Source: a virus. From it: DNA of 41,124 nt. Below, one piece after another: positions 1 to 41,124 of the stretch. A program made the translations under genes and the position numbers. The notes beneath the pieces are model-generated. The model was given only the letters and a program-made list of their open reading frames with translations, was not told the DNA's origin and searched no databases. The stretch's first letter is position 1, and every line of letters starts with the position of its first letter. The stretch spans positions 1-41,124 of the IMG/VR virus record IMGVR_UViG_3300034013_000942; one strand, given 5' to 3'.

Positions 1-102
1 AAGACAACATTTGCCTCACATATCAAACAAAAGTATACAATTGGTCTGCGAGACATGATTGATGGCGGTTCAGACCCAATTGTAGAAGACGAAGAAGTCT
101 GA
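1..102 (+). CDS. 3' end of an upstream gene (possibly uvsX)
   Basis: The window opens inside an open frame that ends with TGA at 100-102, leaving 33 residues with an acidic tail (last residues VEDEEV). In T4 the order is uvsX-40-41, and a gp40-like gene and the gp41 helicase follow here, so the C-terminus of the RecA-like recombinase UvsX, which also has an acidic tail, is a fair guess from position alone. No diagnostic motif is left in the fragment. Confidence 0.5.
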   Translation, partial: KTTFASHIKQKYTIGLRDMIDGGSDPIVEDEEV

Positions 103-103
103 T

Positions 104-703
104 ATGAAGACTTTGGCGGACTATATACTTCTATTAAAAGGCGCGATGCCGCTTGATATGTGCGAGGCATTGATTGCGAGATATGATTCAATATCAAAAA
201 ATGATCCTTTAAAGGTACATCGTAAAAATAAAATCCTTGATTTTGAAGAGATTAACATGCTTGATCATCCTGGATTTGAAGAGTTTAGGGTTCCAATGAT
301 GACGTTGATGAGAGCAGTCAATAAACACTATCTTGAAAAAACGTGTAATATTTTAAAGGATCGTTTACCGTGTTATGAACCTCTACAAGATTTTGAGGCG
401 CCACGAATAAAACGTTATGAGCCTGGAACTGGGCTCTTTGATTGGCACACTGATCATTGTGATGTTCCATCAAGTAAACGTGCAGTTGTAATGTTTTGGT
501 ATCTTAACGACGTTGCAGAAGGGGGTGAAACGTTGTTTGATATTGGCACAGAAATTGCAATAAAACCTGAAGCTGGTAATGTGCTCTGTTTTCCACCTTA
601 TTATATGTATCCACATAAGGGTGCAACTCCAATCTCTAACCCAAAGTATGTAATTTCATCATATGTCTGGCTTCCACAGAAGTATGGAAATTCTTGCGAT
701 TAA
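104..703 (+). CDS. 2OG-Fe(II) oxygenase (prolyl 4-hydroxylase-like)
   Basis: The 199-residue protein has the iron triad of 2-oxoglutarate dioxygenases: HTD at residues 115-117 and a distal His at 171 (HKG), with a basic residue at about 181 placed to bind 2-oxoglutarate. The strand after the HxD carries GGETLF, typical of the phage P4H-like group. Members hydroxylate protein or nucleotide side chains using O2 and 2-oxoglutarate; the substrate here cannot be told. The ATG lies one base after the TGA of the upstream gene, so the two are probably co-transcribed. Such oxygenases are common in T4-like marine phages. Confidence 0.85.
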   Translation: MKTLADYILLLKGAMPLDMCEALIARYDSISKNDPLKVHRKNKILDFEEINMLDHPGFEEFRVPMMTLMRAVNKHYLEKTCNILKDRLPCYEPLQDFEAPRIKRYEPGTGLFDWHTDHCDVPSSKRAVVMFWYLNDVAEGGETLFDIGTEIAIKPEAGNVLCFPPYYMYPHKGATPISNPKYVISSYVWLPQKYGNSCD

Positions 704-708
704 AATTT

Positions 709-1011
709 ATGCCGAGCGAAATATCTGACTATATATTTGTAGATGACCCTGCAAATGACAAAGTGTATGCAATACGACTTGTTAGTGGGCCGTATGTAGA
801 TACCATCTATAAGTATGCAAATATAAAAATAAATGAAGACGCAGAAAAAGAAATGTGTACATTATCGTATGCATATAATATAATGTCTACTCCAACTGGA
901 TGCGATAAAGAAACATTGCATTCTGATGCAGATTTTAAAAACTATATCGGAGACGTATTATCTGATATACTTTCAAACCAAGAATATAAAATAGGAAACC
1001 ATGGAGAATAA
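709..1011 (+). CDS. gp40-like protein, possible head vertex assembly chaperone
   Basis: This 100-residue protein lies between the probable uvsX end and the gp41 helicase, the place of T4 gene 40. The N-terminal half (VDDPANDKVYAIRLVSGPY, then Y-x-Y-x-x-I-x-I) fits my memory of the gp40 family, but the call rests mainly on order. I use the ATG at 709; a TTG at 694 in the same frame would overlap the oxygenase gene. The 3' end overlaps the helicase start by 11 bases, suggesting translational coupling. Confidence 0.45.
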   Translation: MPSEISDYIFVDDPANDKVYAIRLVSGPYVDTIYKYANIKINEDAEKEMCTLSYAYNIMSTPTGCDKETLHSDADFKNYIGDVLSDILSNQEYKIGNHGE

Positions 1012-2389
1012 TCTTCAAGACATCATAATTAAAAATCTAGTCAATAACGAAGCATTTTGTCGTAAAACCCTACCACACCTAAAACCAGAATATTTTGAAG
1101 GACATCATAAGGCGATATATGGTCTTATATTGCAGTTTATAACAAAGTATAATAAACTCCCAAATTCATCATCGTTAGCAATTGAATTTCAACAGTCCGA
1201 ACATACTCGTCGTACAGACGCAGGCGCAATTGCACAATCAATCTCAACGTTAAATGAAAATTTTTCAGTTGAGCATGAATGGTTACTTGTTCAAACCGAA
1301 AAGTGGTGTAAAGATCGAGCAGTTCATCTTGCTATTATTGAAGCAGTTTCTATTATTGATGGCAAGTCTCCTGACAAAGCAGAAGGAGCAATTCCAAGTA
1401 TACTTAGTAAGGCGCTAAGCGTAACATTTGATACAAACGTTGGGCATGATTATCTTGAAAACGTAGATGGTCGCTATGAGTTTTATCACAAGACAGAAGA
1501 TAAAATTCCCTTTGACTTGGATATGTTTAATACAATTACTGGCGGAGGCATTCCACGTAAGACGCTAAACATTATTCTCGCTGGTACAGGTTGCGGCAAG
1601 AGTTTAGGCATGTGTCACATGGCTGCTGCTGCTCTTGCCCAAGGGCGAAATGTCTTGTATATTACTCTTGAAATGGCAGAAGAGCGTATTGCAGAACGTA
1701 TTGATGCTAATTTGCTTGATATACGAATTGATAAAATCAAAGACCTGTCTCAACGCGAATTTCATTCTCGTGTAGAGGACATCTCTAAACGCACTCATGG
1801 AAAACTTATTGTGAAGGAATATCCAACTGCAGCGGCACATGTTGGTCACTTTAGAGCACTGCTGCTCGAATTAAAACTTAAAAAGAAGTTTGAACCCGAT
1901 ATCATATATGTAGATTATCTTAATATTTGTGCATCTTCACGTGTTAAAGGATTAAGTGGTAGCATCAACACCTATAGTTTTATCAAGAGTATTGCTGAGG
2001 AGCTTCGTGGTCTTGCTGTAGAGTTTAATGTTCCAATCTGGAGTGCCACTCAGGTCACTCGCGGAGGATTTAATAATTCAGATGTAGAAATTACTGACAC
2101 CTCAGAATCGTTTGGACTTCCCGCAACGGCCGATTTGATGCTTGCATTTATTCGAACTGAACAACTTGACAAAATGAATCAGATTATGGTTAAGCAACTC
2201 AAGAATCGTTATAATGATCCAACAAGCAATAAACGATTTACTATTGGAATTGATCTTTCCAAGATGAGACTATATGATATTTCAGATCCTATGGCAAATA
2301 TTACCAATGATGGTGATAGTTCTCCAGTAGTAAGCACTCCATTTAATAGTCAACGAAAAAATAGAGATTATAGTAGCATAAACGTGTAA
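1001..2389 (+). CDS. 41: Replicative DNA helicase, DnaB family (T4 gp41-like)
   Basis: The 462-residue protein has the DnaB layout: an N-terminal helical domain (about 1-150) that would contact primase, then a RecA-fold ATPase. Walker A is GTGCGKS at 195-201, Walker B is IIYVDYLN at 301-308, and an LEMAEERI-type motif follows strand 2 at about 223. It would form the hexameric 5'-3' helicase of the phage replisome and work with a primase encoded elsewhere. The length is close to T4 gp41 (475). The ATG at 1001 overlaps the preceding gene. Confidence 0.93.
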   Translation: MENNLQDIIIKNLVNNEAFCRKTLPHLKPEYFEGHHKAIYGLILQFITKYNKLPNSSSLAIEFQQSEHTRRTDAGAIAQSISTLNENFSVEHEWLLVQTEKWCKDRAVHLAIIEAVSIIDGKSPDKAEGAIPSILSKALSVTFDTNVGHDYLENVDGRYEFYHKTEDKIPFDLDMFNTITGGGIPRKTLNIILAGTGCGKSLGMCHMAAAALAQGRNVLYITLEMAEERIAERIDANLLDIRIDKIKDLSQREFHSRVEDISKRTHGKLIVKEYPTAAAHVGHFRALLLELKLKKKFEPDIIYVDYLNICASSRVKGLSGSINTYSFIKSIAEELRGLAVEFNVPIWSATQVTRGGFNNSDVEITDTSESFGLPATADLMLAFIRTEQLDKMNQIMVKQLKNRYNDPTSNKRFTIGIDLSKMRLYDISDPMANITNDGDSSPVVSTPFNSQRKNRDYSSINV

Positions 2390-2392
2390 TTT

Positions 2393-2400
2393 TATAAATA
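2393..2400 (+). promoter_or_regulatory. Late promoter box TATAAATA (upstream of tandem pair)
   Basis: A perfect T4-type late box in the gap after the helicase gene. A second copy lies 23 bases downstream, so the AAA ATPase gene seems to have two late promoters. Confidence 0.6.
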
Positions 2401-2415
2401 ATACATAAATTATTT

Positions 2416-2423
2416 TATAAATA
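2416..2423 (+). promoter_or_regulatory. Late promoter box TATAAATA (leaderless type)
   Basis: A perfect T4-type late box ending 6 bases before the ATG at 2430. By the T4 rule the transcript would start at or next to the ATG, so it would have almost no 5' leader. Confidence 0.8.
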
Positions 2424-2429
2424 CACTAT

Positions 2430-3962
2430 ATGTCAAAACTAACCGAATTTAAACGTTACCTAACAGAGGCGCTCTCTACATCATCTGTAGAAAAAGCTGC
2501 ATTCATCATTCAACGCTACCTTAAGAAAAAGACTGGTACTACATTTTTTAAATATCCTGGATTAGAAAAATACAAGAATCCTAATGGCACTGGTTTTGGA
2601 CTACGTCTTTACTCGGCAAAGCGCAATATGAGTGTACGTTTTAACTGGACACAAAGCTCACTTGTAGGGCTTAATAATCTTACTTCGATAGATTATTGGA
2701 ACGGTAAAAATCCAGTTCCTTTTCATATTGAATTTGATCAGAGTGTCTCTCTTGTAAAGACTTTGCCTATTATCGCAGACATCTTAAGCGCTGGAACTGC
2801 CGAACTTGGCAAGATTTACAGCATGCCTGACGAGGTGCCACTCTATGAAGGAGTGCTAAATGAAGCACGTAGCAGTCATGACTTTGAAGCTATTTTTGAT
2901 GAGATTGCTGACTATCTTGTTGACCCAAACTTTGTAAAAAGTAAGATTTACAGCATGTACGGCATTCCTGGAGTCAAGATTTTTGACGCTCTTTCGGCAG
3001 CATATCCAAACTATATTGAAAAGCAAGGCATCAAGTATGTCTGGGTTGGCAAGGCAAAAGACCTAAAGCAGATCAAAGCTGAAAAGGGAAAGATTATGGC
3101 TCGTATTGGAGTCGTGTCTGGTACAGTTTCAAAAGGTGCAGCTAAAGAAAAATACAGTTATTCTCCGGAAGTAGAACAAATTGAAGCAGATCGTGAGCGC
3201 CTATCATTTGAAGCTCAGCTAAAAGATCTTGAAAACCTAGTTAAACTCACTGTTAGCGGCGCATCAAATGCGCTCTTTGTTTCTGGTAAGGGTGGAGTTG
3301 GTAAAACTCATACAACTGAAAAGATACTTGCTGATATGGGACTGCGCGATGGCAATGGTTATTTTAAAAATACCGGTTCCGCAAGTGCTGCTGGTCTCTA
3401 TTCATTGTTGTTCCGTTACAAAAATGATATTGTTTTCTTTGATGACAGTGACGACGCACTTGGCGATCAGGAAGCTCGTAACCTATTAAAGGCTGCTACT
3501 GACACCAAAAAGATTCGTAAACTTGTTTGGAATAAAATGGGTAAAAATGTTGTCGATCCTGAAAACGACATGAGCGACGATGAAATTATCGATCAAGGAT
3601 TGATTCCACGCTATTTCGAATTTACTGGTAAAATTATCTTTATCTCAAACCTTAACCTTGACAAACTTGATCCAGATGGTGCACTACGTACACGTGCTTT
3701 TATCATCAACATCGATCCTACTGAAGTTGAAATCTATGACTTTATGGAAAAGATTGTCGGTGACATGAAGCTTGAAGACGGTTTATCACTTGATCAAAAA
3801 GCTCGTTTGCATGTCGTAGATCTTCTTCGTAAAGGCAAAAGCAAACAGAGTGCTAACCTTCGTAAACTATCACGCGGCTTAAATATGGCAGCAGGCGCAC
3901 TTGCTGCCGGCGTTGAAGTATCTGATGGTGACCTTGCTCGTATGATCGAGTCCTACGCATAA
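2430..3962 (+). CDS. AAA-type ATPase with T4-like capsid-targeting leader
   Basis: The 510-residue protein starts with a leader carrying FKRYLTE|A at residues 7-14, which matches the T4 internal-protein signal (FIAE|A, cut by prohead protease gp21). A second candidate site, LNE|A, is at 143-146. The ATPase core has Walker A GKGGVGKT at 286-293 and Walker B IVFFDDSDD at about 334-342, followed by a sensor-like IIFISNLN and an arginine-rich RTRAF. The N-terminal 280 residues match no family I know. If cleaved and packaged, this ATPase would enter the host with the DNA. Two late boxes precede it. Confidence 0.75.
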   Translation: MSKLTEFKRYLTEALSTSSVEKAAFIIQRYLKKKTGTTFFKYPGLEKYKNPNGTGFGLRLYSAKRNMSVRFNWTQSSLVGLNNLTSIDYWNGKNPVPFHIEFDQSVSLVKTLPIIADILSAGTAELGKIYSMPDEVPLYEGVLNEARSSHDFEAIFDEIADYLVDPNFVKSKIYSMYGIPGVKIFDALSAAYPNYIEKQGIKYVWVGKAKDLKQIKAEKGKIMARIGVVSGTVSKGAAKEKYSYSPEVEQIEADRERLSFEAQLKDLENLVKLTVSGASNALFVSGKGGVGKTHTTEKILADMGLRDGNGYFKNTGSASAAGLYSLLFRYKNDIVFFDDSDDALGDQEARNLLKAATDTKKIRKLVWNKMGKNVVDPENDMSDDEIIDQGLIPRYFEFTGKIIFISNLNLDKLDPDGALRTRAFIINIDPTEVEIYDFMEKIVGDMKLEDGLSLDQKARLHVVDLLRKGKSKQSANLRKLSRGLNMAAGALAAGVEVSDGDLARMIESYA

Positions 3963-3988
3963 AATAAACTAAATAAACTAAATAAACT
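3962..3988 (+). repeat. Three direct copies of AAATAAACT
   Basis: The 9-base unit is repeated exactly at 3962-3970, 3971-3979 and 3980-3988 between the ATPase stop and the next ATG. The gap holds no TATAAATA box or hairpin. It may be a slipped AT-rich spacer or a degenerate late-promoter array. Confidence 0.7.
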
Positions 3989-3995
3989 AAAAAAA

Positions 3996-4559
3996 ATGGA
4001 AAACAAACATCTAATTGAAGCCGCTAGAAATATTCTAGAAAATAATACTAACGATACCACTTCTATTCAAGAAATCTCTACTAATGAACAATTTATAGAG
4101 GAAATCGTTCGTGCTATAGTTGAGGAAAAACAAGAACTTAATGAAGTACCTGCCGTAAGTTTTTCTATTATAATGGACTTTTGTATTAACGTAGCTGCGC
4201 AACAACTTGGCTCCGGTGCTTCTCTTATGTATATACGGGCTCTCGCTGCTACTTATTTTGCATTGGTTGTAGTGGGTCCATTTGTATTATTATCACTCTA
4301 TAGTCGAGGAGTTGGAGGAACACTTGAGCCTTGGGTCATTGGACCATTTAGAGGAATATGGAATGCAATTAAAGGAAAATATATTCTTAAACCAGACGAA
4401 TTAGAAAAAGCAGCCGATAATGTAAAAGCTCTACTCACCGGAAATGACAAAGGCAAAATTACTCGTTTGACTAATGCTATGAAAAAGAACATAGAAAATA
4501 AAGATTGGGAGTCTGCTCAAGTTGTTGCAGACCAACTTTATAAACTCATTAAAAAATAA
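3996..4559 (+). CDS. Membrane-segment protein with class 2 capsid leader
   Basis: The 187-residue protein begins LIEAARNIL (residues 5-13) and then has IQE|I (about 24-27) and LNE|V (about 48-51), matching the leader of the 33-38 kb genes. The central part (about 52-105) is hydrophobic with one or two likely membrane segments; the C-terminal part is a basic helical region. No enzyme motif is visible. It follows the ATPase gene and is closed by a strong terminator. I infer a packaged membrane-active protein; the function is unknown. Confidence 0.65.
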   Translation: MENKHLIEAARNILENNTNDTTSIQEISTNEQFIEEIVRAIVEEKQELNEVPAVSFSIIMDFCINVAAQQLGSGASLMYIRALAATYFALVVVGPFVLLSLYSRGVGGTLEPWVIGPFRGIWNAIKGKYILKPDELEKAADNVKALLTGNDKGKITRLTNAMKKNIENKDWESAQVVADQLYKLIKK

Positions 4560-4589
4560 TTTATCTCTATTATAACCTTTAAAAATATG

Positions 4590-4622
4590 CTGGGATCCTA
4601 GTTTTAGGATCCCAGTTTTTTT
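4590..4622 (+). terminator. Rho-independent terminator
   Basis: An 11-bp perfect stem (CTGGGATCCTA at 4590-4600 with TAGGATCCCAG at 4605-4615), a GTTT loop and a T tract directly after. It closes the 2430-4559 unit. Confidence 0.95.
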
Positions 4623-4637
4623 ATAAGTAGTTTTAGA

Positions 4638-5102
4638 ATGATAAGTATCAAGGTACATGGCGCCAAACGTGACCGCCGCCTTTACAATCTTATAAAAAAT
4701 GCTGCATATTTTTATCTAAAAACACTGTGTCCACGCATTCGAAAGATGCGCATAGTAATTCAACTTATTGATAATTTGTCAGAATCTGAACGTGTGCATG
4801 GTGACTGTTGTCAATGTGGAGTCGATGAACCAGACATTGACTATATTGTAAGACTCAATAAAAGTGATTCATATCATCTTATGTTAACGATACTAGCACA
4901 TGAAATGGTTCATCTTAAGCAGTATGTTCGAAGAGAGCTTGTCCTTTATAGCGGCGACAACGAGGGTGCCCGATGGAAAGGAGTCTACTGTTCAGAATAT
5001 GACTATGACTCTGCTCCGTGGGAAAAGGAAGCGGACGAGCGTGAACTTGAACTCTATATGACGTTTTTTGAAAGTTGTTCATTGTTGAGAGGGTATAAAT
5101 AG
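4638..5102 (+). CDS. SprT-like zinc metallopeptidase
   Basis: The 154-residue protein carries the zinc-peptidase signature HEMVH at residues 88-92, in a helix preceded by a hydrophobic strand, with a third-ligand candidate in PWEKEADE (127-134). That arrangement resembles SprT-like and phage M-family peptidases. Two cysteines at 57-58 and one at 60 could add a structural metal. The substrate is unknown. The gene starts 16 bases after the terminator, so it needs its own promoter, which I do not see. A late box for the next gene overlaps its last codons. Confidence 0.7.
   Translation: MISIKVHGAKRDRRLYNLIKNAAYFYLKTLCPRIRKMRIVIQLIDNLSESERVHGDCCQCGVDEPDIDYIVRLNKSDSYHLMLTILAHEMVHLKQYVRRELVLYSGDNEGARWKGVYCSEYDYDSAPWEKEADERELELYMTFFESCSLLRGYK
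5094..5101 (+). promoter_or_regulatory. Late promoter box TATAAATA
   Basis: Perfect T4-type late box, 17 bases before the ATG at 5119. It overlaps the end of the metallopeptidase gene. Confidence 0.75.
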
Positions 5103-5118
5103 TTAACAGACACAAAGC

Positions 5119-6057
5119 ATGAAAAGTTTTAAACAATATATTTATGAAATTGAATCTATGATGACCTACGATAACTTAGTAAATATTTTAATTTCATTAG
5201 GGTATGACAAAATTAAAAAAATATCTGGAAATAAAATTGCAGTTCTTGTTAATGATAACCGAGTAACAACTCTTGAAAAAATTAATAAGAATATTAAAGG
5301 ATCAATATACGATAGAAATCCTAGTTCTGAAAGTAGTGTAGGACGTGTTAACATATCAGGCTTTTCTATTCTAGCTAAACCAGCTTCTAAACAGGGAAGC
5401 GCCAGTGCTGGTGTAGAAAACGAACAAATTATTGTCGACACGATCAATAAAAGAACAAAAACTGGTCCAATTAATGTAATTTTTAAAGCAAAGAATAAAA
5501 AATTCACTGTTTTAAATTGTGTTAAAGCCATTCAAGTTGGAGGAGATACTGCTGGAAGAAAAAAGGCAGATATTGTATTAATTAATTCAAAAAATAAGAG
5601 ATATCCAATTTCAATTAAAAAGGATAATGCCGAAACATGGGAAAGCGCAGATAGTTATTTTGGTCCTACTGCATTAAAAATAATCAAAAAGGCAATAAAA
5701 GACAAAAAAACTAAACTTGTCAGCGAAGGCAGTTATTTTAAAATAGAACCTAACATTGCAGTTGAAGCCACACAAGCAGAAAAACAAGCCGTTGTTTTTG
5801 GTTCAGATTTAGAAAATGGCGGAGCGGTTGTCACAAAAACATTTGGTAGTTCGTCATTTTCTGATGACGGCGATACTTTAGTTGTTGATTGCTCTCACAT
5901 AATTACATCTTTAAGTGATGTTAAAGGAGACAAGGACGTATATTTTCTTATAAGAAATGATAAGACTCGTAAATCATTAAAGGAATATCCTGGCATTAGA
6001 ATATTAGCTGTCTATACAAAGAGAATAAACCAAAACGTAGTAGTCGTTAAACGTTAA
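5119..6057 (+). CDS. Possible PD-(D/E)XK-type protein with capsid leader
   Basis: The 312-residue protein begins SFKQYIYE|I (residues 3-11), a T4-like capsid-targeting leader. The middle has E at about 104 in GVENEQIIVDTI and then KADIVLIN followed by YPISIKKD (about 150-175), a spacing like the E...D...(E/S)xK core of restriction-type nucleases, but with Ser in place of the usual Glu/Gln. The family was not recognised by name. If right, it is a nuclease-like protein packaged in the head. Alternatives are an inactive nuclease fold or a DNA-binding internal protein. Confidence 0.55.
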   Translation: MKSFKQYIYEIESMMTYDNLVNILISLGYDKIKKISGNKIAVLVNDNRVTTLEKINKNIKGSIYDRNPSSESSVGRVNISGFSILAKPASKQGSASAGVENEQIIVDTINKRTKTGPINVIFKAKNKKFTVLNCVKAIQVGGDTAGRKKADIVLINSKNKRYPISIKKDNAETWESADSYFGPTALKIIKKAIKDKKTKLVSEGSYFKIEPNIAVEATQAEKQAVVFGSDLENGGAVVTKTFGSSSFSDDGDTLVVDCSHIITSLSDVKGDKDVYFLIRNDKTRKSLKEYPGIRILAVYTKRINQNVVVVKR

Positions 6058-6065
6058 TTTATTTT

Positions 6066-7304
6066 ATGATTACTTTTAAACAATACATAACAGAAGCAAG
6101 TACGGAAGGTAAAAATCTTCATATGGTTCATATTGAGGATCAAGTGCTCTATGGCGGTGTAAAGGGCGCTCGTGAAGCAATCATTGCATTACGCAGTATG
6201 AGAGACATGTTAGCTGGAAACAGTCCACAATCATATGATGTTGCTGCAAAGTTTGACGGTGCTCCAGCAATATTTGTTGGAACTGATCCATCAGACGGAG
6301 CATTTTTTGTTGCCAAGAAAGGCATCTTTAATAAAAATCCAAAAGTCTATAAGAGTGAGCGTGATATTAAGGCTGATACAAGTGGCGACCTTGCAGAAAA
6401 ATTAACTGTAGCATTTAATGAATTTAAAAAACTAGGCATTAAAGGAGTATTGCAAGGAGATCTTGCCTATACACAAAAAGATTTAAAGACAGAACGTTTT
6501 GACGGTGTTGAATATCTTACATTTCAACCAAACACAATTGTCTATGCAATTCCTGCTGACAGCACTCTTGCAAAAACTATAAAGGCATCTAAGATTGGTG
6601 TAATGTTTCATACACAATACTCTGGAGACTCTTTTGAAACGATGAAGGCTTCTTATGGCTTTGATTCAGGCACTCTTAAAAAGACGTCTAGTGTATGGTT
6701 TTCAGACACATACATACGTGATCTTTCAGGCAAAGCTACTCTAACCGCAAAGGAGACTGAAGAGTTAACAACGATTCTATCAAAAGCAGGGTCGCTCTTT
6801 CAAAAGATTAGTGGTTCAACTCTTCGTGAGATCGAGTCAGATCAATCACTTGCACAGACTCTTGAAACATTCAACAACACACTCGTGCGACGCGGTGAAA
6901 CTATAATCGATACCTCTGCTCATGTTCGCAATCTTCTTGCATGGATAAATGACAAATATGCAAAAGACATTGAATCTAAAAAGAGTGAAGCTGGCAAAGC
7001 AAGTGCGACTGCTAAACGTGATGAGTTTTTAAAGTTTTTCTCTGACGAAAACAAGAAAAACCTAGAACTTGTCTATGCATTACAAAACGCTATCGTTGAA
7101 GCAAAACTTATTATAATACGCAAACTTGAAACACTTAAAAAGATGTCAACTTTTGTTCGTACGACTGACGGTTTTAGAGTAACAGGGCAGGAAGGCTTTG
7201 CTATCAATGATCATATAAAACAAAATGTGGTCAAGCTTGTCGACCGAATGACCTTCTCTAAGAATAACTTTGATCCAAATATAATAAAGGGTTGGGAGAG
7301 ATAA
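6066..7304 (+). CDS. Ligase-like nucleotidyltransferase with capsid leader
   Basis: The 412-residue protein begins FKQYITE|A (residues 4-11), a near-perfect T4 CTS. It then shows AAKFDGAPAIFVG, the KxDG nucleotidyl-acceptor motif of ATP-grasp DNA/RNA ligases, at 62-65. Further blocks typical of the fold follow (FVAKKG at about 83, GVLQGDLAYT at about 130). This family is common in marine T4-like phages and was, from memory, catalogued as DUF6267. It probably adenylylates or joins nucleic acid, though the reaction is unproven. The leader suggests it rides in the capsid. It begins 8 bases after the upstream gene. Confidence 0.75.
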   Translation: MITFKQYITEASTEGKNLHMVHIEDQVLYGGVKGAREAIIALRSMRDMLAGNSPQSYDVAAKFDGAPAIFVGTDPSDGAFFVAKKGIFNKNPKVYKSERDIKADTSGDLAEKLTVAFNEFKKLGIKGVLQGDLAYTQKDLKTERFDGVEYLTFQPNTIVYAIPADSTLAKTIKASKIGVMFHTQYSGDSFETMKASYGFDSGTLKKTSSVWFSDTYIRDLSGKATLTAKETEELTTILSKAGSLFQKISGSTLREIESDQSLAQTLETFNNTLVRRGETIIDTSAHVRNLLAWINDKYAKDIESKKSEAGKASATAKRDEFLKFFSDENKKNLELVYALQNAIVEAKLIIIRKLETLKKMSTFVRTTDGFRVTGQEGFAINDHIKQNVVKLVDRMTFSKNNFDPNIIKGWER

Positions 7305-7307
7305 GCG

Positions 7308-7937
7308 ATGCCATACTTAAATCATAACACTCCGAATATTACATGTTTCATAAGAAACGAATATCTTTTTAATCATGAAAAGGGTCATGGCGAATATACT
7401 CCTGCTAATATACACTCAGTAGCTTCTATTGAAAATCGTGTTCCACTCTTTGAAGCATTCTTGTCGAATGGTGTAAACTGGACCCGTCGTCCGCTGTCTG
7501 CGTTTTGTTGGAAAGAGTGTGATCCGCTTCCACTCGAAGAGCTTGTCTACTGGGACTGCTTTAGTCCGTATATTGATGTTTCTATTCGCTCTCGCTTTAG
7601 GGGTTTGAGAGCAGAACTTATAACTCCATCAACTGCTAAAGTCTGGGGTGAATATCTCTTTACTCTTGATTGGGCTTGGGAAAATAAAGGGGTATTAGAC
7701 ACAAACTTTTCAGAGACAAGCGAACATAAGTGCGCTCATCTTTTTAAAGCGGACAGTGGTCATTTTTATGCATATCCAAACAATCGAATCTTGTGGCATG
7801 ACAAAGCATGGAGTGATGAGCCTATAACATGCAATCCAGGATATAAGATTGATAGCAATATATACAGTGTAGAAAACACAAAAGTTAGCTATACTGATGA
7901 TCAATATATGACAAACTTTACAGCAACACCGCTATGA
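7308..7937 (+). CDS. Conserved phage protein, unknown function
   Basis: The 209-residue soluble protein is rich in Trp, Tyr and His (for example CWKECDP and LDWAWENKG) and has no capsid leader, membrane segment or catalytic motif I can name. The opening PYLNHNTPNITCFIRNEYL fits my memory of a conserved protein of cyanophage-type T4 relatives. It begins 4 bases after the ligase-like gene and overlaps the next gene by 4 (ATGA), so it sits inside the late operon. Confidence 0.7.
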   Translation: MPYLNHNTPNITCFIRNEYLFNHEKGHGEYTPANIHSVASIENRVPLFEAFLSNGVNWTRRPLSAFCWKECDPLPLEELVYWDCFSPYIDVSIRSRFRGLRAELITPSTAKVWGEYLFTLDWAWENKGVLDTNFSETSEHKCAHLFKADSGHFYAYPNNRILWHDKAWSDEPITCNPGYKIDSNIYSVENTKVSYTDDQYMTNFTATPL

Positions 7938-8380
7938 TACAAACATTTAAAGAATTTTTATTGGAGAATACTGCCTATTATAGAGGCTTGTCAAAGAGTA
8001 CGTCTGATAAACGAAGCGCTCATTTTAATCGTCAGACCCGTATGAGTGATGATGATGCAGCTGCATACAAACCTGCGCCTGGAGATGCACGCGCCGATAC
8101 AAAGACGTCTAAATGGACGCAGGCATATGCCGACAAATACGGAGAAGAGCTTGAAGAATCAGAAACAAGTGCACTTCAAAAGAAAGCAGAAAAGACTGGC
8201 ATAGCATACAGCATTCTTAAAAAAGTATTTGATCGCGGCATGGCTGCATGGAAAACTGGTCATCGGCCAGGAGCCTCACAGCACCAGTGGGCATATGCTC
8301 GCGTCAACAGCTTTATTATGGGTGGACCTACTCAAAAGACTACAGATGCTGACCTGTGGGCGCAGCATAAGGGTAAATAA
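7934..8380 (+). CDS. Capsid-leader protein with phage RGMAAWKTGHRPG domain
   Basis: The 148-residue protein begins FKEFLLE|N (residues 5-12), a T4-like leader, and carries an ELEE|S site at about 73-77. The C-terminal 70 residues contain GIAYSILKKVFDRGMAAW followed by TGHRPG and ARVNSFI, a small domain I know from many T4-like phage proteins (DUF5824-type, from memory). The role is unknown. The leader and a following late box for the next gene place it among packaged late proteins. Confidence 0.7.
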   Translation: MIQTFKEFLLENTAYYRGLSKSTSDKRSAHFNRQTRMSDDDAAAYKPAPGDARADTKTSKWTQAYADKYGEELEESETSALQKKAEKTGIAYSILKKVFDRGMAAWKTGHRPGASQHQWAYARVNSFIMGGPTQKTTDADLWAQHKGK

Positions 8381-8381
8381 G

Positions 8382-8389
8382 TATAAATA
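8382..8389 (+). promoter_or_regulatory. Late promoter box TATAAATA
   Basis: Perfect late box 12 bases before the ATG at 8402. Confidence 0.75.
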
Positions 8390-8401
8390 TATAATCTGCA
8401 T

Positions 8402-9094
8402 ATGAAAAAAGAAGTAAGACTCAAAGATCTACTAACAGTTGACCCTACAGATGGCTCATATAACTATGATCCGCTTGACATTATGATCACTGCATACAAA
8501 AAACGCAAACGAGATTGGATGATCAGTGAAGAGGACCCAGAATGTGAGTGTCCAGTAGATTGTGATTGTGACTGTGACTGTGACTGTCATGACATAGAAG
8601 AGTCTGTCTATGATACTATGTCAAAACATGAGTTGAATGCAGAACTTCGTAGAATTAATGACGAACTTAAAAAATTAAAGTCTGCTGAAAAAACAAAAGA
8701 CACACTCAACAAAATAGGAATATTGACTAATGCTCGTGATAGTGTGTTGCAAATGCTAAACGAAGAAACAATTGTTGAAGTATTAACTATTCAGCAACGT
8801 ATGGCACGCCGTGCAGCTATGCGTCGACTCAAGAGTCGCATAAAGGTTGGTCGCGAACGGGCAAAACGCCGTCGCGCATCAAATGAAGTATTAAAAGCTC
8901 GTGCACGTCGCGCAGCTCGTAACCAACTAGCTAAACGTTTACTTGGAGGCAAGAGCAAAAGTGAAGTATCCTATGCTGCACGTTCACGAGTTGAAAAGGC
9001 GCTGTCAAAACAAAAAAATCTTATAAATTCTTTAGCAGCAAAGTTATTAACACAAGTGCGGGCAAAGGAAGTTGCACGATTTAGAAAAAAATAA
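8402..9094 (+). CDS. Basic late protein with Cys-Asp repeat
   Basis: The 230-residue protein has three parts. The N-terminal 45 residues are unremarkable. An acidic metal-binding-like stretch, ECECPVDCDCDCDCDCHD, covers about 47-65. A charged coiled coil follows, and then a very basic C-terminal 105 residues (runs such as RMARRAAMRR and RERAKRRR) suited to DNA. Candidate protease sites are IEE|S (about 67-70) and LNE|E (about 119-122), so cleavage would free the basic domain, as with T4 internal and core proteins. The basic region resembles conserved cyanophage head-gene neighbours. Function not proven. Confidence 0.65.
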   Translation: MKKEVRLKDLLTVDPTDGSYNYDPLDIMITAYKKRKRDWMISEEDPECECPVDCDCDCDCDCHDIEESVYDTMSKHELNAELRRINDELKKLKSAEKTKDTLNKIGILTNARDSVLQMLNEETIVEVLTIQQRMARRAAMRRLKSRIKVGRERAKRRRASNEVLKARARRAARNQLAKRLLGGKSKSEVSYAARSRVEKALSKQKNLINSLAAKLLTQVRAKEVARFRKK

Positions 9095-9098
9095 AATT

Positions 9099-10154
9099 AT
9101 GGGAGTTCACTTAAAATCATTTAAGACATACACTGAAGAAAAGACTTCTGAAATTATAGTTTCTTTTGGTCGTTTTAATCCGCCTACACACGGTCATGAA
9201 GAAAATATTGAAGCCATAGCAAAACTTGCAAAAGGTAAACCATTTAGAATATACGCATCTCAAAGTGAAGATCCAAAGAAAAATCCTTTGGGTTATGAGG
9301 AAAAGATTAAATTTATGCGTAAAATGTTTCCACAATATGGTCGCAATATTATATTAGATCGGTCTGTTAAAAATGTATTTGACATAGCAACAAGTGCATA
9401 TGATGAAGGTTATACTCGCTTTACAGTTGCTGTTGGTAGCGATCGTGTTGAAGAGTTTAAGGCATTGCTTCGTAAATATGACGGCGTAAAGGGCACGCAT
9501 GGCTATTATAAATTTCCTGATGGCATAAACATTGTATCAACTGGTCAACGTGATCCTGATATTGACAGTCGTACTGGTGCAAGTACCTTTGCCGTTAGTG
9601 CTAGCAAGATGAGAAGCGCAGCAGCAGACAATGATCTTGAAACTTTTGCAAAGGGCGTGCCAAAGACATACGGCGACGTAAAGGATCTTTTTAATGCAGT
9701 GCGCAAAGGCATGGGACTAAAAGAAAGTCATAGTTTTAGAAAACACGTTCAGTTTGATACATTAAGCGAAACTCGTGAACGTTATATCTCTGGTGAGATA
9801 TACAACGTTGGAGACTCTGTAGTGACGATAAAAGACAACACAGAATATAAGATTGCCAGTCGTGGTCCTAATTATGTGACATGTGTAAATGAAACTGAAA
9901 ACAAACAAGTTAAATTTTTTATACATGACATACGAGAAAAGTTGATGCTCGACGAAGAAACATGGGAGGCTGGTTATGAGCGTCGAGTTGTAAAGGTTAC
10001 CAAACCAGATCGTTTAGAAGCTGGATATAAATGGAGAATAAAGGGCAAAGATGACTCTTCACGTACAATTAAATATTACAAAGACAAACCAGATTTCGAA
10101 GAATTTAAAGCACAAATGCAAAGAGTAGCAGGTCATGAATTTGGAACTCGATGA
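9099..10154 (+). CDS. Cytidylyltransferase-fold (NMN adenylyltransferase-like) protein with capsid leader
   Basis: The 351-residue protein opens with LKSFKTYTEE (residues 5-14), a leader-like sequence. Then come GRFNPPTHGH (24-33), the HIGH-like signature of nucleotidylyltransferases, and SASKMR (167-172), matching the ISxxxxR motif. Together these define the NadM/NMNAT-like fold that makes NAD or CDP-type products from NTPs. The C-terminal 130 residues are extra and contain LSE|T and LDE|E sites, so processing is possible. I chose the ATG at 9099; an in-frame TTG at 9072 lies inside the upstream gene. The end overlaps the next gene by 20 bases in another frame. Confidence 0.75.
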   Translation: MGVHLKSFKTYTEEKTSEIIVSFGRFNPPTHGHEENIEAIAKLAKGKPFRIYASQSEDPKKNPLGYEEKIKFMRKMFPQYGRNIILDRSVKNVFDIATSAYDEGYTRFTVAVGSDRVEEFKALLRKYDGVKGTHGYYKFPDGINIVSTGQRDPDIDSRTGASTFAVSASKMRSAAADNDLETFAKGVPKTYGDVKDLFNAVRKGMGLKESHSFRKHVQFDTLSETRERYISGEIYNVGDSVVTIKDNTEYKIASRGPNYVTCVNETENKQVKFFIHDIREKLMLDEETWEAGYERRVVKVTKPDRLEAGYKWRIKGKDDSSRTIKYYKDKPDFEEFKAQMQRVAGHEFGTR

Positions 10155-11016
10155 AGAATATGGTGCCGGCTTTGAGGGCACAAAAGGCCTATTGTATAAA
10201 TATATAAAAGACACCCCTGGGCAAAGCATACAACAATATATGAAAACTAAAAGCTTATCTGAAATACTAAAAAAGAGCGATCCGGTCGGAGATTGGATTC
10301 GTGATTTTATTGACAGTGACAACTCCCGCTTTGCCGGAAAGTCAAAAAAAGAACGCATCAATATGGCACTCGGTGCATACTATGCTGCTCAACGCAATGA
10401 GAGCACAGCAGAAGTTGAACTTGAAGAAAGCACAGTCTCTGCAAGTCAAATCAATCGATATATCGATACAGAAAACTGGAAAGCAATTGCTGACTTAATG
10501 AAGGGTCTAAACGATGATGAACACGAATTGTGGGCAAAAAACGGTTATGATGGACGTACCTATGAGTTGATGATGAAATCTCGTGAACGTTCTAAATCTT
10601 ATAAAGATGCAGTTGAGAAGATGAAAAATACATTAGGTGTAAAAGAGTCTACACAAATTGATGAAATGCGCGAACTCTATGCTGTAGTAGACACTACAGA
10701 CGGCACAGTAGTTGCAACTTCATCAAGTGAAGACGGAGCAAAGCGTAGCATACGCAGCGCACACCTTCCGCCAATTTCAAGTGAGCATCCGTCAAAGCTA
10801 AAGATTGTAAAGACTAAAAAGACTGCACAAGTTGGCTATCCAATCAAGGAAGAGACTGAAATAGGTTTAGACACTCTTCGTATCATGAAGATAGTTTCAC
10901 TTGCTACTGGCAGCAAAGACATGGATGCACTCTATGAGTATGCATCCACATCACCAAGCTATTCTTCAATTGTAGAACTAAAAGAAGCCTTTAATAAGTA
11001 TATTCAACAAGCATGA
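10135..11016 (+). CDS. Probable processed internal protein
   Basis: The 293-residue protein has no CTS at its start; it opens with LELDE|E. It holds several candidate prohead-protease sites: LEE|S (about 98-101), IDE|M (about 179-182) and IKE|E (about 240). It overlaps the nucleotidylyltransferase gene by 20 bases in the +1 frame, so it could be made alone or by frameshift as a C-terminal extension carrying the upstream leader. No enzyme motif is visible. It overlaps the next gene by 4 bases (ATGA). Confidence 0.55.
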   Translation: MNLELDEEYGAGFEGTKGLLYKYIKDTPGQSIQQYMKTKSLSEILKKSDPVGDWIRDFIDSDNSRFAGKSKKERINMALGAYYAAQRNESTAEVELEESTVSASQINRYIDTENWKAIADLMKGLNDDEHELWAKNGYDGRTYELMMKSRERSKSYKDAVEKMKNTLGVKESTQIDEMRELYAVVDTTDGTVVATSSSEDGAKRSIRSAHLPPISSEHPSKLKIVKTKKTAQVGYPIKEETEIGLDTLRIMKIVSLATGSKDMDALYEYASTSPSYSSIVELKEAFNKYIQQA

Positions 11017-12155
11017 AATCATTAAACGAAATTTTAAACGAATCATCTGGTGACGAGCTGCTCGGTCGCATGATGGCAGAATATAAGGTATTTATTTCTA
11101 CGCTAAAATCTTTAGGTTTTGAAAAGGCTCCAATCGGATCTTCTACATACAAACCAGGACCTAATCGTGGAAAAGTAGAAGAACTTTGGGGCATTCCAAT
11201 GCGTGCTGGAAAATGGGCAGACATCTTTTTTGCAGTTATGTATGATGACCGCCTTCCATGGCGTTTAATCGACCGTGATGGCACTGAAAGCTATGCCAAA
11301 TTAAATGATGTCAATAAGGCACTCATGAAGCGTATACGTACCATCAAAGAAGAGCAGTCTGATGACGAAACAGATGCTATATATGAGCAGGTCAAAGTTG
11401 ATGCCACTTTGGTTAAAGCGCTTAAAAAGCGCGGATTTGTTGAGGCTCCAGTTAATAAATTTGCTGGTCATTTTTTTGGCATTAAAAACATAACAAAGGG
11501 AAAGATTCAGCATATCTATGGTGTGTCAACTCGTCCCCGGGTTTGGATAAATCTATTTTTTATGGTCTTGGACGATGAGACTCACCCATATGCAATAGTC
11601 TATCGCGGTGCAGATTCGCAAATATTCTCTGACTATAATGCTGCTCTTAAGGCGCTCGATAAAACGAAAGCAGAATTTGATCGAGAAGATTTTTACAGCG
11701 AAAGTACTGAAGATGAAGAAGTTGATCCAACCGGAGAAGCACTATCAGAACTAGAAGACATTTGTGAAATGGCAGATGAATTATATGAGACTCTCTCTGA
11801 CCTTGATGAAATTGATTCTGAAACGCGCGAAAGTATTACAGCAATCTATTTAGCACTTGATGATCTCTATGAAACCGTAGATAAAAAATATGAAGTCACA
11901 GTTGATGCAGATGAGTATGAAGAAGTAAACGAAGAGGTTGATATGACCCGCTTTAAGCAACTTGCTTCTACTGGACTTGTATCAAGAGAAGAACTTCCTA
12001 AACTCGTACTTGCTATGCGTGCACTTGACGCAGACAAACCGCTGTCAATGTCACAAAAAGATCTTATAAATTCAACATTTCAATCACTTATTGCAATTGT
12101 AACTGGTGATACAAGCGTACTCTCAAAGGTAAAAAGTAGCATCGCTAACAACTAA
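11013..12155 (+). CDS. Modular internal protein with tandem repeat and shared C-terminal domain
   Basis: The 380-residue protein starts with LNEILNE|S, a short leader-like sequence. Residues about 15-110 and about 125-230 are two diverged copies of one domain; both have a GKVEELWG/GKIQHIYG strand, then W-x-x-[I/L]-F-F and a DD...P segment. An acidic stretch follows, then VNE|E, then a C-terminal 70-residue domain (TRFKQLASTGLV ... SQKDLINSTF ... GDTSVLSKVK) that matches residues 310-378 of the 953-residue protein at 35187. The shared block and the sites mark it as one of the packaged modular proteins. Function unknown. Confidence 0.65.
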   Translation: MKSLNEILNESSGDELLGRMMAEYKVFISTLKSLGFEKAPIGSSTYKPGPNRGKVEELWGIPMRAGKWADIFFAVMYDDRLPWRLIDRDGTESYAKLNDVNKALMKRIRTIKEEQSDDETDAIYEQVKVDATLVKALKKRGFVEAPVNKFAGHFFGIKNITKGKIQHIYGVSTRPRVWINLFFMVLDDETHPYAIVYRGADSQIFSDYNAALKALDKTKAEFDREDFYSESTEDEEVDPTGEALSELEDICEMADELYETLSDLDEIDSETRESITAIYLALDDLYETVDKKYEVTVDADEYEEVNEEVDMTRFKQLASTGLVSREELPKLVLAMRALDADKPLSMSQKDLINSTFQSLIAIVTGDTSVLSKVKSSIANN

Positions 12156-12295
12156 TTCTATCTCGCCTTAAAACCCATTATCCATCCGTCCCGGAACTTT
12201 CAGGTTATAGTTTTTTTATCAAGGTATTTTAGGAAGCTTTTATTGAAAGGAATGTATATTATTATACCAATCAAACCCAAGATGTAAATAACAAA
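12156..12295. other. Intergenic gap with no gene seen
   Basis: About 140 bases between a late gene and the virion protein gene. I find no clear hairpin with a T tract and no TATAAATA box; TGTAAATAAC at about 12283 just before the ATG is the nearest match to a late box. Confidence 0.4.
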
Positions 12296-13600
12296 ATGCC
12301 GAACTACACTAAAAATTATACGCTGTCTCGTAAGATAGAAGACTTTCTTGATTCTAATACTGTTTCAACTAATCAATCAATATTACAGTCTGAAACAGCA
12401 GGTGATGCATTTGGACGACTACGTACATCATCGCCGCTTACTCTATTTGATTCTAGTCATAGATTTGCTGATAATGGTCTTTGGAGTACTGGTGTAGCTG
12501 GTAGCGGTACAGCAACATTTAATGCAAACCAAGGTCTAATTGATTGTAGTGTTACTGCACTGTCTGGCTCATCTGTAAAGCGAGAAACGACGAAGGTTTT
12601 TTCATATCAACCCGGAAAGTCACTGTTAGTTCTTAACACATTTGTAATGTCATCTGCAAAAGCAGGATTAGTGCAACGTGTAGGATATTATGGTGCCGAT
12701 AATGGCATCTATTTTGAACTTGATGGCACGACTTTAAATATAGTAAAACGCACAATTGTAAATGGATCTTTGCAAAATATCAAAATACCACAATCGCAGT
12801 GGAATGGTGATAAACTATTAGATGGAACCGGTTCGTCTGGGCTTACTCTTGATATTTCTAAAGCACAAATTTTATGGATGGATTTTGAATGGTTGGGAGT
12901 TGGCAGCGTTCGAGTTGGTTTTGTAATTAATGGAAAATTTGTTGTATGTCATACATTTCATCATGCTAATATAATTGCTTCTACATACATAACTACTGCT
13001 TCACTGCCATTGCGATACGAAATCGAAAATGCCTCTAACACTGGCAGTACAAGTACTCTTAAGCAAATATGCTCTACAGTAATTTCAGAAGGTGGATATC
13101 AACTATATGGAGCGCAACAAAGCATAGGCACTGCAATTAATGCTCCATATAATTTAATAACTGCTGCGGGCACTGATTATCCAATACTTACGATGAGATT
13201 AAAATCTACAAAACTGGATGCAGTTGTAATTCTTACTGCTCTTTCAATATTACCTGTATCAACAACTAACTATAAATGGAAAGTAGTTTCAGGAGGCGCA
13301 ACTACTGGTGGAAGTGGACTTTGGCAGCCAGCATCGGCAGATTCAGCTGTAGAATATAAGATGGATGCTAGTGCAATTACCGGTGGAAGAATATTGGCAT
13401 CTGGTTATATGAGCTCTACAACTCAGAGCAAACCTTCCCTTGATATTTTAAAAGAAGCGCTATTTAAATTTCAACTTGAACGCAATGGTTTAAGTGGAGT
13501 TCCAAATGAATTATCATTAGTAGTTTCCGCGAGCACTGCCTCAGGTGGTAATCCAGCACAAATTCACGCATCTCTAGATTGGGAAGAAATCTCACGCTAA
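12296..13600 (+). CDS. Virion structural protein (marine-phage AFGRLR type)
   Basis: The 434-residue protein contains GDAFGRLRTSSPLTLFDSSH at about 36-55, a signature I associate with virion or tail-associated proteins of marine T4-like phages. The rest is beta-rich, with many Gly, Ser and Thr and few charged residues, as in fibre or decoration proteins. There is no CTS. It probably forms part of the tail or head exterior; the exact position is not evident. The segment SLDWEEISR closes the protein, a common ending in that family. Confidence 0.7.
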   Translation: MPNYTKNYTLSRKIEDFLDSNTVSTNQSILQSETAGDAFGRLRTSSPLTLFDSSHRFADNGLWSTGVAGSGTATFNANQGLIDCSVTALSGSSVKRETTKVFSYQPGKSLLVLNTFVMSSAKAGLVQRVGYYGADNGIYFELDGTTLNIVKRTIVNGSLQNIKIPQSQWNGDKLLDGTGSSGLTLDISKAQILWMDFEWLGVGSVRVGFVINGKFVVCHTFHHANIIASTYITTASLPLRYEIENASNTGSTSTLKQICSTVISEGGYQLYGAQQSIGTAINAPYNLITAAGTDYPILTMRLKSTKLDAVVILTALSILPVSTTNYKWKVVSGGATTGGSGLWQPASADSAVEYKMDASAITGGRILASGYMSSTTQSKPSLDILKEALFKFQLERNGLSGVPNELSLVVSASTASGGNPAQIHASLDWEEISR

Positions 13601-13606
13601 TATATT

Positions 13607-13921
13607 ATGATGCGTTTTAAAGAATATATCTCTGAGCAGGCAGAATATGATGGTCGTAAGGTGACTCTCAATGAACCGTGGCGTAGCGACGATGAAAAGC
13701 ATAAGTTTTATGTCTATGTGCGTAATGAAAAGGGCAACGTCATAAAACTTGGATTTGGTGATCCAAAGGCAGAGATTAAACGAGATGATCCAGAGCGTCT
13801 AAAAAACTTTAGAGCTCGCCATCAGTGTGATACAGATCCGGGTCCAAAGTGGAAGGCTCGTTATTGGAGCTGTAAGTTTTGGGAAAAGGGACAGACTGTA
13901 ACTGATTTATTGTCGAAGTAA
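13607..13921 (+). CDS. Small capsid-leader protein with YWSCKFW domain
   Basis: The 104-residue protein begins RFKEYISE|Q (residues 3-10), a T4-like CTS. The rest is one small domain ending FRARHQCDTD ... ARYWSCKFW. That Cys-containing block recurs in T4-like phages next to head genes, as far as I recall. Two adjacent ATGs (13607, 13610) are possible starts. It probably enters the capsid; function unknown. Confidence 0.7.
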   Translation: MMRFKEYISEQAEYDGRKVTLNEPWRSDDEKHKFYVYVRNEKGNVIKLGFGDPKAEIKRDDPERLKNFRARHQCDTDPGPKWKARYWSCKFWEKGQTVTDLLSK

Positions 13922-13928
13922 ACGACGA

Positions 13929-13936
13929 TATAAATT
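13929..13936 (+). promoter_or_regulatory. Late promoter-like box TATAAATT
   Basis: One mismatch to TATAAATA; it ends 5 bases before the ATG at 13942, the same close spacing as the perfect boxes. Confidence 0.5.
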
Positions 13937-13941
13937 ATAAT

Positions 13942-14310
13942 ATGCAGTTGGTAAATGAGTTAACGGATAAAAATTTTTTAGTCTACGCGGCTAAACATTA
14001 TAACAATCCACACTGTCTAGATATAAAAGAGTTTCACGCTGATCTTGCTCATCTGAAGTATATCAAAAAACTCTTTAAAAAATATCAAGATAAAAGTATA
14101 CTTCAAGAGAGGCTAATCTTAAACCATCTCATTATACTTCACAATATGTTTTACCCTGAGGCAGCAACACGCATGTGTTTTAATCGAGTAAACGAACACA
14201 GTTGGCCAGCACTTAAGACATTTTTGCTTTATCTAAACTATATTCCAGAAGGCGAATATATAAATATACCTATTGATCTATACGTAGCTCGAACACTTCA
14301 AAGAATTTAA
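13942..14310 (+). CDS. Conserved T4-like phage protein
   Basis: The 122-residue, mainly helical protein (opening LVNELTDKNFLVYAAKHYNN) resembles a conserved hypothetical protein of cyanophage-type T4 relatives. It has no leader, membrane segment or catalytic motif. It is followed after 4 bases by the next gene, so both are likely co-transcribed. Confidence 0.65.
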   Translation: MQLVNELTDKNFLVYAAKHYNNPHCLDIKEFHADLAHLKYIKKLFKKYQDKSILQERLILNHLIILHNMFYPEAATRMCFNRVNEHSWPALKTFLLYLNYIPEGEYINIPIDLYVARTLQRI

Positions 14311-14314
14311 AACT

Positions 14315-14899
14315 ATGGGACTCCTAACACGCACTACAGACACTGTTTACGCATTTAGATTTTTACGCTTACTCACTACTCCATGGACGAAAACAGGAGC
14401 CTATAAGATGGGGCTTATTGATGCTAATGGAAATGTAATTCGCAAACCAGAAACAAGTGAAGAAAAAAGTAAGTATAATATTTTTCATAAATTGGTCTTT
14501 AACGTTAAACGTATGCTTAATGTAATTCCATTTGGCAAGACTACAATTGCTTCGTATCTTGCGGCGCTCTATCTCATAAAAGAAAAAACTGGAGTTTCTG
14601 ATCGAGCACTTGCTAAGGTTATCAAAGAGGCCACTGGGTGCGATCCACGTGCGCTTCATCTTGAAGAGTCTTTTTGGTATCTCAATGAAGACAACACTCT
14701 TCGTCATGGAACATACAGATTAACGCGTAACCTACCATTACAACTAACTGGAGACATATTGGCTCTCAAGAATACAACAATATCAATAGCAGAAAATTCA
14801 TGCCCGGTTGGAAATATTTTTGGCGTAAATGTGTATGACGCCGTGCATTGTAAGACTGGACAAAAAGTATTAATAACTCAACACGATATTAAGCAATGA
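14315..14899 (+). CDS. Conserved T4-like phage protein
   Basis: The 194-residue protein opens with LLTRTTDTVYAFRFLRLLTT, an amphipathic segment, and then has a PFGKTTIASYLAALYLIKEK segment. The GKT is not in a P-loop context, so I do not call an ATPase. The whole protein resembles a conserved hypothetical of T4-like marine phages. The end overlaps the next ATG by 4 bases. Confidence 0.65.
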   Translation: MGLLTRTTDTVYAFRFLRLLTTPWTKTGAYKMGLIDANGNVIRKPETSEEKSKYNIFHKLVFNVKRMLNVIPFGKTTIASYLAALYLIKEKTGVSDRALAKVIKEATGCDPRALHLEESFWYLNEDNTLRHGTYRLTRNLPLQLTGDILALKNTTISIAENSCPVGNIFGVNVYDAVHCKTGQKVLITQHDIKQ

Positions 14900-15180
14900 A
14901 AAACGAAGAAGTAGTTACTGGAGACGTTGCAATGCCACCTTCTGACTATCCTAAAAGTGGAGCAACATGGAGACTTTTTAATGTACCAACTGACATCTTT
15001 AGACGGTTTGAAACCGGGCGAAATAAGTTTGAACGCTGGTGTAAATATCTAGATATGGCAGATGAGGAGCAGCAAGCTTTATATAATTATGCCAAGAAAA
15101 ATAGCAAGCATACAATTGTACTACGTGATTCTGTTAGTGGCGCTCTTCGTAGCATACGCAGACGTGCCATGAATGAATGA
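14896..15180 (+). CDS. Small basic phage protein, unknown
   Basis: A 94-residue protein ending in a basic helix (SIRRRAMNE). No family recognised. It overlaps the upstream gene by ATGA, which supports real translation, and is the last gene before the promoter for the ribonucleotide reductase genes. Confidence 0.55.
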   Translation: MKNEEVVTGDVAMPPSDYPKSGATWRLFNVPTDIFRRFETGRNKFERWCKYLDMADEEQQALYNYAKKNSKHTIVLRDSVSGALRSIRRRAMNE

Positions 15181-15203
15181 ATCACGAGACGTGTAAAAAA
15201 TTA

Positions 15204-15232
15204 TTTACAACTCGCCTTTTTCTGTTTATAAT
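15204..15232 (+). promoter_or_regulatory. Sigma70-type promoter for nrdB-nrdA
   Basis: TTTACA at 15204-15209 and TATAAT at 15227-15232 with a 17-base spacer, 33 bases before the nrdB ATG. It is a strong host-type early or middle promoter. Confidence 0.85.
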
Positions 15233-15265
15233 AAACATCTGCTACACAGCGTAACATTTTCCAAC

Positions 15266-16258
15266 ATGAATGACAATAATACACACAGCATCTTCGAAGA
15301 ACAAATTAGCCGCAAACCAAACCACTATCCATGGACAGAGCAGTTTATTGAGGCCATGCACAATGGATTTTGGACAGACAAAGAGTTTAGTTTTAAATCT
15401 GATGTGCAGCAATTTAAGGTTGATTTAAATGATCAAGAACGCGAGATTATTGTGCGTACACTTTCAGCAGTTGGACAAATTGAAGTTGCAGTAAAAACTT
15501 TTTGGGCCAAACTGGGAGAAAACTTGCCGCATCCTAGTCTTCAAGATCTAGGCTATGTTATGGCAAACATTGAAGTTATTCATAATAGTGCCTATGAGCG
15601 TCTACTTAGTGTGCTTGAACTAGAAGATATTTTTGAAGAGAATCTTAAACTTGAATGGATACAAGGTCGTGTTAAATATCTTCGTAAGTATACTCACAAG
15701 TTTTATAAAGATTCTAAAAAACAATATCTCTATGCTTTGATTCTTTTCACTCTTTTTGTTGAAAATGTTTCGTTATTTTCTCAGTTTTATATTATTAACT
15801 GGTTCGCTCGTTTTAAAAATGTACTTAAAGACACAGATCAGCAAGTAAAGTATACTCGCAATGAAGAAAACATTCATGCTCTTGTTGGTATAAAGATTAT
15901 CAACACAATTCGTGAAGAGCATCCTGAACTATTTGACAATGAGCTTGAGGCACGCATCGCGCATGAAGCTGAAGAGGCATACAAGTCTGAAGCTAAGATT
16001 GTTGACTGGATGATCAATGGCATAAACGAACCTGGGCTATCAGCACCAATTCTTAAAGAGTTTATTAAAAATCGTATCAATGAATCCCTTGCTCAAATCA
16101 GTTTTAAACCAGTATTTGAAGTGGATAGAGAGTTGCTTGAGTCCACTATGTGGTTTGAAGAAGAACTACTTGGCAATAATATGGCGGATTTTTTTCACAC
16201 CCGCCCGACTGAATATTCAAAGAAAAATCAAAGCTTTAGTGAAGACGACCTGTTTTGA
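15266..16258 (+). CDS. nrdB: Ribonucleotide reductase class I beta subunit
   Basis: The 330-residue ferritin-like protein carries the diiron ligands: Glu in QIEVAVKTF, ExxH in NIEVIHNSAY, Glu in FVENVSLF, and ExxH in NEENIHALVG. The C-terminus QSFSEDDLF matches the tail that docks into the alpha subunit. It generates the radical used by NrdA to turn ribonucleotides into deoxyribonucleotides for phage DNA synthesis. A clear promoter lies upstream and nrdA follows after 21 bases. Confidence 0.95.
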   Translation: MNDNNTHSIFEEQISRKPNHYPWTEQFIEAMHNGFWTDKEFSFKSDVQQFKVDLNDQEREIIVRTLSAVGQIEVAVKTFWAKLGENLPHPSLQDLGYVMANIEVIHNSAYERLLSVLELEDIFEENLKLEWIQGRVKYLRKYTHKFYKDSKKQYLYALILFTLFVENVSLFSQFYIINWFARFKNVLKDTDQQVKYTRNEENIHALVGIKIINTIREEHPELFDNELEARIAHEAEEAYKSEAKIVDWMINGINEPGLSAPILKEFIKNRINESLAQISFKPVFEVDRELLESTMWFEEELLGNNMADFFHTRPTEYSKKNQSFSEDDLF

Positions 16259-16279
16259 TGTGATATATAGATCTATATT

Positions 16280-17938
16280 ATGAGTGATAAAATATATTGG
16301 TTAAATAAAGATAGTAGAAAATTTTTAGAGAGAGGATATCTCTTAGAGGGAGAAACTCCAGAACAGAGAATACAGGACATTGGAGATAGAGCGCAGGCGT
16401 TATTAGATGATATGCCTGGTTTTTCAGACAAGTTTGTAGACTATATGTCAAGAGGTTTTTATTCTCTTGCTTCTCCAATCTGGTCAAACTTTGGCCGTAA
16501 ACGCGGGTTGCCAATCTCATGCTTTGGTAGTTATATACCTGATGACATGAATGGAATCCTCTCAAAGGTCGGAGAGATTGGTACAATGTCAAAAGTCGGC
16601 GGAGGAACCTCTGCATATTTTGGAGATGTGCGCGGTCGAGGAGCCCCAATATCTTCCGGTGGTGCTGCTACAGGTGTGCATCATCAACTTACAGTTTTCG
16701 ATTCGCTTATCAACTATGTCTCGCAAGGCAACGTTCGTCGTGGTTCTTTTGCAGCCTATTTGCCTATTGATCACCCTGACATTGAAGAGTTTCTTAAGAT
16801 TCGGTCTGAAGGTAACGCTATTCAAGACTTGTCCATAGGCGTGTGTGTATCAGATGAGTGGATGAAGAGTATGATTGGCGGCGACAAAGACAAACGTAAA
16901 GTTTGGAGTACAGTCATTAAAAAACGATTTGAGTCTGGTTATCCTTATATCTTTTTCTCTGATAATGTAAACAACGGCGCACCTCAGATGTATAAGGACA
17001 AGGGTCTTAAGATACATGCAAGTAACCTTTGTACAGAAATCTTTTTGTCTACATCAGAAGATGAAAGTTTTGTATGTGACCTCTCTTCACTTAATCTTGA
17101 AAAGTGGGACGAGATTGCAGAGACAGATGCAGTAGAGACGCTTGTATATTTCTTGGATGCAGTTATGTCTGAATTTATTTTGAAGACTGGAAATCCTGGC
17201 AATGAATTTATGAGAGCGCCTCGTAAGTTTGCTATCAATCAGCGTGCACTCGGTGTAGGTGTGCTTGGTTGGCATTCATTGTTGCAGTCAAAGATGGTGC
17301 CATTCGAGTCGATGGAAGCAAAGATGATGAACAATCAAATTTGGAGTACTATCCGTGCCAAGGCAGACTCTGCTACCTCCCAACTTGCAAAACTTTTTGG
17401 CGAGCCATTTATGTTAGAAGGCTATGGTCGACGCAACTCTACTACGCTTGCAATTGCTCCTACTACAAGTAGTTCGTTTATACTTGGACAAGTATCTCCA
17501 AGTATTGAACCGCTGAACAGCAATTATTTTGTTAAGGATCTTGCTAAAGGCAAGTTTACCTATCGCAATCCATATCTTGAAAAGTTGCTCAAAGAAAAAG
17601 GCAAAAATGATCAAGAAACATGGAAGGATGTTCTTACTCATGGTGGTTCTGTACAACATCTAGAATTTCTTTCTGCAGAAGAAAAAGATGTATTTAAAAC
17701 CTTTGGTGAAATTAGTCAAAAAGAAATTGTCATTCAGGCAGCACAACGTCAAAAGTATATTGATCAAGGTCAATCACTTAACTTGATGATTGCACCTACT
17801 GCAAAGCCAAAAGAAGTCAACGAGCTTCTTATCTTTGCTTGGGAACAAGGAGTCAAGTCGTTGTATTATCAACGTAGCGCAAATCCAGCACAGGAACTTG
17901 CACGTTCAATCTTAACTTGCAGCACATGTGAAGGGTAA
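16280..17938 (+). CDS. nrdA: Ribonucleotide reductase class I alpha subunit, short form
   Basis: The 552-residue protein has all catalytic parts: Cys81 (PISCFGS), the NLCTEI active-site loop with Asn249, Cys251 and Glu253, the partner Cys266, and the redox CxxC at 547-550 near the C-terminus. It reduces ribonucleotides with NrdB. It is about 200 residues shorter than T4 NrdA and lacks the N-terminal ATP cone, so dATP feedback inhibition is probably absent. The stop overlaps the next small gene. Confidence 0.95.
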   Translation: MSDKIYWLNKDSRKFLERGYLLEGETPEQRIQDIGDRAQALLDDMPGFSDKFVDYMSRGFYSLASPIWSNFGRKRGLPISCFGSYIPDDMNGILSKVGEIGTMSKVGGGTSAYFGDVRGRGAPISSGGAATGVHHQLTVFDSLINYVSQGNVRRGSFAAYLPIDHPDIEEFLKIRSEGNAIQDLSIGVCVSDEWMKSMIGGDKDKRKVWSTVIKKRFESGYPYIFFSDNVNNGAPQMYKDKGLKIHASNLCTEIFLSTSEDESFVCDLSSLNLEKWDEIAETDAVETLVYFLDAVMSEFILKTGNPGNEFMRAPRKFAINQRALGVGVLGWHSLLQSKMVPFESMEAKMMNNQIWSTIRAKADSATSQLAKLFGEPFMLEGYGRRNSTTLAIAPTTSSSFILGQVSPSIEPLNSNYFVKDLAKGKFTYRNPYLEKLLKEKGKNDQETWKDVLTHGGSVQHLEFLSAEEKDVFKTFGEISQKEIVIQAAQRQKYIDQGQSLNLMIAPTAKPKEVNELLIFAWEQGVKSLYYQRSANPAQELARSILTCSTCEG

Positions 17939-18122
17939 AGACTATATAAAACTGTCTCCATTTTGGTATGCACTTGGTATGTTTGCAGTAGCTCCGTTTG
18001 TTGCAATAGTATTTATCGTCACTGCTCTTTTATTAATGCTGGTTTGGCCATTGGTTCCATTTGTCGCATATTTTGAAAGAAAGAACGACCCCGTTGTTGA
18101 TGATATAAATAACAGAAAATAA
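17928..18122 (+). CDS. Small membrane protein, GTG start
   Basis: A 64-residue protein with one long or two short membrane segments (about residues 14-45, rich in Ala, Val, Leu) and a charged tail ending INNRK. It begins with GTG inside the last codons of nrdA, so it is probably made by coupled translation. Phage proteins of this kind may act at the host envelope, but nothing specific is visible. Confidence 0.6.
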   Translation: MKGKDYIKLSPFWYALGMFAVAPFVAIVFIVTALLLMLVWPLVPFVAYFERKNDPVVDDINNRK

Positions 18123-18132
18123 TTTAAATATA

Positions 18133-18333
18133 ATGATAGAAAACAACAGATGTCCAAAATGCAAATACGTCTACGAAGTCTCTTGGGATGATGAGGACGA
18201 TAAATACTATTGCGATGACGAAGAAGATTTTGAAGATCTAGAACGCGAAGAACTCTACCCAGAATATTGCCCTTTTTGTGGAACCTATCGTATCTATGGA
18301 ACAGAAGACGATTCTCGTGATGACGAAATTTAA
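18133..18333 (+). CDS. Acidic zinc-ribbon protein
   Basis: A 66-residue protein with CPKC at 7-10 and CPFC at about 48-51, the knuckles of a zinc ribbon, separated by a strongly acidic stretch (DDEEDFEDLEREE). The charge suggests a protein-binding or DNA-mimic role rather than DNA binding. No named family. Confidence 0.6.
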   Translation: MIENNRCPKCKYVYEVSWDDEDDKYYCDDEEDFEDLEREELYPEYCPFCGTYRIYGTEDDSRDDEI

Positions 18334-18343
18334 TATATAATTT

Positions 18344-18775
18344 ATGACATGGCTATATAATGAACTTCCTTTTACTCGCGAACTTGCTCAAGAGAAGATT
18401 GATGAAGGTTATATTGGGTTTGTCTATGAAATAACTGATAGTCTAAATGGCAAAAAATATATTGGCAAAAAACTGTTGTCTAGTGTAAAAAAACTTGCTC
18501 CGCTAAAAGGCAAAACGCGCAAAAGAAAAAAGTGTGTACAGTCTGATTGGGAAAAATACTATGGCAGCAGTGAAACTGTAAAGGCTTTGGTCGAATCACG
18601 CCAATCAGATTTTATTCGTCGAATCATATATCTCTGCAAATCTAAAGGTGAATTGTCTTATATGGAAGCAAAGGAACAGTTTGACAAAGAGGTGCTGCTT
18701 ACAGATGATTTTTACAACGAATTTATTGGAGTAAAAATAAATTCATCTCATGTGAAAAGTTTATGGAAAAAGTAG
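18344..18775 (+). CDS. GIY-YIG-like nuclease
   Basis: The 143-residue protein has GFVYEI (about 25-30), then NGKKYIGKK (about 36-44), matching the GIY...YIG core, and a later conserved MEAKEQFDKEVLL block. It resembles Seg-like proteins that are conserved in most T4-like marine phages at a fixed place and so may be a resident nuclease rather than an active mobile element. Confidence 0.7.
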   Translation: MTWLYNELPFTRELAQEKIDEGYIGFVYEITDSLNGKKYIGKKLLSSVKKLAPLKGKTRKRKKCVQSDWEKYYGSSETVKALVESRQSDFIRRIIYLCKSKGELSYMEAKEQFDKEVLLTDDFYNEFIGVKINSSHVKSLWKK

Positions 18776-18804
18776 TGTACATTTGAGTCACACTAGTGTA
18801 TAAT
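18776..18804 (+). promoter_or_regulatory. Sigma70-type promoter before RNase H gene
   Basis: TGTACA at 18776-18781 and TATAAT at 18799-18804 with a 17-base spacer and an AGTG before the -10. The -10 ends 6 bases before the ATG at 18811, so the transcript would start at the ATG. The same TGTAC-N17-TATAAT form recurs at 22110 and 28684. Confidence 0.75.
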
Positions 18805-18810
18805 TATATC

Positions 18811-19680
18811 ATGTTACTAATCGACTATTCTGGAATTGCAATCTCTGCTATATTTTCTCAATCACGTCCTGGGAAAATTACAGAGGACTTTATGCGACAT
18901 ATTATCTTAAATTCGCTGAGAATGTATAATCTCAAGTATAGAGAAAAGTATGGACGTATGATTATCGCATGTGATGGCGGCAGTTGGCGTAAAGAGTATT
19001 ATCCGCAATACAAAGCTGGACGCAAGAAGAGTCGTGAGGCGTCTGATCTTGACTGGAAAGAAATTTTTGGTATTATAAACAAGATACGTGATGAAATAGT
19101 TGAGCATATGCCATATCCAGTAGTAGTTGTACAAGGCGCAGAAGCAGACGATGTTATTGGCACACTCGTTGAATCTACTCAAGAGTTTGGCCAGCACGAA
19201 CCCGTAATGATTATCAGCGCAGACAAAGATTTTATTCAACTTCAAAAGTATGATAATGTCTCTCAGTACAGCCCTATGACTAAGAAAATGTTGAGTGATA
19301 AAAACCCAGCTAATTATCTCTATGAGCATATCTTTCGCGGTGACAGCGGTGATGGCATTCCAAATGTCTTGTCATCTGATACTGTATTTGTTGATGGCGG
19401 GCGCCAAACACCACTCAGTTCAACTAAAATGACAGCATGGATCGCTGCTGCGCATGAAGGTAAACTACAAAGTGTTCTTCCAGAAACAGTCTATCGCAAC
19501 TATATTCGTAATAGCACAATAATTGATCTTAGCAAAACACCAGAAAATGTAAAAGCTTCAATTCTATCTGCATATTCCGAGTGTGCTTCGGTCGGAAACT
19601 CTAAGATACTTAACTATCTTATCTCTAAGCGTTGCAACATGTTAGTATCATGTGCTGAAGAATTTTTTACACATAAATAA
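18811..19680 (+). CDS. rnh: T4-type RNase H (5'-3' flap exonuclease)
   Basis: The 289-residue protein shows the FEN/PIN-like acidic set: Asp in LLIDYSG, ACDGGSWRK, GAEADDVIG, SADKDFIQLQ and GDSGDGIPN. In T4 this enzyme removes RNA primers and adjoining DNA from lagging-strand fragments. I start at the ATG at 18811; a GTG at 18796 overlaps the -10 box and is unlikely. It begins the block 18811-21873. Confidence 0.88.
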   Translation: MLLIDYSGIAISAIFSQSRPGKITEDFMRHIILNSLRMYNLKYREKYGRMIIACDGGSWRKEYYPQYKAGRKKSREASDLDWKEIFGIINKIRDEIVEHMPYPVVVVQGAEADDVIGTLVESTQEFGQHEPVMIISADKDFIQLQKYDNVSQYSPMTKKMLSDKNPANYLYEHIFRGDSGDGIPNVLSSDTVFVDGGRQTPLSSTKMTAWIAAAHEGKLQSVLPETVYRNYIRNSTIIDLSKTPENVKASILSAYSECASVGNSKILNYLISKRCNMLVSCAEEFFTHK

Positions 19681-19691
19681 AACCATACATT

Positions 19692-20144
19692 ATGAGACCA
19701 CAAACTGCATCAAACAACAGAACAAAACATCCGTTTGAAATTTTTGAAAGCATACAGGCGACAGACAAAGTCGCTGATCGAGTGCGCATACTTCAAGAAA
19801 ATGAATCTTATGAATTAAAGACTATACTTCAGGCAGCATTTCGTCCTGATATAAAATTTGATTTACCGGTAGGTGCTCCTCCATATACGCCTAGCCCAAA
19901 CCCAGCAGGAGTAAATTTTTCTCCGCTAAGAAAACAGATTGATGTGTTGCCTCGCCTTTTAGTTGGTAATACTACATATGACAAGATTAAAAAGGAGATG
20001 GCCTTTATCAAACTGTTAGAAAATGTTCATGCATCTGATGCAGAAATTTTAATTGCAATGAAAGATAAAAAACTACATAAAAAATATAGTCTACTTACGT
20101 CTTCACTCATTAAAAAGGCCTTTTCAAATCTTGGCATAGAATAA
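19692..20144 (+). CDS. Conserved T4-like phage protein
   Basis: The 150-residue protein contains ILQAAFRPDIKFDLPVGAPP, a block I recall from a conserved family (DUF6433-like) in cyanophage-type T4 relatives. It is predicted helical and soluble, without catalytic motif. It is 11 bases after the RNase H gene and 1 base before the zinc-ribbon gene. Confidence 0.65.
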   Translation: MRPQTASNNRTKHPFEIFESIQATDKVADRVRILQENESYELKTILQAAFRPDIKFDLPVGAPPYTPSPNPAGVNFSPLRKQIDVLPRLLVGNTTYDKIKKEMAFIKLLENVHASDAEILIAMKDKKLHKKYSLLTSSLIKKAFSNLGIE

Positions 20145-20145
20145 T

Positions 20146-20403
20146 ATGACATACACATATAATTGCACATCTTGCAACTATTATTGGGACGCAAGTTTGC
20201 CTATGGATTCGCGTGACCTGCCGCTAAGCGAACCATGCCCGCACTGCACTTTGGCTGGAAACGTAAAACGCGTCATCTCCGCTCCTGGTATATCATATGA
20301 AGGAGGCAAGACAATACTTCAACGTGCTGGTAGTGGATGGAATGACGTACTAAACAAAGTAAAAAAAGCAAGTGGAAGACAAGCAAAAATAGAAACCCGT
20401 TGA
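20146..20403 (+). CDS. FmdB-like zinc-ribbon protein
   Basis: An 85-residue protein with CTSC (about 8-11) and CPHC (about 31-34), then VKRVISAPGISYEGG, the pattern of FmdB-type putative regulators, which are frequent in T4-like marine phages. The function is unproven. It is packed tightly between its neighbours. Confidence 0.7.
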   Translation: MTYTYNCTSCNYYWDASLPMDSRDLPLSEPCPHCTLAGNVKRVISAPGISYEGGKTILQRAGSGWNDVLNKVKKASGRQAKIETR

Positions 20404-20406
20404 GAT

Positions 20407-20574
20407 ATGGGACGCAGCAGAAAAAATAGAGACAAGAAAAGGGGACATGGTTATTACGATGATGGTCATGATGATTATTCTCGCAATAAAAAATTTAAGA
20501 AAAATCGCTTTGATGACAATCGAAGAGATAAAGAAATACAACAAAAACTATTTGTTGATTGGGATAAACTCTAA
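20407..20574 (+). CDS. Small basic hydrophilic protein
   Basis: A 55-residue frame (start GRSRKNRDKKRGHGYY, end LFVDWDKL) fills the gap between the zinc-ribbon gene and the exonuclease gene. Its stop shares TAATG with the exonuclease start, which argues that it is translated. It is rich in Arg, Lys and Asp and probably disordered. Function unknown. Confidence 0.6.
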   Translation: MGRSRKNRDKKRGHGYYDDGHDDYSRNKKFKKNRFDDNRRDKEIQQKLFVDWDKL

Positions 20575-21269
20575 TGAATCGAAAAAAGTTTACGCACTCA
20601 CCTATAGATCTTGGCTATAGTGATCTAGAAGCAAACACTACCACTTCTGGTCGTTTTTATATGACGCCTAATGGTAAAGCCTATCCTAGTATTACTACTG
20701 TATTAGGCATTCGTAACAAAGGTGCACTTCAAGAATGGAGAACACGAGTTGGCGAAGTTGAAGCAGCACGTGTAGCCCGGCATGCAAGCACGCGAGGCAC
20801 AGCTTTACACGCAGCGGTTGAACGATATATTGATAATATTGATTCATATTTTGCTGAAGGAGAGATGCCTCATGTAAAAGATATGTTTAACTCTATCAAG
20901 CCTGTCTTGGATGACCGAATCGATAACGTGTGTCTTCAAGAGGCTCCACTCTACTCAGATCATCTTGGACTCGCTGGTCGAGTTGACCTCATCGCAGAAT
21001 TTGATGGTCGGCTGAGCATAATCGATTTTAAGACAAGTTCTCGAGCTAAAACAGAAGATGAGATTGACAGTTATTTTATACAGATGGCGGCATATGCTAT
21101 TATGTGTGAAGAGCGTACAGGCACACCAGTAAGTCAAGGAGTAATCGTTATGGCTGTAGAAAACAGTTCGCAACCACTGGTTTTTGTGCAAAAACGAGAT
21201 TGTTGGACGGATGAACTTTTTAAGACTATAAATGAATATAATACCAAAAAACTATTTGGACATGCATAA
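20574..21269 (+). CDS. RecB-like PD-(D/E)XK exonuclease
   Basis: The 231-residue protein has the Cas4/RecB nuclease set: RGTALH (74-79), GRVDLIAEF with Asp138, then IIDFKTS with Asp151 and Lys153, and a Q-x-x-x-Y helix (QMAAYAIM). It would be a Mg-dependent DNA exonuclease in phage recombination, repair or host DNA breakdown. The end overlaps the ClpP-like gene. Confidence 0.85.
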   Translation: MNRKKFTHSPIDLGYSDLEANTTTSGRFYMTPNGKAYPSITTVLGIRNKGALQEWRTRVGEVEAARVARHASTRGTALHAAVERYIDNIDSYFAEGEMPHVKDMFNSIKPVLDDRIDNVCLQEAPLYSDHLGLAGRVDLIAEFDGRLSIIDFKTSSRAKTEDEIDSYFIQMAAYAIMCEERTGTPVSQGVIVMAVENSSQPLVFVQKRDCWTDELFKTINEYNTKKLFGHA

Positions 21270-21873
21270 ACACAACATACAAAATAAGGGCTTACTGGAT
21301 CTACTAAAGGGTGGTGCAAATGATTGCTTTACGAGCGACTATGGTGCAGTCAAAGAGTATTATCTTTCTGAAGAGATTGGTGATGCAAGTGACTATATAC
21401 AATGGTTTCATGATATACGCAATAGTCGTCCATCCGATGTAGTAAAGATTCATATCAATTGCCCAGGAGGTAATCTGTTTACTACCATTCAATTTATGCA
21501 GGCACTCTCTGAAACTGAAGCCCATATTATGGTAAGTGTTGAAGGGGCATGTATGAGTGCTGCAACTCTGATCTTTTTGATGGCCGATGAGTATATGATT
21601 ACAGATCATAGCATGTTCCTATTTCATAACTATAGTGCTGGTACTGCTGGCAAAGGTGGCGAGATGTATCATGGCATGGTTCATGAACGCAACTGGAGTG
21701 CAAATCTTTTCAAAGACATGTATTCAGACTTTCTTACCGAAGGCGAGATTAAAGAGATGCTTGAAGACAAAGACATCTGGATGGACGCACATCAGGTACT
21801 TGATCGTTTGGAAAAGCGCGGCAAAAAGATACAGAGTCGCATACGCGCCGAAGAGAAGAAGCAAAAGGCATAA
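21262..21873 (+). CDS. ClpP-like serine protease
   Basis: The protein (203 residues from the ATG at 21262; an alternative ATG at 21232 adds 10) has the ClpP fold markers: INCPGGNLF, the nucleophile Ser in EGACMSAATLIF (Ser99), the catalytic His in FLFHNYS (His122) and a late Asp in KDIWMDAH. ClpP-like genes are known in cyanophage-type T4 relatives. It may act in head maturation or protein turnover. I prefer 21262 because it overlaps the upstream stop by only 8 bases. Confidence 0.85.
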   Translation: MHKHNIQNKGLLDLLKGGANDCFTSDYGAVKEYYLSEEIGDASDYIQWFHDIRNSRPSDVVKIHINCPGGNLFTTIQFMQALSETEAHIMVSVEGACMSAATLIFLMADEYMITDHSMFLFHNYSAGTAGKGGEMYHGMVHERNWSANLFKDMYSDFLTEGEIKEMLEDKDIWMDAHQVLDRLEKRGKKIQSRIRAEEKKQKA

Positions 21874-21961
21874 ATAGACTATATAACAAACCCACTAAAG
21901 ACGCTAAAGCAACTCTCATTCATGTGAAATAAGACTACACTCACGTTTTTGCATATAGCAG

Positions 21962-22006
21962 ACCCACCATGCCTCTCAACGATGCACACTTTGGTGGGTA
22001 TTTTTT
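21962..22006 (+). terminator. Rho-independent terminator after clpP-like gene
   Basis: ACCCACCA at 21962-21969 pairs with TGGTGGGT at 21992-21999, followed by ATTTTTT. It closes the nrd-to-clpP-like block. Confidence 0.85.
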
Positions 22007-22053
22007 ACATAAAAAATCATAAATTTAGCATTTTTAGACCTGGAAGCACTAGA

Positions 22054-22154
22054 TTTCTCTATACGGGGCCTAACTTCGGGACCTTTTTTCACTTTTTTGA
22101 AAAAAGTTGTGTACTTTCTCTGCATTTTAGTGTATAATGACCATGTAAGCAACA
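22054..22154 (+). repeat. 101-bp promoter repeat, copy 1
   Basis: This stretch recurs at 28628-28728 with only two differences. It holds TTCTCTATACGGGG, an inverted CTTTTTTGAAAAAAG, the promoter at 22110-22138, and the transcribed leader ending TGTAAGCAACA. A shorter relative of the promoter and TGTAAGCAA leader is at 24120-24160. Confidence 0.9.
22110..22138 (+). promoter_or_regulatory. Sigma70-type early promoter (repeat copy 1)
   Basis: TGTACT at 22110-22115 and TATAAT at 22133-22138, spacer 17. It drives the 22164-23503 group of small genes. Confidence 0.8.
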
Positions 22155-22163
22155 CAACACAAT

Positions 22164-22250
22164 ATGAAAGAAACATTAGGAATTTTCATCGGAATCAATA
22201 TCGCGGTTTGGTTCATCATCTTTATCCAAACTATGAATGGTAGTTGGTAA
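22164..22250 (+). CDS. 28-residue membrane micropeptide
   Basis: An open frame right after the early promoter (KETLGIFIGINIAVWFIIFI then QTMNGSW). It is almost one membrane segment with a charged start. It lies 26 bases after the -10 box. Two further micropeptides of the same style follow (22975 and 23056). Real translation is inferred from position and hydrophobic design only. Confidence 0.5.
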   Translation: MKETLGIFIGINIAVWFIIFIQTMNGSW

Positions 22251-22360
22251 TCACAAGAGCTGAGCATCTCTTAAAAAGCTTTGAGCTTCGGGCACTCGTT
22301 AAACCGCTCTAGAGAGTTGAGCATCTCTAAAAACTGCTCATCACTTTCAAAAAACAATTT
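22251..22360 (+). ncRNA. Untranslated region with repeated TGAGCATCTCT hairpins
   Basis: Two copies of TGAGCATCTCT (22261 and 22318), each preceded by a short AGAG that can pair with its CTCT, and a GC-rich stretch between. No gene seen. It may be part of a leader or structured RNA from the promoter at 22110. Confidence 0.35.
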
Positions 22361-22462
22361 TCCCCTGAAGTACTGGCCCGCCAGACACTAAGGTTGAGCG
22401 AAGTGCAAATAGCTCGATCAATAGCCTGGGAGACGAGGTTCGACTCCTCGCAGGGGACACCA
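22361..22462 (+). ncRNA. tRNA-like RNA with unusual core
   Basis: TCCCCTG (22361-22367) pairs with CAGGGGA (22451-22457), and a perfect T-arm (CGAGG, TTCGACT, CCTCG) lies at 22434-22450; the 3' end is CACCA. The part between the 5' strand and the T-arm is 66 bases, about 25 more than in a normal tRNA, and holds hairpins such as CTGGcccgCCAG instead of a clear D and anticodon arm. It could be a rearranged tRNA, a tRNA with a small insertion or a tRNA mimic. Confidence 0.45.
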
Positions 22463-22530
22463 TTTTCAAAAACAAATTTACTGATGGAGGTTGCAAACGA
22501 AATCAGAGATAAAAGGAACGAGCCTCTTGT

Positions 22531-22585
22531 CCGCAGGGAGAGCGTTAAAAAGTTTCATGGTGCAATTCCATAGCCTGCGGTGCCA
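22531..22585 (+). ncRNA. Acceptor plus T-arm-like mini RNA
   Basis: CCGCAGG (22531-22537) pairs with CCTGCGG (22574-22580); an ATGG/CCAT hairpin with a 7-base loop sits just inside the 3' strand, and TGCCA ends it. There is no room for D and anticodon arms. It looks like a tRNA remnant or tRNA-like element. Confidence 0.35.
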
Positions 22586-22619
22586 TTTCCCAAAAAAACC
22601 CGAACCACAACAACACATC

Positions 22620-22766
22620 ATGAATGCCACCGAATACAAAGAAATGTTTGCCAAGGTTCAAGCTGGTCAAATCACTCAAGAAGTCTGGTTTGACTATTGC
22701 TTCCAAACTCTGAGCCAAATCATGGAAGACAACAAGGATGTCTTCGTCCGCTTGAAGAATCGCTAA
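22620..22766 (+). CDS. Small early-type protein, 48 residues
   Basis: Starts at the ATG of NATEYKEMFAKVQAGQITQE; earlier in-frame starts lie in the RNA-like region. Helical, mildly acidic, no family known. Member of the small-gene group behind the early promoter. Confidence 0.6.
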   Translation: MNATEYKEMFAKVQAGQITQEVWFDYCFQTLSQIMEDNKDVFVRLKNR

Positions 22767-22778
22767 TCACACAAATAT

Positions 22779-22973
22779 ATGAACACTGAAGACGACGTAA
22801 TTGACATGATCACTGAAGCACTTTACATGTATCATGAAGAGTATGGTTCTGATGATCCAGATGAAAGCATCGGCATTCGCAGCTACGACGAAGTAGGCAT
22901 GCTCACTCGTAATAGCGGATTAGTTCTCACAATCGGTGACAAAAGATTTCAAATCACGGTCGTTGAAGCATAA
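22779..22973 (+). CDS. Small acidic early-type protein
   Basis: A 64-residue protein with acidic N-terminal half (EDDVIDMITEAL, EEYGSDDPDES) and a short beta-type C-terminal half. No family recognised. The next micropeptide begins 2 bases after its stop codon, in an operon-like arrangement. Confidence 0.65.
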   Translation: MNTEDDVIDMITEALYMYHEEYGSDDPDESIGIRSYDEVGMLTRNSGLVLTIGDKRFQITVVEA

Positions 22974-22974
22974 C

Positions 22975-23052
22975 ATGGAACCAGTATACATATTCTTTTG
23001 CATCTATACAACGCTTGCGATTCTTGCAAGCGTTTCAATCGAAAATCAATAA
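22975..23052 (+). CDS. 25-residue membrane micropeptide
   Basis: Frame EPVYIFFCIYTTLAILASVS then IENQ, one predicted membrane segment. The ATG lies 2 bases after the upstream stop, and the next frame starts 4 bases downstream. Inferred from packing and hydrophobicity. Confidence 0.5.
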   Translation: MEPVYIFFCIYTTLAILASVSIENQ

Positions 23053-23055
23053 CAC

Positions 23056-23169
23056 ATGAAACCATCGGATTTTTATCCACTAGCCATCTTGATATCACTA
23101 TTTTTTGGAGTCTGTATGATTGGATTCATCAGCGCTCTGTTCAAAGCAATCTATCTTTTCTTTAACTAA
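23056..23169 (+). CDS. 37-residue membrane micropeptide
   Basis: Frame KPSDFYPLAILISLFFGVCM continuing IGFISALFKAIYLFFN, one or two membrane segments. It lies tightly between the previous micropeptide and the gene at 23171 (1-base gap). Confidence 0.55.
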   Translation: MKPSDFYPLAILISLFFGVCMIGFISALFKAIYLFFN

Positions 23170-23170
23170 T

Positions 23171-23503
23171 ATGAACACACAACGAACAGTACTACGGGTT
23201 AAAAATAACGAGGCTGGAAAACAGTATATTGAACAGCTGCGCAATGAAGCAAAGATTCATAACATGAAAGAACGTGTAAAAGAGATGGAGTCTTTCGATT
23301 ATGTTGGAAAATTTAAACGAGTTGATCTCTATGGTCGCCTTGGAAAGAATAATCCAAATCGTCACAAATATTCTATTTTTAGCGGCCGCTCAATCTTTCG
23401 CAGCCACACTAGAATTCGTTTAGAAGATGCATCACACATTGCAGTCTATATAAACAACGTCGTGCGCTCTAAGTTTGGTGGCTATACTCTCGTCTGTTCA
23501 TGA
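23171..23503 (+). CDS. Small basic phage protein
   Basis: A 110-residue protein from the ATG of NTQRTVLRVKNNEAG; an upstream in-frame TTG at 23120 lies in the micropeptide gene. It is basic and no family is recognised. It overlaps the HNH gene by 4 bases (ATGA). Confidence 0.65.
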   Translation: MNTQRTVLRVKNNEAGKQYIEQLRNEAKIHNMKERVKEMESFDYVGKFKRVDLYGRLGKNNPNRHKYSIFSGRSIFRSHTRIRLEDASHIAVYINNVVRSKFGGYTLVCS

Positions 23504-24096
23504 TTCCAGTACTTCCGTCTCATAAGACTACTCTTGTGTTGACAGCTGGATTCCAACCATGCGGTTTCTTTTCTGCTCGATCTGCAATTAGAAACATGAT
23601 AGTTGGAGGTGTAAAAGCCTATGACCAGTATGGAAACATACGTGACTGGAGCAGTTGGATCGCTAACGATGATCACCTCGCCCCAGAAAATCCTGCGCTT
23701 CGTAGTGTCGACACGCTATGGGCAATTCCTACAATCGTGGTAGTGCCAGGCTATTTTGGTCACTACAAGCATGGAAAAAAGCAACCGCGCGCGATCAACC
23801 TTCGGCAACTCTACTACATCTATGGAGGTGAGTGCCAATATTGTCTGCGTAAGATTCCATACACTTCAGCGACTCGTGATCATCTAGTTCCGCGCAGTCG
23901 CGGTGGTGGAAATAGTGACGACAATATTGTCCTGTCTTGCAAAAAGTGCAATACCAAAAAATCAAACAAGTTTCCATATTTCAACATTCATGGCTCAGAG
24001 GTAAAACCTAAGATGCTAAAAGACATCGAGTTTAGCGCGCTCTCTGAACGTGTAGCGATTCGCGATGAATGGAAAGACTTTTTACAATATAAATAA
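23500..24096 (+). CDS. HNH endonuclease
   Basis: The 198-residue protein has a McrA-type HNH module at about 110-155: CQYC, then ATRDHLVPRSRGGGNSDDN, then LSCKKCN. The two CxxC pairs would bind a structural zinc and the DH the catalytic metal. The N-terminal 100 residues are unassigned. It overlaps the upstream gene, so it is part of the early operon rather than a free-standing insertion. Confidence 0.85.
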   Translation: MIPVLPSHKTTLVLTAGFQPCGFFSARSAIRNMIVGGVKAYDQYGNIRDWSSWIANDDHLAPENPALRSVDTLWAIPTIVVVPGYFGHYKHGKKQPRAINLRQLYYIYGGECQYCLRKIPYTSATRDHLVPRSRGGGNSDDNIVLSCKKCNTKKSNKFPYFNIHGSEVKPKMLKDIEFSALSERVAIRDEWKDFLQYK

Positions 24097-24119
24097 ATCA
24101 CCTATAGATAAAAAAGATG

Positions 24120-24148
24120 TTTACATGTGAGAGAGTTTAGTGTATAAT
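24120..24148 (+). promoter_or_regulatory. Sigma70-type promoter for the tRNA region
   Basis: TTTACA at 24120-24125 and TATAAT at 24143-24148, spacer 17. The transcript again begins with a TGTAAGCAA leader as in the two 101-bp repeats. Confidence 0.85.
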
Positions 24149-24381
24149 GTCTCTGTAAGCAAAGAGAAACAAAGGTTTCATAACTGAACGCACCATCAAC
24201 TGCTAATGAAAGTTGAGAACGTCCGTGGTTGTACGGCTTGGATCACTCAGTGATGCGATGTCAAAGGTTTGTATATAGGAGTTTTCGGTCCCTATAAAAA
24301 AGTCATAGTCGATTGTAGTTGCAGCGCGTTGCGCTCCTCATCAACATGCCAATATGATTAACCGATAAATTTTTTTCTAAT
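24149..24381 (+). ncRNA. Structured leader or small RNA before the tRNA cluster
   Basis: No gene in 230 bases, but several hairpins: CAACT/AGTTG, CCGT/ACGG, ATCACT/AGTGAT, TATAGG/CCTATA followed by six A, and AGCGC/GCGCT. It follows a strong promoter, so a leader or independent RNA is likely. Confidence 0.45.
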
Positions 24382-24477
24382 GCTAGAGTGTCCTGAATTG
24401 GTTAAAGGTCCTTCTTTATAAGGGGGTAGAATCGGTCATCGAGCCGTGTGTGGGTTCGAGTCCCACCTCTAGTACCA
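24382..24477 (+). tRNA. Class II tRNA, identity uncertain
   Basis: Acceptor GCTAGAG/CTCTAGT with G1-U72, discriminator A and encoded CCA, perfect T-arm GTGGG/CCCAC, and a 23-base variable arm. The anticodon stem is mostly G-U; the best loop, TTTATAA, gives UAU, which does not fit a class II (Leu/Ser/Tyr) tRNA. The variable-arm sequence GGTCATCGA resembles bacterial tRNA-Tyr. It may be decaying or edited. Confidence 0.65.
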
Positions 24478-24481
24478 CTTT

Positions 24482-24555
24482 CGCACGTTGGCAGAGAAGT
24501 CATGCAGTGGTCTGCAAAACCGCCTAGTCCAGAGCGTTACTGGAACGTGCGTCCA
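24482..24555 (+). tRNA. tRNA-Cys(GCA)
   Basis: Acceptor CGCACGT/ACGTGCG, anticodon loop CTGCAAA, CTAG variable region, TCCA end as in bacterial tRNA-Cys. The T loop AGCGTTA is unusual. Confidence 0.85.
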
Positions 24556-24567
24556 TCTACAACACCT

Positions 24568-24642
24568 GCTCATATCGTCTAACGGTTAGGACTTACGGTT
24601 TTCATCCGTACAATCGGGGTTCGATTCCCCGTGTGAGTACCA
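24568..24642 (+). tRNA. tRNA-Glu(TTC)
   Basis: Anticodon stem TACGG/CCGTA with loop TTTTCAT, T-arm CGGGG/CCCCG, encoded CCA. G1-U72 in the acceptor. Confidence 0.9.
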
Positions 24643-24656
24643 ATAAATAATATACA

Positions 24657-24884
24657 ATGAAAATAGTCATTCGCACCTCAACATACATCAAGGTCGGTCA
24701 ATTTTACCTTTTAGTAAAACTACCGCTTAAGAGCGGTGAACGTCGCTTTAGAGTCACTCGCGATCATTCACGCTTTCAAAACTATTTTGAAATGCACGCT
24801 CTAGGATTTACATGCGGTCGCATGTGGTCTACTCATGCCCAACGCGTACGTGAGAAGCGTTGGTTAAATTCATTTGACGAATAA
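24657..24884 (+). CDS. Small basic protein inside the tRNA cluster
   Basis: A 75-residue basic protein (KIVIRTSTYIKVGQFYLLVK start) between tRNA-Glu and the split tRNA-Asn. An ATAAATA late-like box ends 7 bases before the ATG. No family recognised; its place suggests a mobile or cargo gene among the tRNAs. Confidence 0.55.
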   Translation: MKIVIRTSTYIKVGQFYLLVKLPLKSGERRFRVTRDHSRFQNYFEMHALGFTCGRMWSTHAQRVREKRWLNSFDE

Positions 24885-24892
24885 TTTTACAA

Positions 24893-25165
24893 TCCGACTT
24901 AGCTCAGCGGCAGAGCGGGTGACTGTCATAATGGCAGCTTAAAGTAGAAATACTTTATGAAAAACCAATCAAATTCGGGGAACGCTTTAAAATGCCAATC
25001 CCGAGCGAAGCCTCGAAAGAGGAACGTGTAGAGACTTGACGGTTGGTATCTTACAAGTAATGTTGAAGATAATGAGAAAGTCCAGACTACAAACTGAAAG
25101 GGTAGCGAAAGCTATAGTAGTAGGTAATCACTAGGTCCGTGGTTCGATCCCACGAGTCGGAGCCA
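24893..25165 (+). tRNA. tRNA-Asn(GTT) split by a group I intron
   Basis: Exons 24893-24926 and 25125-25165. Joined, they give acceptor TCCGACT/AGTCGGA, anticodon loop CTGTTAA (GUU) and GCCA end, closely like bacterial tRNA-Asn. The intron breaks the anticodon between bases 35 and 36. Confidence 0.85.
24927..25124 (+). other. Group I intron in tRNA-Asn (198 nt)
   Basis: The 5' exon ends in U, paired with G in P1 (exon CTGT with intron GCAG), and the intron ends in G. The core holds CAAATTCGGGGAACGC, ATCCCGAGCGAAGCC, GTAGAGACT and AGTCCAGACTAC, the conserved group I blocks. It has no open frame and should self-splice. Confidence 0.85.
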
Positions 25166-25222
25166 ATTTTTACGCCTCCTTAGCACAGTGGTAGTGCAGC
25201 TCATTTGTAATGAGCAGGTCGT
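25086..25222 (+). repeat. Duplicated intron-tRNA segment, copy A
   Basis: The intron 3' end, the tRNA-Asn 3' half and the 5' part of tRNA-Thr recur at 25595-25730. Most of it is nearly identical, but the T-arm and acceptor of the tRNA half differ. Confidence 0.85.
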
Positions 25223-25236
25223 GAGTTTAAAACTCT
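25174..25236 (+). pseudogene. Truncated tRNA-Thr(TGT)
   Basis: Identical to the intact gene at 25682 for the first 49 bases, through GCAGGTCGT. It then diverges: no TTCGAAT loop, and no 3' acceptor strand to pair with GCCTCCT. The break is where the late promoter and gene at 25259 begin. Confidence 0.85.
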
Positions 25237-25241
25237 TCTTA

Positions 25242-25249
25242 TATAAATA
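25242..25249 (+). promoter_or_regulatory. Late promoter box TATAAATA
   Basis: Perfect late box 9 bases before the ATG at 25259, inside the inserted segment. Confidence 0.75.
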
Positions 25250-25258
25250 AGGTAATAT

Positions 25259-25585
25259 ATGAATACACATAGCAACATTACCAATGCATATCGTAAAATG
25301 GCTCAGGACTCGTATAACAAGTCACTGGTTGTTCAACAAACATGCGCACTTGAATCCGCCATGGAGATCGATTTAGACGAAGCACTTAAACAAACTTTAC
25401 CTACTAAAGAAAACAAAGTACGCCTTGAAGCATTTATGAAAAAGCTTAATGCTCTTCGCAATGAGTTTCCAGATGTAGTGATTCGCGGAACTCATGATGA
25501 GAAAGTTGAAGCACGTCTTCTCGGTGATGATGGTAATGTTGTTCAATACCTTGGTATGAAAATTGGTTTTGTTCATAAAGCCTAA
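25259..25585 (+). CDS. Late protein inserted between tRNA remnants
   Basis: The 108-residue protein (NTHSNITNAYRKMAQDSYNK start) is helical with a candidate IDLDE|A site at about 37-42 and a C-terminal beta part. No family recognised. It lies exactly between a tRNA-Thr 5' remnant and a tRNA-Asn 3' remnant and has its own late box. I infer insertion or illegitimate recombination into a duplicated tRNA pair. Confidence 0.65.
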   Translation: MNTHSNITNAYRKMAQDSYNKSLVVQQTCALESAMEIDLDEALKQTLPTKENKVRLEAFMKKLNALRNEFPDVVIRGTHDEKVEARLLGDDGNVVQYLGMKIGFVHKA

Positions 25586-25594
25586 TATAAATAA

Positions 25595-25674
25595 ACTACA
25601 AACTGAGAAGGTAGCGAAAGCTATAGTAGTAGGTAATCACTAGGTCACACGTTCGAGCCGTGTCGCAGGAGTCA
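25595..25674 (+). pseudogene. 3' remnant of an intron-containing tRNA-Asn
   Basis: 25595-25633 is the last part of a group I intron ending in G, and 25634-25674 is a tRNA 3' half: TAATCACTAGGTC as in tRNA-Asn, T-arm ACACG/CGTGT, acceptor strand CGCAGGA, then GTCA instead of GCCA. The 5' half is missing. Confidence 0.8.
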
Positions 25675-25730
25675 ATTTTACGCCTCCTTAGCACAGTGGT
25701 AGTGCAGCTCATTTGTAATGAGCAGGTCGT
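25595..25730 (+). repeat. Duplicated intron-tRNA segment, copy B
   Basis: Second copy of the 25086-25222 segment, ending inside the intact tRNA-Thr. Confidence 0.85.
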
Positions 25731-25756
25731 CCGTTCGAATCGGACAGGAGGCTCCA
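25682..25756 (+). tRNA. tRNA-Thr(TGT)
   Basis: Acceptor GCCTCCT/AGGAGGC, anticodon loop TTTGTAA, T-arm with TTCGAAT, encoded TCCA. Confidence 0.95.
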
Positions 25757-25765
25757 GTTTAAAGT

Positions 25766-25843
25766 GCATCCATAGCTCAGTTTGGTTAGAGCACACGATT
25801 GATAATTGTGGGGTCGTTAGTTCGAGTCTAACTGGGTGTACCA
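25766..25843 (+). tRNA. tRNA-Ile(GAT)
   Basis: Anticodon stem CACGA/TTGTG with loop TTGATAA, encoded ACCA, G1-U72 acceptor. Confidence 0.92.
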
Positions 25844-25850
25844 TATTTTA

Positions 25851-25925
25851 CGGGTAAAGGCCGACTGGCGAGGCGCTTGCTTTGGGAGCAAGTTTAGTTG
25901 AGTTCGATTCTCAATTACCCGACCA
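25851..25925 (+). tRNA. tRNA-Pro(TGG)
   Basis: Acceptor CGGGTAA/TTACCCG, loop TTTGGGA, encoded ACCA. Confidence 0.93.
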
Positions 25926-25937
25926 TTTATAGTGTGT

Positions 25938-25963
25938 AAATAGTTCGATTTTAACTAACTCCA
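25938..25963 (+). pseudogene. tRNA 3'-end remnant before the HNH gene
   Basis: A T-arm-like TAGTTCGATTTTAACTA followed by ACTCCA, resembling the tRNA-Ile 3' end. The CCA is followed at once by the late box at 25964. No 5' part is present. Confidence 0.5.
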
Positions 25964-25971
25964 TATAAATA
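25964..25971 (+). promoter_or_regulatory. Late promoter box TATAAATA (leaderless type)
   Basis: Perfect late box 5 bases before the HNH ATG at 25977. Confidence 0.75.
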
Positions 25972-25976
25972 GATTT

Positions 25977-26708
25977 ATGGATGGTTTGAAAACATGTAAA
26001 CACTGCAACGAGTCATTTTCATTAAGTACTTCTCTTTTTGCTAATCATATTAGGTGGTGTGAAAAAAATCCAGATAGAAATAATTGGAAAAAACGAGTAG
26101 CCTCAACTAATATATTATCATTGGAAAGAAATTGTAAAAAATGCAACAACACATTTTCTGTTAAATATAAAGAAGGTCAAACACCTCCGCCGAATTTATT
26201 TTGTTCTAGAAGTTGTGCAAATGCTCGTGGGCCACGATCAGAAGATTTTAAAACAAAGGTTAGAGCAAAATTATTAAAAGACAATACCAATACTTGTCTG
26301 TGTTGTAATACATCATTTTCTGGTAAACGCAAAAAATATTGCTCCAAAAAATGTATTTTAGAATATAGAAAAAGAAATTGGGATGACTATAAAAGATATA
26401 GAAATGAATGTGCTTTTAATTTTTCGTTAAAAAAATATCCACTTGAATTTGATTTTTCTCTTGTAGAAAAATATGGATGGTATCTTCCAAAAAATCGTGG
26501 AGATAATCTAAATGGTGTATCTCGTGATCATATGATATCTGTAAAATATGGTTACGAAAACAATATTGATCCAAAGATTATATCGCATCCTGCTAATTGC
26601 ATGCTATTGCGCCATAATGATAATGTTTCAAAACATACAAAATGCTCGTTGGCATTAGCACAACTTTTAGAAAAAATACAAATTTGGGATATTAAATATG
26701 GGGCCTGA
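25977..26708 (+). CDS. Zinc-finger HNH homing-type endonuclease
   Basis: The 243-residue protein has three Cys-rich fingers (CKHC at about 8-11, CKKC then CSRSC, CLCC then CSKKC) and an HNH module near the end (SRDHMISVKYGYENN ... NCMLLRHNDNVSKHTKC). This is the layout of free-standing homing endonucleases. It is more AT-rich than its neighbours. Its last codons and stop lie in the first bases of the tRNA-Ala gene, and a tRNA 3' remnant precedes it, both signs of insertion at a tRNA gene. Confidence 0.85.
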   Translation: MDGLKTCKHCNESFSLSTSLFANHIRWCEKNPDRNNWKKRVASTNILSLERNCKKCNNTFSVKYKEGQTPPPNLFCSRSCANARGPRSEDFKTKVRAKLLKDNTNTCLCCNTSFSGKRKKYCSKKCILEYRKRNWDDYKRYRNECAFNFSLKKYPLEFDFSLVEKYGWYLPKNRGDNLNGVSRDHMISVKYGYENNIDPKIISHPANCMLLRHNDNVSKHTKCSLALAQLLEKIQIWDIKYGA

Positions 26709-26778
26709 GCTGTGGGCAGCCGGAATCCTTTGCAAGGAATCTGTGAAATGATGAGTTCGATTCTCACCAGGTCCACCA
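26701..26778 (+). tRNA. tRNA-Ala(TGC), slightly degenerate
   Basis: Loop TTTGCAA, acceptor GGGCCTG/CAGGTCC with the G3-U70 identity pair of tRNA-Ala, encoded ACCA. The D-loop is very short, the anticodon stem has an A-A mismatch, and the 5' end overlaps the HNH stop. Confidence 0.75.
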
Positions 26779-26786
26779 TTTTAATT

Positions 26787-26862
26787 GGAGGCATAACTCA
26801 GTTGGTAGAGTAATTCCCTTTTAAGGAATGAGTCATAGGTTCGAGCCCTATTGCCTCCACCA
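26787..26862 (+). tRNA. tRNA-Lys(TTT)
   Basis: Acceptor GGAGGCA/TGCCTCC, loop CTTTTAA, encoded ACCA. Confidence 0.95.
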
Positions 26863-26870
26863 TTTTAATT

Positions 26871-26946
26871 GGTGGTTGTAGTTCAATGGTAGAGCCCCAG
26901 ATTGTGATTCTGGTTGTTGCGGGTTCGAGTCCCGTCGATCACCCCA
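26871..26946 (+). tRNA. tRNA-His(GTG)
   Basis: Loop TTGTGAT, extra 5' G opposite C73 as in bacterial tRNA-His, encoded CCA. Confidence 0.95.
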
Positions 26947-26951
26947 TTTTT

Positions 26952-27026
26952 ACGTCATTGGTGTAACGGTAAGCACAAAGGTCTCCAAAACCTTTTGTCA
27001 CAGTTCGAATCTGTGGTGACGTGCCA
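26952..27026 (+). tRNA. tRNA-Trp(CCA)
   Basis: Stem AAGGT/ACCTT with loop CTCCAAA, discriminator G, encoded CCA. Confidence 0.94.
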
Positions 27027-27027
27027 T

Positions 27028-27102
27028 AGAGGTATAGTGTAACGGTTAGCACCACAGATTTTGATTCTGTTTGTCGAGGTTCGAATCCTTGTACCTCTAC
27101 CA
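27028..27102 (+). tRNA. tRNA-Gln(TTG)
   Basis: Acceptor AGAGGTA/TACCTCT, loop TTTTGAT, encoded ACCA. Only one base separates it from tRNA-Trp. Confidence 0.93.
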
Positions 27103-27107
27103 ACTTT

Positions 27108-27218
27108 GCCGCTAGAGAGGTGCACGGGCTCCATGCCCGGTACATAGGCGCAGATGACGTGCAGGACTGCATATGCGGGTGCGTACGGGAATGTGTCTAT
27201 GTCGCCTCTTTAGTCGGC
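27108..27218 (+). ncRNA. Folded RNA with 13-bp closing stem (not a tRNA)
   Basis: GCCGCTAGAGAGG at 27108-27120 pairs with CCTCTTTAGTCGGC at 27205-27218, 13 pairs with one bulged T. Inside are ACATAG/CTATGT (27142-27147 with 27197-27202) and the hairpin CGGGC/GCCCG. No T-loop or CCA. It lies between tRNA-Gln and tRNA-fMet, so it is probably processed from the same transcript. Confidence 0.65.
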
Positions 27219-27230
27219 TCAATTTTCAAT

Positions 27231-27310
27231 CGCGGGGCAGTCAGTAGTGGTGCTGAACTAGTCTCATAAGCTAGGCTTCGGTGTGGGTTCGACTCCCACC
27301 CCCGCAACCA
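27231..27310 (+). tRNA. Initiator tRNA-Met(CAT)
   Basis: Acceptor CGCGGGG/CCCCGCA with the C1-A72 mismatch of initiators, loop CTCATAA, T-arm GTGGG/CCCAC, encoded ACCA. The D-arm is unusual. Confidence 0.85.
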
Positions 27311-27313
27311 ATT

Positions 27314-27391
27314 TTTAGCAATGACAATCGGTGAGTTAAATGCGCATAAGGCTTGAGATTCCGTGTGGGTCAATAACCATACATTGCTAAA
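27314..27391 (+). ncRNA. Folded RNA closed by a 10-bp stem
   Basis: TTTAGCAATG (27314-27323) pairs perfectly with CATTGCTAAA (27382-27391). The 58 bases between inner 7-bp strands equal a tRNA body, but there is no CCA, T-loop or clear anticodon arm. A hairpin UGUGGGU/ACCAUACA is inside. Confidence 0.5.
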
Positions 27392-27392
27392 T

Positions 27393-27478
27393 GGGTAGGT
27401 ATGCCGTTAAGGAGACGGTTCGGTCTGTAAAACCGACGCTTAAAAGCTCGCTGGGATCGTTACCCAGACTGCCCACCA
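27393..27478 (+). tRNA. tRNA-Tyr(GTA)
   Basis: Stem TCGGT/ACCGA, loop CTGTAAA, long variable arm, T-arm CTGGG/CCCAG, encoded ACCA. The G7-A66 mismatch is a small defect. Confidence 0.9.
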
Positions 27479-27607
27479 TCTTTGTATAAGTAATTTTGCA
27501 ACCGAGCTCAAGAAGAGTGGTGATGCACATAGGTGATTAGGTTCACGCCTTCGGGTTAATATGACAAGTATGCCTGCGTAAGCTCTTCATATATTTTTAA
27601 TGTATCA
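27479..27607 (+). ncRNA. Gap with weak RNA structure
   Basis: No gene. GAAGAG (27512-27517) can pair with CTCTTC (27583-27588), with an inner AGGTG/CGCCT hairpin, suggesting one more small RNA, but the closing stem is short. Confidence 0.3.
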
Positions 27608-27615
27608 TATAAATA
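27608..27615 (+). promoter_or_regulatory. Late promoter box TATAAATA (leaderless type)
   Basis: Perfect box 5 bases before the ATG at 27621. It lies inside a longer in-frame ATG start at 27600, which argues that 27621 is the true start. Confidence 0.75.
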
Positions 27616-27620
27616 GTAGT

Positions 27621-28046
27621 ATGAATGCATTTAATTCTCCATGTTCAGATCCATTAGTTGAAGCTGCAAAGCAAATTCTCGAAAAGGTCGCTATTGCACC
27701 AGTCACTGGCTTTGGACGGTCTGTTCCAGAAAGCATTCAAGATTATCTGCAAGCAATTTTAAATTCTGCCGACACACCCCGTGGGTCAATCACACACGCC
27801 AAATTTTTCGACTCTGGCTATACTGGTGTCTCATTTGAGATTGGTGGACAAGAGTATACGCTCACCATGAGCATGGGCAAGATGGGTGCTGATGACTATA
27901 TTCGCGGCAATATAGCACTCGCCAAAACCGGCACACACAAGCCAATCCTCTCAATTAGAGGTGGCGACAGCCCGAACAGTGTCTTTCCAACAATGGCTGA
28001 CATTGGTAAAATGACACGTGCTGTGTCTGACCTGATCAGACGTTAA
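27621..28046 (+). CDS. Late protein with class 2 capsid leader
   Basis: The 141-residue protein begins DPLVEAAKQILEK (about residues 9-21), the leader shared with the 33-38 kb genes, and has VPE|S at about 33-36 as a candidate processing site. The mature part has an SGYTGVSFEIGGQEYTL strand region and no known motif. A late box fixes the start. Probably packaged in the head; it stands alone inside the tRNA cluster. Confidence 0.7.
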   Translation: MNAFNSPCSDPLVEAAKQILEKVAIAPVTGFGRSVPESIQDYLQAILNSADTPRGSITHAKFFDSGYTGVSFEIGGQEYTLTMSMGKMGADDYIRGNIALAKTGTHKPILSIRGGDSPNSVFPTMADIGKMTRAVSDLIRR

Positions 28047-28054
28047 AACTTTTC

Positions 28055-28128
28055 GCGTCATAAGTGTTACGGCAGCACATTAGACTTCCACTCTGAAGGC
28101 GTGAGTTCGACCCTCACATGACGCACCA
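28055..28128 (+). tRNA. tRNA-Gly(TCC)
   Basis: Acceptor GCGTCAT/ATGACGC, loop CTTCCAC, T-arm with TTCGACC, encoded ACCA. Confidence 0.92.
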
Positions 28129-28132
28129 ATTT

Positions 28133-28232
28133 GGGGTGAAGCTTAGCGGCTTCGATTCTCTTCATACCCTCTACGCTTGATGGGTGCACACTAGACAGCG
28201 CAAGGTTAAATGACATGAGAATAACCCCACCA
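28133..28232 (+). ncRNA. Cloverleaf-like RNA ending in CCA, not a normal tRNA
   Basis: GGGGT (28133-28137) pairs with ACCCC (28224-28228), then ACCA. Inside are GAAGC/GCTTC, a long-range ATTCTC/GAGAAT, and ACCC/GGGT. It is 100 bases, without a T-loop or an anticodon arm I can place. Confidence 0.5.
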
Positions 28233-28416
28233 ATTTTTCCCTGCCATTGTAGGCGATGATCCTACAATGAGCATTGAGGCTAAGAGCGGGTTGGCAACCC
28301 GATGACGCCGAATGTAATCCGACGCAAATTAAACTAGGCTTGGAGTCGCTACCAAGATGAAATAGTCACTGCGTTTCTTCAAGTTGACTCTGGTCAATTA
28401 TTCGGTAGTGGGGAAA
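28233..28416 (+). ncRNA. Multi-hairpin RNA
   Basis: No gene. It is built of CATTGTAGG/CCTACAATG (9 bp), CGGGTT/AACCCG, CTTGG/CCAAG and TTGAC/GTCAA hairpins, closed by TTTTCCC with GGGGAAAA. Such density of perfect hairpins indicates a folded RNA, perhaps of the large ornate classes found beside phage tRNAs. Confidence 0.55.
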
Positions 28417-28423
28417 ATACTTT

Positions 28424-28492
28424 GCGAGAGGGATCATACGGAGATCGCTAGGCCCATAGTCTAGAGAGGAGGTTAAAGCCCTCCCCCTCGCA
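28424..28492 (+). tRNA. tRNA-like cloverleaf with CAT anticodon, no CCA
   Basis: All four arms are present: acceptor GCGAGAG/CCCTCGC (one A-C), D-stem GATC/GATC, anticodon stem CTAGG/TCTAG with loop CCCATAG, T-arm GGAGG-TTAAAGC-CCTCC. C at position 33, the short variable loop and the lack of CCA are odd. It may be a decaying tRNA-Met or part of a larger RNA. Confidence 0.5.
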
Positions 28493-28627
28493 ATTCGTAT
28501 CATGCGCGAATCCAAATATGTCATGACGCAGCTAGGTGTGGTTCCTAGCTAGCCCCAGCCCTGGGTGAGTGTAGCAGCAATCTGTCATGGGCAAATTTTC
28601 ACAAAATTGTGACCTCGGAGGTCAGTT
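28493..28627 (+). ncRNA. Hairpin-rich noncoding stretch
   Basis: No gene. Hairpins ATTCG/CGAAT, GCTAGG/CCTAGC, CCAG/CTGG, ATGAC/GTCAT and GACC/GGTC follow each other up to the second promoter repeat. It may continue the folded RNA of 28133-28416. Confidence 0.45.
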
Positions 28628-28728
28628 TTTCTCTATACGGGGCTTAACTTCGGGACCTTTTTTCACTTTTTTGAAAAAAGTTGTGTACTTTCTCTGCATT
28701 TTAGTGTATAATGATCATGTAAGCAACA
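28628..28728 (+). repeat. 101-bp promoter repeat, copy 2
   Basis: Matches 22054-22154 with two base differences, including the promoter and TGTAAGCAACA leader. Confidence 0.9.
28684..28712 (+). promoter_or_regulatory. Sigma70-type early promoter (repeat copy 2)
   Basis: TGTACT at 28684-28689 and TATAAT at 28707-28712, spacer 17. It drives the 28752-29468 small genes. Confidence 0.8.
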
Positions 28729-28751
28729 AAGAACACCAATACAATAAGAGT

Positions 28752-28949
28752 ATGACCATGCCACCCAACGATGTCCATCCTAACTTAGACTCTGCAAAAG
28801 AAGCATGCAGATTGTATCTCGAAGCTATGTATGAGTTGCAAGATAAGTTTCATGTTTTCGAGACATGTGATGATAGCTGCGTTCAGGCTTATACATGTGC
28901 TCGCTATCTGAATGAAGAGGGTATCATCAAAGAATACACTCACTGGTAA
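28752..28949 (+). CDS. Small early-type protein, 65 residues
   Basis: Starts at the ATG of TMPPNDVHPNLDSAKEACRL; earlier in-frame starts cross the promoter. Acidic, helical, with four Cys. No family recognised. First gene behind the second promoter repeat. Confidence 0.65.
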   Translation: MTMPPNDVHPNLDSAKEACRLYLEAMYELQDKFHVFETCDDSCVQAYTCARYLNEEGIIKEYTHW

Positions 28950-28982
28950 TAGGAACACTAATAAACACCACCACATCTTTAT

Positions 28983-29258
28983 ATGACTATCACTGAATCA
29001 ATTGGCAAGAAAGTAAGGCATGGCTCTCACGGCTATCAAAATGAAGAGACAATCAAGCAAATCTCTTTTTTAAAGGACTCGGTAGAGATTGAGTTTGAAT
29101 CGGGTGTCTTTTCGACCATGTCACCAGGTGAGTTTGGACACTTTATGCGATATGAAGAACTCTCTTATAAAGAGAAGCATCATGAAGGTTCAAGTTATAT
29201 TTTCAGTTATATTTTCTTTTGTGACACTGAAAACCAATGGTATTCACTCATCGACTAA
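28983..29258 (+). CDS. Small early-type protein, 91 residues
   Basis: Mixed beta/alpha protein (TITESIGKKVRHGSHGYQNE start), with a VEIEFESGVFSTMSPGEF strand pair. No family recognised. Part of the early group. Confidence 0.6.
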   Translation: MTITESIGKKVRHGSHGYQNEETIKQISFLKDSVEIEFESGVFSTMSPGEFGHFMRYEELSYKEKHHEGSSYIFSYIFFCDTENQWYSLID

Positions 29259-29264
29259 GACAAC

Positions 29265-29468
29265 ATGAAAACTAGATATTCAATTGTATTTCATACTTCT
29301 GATTGCTATATGGAAGCAATGACATTAAGCGACATTCATACCTATTATGATGTTGATGCTGCAGAACTTGAGCTTTTCTGGAACAGCAAACATAAACGTG
29401 ACAGCGCGGTTCGTCTTCTTAAGCAGCATGACATCGTTGTCGACACATATGACGGCGTACCAATATGA
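29265..29468 (+). CDS. Small early-type protein, 67 residues
   Basis: KTRYSIVFHTSDCYMEAMTL start, alpha/beta pattern; no family recognised. It starts 6 bases after the upstream stop and ends 8 bases before tRNA-Arg. Confidence 0.6.
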   Translation: MKTRYSIVFHTSDCYMEAMTLSDIHTYYDVDAAELELFWNSKHKRDSAVRLLKQHDIVVDTYDGVPI

Positions 29469-29476
29469 AAACACTC

Positions 29477-29551
29477 GGGCATATGATGTAATGGATAGCA
29501 TCAGGGTCTTCTAAATCCTTCGCCTAGGTTCGAATCCTAGTATGCCCGCCA
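29477..29551 (+). tRNA. tRNA-Arg(TCT)
   Basis: Acceptor GGGCATA/TATGCCC, stem AGGGT/ATCCT with loop CTTCTAA, encoded GCCA. Confidence 0.93.
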
Positions 29552-29680
29552 AACTAATAAATAAAATTTCGGTACTGTGGTGGTATCGCTTACAGGAGCA
29601 TGAGGTCCCTAAAGTCGAACAAACATCTCGTCGACAACCTCTAAATTTTCTAAAATTATGACTATGGTAAACACTATTTT
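29552..29680 (+). ncRNA. Possible folded RNA or tRNA remnant
   Basis: No gene. GAGG/CCTC encloses GTCGA/TCGAC at about 29605-29640; a GGTACTGTGGTGGTATCGC stretch before it looks tRNA-like, but no complete cloverleaf is found. Confidence 0.3.
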
Positions 29681-29688
29681 TATAAATA
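29681..29688 (+). promoter_or_regulatory. Late promoter box TATAAATA (leaderless type)
   Basis: Perfect box 5 bases before the ATG at 29694. Confidence 0.7.
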
Positions 29689-29693
29689 TCTAT

Positions 29694-30149
29694 ATGTTTA
29701 TCATTTCATACGATACAATAAAGGACGCGATTGATTCTTCTAATACAATGCGAGAAGCTTCAATCAAATTAAATTTACATTTTTCAACATTTAAACGTAA
29801 AGCAGAATCTTTTGGTTTATATAGACCCAATCAGGGCGCTAAGGGAGGTAAAAAGACCCGAAATATCTCAAAACTAATTAGTTTAACGGAAATACTAGAT
29901 GGAAAGTATCCATACTACCAAACTTTTAAATTAAAACAAAGGTTACTTAAAGAAAAAATTTTTGAAAACAAATGTTCTAAATGTAGTATAAGTGAATGGG
30001 ATGGCGACAAAATAAATTGTGAATTAGACCATATAAATGGTATAAGACATGATCATTCTTTAGGAAATCTTAGGATGCTTTGTCCAAACTGTCATTCTCA
30101 AACTGATACATATAGAGGAAAAAATATTAAAAAAATTATGGCTGTGTGA
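29694..30149 (+). CDS. HNH homing-type endonuclease beside the tRNA-Leu intron
   Basis: The protein (151 residues from 29694; an ATG at 29658 lies before the late box) has a helix-turn-helix-like N-terminal part and an HNH module: CSKCSISEW, ELDHINGIRHDHS, NLRMLCPNCHSQ. It is AT-rich. Its last four codons, ATG GCT GTG TGA, run into the 5' end of tRNA-Leu, the same arrangement as the HNH gene at 25977. It probably spreads itself or the neighbouring intron. Confidence 0.85.
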   Translation: MFIISYDTIKDAIDSSNTMREASIKLNLHFSTFKRKAESFGLYRPNQGAKGGKKTRNISKLISLTEILDGKYPYYQTFKLKQRLLKEKIFENKCSKCSISEWDGDKINCELDHINGIRHDHSLGNLRMLCPNCHSQTDTYRGKNIKKIMAV

Positions 30150-30425
30150 TGAAATTGGTAAACATTGCGGACTTAGAGAAATTTGAGTGCCTTGTTTGAA
30201 AAAACAGGAGTAGAACTTGTCAAATTCGGTGAAGGCTTTAAAATGCTAATCCCGAGCCAAGCCTAAGAAATTAGGAAGGTGTAGAGACTAGACGGCAGGG
30301 ATCTAATGTAGCGATACTATGATCAAGGTATAGTCCAGACCACAAACAGAAATGGTAGTGAAAACTATAGTGGTAAGAAAATCCGTTGCTTCGGCTTGTC
30401 GGTTCGAGTCCGACCACAGCTACCA
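30140..30425 (+). tRNA. tRNA-Leu(TAA) split by a group I intron
   Basis: Exons 30140-30174 and 30378-30425. Joined, they give acceptor GGCTGTG/CACAGCT, loop CTTAAAA (UAA) and T-arm GTCGG/CCGAC. The intron lies after U34, the site I recall for the cyanobacterial and plastid tRNA-Leu intron. Confidence 0.88.
30175..30377 (+). other. Group I intron in tRNA-Leu (203 nt)
   Basis: P1 pairs exon ACTT with intron GAGT through a U-G at the splice site; the last base is G. The core has AAATTCGGTGAAGGC, ATCCCGAGCCAAGCC, GTAGAGACT and TAGTCCAGACCAC. No open frame. Confidence 0.88.
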
Positions 30426-30438
30426 TCTTAAAAAAATT

Positions 30439-30624
30439 ATGAATACAGAACATATTAAAAGTTTGATTGACGCCGAAGTAGAAGCGCTACTCTCTGAGAT
30501 GAATGAACTTAGAGAGCGAATAGCCAAACTTGAGCATGAATCATTTCGTCGATCGCTGAATGTTCAACAACATATTGGGCAATACATAGATCACGAACAA
30601 AAAGGAAACGGACCAGTTTTATAA
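30439..30624 (+). CDS. Small coiled-coil protein
   Basis: A 61-residue protein from the ATG of NTEHIKSLIDAEVEALLSEM with heptad-like ELRERIAKLEHE. It fills the gap between two split tRNAs. Unknown function. Confidence 0.5.
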   Translation: MNTEHIKSLIDAEVEALLSEMNELRERIAKLEHESFRRSLNVQQHIGQYIDHEQKGNGPVL

Positions 30625-30630
30625 TGAAAG

Positions 30631-30913
30631 GGGCTTGTAGCTCAGCGGTAAGAGCAGTCGACTCGATAGGGTCTTCTTATTAGAAATAGTAAGTTAGCAG
30701 AACTTAAATTCAGGGAACGCTTAACGGGTAATGCCGATGCCAATCCTGAGCGAAACCTCGAAAGAGGGACGTGCAGAGACTATAATAGTTCAATCTTAAC
30801 AGGTTATGCTGAAGATTAAGGGATAGTCCAGACCACAAACTGAAAAGGTAGTGAAAACTATAGTGGTAAGCATAATCGATTGGTCGCAGGTTCGAATCCT
30901 GCCGGGCCCACCA
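30631..30913 (+). tRNA. tRNA-Ile2(CAT) or Met, split by a group I intron
   Basis: Exons 30631-30663 and 30871-30913. Joined, they give acceptor GGGCTTG/CGGGCCC, loop CTCATAA, T-arm GCAGG/CCTGC. The anticodon arm and GGTCGCAGG region match bacterial tRNA-Ile2, whose C34 is changed to lysidine, better than elongator Met. The intron splits it after U33. Confidence 0.82.
30664..30870 (+). other. Group I intron in tRNA-Ile2/Met (207 nt)
   Basis: P1 pairs exon GACT with intron GGTC, U-G at the splice site; last base G. The core shows AAATTCAGGGAACGC, ATCCTGAGCGAAACC, GCAGAGACT and TAGTCCAGACCAC. Its 3' 35 bases nearly equal those of the tRNA-Leu intron. Confidence 0.88.
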
Positions 30914-30914
30914 T

Positions 30915-30922
30915 TATAAATA
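30915..30922 (+). promoter_or_regulatory. Late promoter box TATAAATA
   Basis: Perfect box directly after the tRNA CCA and 7 bases before the ATG at 30930. Confidence 0.75.
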
Positions 30923-30929
30923 CTATGAC

Positions 30930-31727
30930 ATGGTTTTACGTGCACTGCTATTCATTACGAGCCTACTTGTAGCTGGATGTGCCGCATGGTTTTCAGTACT
31001 CGGCATTGCTACACTCTTTAGTGGCAGCTATGTTTCAGTGCTCATCATGGCGAGTGCACTAGAGATTGGCAAACTTGTGGCGACGACCTATTTGCATCAC
31101 TATTGGACGCATACATCAGCACTCTTAAAAGGCTATCTCGTCACAGCTACACTCATACTCATGTGTATAACTTCACTCGGTATTTTTGGTTATCTATCGT
31201 CTGCCTATGCTGTAAACTCAATACAATTTTCTAACATCGACTCCCAGGTTGGGTCTCTTCAAGAACGTAAGAGCGGCATCGACTCTGAAGTCTCACAAAT
31301 CAACTCACGAATAGAGACACTAAACGCCGCGCGGCGCTCACAAGAAGAACGCTTGCCAAAGATGTCTGCGGCAAATGCACGACCAATCTATGCTGACATT
31401 GAAAGAACAGCGGCTGAAATGCAGGCACAGCGCGAGAGAATAGTTCAACTGCAAGACAGCAAGAGAGAGCTTGACACACAAATACAAGAGCTAAAACTCA
31501 AGATGTCGGCATCAAAAGACATTGGAACGTTTAAGTTTATTGCCGATCAGTTTAATCTGCCGCTCGATACAATCGTAATGGCCTTTATATGCATAATCAT
31601 CGCTGTGTTTGATCCACTTGCGATTGCACTGCTGCTGTCATACAACAGCACACTTTCCAAAACACTTATGAAAGACAAGTCAGTTGATGTTTCGAATCGC
31701 ATCTATGACCTGTCTGACGGCTTATAA
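30930..31727 (+). CDS. Membrane protein with long periplasmic or cytoplasmic coiled coil
   Basis: The 265-residue protein has three N-terminal membrane segments (about 4-22, 30-48, 66-90), a coiled coil (about 100-200, e.g. QVGSLQERKSGIDSEVSQIN), and a fourth segment (about 212-235). The form resembles DUF4407-like and cyanophage membrane proteins and loosely that of spanins or holin partners, but no lysis motif is present. Late expression is expected. Confidence 0.65.
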   Translation: MVLRALLFITSLLVAGCAAWFSVLGIATLFSGSYVSVLIMASALEIGKLVATTYLHHYWTHTSALLKGYLVTATLILMCITSLGIFGYLSSAYAVNSIQFSNIDSQVGSLQERKSGIDSEVSQINSRIETLNAARRSQEERLPKMSAANARPIYADIERTAAEMQAQRERIVQLQDSKRELDTQIQELKLKMSASKDIGTFKFIADQFNLPLDTIVMAFICIIIAVFDPLAIALLLSYNSTLSKTLMKDKSVDVSNRIYDLSDGL

Positions 31728-31730
31728 ATC
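31723..31730 (+). promoter_or_regulatory. Late promoter-like box TATAAATC
   Basis: One mismatch to the consensus, 5 bases before the ATG at 31736; overlaps the stop of the membrane protein gene. Confidence 0.5.
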
Positions 31731-31735
31731 TTATT

Positions 31736-31945
31736 ATGAATCTATGTGAATTGCCATGCAATCATACTGCTATAATATGCAAAGTTCAAGGGGTCGAATG
31801 TGCTCGACTTCGTGATATGGGTTTTTGTGAAAACACACATATCACAAAAACCCGCGAAGGAAAAAATATTGTCTGCTCAACATGTGGCATACGATTGGCA
31901 TTAAATCAGGAGTTAGCTAAGGACATCATCGTTGATGAGTTATAA
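31736..31945 (+). CDS. FeoA-like small protein
   Basis: The 69-residue protein follows the FeoA/SH3-like pattern: L-x-E-L-P (3-7), AIICKVQG (about 12-19), RLRDMGF (about 24-30), then a strand pair and a final IRLALNQELAKDIIV. Bacterial FeoA partners the ferrous iron transporter FeoB. Extra cysteines (CSTC) are present. A phage copy could adjust host iron uptake. The family call is by pattern only. Confidence 0.65.
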   Translation: MNLCELPCNHTAIICKVQGVECARLRDMGFCENTHITKTREGKNIVCSTCGIRLALNQELAKDIIVDEL

Positions 31946-31948
31946 ATA
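31941..31948 (+). promoter_or_regulatory. Late promoter box TATAAATA before tRNA-Ser
   Basis: Perfect box at the end of the FeoA-like gene; 8 bases before the 5' end of tRNA-Ser(TGA), so a transcript would begin almost at the tRNA. Confidence 0.65.
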
Positions 31949-31956
31949 AATTTTTT

Positions 31957-32046
31957 GGGTGAATGGCAGAGCGGTTTATTGCACTTGTCTTGAAAACAAG
32001 AGTGGCTGAAAGGTCACCGTGGGTTCAAATCCTACTTCACCCGCCA
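31957..32046 (+). tRNA. tRNA-Ser(TGA)
   Basis: Acceptor GGGTGAA/TTCACCC, loop CTTGAAA, long variable arm, encoded GCCA. Confidence 0.94.
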
Positions 32047-32051
32047 TTTTT

Positions 32052-32141
32052 GGAACGTTGACTGAGTGGTCGAAAGTGTTTCCCTGCTAAGGAAATGTAG
32101 GGGCAACTCTACCGTAGGTTCAAATCCTACACGTTCCGCCA
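32052..32141 (+). tRNA. tRNA-Ser(GCT)
   Basis: Acceptor GGAACGT/ACGTTCC, loop CTGCTAA, long variable arm, encoded GCCA. Confidence 0.94.
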
Positions 32142-32161
32142 ACACATATAGATACTTTTAT

Positions 32162-32236
32162 GGGGAGTTAGCTCAGCGATAGAGCATCTCGTTTACACCG
32201 AGTCGGCCGGGGGTTTGAATCCCTCACTCCCCACCA
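32162..32236 (+). tRNA. tRNA-Val(TAC)
   Basis: Acceptor GGGGAGT/ACTCCCC, loop TTTACAC, encoded ACCA. Confidence 0.94.
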
Positions 32237-32268
32237 CTTCTCCCCCTGAAAAACAAAAATAATATAAT

Positions 32269-32997
32269 ATGAAAAAACAAACACAAATCGTTAAAGTCGG
32301 ACTTATTGCAGCACTTGCTACTCTTAACTATGCCTATGCAGGCCCAATCGAAGACGCTCCTTCAGCATTCACGCCAGTGACGCTTGAAACTGGCTACTCT
32401 TCTGATAAGGTCTGGCGTGGTGCTGATCTAGGTGCAAATGAAGCAAATGCAATCGTCACAACGACAACTGAACTTCCTGCGGACGTTTCGTTGGCTTTGA
32501 GCGCTGACTATGCAAACGCTGAAACAACTGGGAAGGACGAAGCTACTGAGCTCTCTGCAATCTTCTCGAAAGAGATTGCTGACTATCTCGTATCTTTGAG
32601 CTATACCTGGTATTCGCAAGACTATGTAGGTCAGGAAGGACAAGCGCAAGAAGCTGGCTTGACTGTATCACGTGCAGTTGGTCCAATCGATCTTTCGCTT
32701 ACTCAGTATATGAGTATTGTGGGTGATAACAATGCTTATAGCGAACTTGCTGCAACATACAGTGATGACTTTGGATCTTCATTGATGCTTGACTTTCGCG
32801 CTGAGCTTGGCTATCTCGCTCAAGAAGGACAGTGCACTCACTTTGAGACCACTGTATCGACTGACATTCCAGTTGTGCAAGGCGTGACCGCTGTTCCGTT
32901 TGTCTCATACTCACTTGGTCTTGATGACTCGGTTGGTGTGCATTCAGACATGAAGAATCTTTTCTTCGGTGGGGTTGAGTTTAAGAAGACATTCTAA
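32269..32997 (+). CDS. Outer-membrane beta-barrel with signal peptide
   Basis: The 242-residue protein has a clear signal peptide (charged start, hydrophobic core VGLIAALATL, cut site AYA|G at 22-25). The mature part has alternating strands and ends in Phe, as barrels inserted by BamA do. GYSSDKVWRGADLG near the start matches the S-D-x-x-[F/W]-R-G signature of TorF-like outer-membrane proteins. It would sit in the host outer membrane, for example as a pore or a receptor mask against superinfection. A strong terminator follows. The GC content is higher than in neighbours, which suggests acquisition from a host. Confidence 0.8.
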   Translation: MKKQTQIVKVGLIAALATLNYAYAGPIEDAPSAFTPVTLETGYSSDKVWRGADLGANEANAIVTTTTELPADVSLALSADYANAETTGKDEATELSAIFSKEIADYLVSLSYTWYSQDYVGQEGQAQEAGLTVSRAVGPIDLSLTQYMSIVGDNNAYSELAATYSDDFGSSLMLDFRAELGYLAQEGQCTHFETTVSTDIPVVQGVTAVPFVSYSLGLDDSVGVHSDMKNLFFGGVEFKKTF

Positions 32998-33017
32998 TAT
33001 TATAAGAATATAAAACA

Positions 33018-33053
33018 AAAACGGAGCCTTCTTTATGTTGGCTCCGTTTTTTA
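33018..33053 (+). terminator. Rho-independent terminator after the barrel gene
   Basis: AACGGAGCC (33020-33028) pairs with GGCTCCGTT (33040-33048), extendable by A-T pairs, followed by TTTTT. Confidence 0.93.
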
Positions 33054-33056
33054 TTT

Positions 33057-33140
33057 GGGCAAGTGGTGTAATGGTAGCCACGCTAGACTTAGGATCTAGT
33101 GCAGTGATGCGTGAGAGTTCGAGTCTCTCCTTGCCCACCA
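33057..33140 (+). tRNA. tRNA-Leu(TAG)
   Basis: Acceptor GGGCAAG/CTTGCCC, loop CTTAGGA, long variable arm, encoded ACCA. Confidence 0.93.
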
Positions 33141-33142
33141 AC

Positions 33143-33601
33143 TTAATAGTTAGTCTTGCCAAAGCTGTAAAGCATTGGATTATCACTTGATCCGGTGCCG
33201 GTTGTAGTGACTTCTTTTTTCGCTGGAGTAAATGCATAGATCTCCCGTTGAGCACGATCTGCATCGATCCATACTTCTTTATAGTTGCTCTCACGAATGA
33301 GTAGCATTGGCGCGCCATGAATATGAGCATAGCCAACACACTCTCCACGAATGCTGTCAGAGCCAGAGTGAACTTCTAGATATTTTCCAAAGAGTGGAAA
33401 CTTGTCTACTTGTCTGTTTACAGTATCGACAAATGAACCAAGATCGTCTTTGCTTATGAGATCTTTTCCAATGTAGATGCCTTTGCCTTTGGCACGATAG
33501 CTCGGAAAGGTTACGATGCCTTCGCTTAATTGTTCTTGAGACAACACATGTGCAGCGGCAGAAACCAATGGGTCTTCTTTGTATGACGTGAAATTATTCA
33601 T
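33143..33601 (-). CDS. Late protein with class 2 capsid leader (minus strand)
   Basis: The 152-residue protein begins DPLVSAAAHVL (about 10-20), then QLSE|G (about 24-28), the leader and cut site of this gene group. The mature part includes FVDTVNRQVDKFPLFGKYLE and a beta-rich HIHGAPMLLIRES region. It is one of two minus-strand genes in the window. A late box on the minus strand precedes it. Function unknown; likely packaged. Confidence 0.75.
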   Translation of the reverse strand: MNNFTSYKEDPLVSAAAHVLSQEQLSEGIVTFPSYRAKGKGIYIGKDLISKDDLGSFVDTVNRQVDKFPLFGKYLEVHSGSDSIRGECVGYAHIHGAPMLLIRESNYKEVWIDADRAQREIYAFTPAKKEVTTTGTGSSDNPMLYSFGKTNY

Positions 33602-33610
33602 AATCTATCT

Positions 33611-33618
33611 TATTTATA
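33611..33618 (-). promoter_or_regulatory. Late promoter box TATAAATA, minus strand
   Basis: Reads TATAAATA on the minus strand, 9 bases before the start of the 33143-33601 gene. Together with the plus-strand box at 33641 it makes a divergent late region. Confidence 0.75.
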
Positions 33619-33640
33619 CATTTCTCGAATTATGAAAATG

Positions 33641-33648
33641 TATAAATA
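33641..33648 (+). promoter_or_regulatory. Late promoter box TATAAATA
   Basis: Perfect box, 7 bases before the ATG at 33656. Confidence 0.75.
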
Positions 33649-33655
33649 GTCTTAT

Positions 33656-34225
33656 ATGCAAGCCTTTGACAACTATAAAAATGACTCTCTCGTGAGTGCT
33701 GCAGCAACGATTCTGGAGGGCAAGACTCATGACGGGTGTCTTCAAGAAGCGCAGAGCGCAATTATAAAACGCCTATTATCAGAAATTGACAATCTAAATA
33801 GAAGTCAAATGCAAGAATTTTTACTTGCATTTGCCGATCATATGGATGAGATGACAAAATATGCATCATCACGTGATCACAAAGGCAATCCAAGAGGCGT
33901 CATTAAAAAAATAAGTGATCATCTCTATGACGCAGCAAGAGCAGCAAGCGGATTAAAGACTGGTGAAAAGTATGGTTATAATGAAAGTGTTGAAGATGAA
34001 GGTGAGACGCTGCAGGAATATTATACCGCTAAGTTTCCACTCACTAAAAAGGCAATGGAAGCAGTGCGTAATCTAGACGAAGATGAACTAGAAGACTTCT
34101 TATTTGCTCTTGATGGTTATTTTGATGAAGGAGAAAGTTCCGGTTATAAAGAATCAAGCGCTATATCTGCCTTGATCTATAAAGCAGCCCAAATTTGGAA
34201 AAAAAGAAACAACAGTTATGAATAA
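33656..34225 (+). CDS. Two-module internal protein with class 2 capsid leader
   Basis: The 189-residue protein begins DSLVSAAATIL (about 9-19), then CLQE|A (28-32). Two helical modules follow, split by GETLQE|Y at about 115-121. Module 1 (AIIKRLLSEIDNLNRSQMQE ... FLLAFADHM ... ISDHLYDAARAA) matches residues 673-746 of the 953-residue protein, and module 2 is a shorter relative. The repeated L-x-E joints suggest that protease digestion frees each module in the head. Overlaps the next gene by 8 bases. Confidence 0.72.
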   Translation: MQAFDNYKNDSLVSAAATILEGKTHDGCLQEAQSAIIKRLLSEIDNLNRSQMQEFLLAFADHMDEMTKYASSRDHKGNPRGVIKKISDHLYDAARAASGLKTGEKYGYNESVEDEGETLQEYYTAKFPLTKKAMEAVRNLDEDELEDFLFALDGYFDEGESSGYKESSAISALIYKAAQIWKKRNNSYE

Positions 34226-34715
34226 AAACACGCTTATAGAAGCAGCAACAAGAATCCTTCAAGGCAAGCCCGAAGACTTGCAAGAGTCTTTTATGCGTTT
34301 GCCTGGACACGTCATCAACAATGAATTATACACGCTAAGCAAATCATTTCAACAATTTGTTGATTCAATAAAACGCGGTGGTGACTTTGATCCAAAAAAG
34401 ATCAACTCACTTATAACTGCACTAAATTCTATAAAGGCTTCTGCAAAAACTTTTAAAGATGGAGAAAGTGTTCCAGTCTCGTATCAGTATGGAAACGTAA
34501 AGGAAGCTGCCGAACAAGACGCAGGCGAGTATGACGCTGAAGGCAGCATGGCAAAGACCGCACTTCGCACAATCATTCGCAACGCAAAAGGATTGCATGA
34601 CATGCTAAGCGACGACGAAAATTTACCAGAGCACGTTCAAGCAAATCTTGTAAAGGCAGAAGAATATGTTGTCAGTGCTCGTGACTATATTGAGAGCACA
34701 AAGGAAGCAGAATAA
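34218..34715 (+). CDS. Internal protein with class 2 leader and GEYDAEG domain
   Basis: The 165-residue protein begins NTLIEAATRIL (about 4-14) and DLQE|S (about 20-24). The C-terminal 65 residues contain GEYDAEGSMAKTALRTIIRN and DENLPEHVQANLVKAEEYV, a helical domain I recall in many T4-like phage proteins of unknown role. A V-K-E|A site lies just before it, so the domain could be freed by cleavage. Confidence 0.7.
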   Translation: MNKNTLIEAATRILQGKPEDLQESFMRLPGHVINNELYTLSKSFQQFVDSIKRGGDFDPKKINSLITALNSIKASAKTFKDGESVPVSYQYGNVKEAAEQDAGEYDAEGSMAKTALRTIIRNAKGLHDMLSDDENLPEHVQANLVKAEEYVVSARDYIESTKEAE

Positions 34716-34718
34716 ATA
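34711..34718 (+). promoter_or_regulatory. Late-promoter-like ATAAATA box
   Basis: AATAAATA overlapping the upstream stop, 6 bases before the ATG at 34725. First base differs from the consensus. Confidence 0.45.
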
Positions 34719-34724
34719 AGACAT

Positions 34725-35168
34725 ATGAATAATTTTCATTACAACCAAGATCCGTTGTATGCTGCTGCAGCAAAGATACTCGGCAGAGAATCATTAACAG
34801 AAGATGCATCGCATGCGTCTGCCCTTAAAGAACTTAAAGCTTCTAAGGGTGCTGCAATGATAAAGTCAAAAAACAATCATGTATTTGGTAAAAATGGTGG
34901 ATTTTCTGCAGCTCAAGAAGACGCTGACACAATTGCTATTATGATTTTCAAGCAGTCGAACAAAGGATGGATTACCAAGACCACATTCTATACAATCGAA
35001 AAAGAAGATGGCGAAAGTTATTTTAATGTCTATAGTCAAGACGTAACACACATCGCGAACCCAAGAGTGTCTGCAGAAAAGGTCTATGAGATTGCAAAGC
35101 AACACAGCGACAGCAAATACTATTTCAAAACCTTCGATCAAAAATTAGAAATTAACGAACTAAACTAA
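34725..35168 (+). CDS. Late protein with class 2 capsid leader
   Basis: The 147-residue protein begins NNFHYNQDPLYAAAAKIL, almost the same as the next gene, with SLTE|D at about 24-28. The mature part is alpha/beta (MIKSKNNHVFGKNGGFS, then a beta sheet FYTIEKEDGESYFNVYSQD). No family known. Probably packaged. Confidence 0.7.
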   Translation: MNNFHYNQDPLYAAAAKILGRESLTEDASHASALKELKASKGAAMIKSKNNHVFGKNGGFSAAQEDADTIAIMIFKQSNKGWITKTTFYTIEKEDGESYFNVYSQDVTHIANPRVSAEKVYEIAKQHSDSKYYFKTFDQKLEINELN

Positions 35169-35169
35169 A

Positions 35170-35177
35170 TATAAATA
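35170..35177 (+). promoter_or_regulatory. Late promoter box TATAAATA
   Basis: Perfect box, 9 bases before the ATG at 35187. Confidence 0.75.
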
Positions 35178-35186
35178 AATTAACAC

Positions 35187-38048
35187 ATGAATAACTTCCA
35201 CTATCACCAAGACCCGATGTATGCTGCAGCTGCAGCAATTCTAACTGGCAAAACTCAACTGCAAGAGTCTGATACTCTTGACGAAGCAATTGATTGGAAC
35301 CTTATCCAATCAATGTATGTAAAAGACATTATTGATATTGTAGCAGCATTAGTAATTGGAGGAGGAATTGGCATAGCTGCGTTGTTAATGCAACGTCTTA
35401 GAAATTATCTTTCAGATAAAGCAGACGAAAGAGACGCAAAGGAGTCTGCACAACTTCTAAAAAGTACTCTTGATAAAATCTTAAAGGACAGCAAATCAAA
35501 AGAACTTATTTCACAAATTAAATCTTTTCCTTATTCATCAAAATCTACAGAAGAAGCTAAAAAGAATAACGAAGAGCGTAAAAAGCTAGTTAGAGCTTAT
35601 AGTGCACGTCTCAAAACATTATTAAGCGATGATGAGTATGCATTGATAAATGACATCTATAACAATACCATTCGTGAAAGTGTGGAAACTCTTGACGAAG
35701 GAGTCGAAGACGTTAAGGCAATTGTTGACACCCTAAAGGTTGGCGACCTTACAAACTTTGGCAAGGTGCTAGAGATTGGGACTAACAGCATTACATTCAA
35801 GGCAAAAGATCTTCCAAAAACAACAATCGCGTTTAACCAACGCAAGATGGGCAGCTCGGAATTTCTGCTTCTCAAGACAATTAAATTAAAGGAAGAGACT
35901 GAATTGACCATCAATCTATCAAACACTAATATAAATGAAAAAGATTTAATCCCTAAGTATGATCCAAAAAAATGGTATGCTTACTTTGGTACGCGTATTG
36001 TAGGTCCGTATGATTCGGAAAAAGAAGCCTACTATGATACTAAAGGTGATGTAAAGTGGATCAAACAAGGTAAAGACTTACTGAACAAAGAATCACTTGA
36101 AGAAGAGACTGACTACACTCGTTTCAAACAGCTTGCAACTCTTGGTCTTGTCGACTCTGGCGAGTTGCCTAAGATTATTACCGCAATGAAAGCAGTAGAG
36201 TCTGGAAAGACAATTAGTCAATCACAAAAAGATCTTATTGCAAGCACATTTATGGCTCTTATTGGAATCATTACTGGTGATGCATCCACGCTCGGCAAAC
36301 TCAAGCAAAGTCTAAAGAGTGTTAATGAAGCATATAAGCCATTACGCAAACCAGCCGACCTCATCGACGAATTACAAAGCATAGTCGACGCCCCAGATTC
36401 AAAACTTTGGGACGTCACAAGTGTGTCTATTCGTTTAAGTCATGAAGATATTTTTGATCGTTTTCCAAAGATTTATGACTATGTTGAAGACATGTGGTTT
36501 GAGATTATGCAACCAAATGGTGCTAAAAAGACAAAAGAAATTGCTAAAAAAGCAATTGAAGCAGTGCGCAAATATTATCCAGATCTCAACAAATCTCAGA
36601 GAAGCAATCCAGTCTATAAAGAAGATAGCATCGAAGAAGAAACAATTGATGAAGCAATCAACTGGCTTGGTGACTATCTTACTACTTCTGAAAAGAGTCA
36701 GTTTGGTGGCTATCGTCCGACTATACTTGATAAGAAAACTAAAAGAGTTATGTATCAATCTGCAGCTGCATATAATACCCCACAAGAGGCAAAGGATCAT
36801 GCTGAAGACTATCTCAAGCAAAAGGCAAAAGGCATCAGGGATCCTAAAGTTCCGGTTGTTGGTACATATAAACGTGAAAACAAAAACAAAAACAAAAACC
36901 ACAATGGCACTTTCGGTTTGAATCATCGTCCATCTTTCAGCGATAGCGACGACTACGGCTTGTTCGGTTGGTTGGGCGAGACTGATGAAAAGATGGATGA
37001 AGCAGCAGATGCGGCACTAAAGCGCCGCAAGCAGGTTGATATGGCCCGAGTAAATGCTGGTGTTATGAGTCGTGATGACTATAATAAAAAGTATAAACTT
37101 GGTAAGTATCGTCCAGCCGGCAGTAAATTGTCTGGTCCAGGTGGAGTCTATAAAAATCTTGTTAAGGAGGAAGAGACACTCGAAGAAGCTGTTCCAACAC
37201 CAGCAATACAAAAGCTTATTGCCAAGATTGATGAAATGAGCCCTAAAGATTATTTAGTTTTCTTACAAGCACTCGCAGACAATGCGCAAGGCATCTCTAA
37301 TATGAGCCGTCCAGTAAATGCTCCTGGAATGCCAGATAAAAATACAAGTGTTTATTCAAATGCAAAGGCATGGGCAGCAGTAGCAGATCATATTTCTGCA
37401 GCAGCTGATGCCTATGCAAAGCGTCCAATTCGTATGGAAGACACTGAAGTGCAAGGTGAGACTCTTGAAGAAGGAGCTAATGATAAGTACAACGAAAATA
37501 TCTTTGCTCTTGGTAAAAAACTTGGTTTAACTGATTCTCAAATCATAAAGTTGATTGTTGGTTCACTTAAGGCGCATAATTACCAACCGCTTAAAGCAAA
37601 GGGAAATTTAACATCTGCGCTCGATTCTACACTTTCTGCGAATAGTGCTAAACAAAAAGCTCTATTAAAATTTGCAGACGCTGGTGACTATGAGTCACTC
37701 TATAATGCAATTTTCGAAGGCACAGAAGTCGAAGGTGAGACTCTTGAAGAAGCCGCTAAAATTACTCCAGTAAAAGGAAAATATATCTTCTTTATTCAAG
37801 ACCGCGAACTCTATCAACTCGACCCATATAAAATGCTTGCAAAGACTGATTCTGACCGAATTGCTCATGACAAGCTTATGTCTTATGTAAAATTAGGCAG
37901 CGACTGGAAAGCAGTGTCAGTTGCATGGGGAACAGATCTTCTTGAGATTGGTGCACTCGAATCTCCAAAAGATATATCTGATGCAGAGCAATGGTATGTT
38001 GTAAATTCATCATATAAAGGCATCACGCATCTCGCATTAGTACACTAA
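35187..38048 (+). CDS. 953-residue candidate head polyprotein
   Basis: The protein starts with the class 2 leader (DPMYAAAAAIL at 9-19, then LQE|S at 25-28) and has further prohead-protease-like sites at 31-34 (LDE|A), 169-172 (LDE|G), 304-307 (LEE|E), 379-382 (VNE|A), 487-490 (IDE|A), 603-606 (MDE|A), 665-668 (LEE|A), 760-763 (LEE|G) and 853-856 (LEE|A). These divide it into about nine pieces of 60-140 residues. Piece 1 has a membrane segment (about 50-68). Piece 3 matches the end of the 11013 gene; piece 7 matches the 33656 protein. Full cleavage would give a set of small packaged proteins. A strong terminator follows. Confidence 0.75.
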   Translation: MNNFHYHQDPMYAAAAAILTGKTQLQESDTLDEAIDWNLIQSMYVKDIIDIVAALVIGGGIGIAALLMQRLRNYLSDKADERDAKESAQLLKSTLDKILKDSKSKELISQIKSFPYSSKSTEEAKKNNEERKKLVRAYSARLKTLLSDDEYALINDIYNNTIRESVETLDEGVEDVKAIVDTLKVGDLTNFGKVLEIGTNSITFKAKDLPKTTIAFNQRKMGSSEFLLLKTIKLKEETELTINLSNTNINEKDLIPKYDPKKWYAYFGTRIVGPYDSEKEAYYDTKGDVKWIKQGKDLLNKESLEEETDYTRFKQLATLGLVDSGELPKIITAMKAVESGKTISQSQKDLIASTFMALIGIITGDASTLGKLKQSLKSVNEAYKPLRKPADLIDELQSIVDAPDSKLWDVTSVSIRLSHEDIFDRFPKIYDYVEDMWFEIMQPNGAKKTKEIAKKAIEAVRKYYPDLNKSQRSNPVYKEDSIEEETIDEAINWLGDYLTTSEKSQFGGYRPTILDKKTKRVMYQSAAAYNTPQEAKDHAEDYLKQKAKGIRDPKVPVVGTYKRENKNKNKNHNGTFGLNHRPSFSDSDDYGLFGWLGETDEKMDEAADAALKRRKQVDMARVNAGVMSRDDYNKKYKLGKYRPAGSKLSGPGGVYKNLVKEEETLEEAVPTPAIQKLIAKIDEMSPKDYLVFLQALADNAQGISNMSRPVNAPGMPDKNTSVYSNAKAWAAVADHISAAADAYAKRPIRMEDTEVQGETLEEGANDKYNENIFALGKKLGLTDSQIIKLIVGSLKAHNYQPLKAKGNLTSALDSTLSANSAKQKALLKFADAGDYESLYNAIFEGTEVEGETLEEAAKITPVKGKYIFFIQDRELYQLDPYKMLAKTDSDRIAHDKLMSYVKLGSDWKAVSVAWGTDLLEIGALESPKDISDAEQWYVVNSSYKGITHLALVH

Positions 38049-38071
38049 TACCAATTAAAAAATAATATAGA

Positions 38072-38105
38072 AAAAGCCACTCAGGTCACTCTGAGTGGCT
38101 TTTCT
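38072..38105 (+). terminator. Rho-independent terminator after the polyprotein gene
   Basis: AAAAGCCACTCAG (38072-38084) pairs perfectly with CTGAGTGGCTTTT (38091-38103) across a 6-base loop. Confidence 0.93.
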
Positions 38106-38171
38106 CGTATATATAACTCTATAGAGGACGCGGTTGTCTTCTATACTTAACACACAAACACACACAATAAA

Positions 38172-38390
38172 ATGAATAAAAACGCATATGAAATACGACT
38201 AGAGGTATTGCAACTCGCTCATGGCGATATTATGACGCAATATCATGAAGCACTAAATTGTCAAAAAGAGACGATTTATCAGGACGGACAGGAAACATCA
38301 GACTTGTCTACTGTAGATGTCACACTACCAGCTGTATCTAAGGTTATCGAAAGAGCAGAAGAACTCTACGCATTTGTGCACAGAGTATAA
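38172..38390 (+). CDS. Small phage protein, 72 residues
   Basis: NKNAYEIRLEVLQLAHGDIM start, helical, resembling small cyanophage-type proteins with QLAHG...; function unknown. A TATACT -10-like box lies at 38142, but the -35 is weak. A terminator follows it. Confidence 0.65.
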   Translation: MNKNAYEIRLEVLQLAHGDIMTQYHEALNCQKETIYQDGQETSDLSTVDVTLPAVSKVIERAEELYAFVHRV

Positions 38391-38403
38391 AGGTTAATAG
38401 CGA

Positions 38404-38440
38404 GTAGCCAGTGTTGTATTGCACTGGCTACTTTTATATT
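38404..38440 (+). terminator. Rho-independent terminator
   Basis: GTAGCCAGTG (38404-38413) pairs with CACTGGCTAC (38422-38431), followed by TTTTATATTT. Confidence 0.88.
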
Positions 38441-38466
38441 TACAAATTAAAAAAGATTGTTATAAT
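38439..38466 (+). promoter_or_regulatory. Sigma70-type promoter
   Basis: TTTACA at 38439-38444 and TATAAT at 38461-38466 with a 16-base spacer. The -10 ends 6 bases before the ATG at 38473, so the mRNA would be leaderless. Confidence 0.78.
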
Positions 38467-38472
38467 AACAAC

Positions 38473-38727
38473 ATGAAAATCAAGGATAAAAATGGTGTTC
38501 AGTTTGAGCTTGATGATTGCACAATTCTTCAAATCGCTCTCAATAAACTACGAGAAGTCTATGATTGGCAATCAAATTACTATATTGACACTGCTAGCAA
38601 CAAGGTGTTAAAGACAGAAACATACCACACAACTCATAGTTGGGACACCACAAGTGAAGTGCGTGATGCAACAGTTGATGACCATCGCTTTTCTGCAGTG
38701 CTTGCTAAATTAGTTTGTGGGAGATAG
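38473..38727 (+). CDS. Small phage protein, 84 residues
   Basis: Starts at KIKDKNGVQFELDDCTILQI just after a promoter. Alpha/beta, no family recognised. Its 3' end overlaps the convergent fucosyltransferase-like gene by 18 bases with no terminator between. Confidence 0.65.
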   Translation: MKIKDKNGVQFELDDCTILQIALNKLREVYDWQSNYYIDTASNKVLKTETYHTTHSWDTTSEVRDATVDDHRFSAVLAKLVCGR

Positions 38728-39516
38728 CTTATGTTTTGTAATTGGCACTCGATAGAGCCAGTGTACTGAGTCGCTAAATCCTGAGCCCCAACCATGCACG
38801 CTAAATTGATGTATATGTCGTGCTCGTGATAGGATAAAAAAATCTACTAGCGTGTCTAGAGTGTTGTCATTATTAAGTGCTAGATGAGACGGTTTTGAAG
38901 ATGTACAACAAAAGCCATATCTATTGCTTACTAGAGTCTTTAACTCTGCACAGTCCGACATAACTATATAATTTTTTCCGCTTAATGCTTTTAGGTGTGG
39001 GTGAAGCATATCCATCAATTCATTTAATGATAGATGCACAGTATCTCCTATTTGTGTATTAAATGCTAACAAGTCGCCGGCACGTATGTGTATTATTCCG
39101 TAATTACCATACGCGTCATACGCTGTTTTAATTGCAGACTCTAAACACTGATTTGGAATAAAAAAATCTCTTACTCGCTTTGAAACAATTGAAGCAATTT
39201 TAAATGTTGGCCAAACATTTGTATAAATGTATAAATTTTCATGTTGCAACGTTTTTAAATTTATGTTTGACTTTAAATGACTTTTAAGAGCTCGTATAGT
39301 AAAATTGGGTATATCTTGCAAGTTTAGTATAGAGTCTATAGTTGGTGTAGGCGCATCGCATCGCTGAACTATATATTTTCCAATTGGATGGTGAGACAAA
39401 TCAACTTGAAACGGTAAACCATATTCAATACAAAGTTGTTGACTTGCAATACTACCTCGTATAAAGTCACCTAAACCCATTCCTTTTTCTTTTATAAAAT
39501 ACGAGTTGACTAACAT
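38710..39516 (-). CDS. Fucosyltransferase-like glycosyltransferase (minus strand)
   Basis: The 268-residue protein has GMGLGDFIRG near its start and IIHIRAGDLL (about 141-150), the H-x-R-x-G-D motif of GT11/NodZ-type fucosyltransferases that bind GDP-sugar, plus a late DTLVDFFILSRARHIHQFSV typical of the fold. It may modify a virion or host glycan. I start at the ATG at 39514-39516, after the minus-strand late box; a longer start would run through that box and add a hydrophobic stretch. It is convergent with 38473-38727. Confidence 0.72.
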   Translation of the reverse strand: MLVNSYFIKEKGMGLGDFIRGSIASQQLCIEYGLPFQVDLSHHPIGKYIVQRCDAPTPTIDSILNLQDIPNFTIRALKSHLKSNINLKTLQHENLYIYTNVWPTFKIASIVSKRVRDFFIPNQCLESAIKTAYDAYGNYGIIHIRAGDLLAFNTQIGDTVHLSLNELMDMLHPHLKALSGKNYIVMSDCAELKTLVSNRYGFCCTSSKPSHLALNNDNTLDTLVDFFILSRARHIHQFSVHGWGSGFSDSVHWLYRVPITKHKLSPTN

Positions 39517-39527
39517 AGTTATGATTA

Positions 39528-39535
39528 TATTTATA
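39528..39535 (-). promoter_or_regulatory. Late promoter box, minus strand, of an overlapping divergent pair
   Basis: TATTTATAAATA at 39528-39539 contains TATAAATA on both strands. The minus box lies 11 bases before the fucosyltransferase-like start. Confidence 0.7.
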
Positions 39536-39539
39536 AATA
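39532..39539 (+). promoter_or_regulatory. Late promoter box, plus strand, of an overlapping divergent pair
   Basis: Plus-strand member of the shared TATTTATAAATA. Transcription from it would lead into the glycosyltransferase at 39570 with a leader of about 25 bases. Confidence 0.7.
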
Positions 39540-39569
39540 ACACTATGAATAAAATTACAACTATAATAT

Positions 39570-40364
39570 ATGTATAGTATAGTATATAAAACATATGAGA
39601 ATGATTTAAAATGGTTAAAATATAGTTTATCTAGTTTAAATAAGTTTTTGACTGATGATAATTATGAAATAGTAATATATTATCATGATGAGTGTAAAGA
39701 ATATTTAGATAATATCATATCTAATATTAGTTTAAACTGTGAAATAAGACTAATACCTGTAACTTATGACATAAATGGTTATATTAAGCAAATGGTTGTT
39801 AAGTGTATGTGTTTTATGGATATAGAAAATGATTATATAATGATATTGGACTCAGATGTTATATTTAATGATTATTTTTCATACAATGATATGATATCCA
39901 ATGGTAAAATAAATTGGTTCTTTTTAAATAGAACTAAAGAAAATTATAATGACAATCAATGGTTAATATGGCAAGATGCCGTATTTGGAATGACTAATCA
40001 CGAAATGAATAAATATTATATGTATAATGGATTTCCGTTTTTATTTAAAAAAGAAACTTTAGAAAAAGCTTATAGTAAATTTATAGAAATAAATGGATTA
40101 TCTTATAATGATTTTTGTAAAAATAAGTTAGCATTAAATAATGTTAATGTTTATGATAAAATAACAGGCAGCAATGGTAAATTTGAAATAATGGCAACTA
40201 TATTTGAAGAATTTGAATATTTAGGATGGTTTTCTGATAAATTTACAGATGATTATAATTTTATAGAAGGTTCAAATAAATTAAATATAAGAAAACAATT
40301 TTGGTCGCACGGTGGGTTAAGTAAAAATATTGAAAGCGAAATTTATGATATGCTAAAAAAATAA
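39570..40364 (+). CDS. Glycosyltransferase with DxD motif
   Basis: The 264-residue protein shows a GT-A pattern: IVYKTYENDLKWLKYSLSSL start and IMILDSDVIF (91-99) with the metal-binding D-x-D at 94-96. It resembles the DUF6492-type family from memory. The DNA is far more AT-rich than the phage core, suggesting recent transfer. Sugar and acceptor unknown. A short out-of-frame peptide frame (NKITTIIYV) from the ATG at 39545 precedes it. Confidence 0.75.
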   Translation: MYSIVYKTYENDLKWLKYSLSSLNKFLTDDNYEIVIYYHDECKEYLDNIISNISLNCEIRLIPVTYDINGYIKQMVVKCMCFMDIENDYIMILDSDVIFNDYFSYNDMISNGKINWFFLNRTKENYNDNQWLIWQDAVFGMTNHEMNKYYMYNGFPFLFKKETLEKAYSKFIEINGLSYNDFCKNKLALNNVNVYDKITGSNGKFEIMATIFEEFEYLGWFSDKFTDDYNFIEGSNKLNIRKQFWSHGGLSKNIESEIYDMLKK

Positions 40365-40365
40365 T

Positions 40366-41082
40366 ATGAAATCAATTCATGATAACAATTTTATTTTACA
40401 GTTAGAACATGAAATAAAAGAAAAACTTTGCATCAGCGAAATTCAATCTAACTCTCAACTAAATCAAGATCTATTTGTATTGATTTTAAAAAATTTTAAA
40501 ACAAATGGTATTTTTGTAGAATTTGGAGTGTGTGATGGAATATTTTTAAGTAATAGTTTTATTTTAGAAAAAAAATATAATTGGAGTGGAGTTGTATGTG
40601 AACCATTAAAAAGTTTTCAACCAAAGCTATCGCAAAATAGAAACTGCTCTATAGATCATAGAGCAGTATATTCATCTAGTAATTTAACGGTTGAATTTAG
40701 AGAAATATCTGGAAATGAAGAACTTTCTGGAATATGTTCTTCTTTTTTAGAGGATAATTGTGAAATTATCAGAAATGAAAACTATATATCATATCAAGTT
40801 GAAACTATAAGCTTAACTGATCTTTTAGACGATTATAATATTCCGGTTTCAATTGATTTTATTTCTATTGACACAGAAGGTTCAGAATTTGATATTCTAT
40901 CGAATTTTAATTTTGATAAATATGACGTTGATATTTTTACAGTAGAACATAATTATATTCATAGCAAACGGGAAGAAATTAAAAATTTAATGGAAAAGAA
41001 CCATTACACTCGAATTCTTACAGATATATCTCAGTGGGACGACTGGTATGTTTCCAATAAATTTTTAAATACGAGAAATTAA
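40366..41082 (+). CDS. FkbM-family methyltransferase
   Basis: The 238-residue protein has the SAM-binding FVEFGVCDGIFLS (50-62), ending in Gly and Asp, and IDFISIDTEGSEFDIL later, both marks of FkbM methyltransferases that act on sugars or lipids. It starts 1 base after the glycosyltransferase stop, so the two form one unit, probably building a methylated glycan. AT-rich like its partner. Confidence 0.85.
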   Translation: MKSIHDNNFILQLEHEIKEKLCISEIQSNSQLNQDLFVLILKNFKTNGIFVEFGVCDGIFLSNSFILEKKYNWSGVVCEPLKSFQPKLSQNRNCSIDHRAVYSSSNLTVEFREISGNEELSGICSSFLEDNCEIIRNENYISYQVETISLTDLLDDYNIPVSIDFISIDTEGSEFDILSNFNFDKYDVDIFTVEHNYIHSKREEIKNLMEKNHYTRILTDISQWDDWYVSNKFLNTRN

Positions 41083-41092
41083 TAACTTAAAT

Positions 41093-41124
41093 GGGTGTGA
41101 CATGGTTTCGACATGACTGTTGAA
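41093..41124 (+). ncRNA. ssrA: 5' end of a tmRNA gene (cut by window end)
   Basis: GGGTGTGACATGGTTTCGAC followed by ATGACTGTTGAA fits the start of one-piece tmRNA (acceptor strand, then TGG-x-TTCGAC), nearest to the cyanobacterial form with ATGGTTTCGACA. Only 32 bases are visible; the tag frame and 3' end lie beyond the window. Confidence 0.7.

Follow-up and report, generated by a model that had tools for sequence, protein, structure and literature searches.

The window analysed here is a viral record from IMG/VR of 41,124 bases, whose last 32 nucleotides (41093..41124, + strand) are the 5' end of a one-piece tmRNA gene and hold just nucleotides 1-32 of a 327-nt RNA. The Rfam model RF00023 matches this stretch with 17.5 bits (E = 1.9e-5) and the 3' end cut off, and its core, GGTTTCGAC, has a single occurrence in the whole window when both strands are counted. 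The match lies below the gathering score and was unreported in a default Rfam scan and by ARAGORN on the window, because the gene is cut by the contig end. It comprises the 5' strand of the acceptor stem, GGGTGTG (41093..41099, +), and that of helix H2, CATGAC (41112..41117, +). Alignment and pair counts place the partner of the former, C(A/G)CATCC, outside the window with the G3-U70 pair kept; the partner of the latter, GTCATG, also lies outside the window, just before the T arm, and H2 is invariant in all sequences. Directly upstream, a gene for an FkbM-type methyltransferase (40366..41082, +; Pfam PF05050, E = 4.4e-16) ends 10 nt before the tmRNA, while downstream of the tmRNA are a sigma-70-like promoter (TTTACA-17-TATAAT) and the gene for a UV endonuclease (UvdE, E = 4.4e-38 in the related genome G004). 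Rfam reported no riboswitch near the tmRNA. Further upstream in the window are an array of 21 tRNA genes (24382..33140, +) and a gene for a ClpP-like serine protease (21232..21873, +), both of which are discussed below.

Five further viral contigs contain the exact 32-mer, and all of them carry a full-length, 327-nt tmRNA (81.6-87.6 bits). One of them, L003 (IMGVR_UViG_3300044732_003471, a 37,853-bp contig), shows 100% identity in the window stretches 24000-33200 and 33000-41124, without a single mismatch in the final 6,253 bases of the window, and contains the exact continuation of the gene (6202-5876, - strand). Hence, the missing 295 bases of the tmRNA can be read from L003. With a shorter search pattern, ten viral contigs in all were found to share the tmRNA: Rfam recognised complete genes in L018, L019, L021 and L022, and the tenth copy, in L020, proved complete (84 bits) once the whole contig was searched. 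The other nine complete copies cover positions 1-374 of RF00023, the general one-piece model and the best clan member for this RNA, with scores of 81.6-87.6 bits against a gathering score of 47. The RF00023 match and the full genes in overlapping and related contigs thus bear out the original prediction that the final 32 bases are the start of a tmRNA, and the continuation contig supplies both the tag frame with a hydrophobic end (LAA) and the tRNA-like 3' end (TTCGA...CCA) that it anticipated.

The anatomy of the RNA (in L003 numbering) begins with a 7-bp acceptor stem (1-7/317-323) in which G3-U321, equivalent to the alanine identity pair G3-U70, is present in all sequences, and which is followed by A324 (A73) and an encoded CCA; along with the T arm (300-304/312-316, loop TTCGATC) these make up an alanine-type end. 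Helix H2 (20-25/291-296) is extended by 33-41/276-284, beyond which come a PK1-like element (stems 51-54/60-63 and 55-59/68-72), a GCGG/CCGC hairpin (104-107/113-116) whose loop holds the stop codon of the tag, and a PK2-like element (118-124/142-148 and 131-136/160-165); three further hairpins are also present. Each of the 73 tested pairs, those of the possible PK1 and PK2 included, forms in every one of the six distinct sequences. Compensatory changes on both sides were observed in 5 pairs (10 cells, with none of 500 shuffles as high), a signal abolished by sliding the pairing partners; these 5 pairs come from few and closely related sequences, with 92-100% identity to L003. In PK1 and PK2 all pairs form in all sequences, yet neither long-range stem has a two-sided change, and the second strand of PK1 could instead pair with a duplicate TGCAC at 46-50 as a simple nested hairpin. 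Taken together, the predicted anatomy and its conservation argue for a working tmRNA.

The frame ...AAA AAC GAA AAA GAT ACA CTA GCT CTC GCG GCA TAA, which encodes the conserved (N)EKDTLALAA* and ends in LALAA, is open in 10/10 contigs, and the tag region (nt 75-121) holds 0 of the 37 variable alignment sites (about P = 0.0025 under random placement). A scan of IMG/VR for DNA coding for KDTLALAA* returned the same ten contigs only, which suggests that the tag is confined to this clade. The E. coli resume codon directly follows a spacer of 11 nt that separates it from PK1, and the A lying four bases ahead of the codon (A86) is indispensable (PMC2481249). The GAA codon at position 83 of the phage RNA resembles this arrangement in having a 10-nt spacer after PK1 and an A at -4; hence, translation most likely resumes at GAA-83 to give a predicted tag of A-EKDTLALAA. 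Against this assignment, the usual resume codon is GCN, and the -5 position is A instead of U. Two neighbouring codons appear less likely: AAC-80, with a 7-nt spacer and G at -4, which would yield A-NEKDTLALAA, and AAA-77, with A/C at -4. ARAGORN instead reads a tag of 27-32 aa from the GCA at nt 70 (AREKRKRYTSSRGITAPT..., AREKRKRY...), which we rejected: L002 and L003 have lost its stop, which is hence unconserved; its GCA start overlaps PK1; and a hydrophobic LAA end is missing. Across the phage tmRNAs this program gave five wrong tags and missed four complete copies.

That the gene is phage-encoded, as originally proposed, is supported by the T4-like helicase, terminase and RNR, which lie either on these contigs or on those of near relatives. 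The two ends of the relative G004 (173,760 bp) are near-identical over 210 bp, a single difference being seen, so that G004 is probably a complete genome of about 174 kb. Its terminase is closest to that of Phage C48C1 (Kyanoviridae, 60%), followed by that of Melnitz (46%), and the helicase of the window is closest to those of T4-like cyanophages and C48C1. The carrier is a freshwater T4-like phage related to Kyanoviridae. A search of the carrier phage for a psbA/psbD-type photosystem reaction-centre gene found none, no SmpB was detected in eleven records, among them G004, and G004, G006, G007 and G009 showed no C-terminal domain of a Clp unfoldase. The nearest phage, C48C1, returned just tRNA-sized, below-threshold matches to the tmRNA model, and a nucleotide search of INPHARED with the phage tmRNA gave one weak 36-nt match (E = 0.1). 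The search for a host brought up no close bacterial tmRNA: the bacterial loci retrieved with the 5'-end pattern reach only about 60-75% within the parts that align, and 398 sampled genomes from the phylum of G024, a Nevskia MAG, yielded one weak 47-nt match and none of full length.

The tRNA array defines a translation-related region with 18 uninterrupted genes and three interrupted by group I introns; these three genes near the tmRNA are more unusual than the tmRNA itself. The tRNA-Leu(TAA) gene (30140-30425) is split by a group I intron (RF00028, 61 bits; 203 nt after position 36 according to ARAGORN) and is uninterrupted in the relatives L091 (G004), L019 and L020, making the intron a with/without difference. 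The tRNA-Met(CAT) gene (30631-30913) has a 207-nt group I-like intron that Rfam leaves unreported at the gathering threshold; it is likewise split in G004, L019 and L008, and the matching part of the L020 array has an uninterrupted tRNA-Met(CAT). A third tRNA gene (24893-25165) also contains a group I intron (73 bits, 24917-25105); ARAGORN calls it Thr(GGT), whereas its exons fit tRNA-Asp(GTC) better, and G004 carries both a split gene of this type and an uninterrupted tRNA-Asp(GTC). Two of the three split genes have intron-free counterparts in relatives. Elsewhere in the window, an abiF RNA motif (RF03085, 47 bits; 21963-21999) lies directly downstream of the ClpP-like gene, and an intergenic repeat of ~110 bp ending in a promoter-like TGTATAATG box occurs at 22060-22150 and 28620-28740, as well as in many places in G004. 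Being scattered through the phage genomes, it is possibly a repeated promoter or terminator-promoter unit.

When compared with known tmRNAs, the phage RNA resembles the bacterial one-piece ssrA (RF00023) in its G3-U70, A73, CCA acceptor, T arm and H2, as well as in the PK1-like element 10-11 nt before the tag, the stop codon in a hairpin and the ALAA end of the tag. It differs in its length of 327 nt and in its far lower model score (82-88 bits, against 184-197 bits for three bacterial one-piece tmRNAs). Unlike E. coli tmRNA, its resume codon is probably GAA, and unlike the E. coli tag AANDENYALAA, the phage tag is without the AAND..Y part, which is the SspB-binding part. We found no support for the suggestion that the gene is close to the cyanobacterial type: the two-piece cyano_tmRNA model (RF01851) had no match at E <= 0.001 in the three clade contigs G002, G004 and G006, and we rejected this class even though the control was a weak one, with S. 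elongatus itself matching only below the cut-off. The best match to RF00023, the ALAA end of the tag and the psbA/psbD search point the same way.

Phage tmRNAs as such are already published, being known from the mycobacteriophages Bxz1, Catera and Wildcat and from Bacillus phage G (PMC4131195). By January 2021 tmRNA had been recorded in 402 phages with 133 distinct structures, and two-piece forms are known in aquatic phages (PMC9004378). As in Bxz1, Catera, Wildcat and phage G, a complete tmRNA gene is housed here in a large tailed phage genome, but the carrier belongs to a different phage group. Methylophilales phage Melnitz is likewise a T4-like Kyanoviridae relative with a tmRNA; however, its tmRNA is of the permuted, two-piece kind and is accompanied by a glutamine riboswitch (PMC9004378), whereas the present one is one-piece. 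Our searches also recovered many viral contigs (L065-L089) with a different tmRNA 5' domain, which looks two-piece or permuted. Most of these show no clear T arm and CCA end within 460 nt downstream, and their tags are varied (e.g. ANDETFALAA, ANSSEYALAA). One jumbo viral contig (L087/G023; IMGVR_UViG_3300017565_000001, 424,529 bp) combines a tmRNA-like 5' half, with the tag ...ANDNVYAAAA, and two ORFs for Clp-type unfoldases (423 and 773 aa).

We consider it very probable, from the comparative evidence, that this is a functional one-piece ssrA gene of a freshwater T4-like phage, the first tenth of which lies in the window. Host AlaRS would load the 327-nt RNA with alanine, and the RNA would bind the host SmpB and EF-Tu; since SmpB went undetected in the eleven records, these host factors would serve the phage tmRNA, and the phage presumably borrows the host SmpB. 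During infection, ribosomes that have stalled because their mRNA is broken or endless would then take up the charged RNA, which would append a short tag with the terminus ...EKDTLALAA and set the ribosome free. The tagged fragment would thereby be marked for proteolysis of the host ClpXP type. The ALAA end of the tag we take to be a ClpX-type degron, and host ClpXP offers the simplest degradation route because the phage is without a detectable Clp unfoldase.

A different fate for the tagged proteins is conceivable. The Glu-codon start of the tag and its missing SspB-binding part could reflect a reshaped tmRNA that uncouples tagging from delivery by host SspB, and maybe steers it to another protease, possibly the phage ClpP-like one; we regard this as improbable. 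Slightly more doubtful is a phage-owned pair, in which the tag routes proteins to the ClpP-like protease, a connection already raised in the original prediction. The product (PF00574, E = 6.2e-8; PHROG 1827) is probably catalytic, as its alignment to ClpP (7m1l/9ndj) reveals a likely Ser/His/Asp triad, and both genes are shared by the phage of the window and the near-complete G004. However, related ClpP-like genes are present in 1,692 phage records, and a tmRNA was found in none of four tested phages with such a gene; hence, a special partnership is unsupported. Moreover, the two genes are ~20 kb apart, and the Clp unfoldase C-terminal domain went undetected in G004 and the three other genomes searched.

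The remaining alternatives deny the RNA a role in rescue. As ssrA is a known integration site with fragments occurring in prophages (PMC9004378), and the Rfam score is low relative to bacterial genes, the phage copy might be a decayed or passenger tmRNA without function, such as a recombination relic at a host ssrA attachment site. Yet nine contigs carry the entire gene, acceptor through CCA, as does the tenth once searched along its full length; all tested stems are kept, with compensatory changes; variation elsewhere in the RNA leaves the tag frame unchanged; and no integrase was seen at the locus, albeit without a dedicated search. This makes such a relic very unlikely. Least probable of all is a decoy that would sequester the SmpB of the host and inhibit its trans-translation, as suggested for the form consisting of only the tRNA-like domain in mycobacteriophage DS6A (PMC4131195). 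While a phage with no detected SmpB gene would fit such a role, a decoy would not need the mRNA-like domain, the A at -4, the LAA-ending frame or the stop codon in a hairpin, all of which are kept.

Returning to the functional tmRNA, the gene together with the large tRNA set would most likely sustain translation while host RNA is degraded. The new one-piece clade in T4-like aquatic phages is an addition that extends the known phage tmRNAs. As ARAGORN can miss or mis-frame such compact RNAs, surveys based on it may undercount them, and the predicted tag of this clade is directly testable by proteomics.
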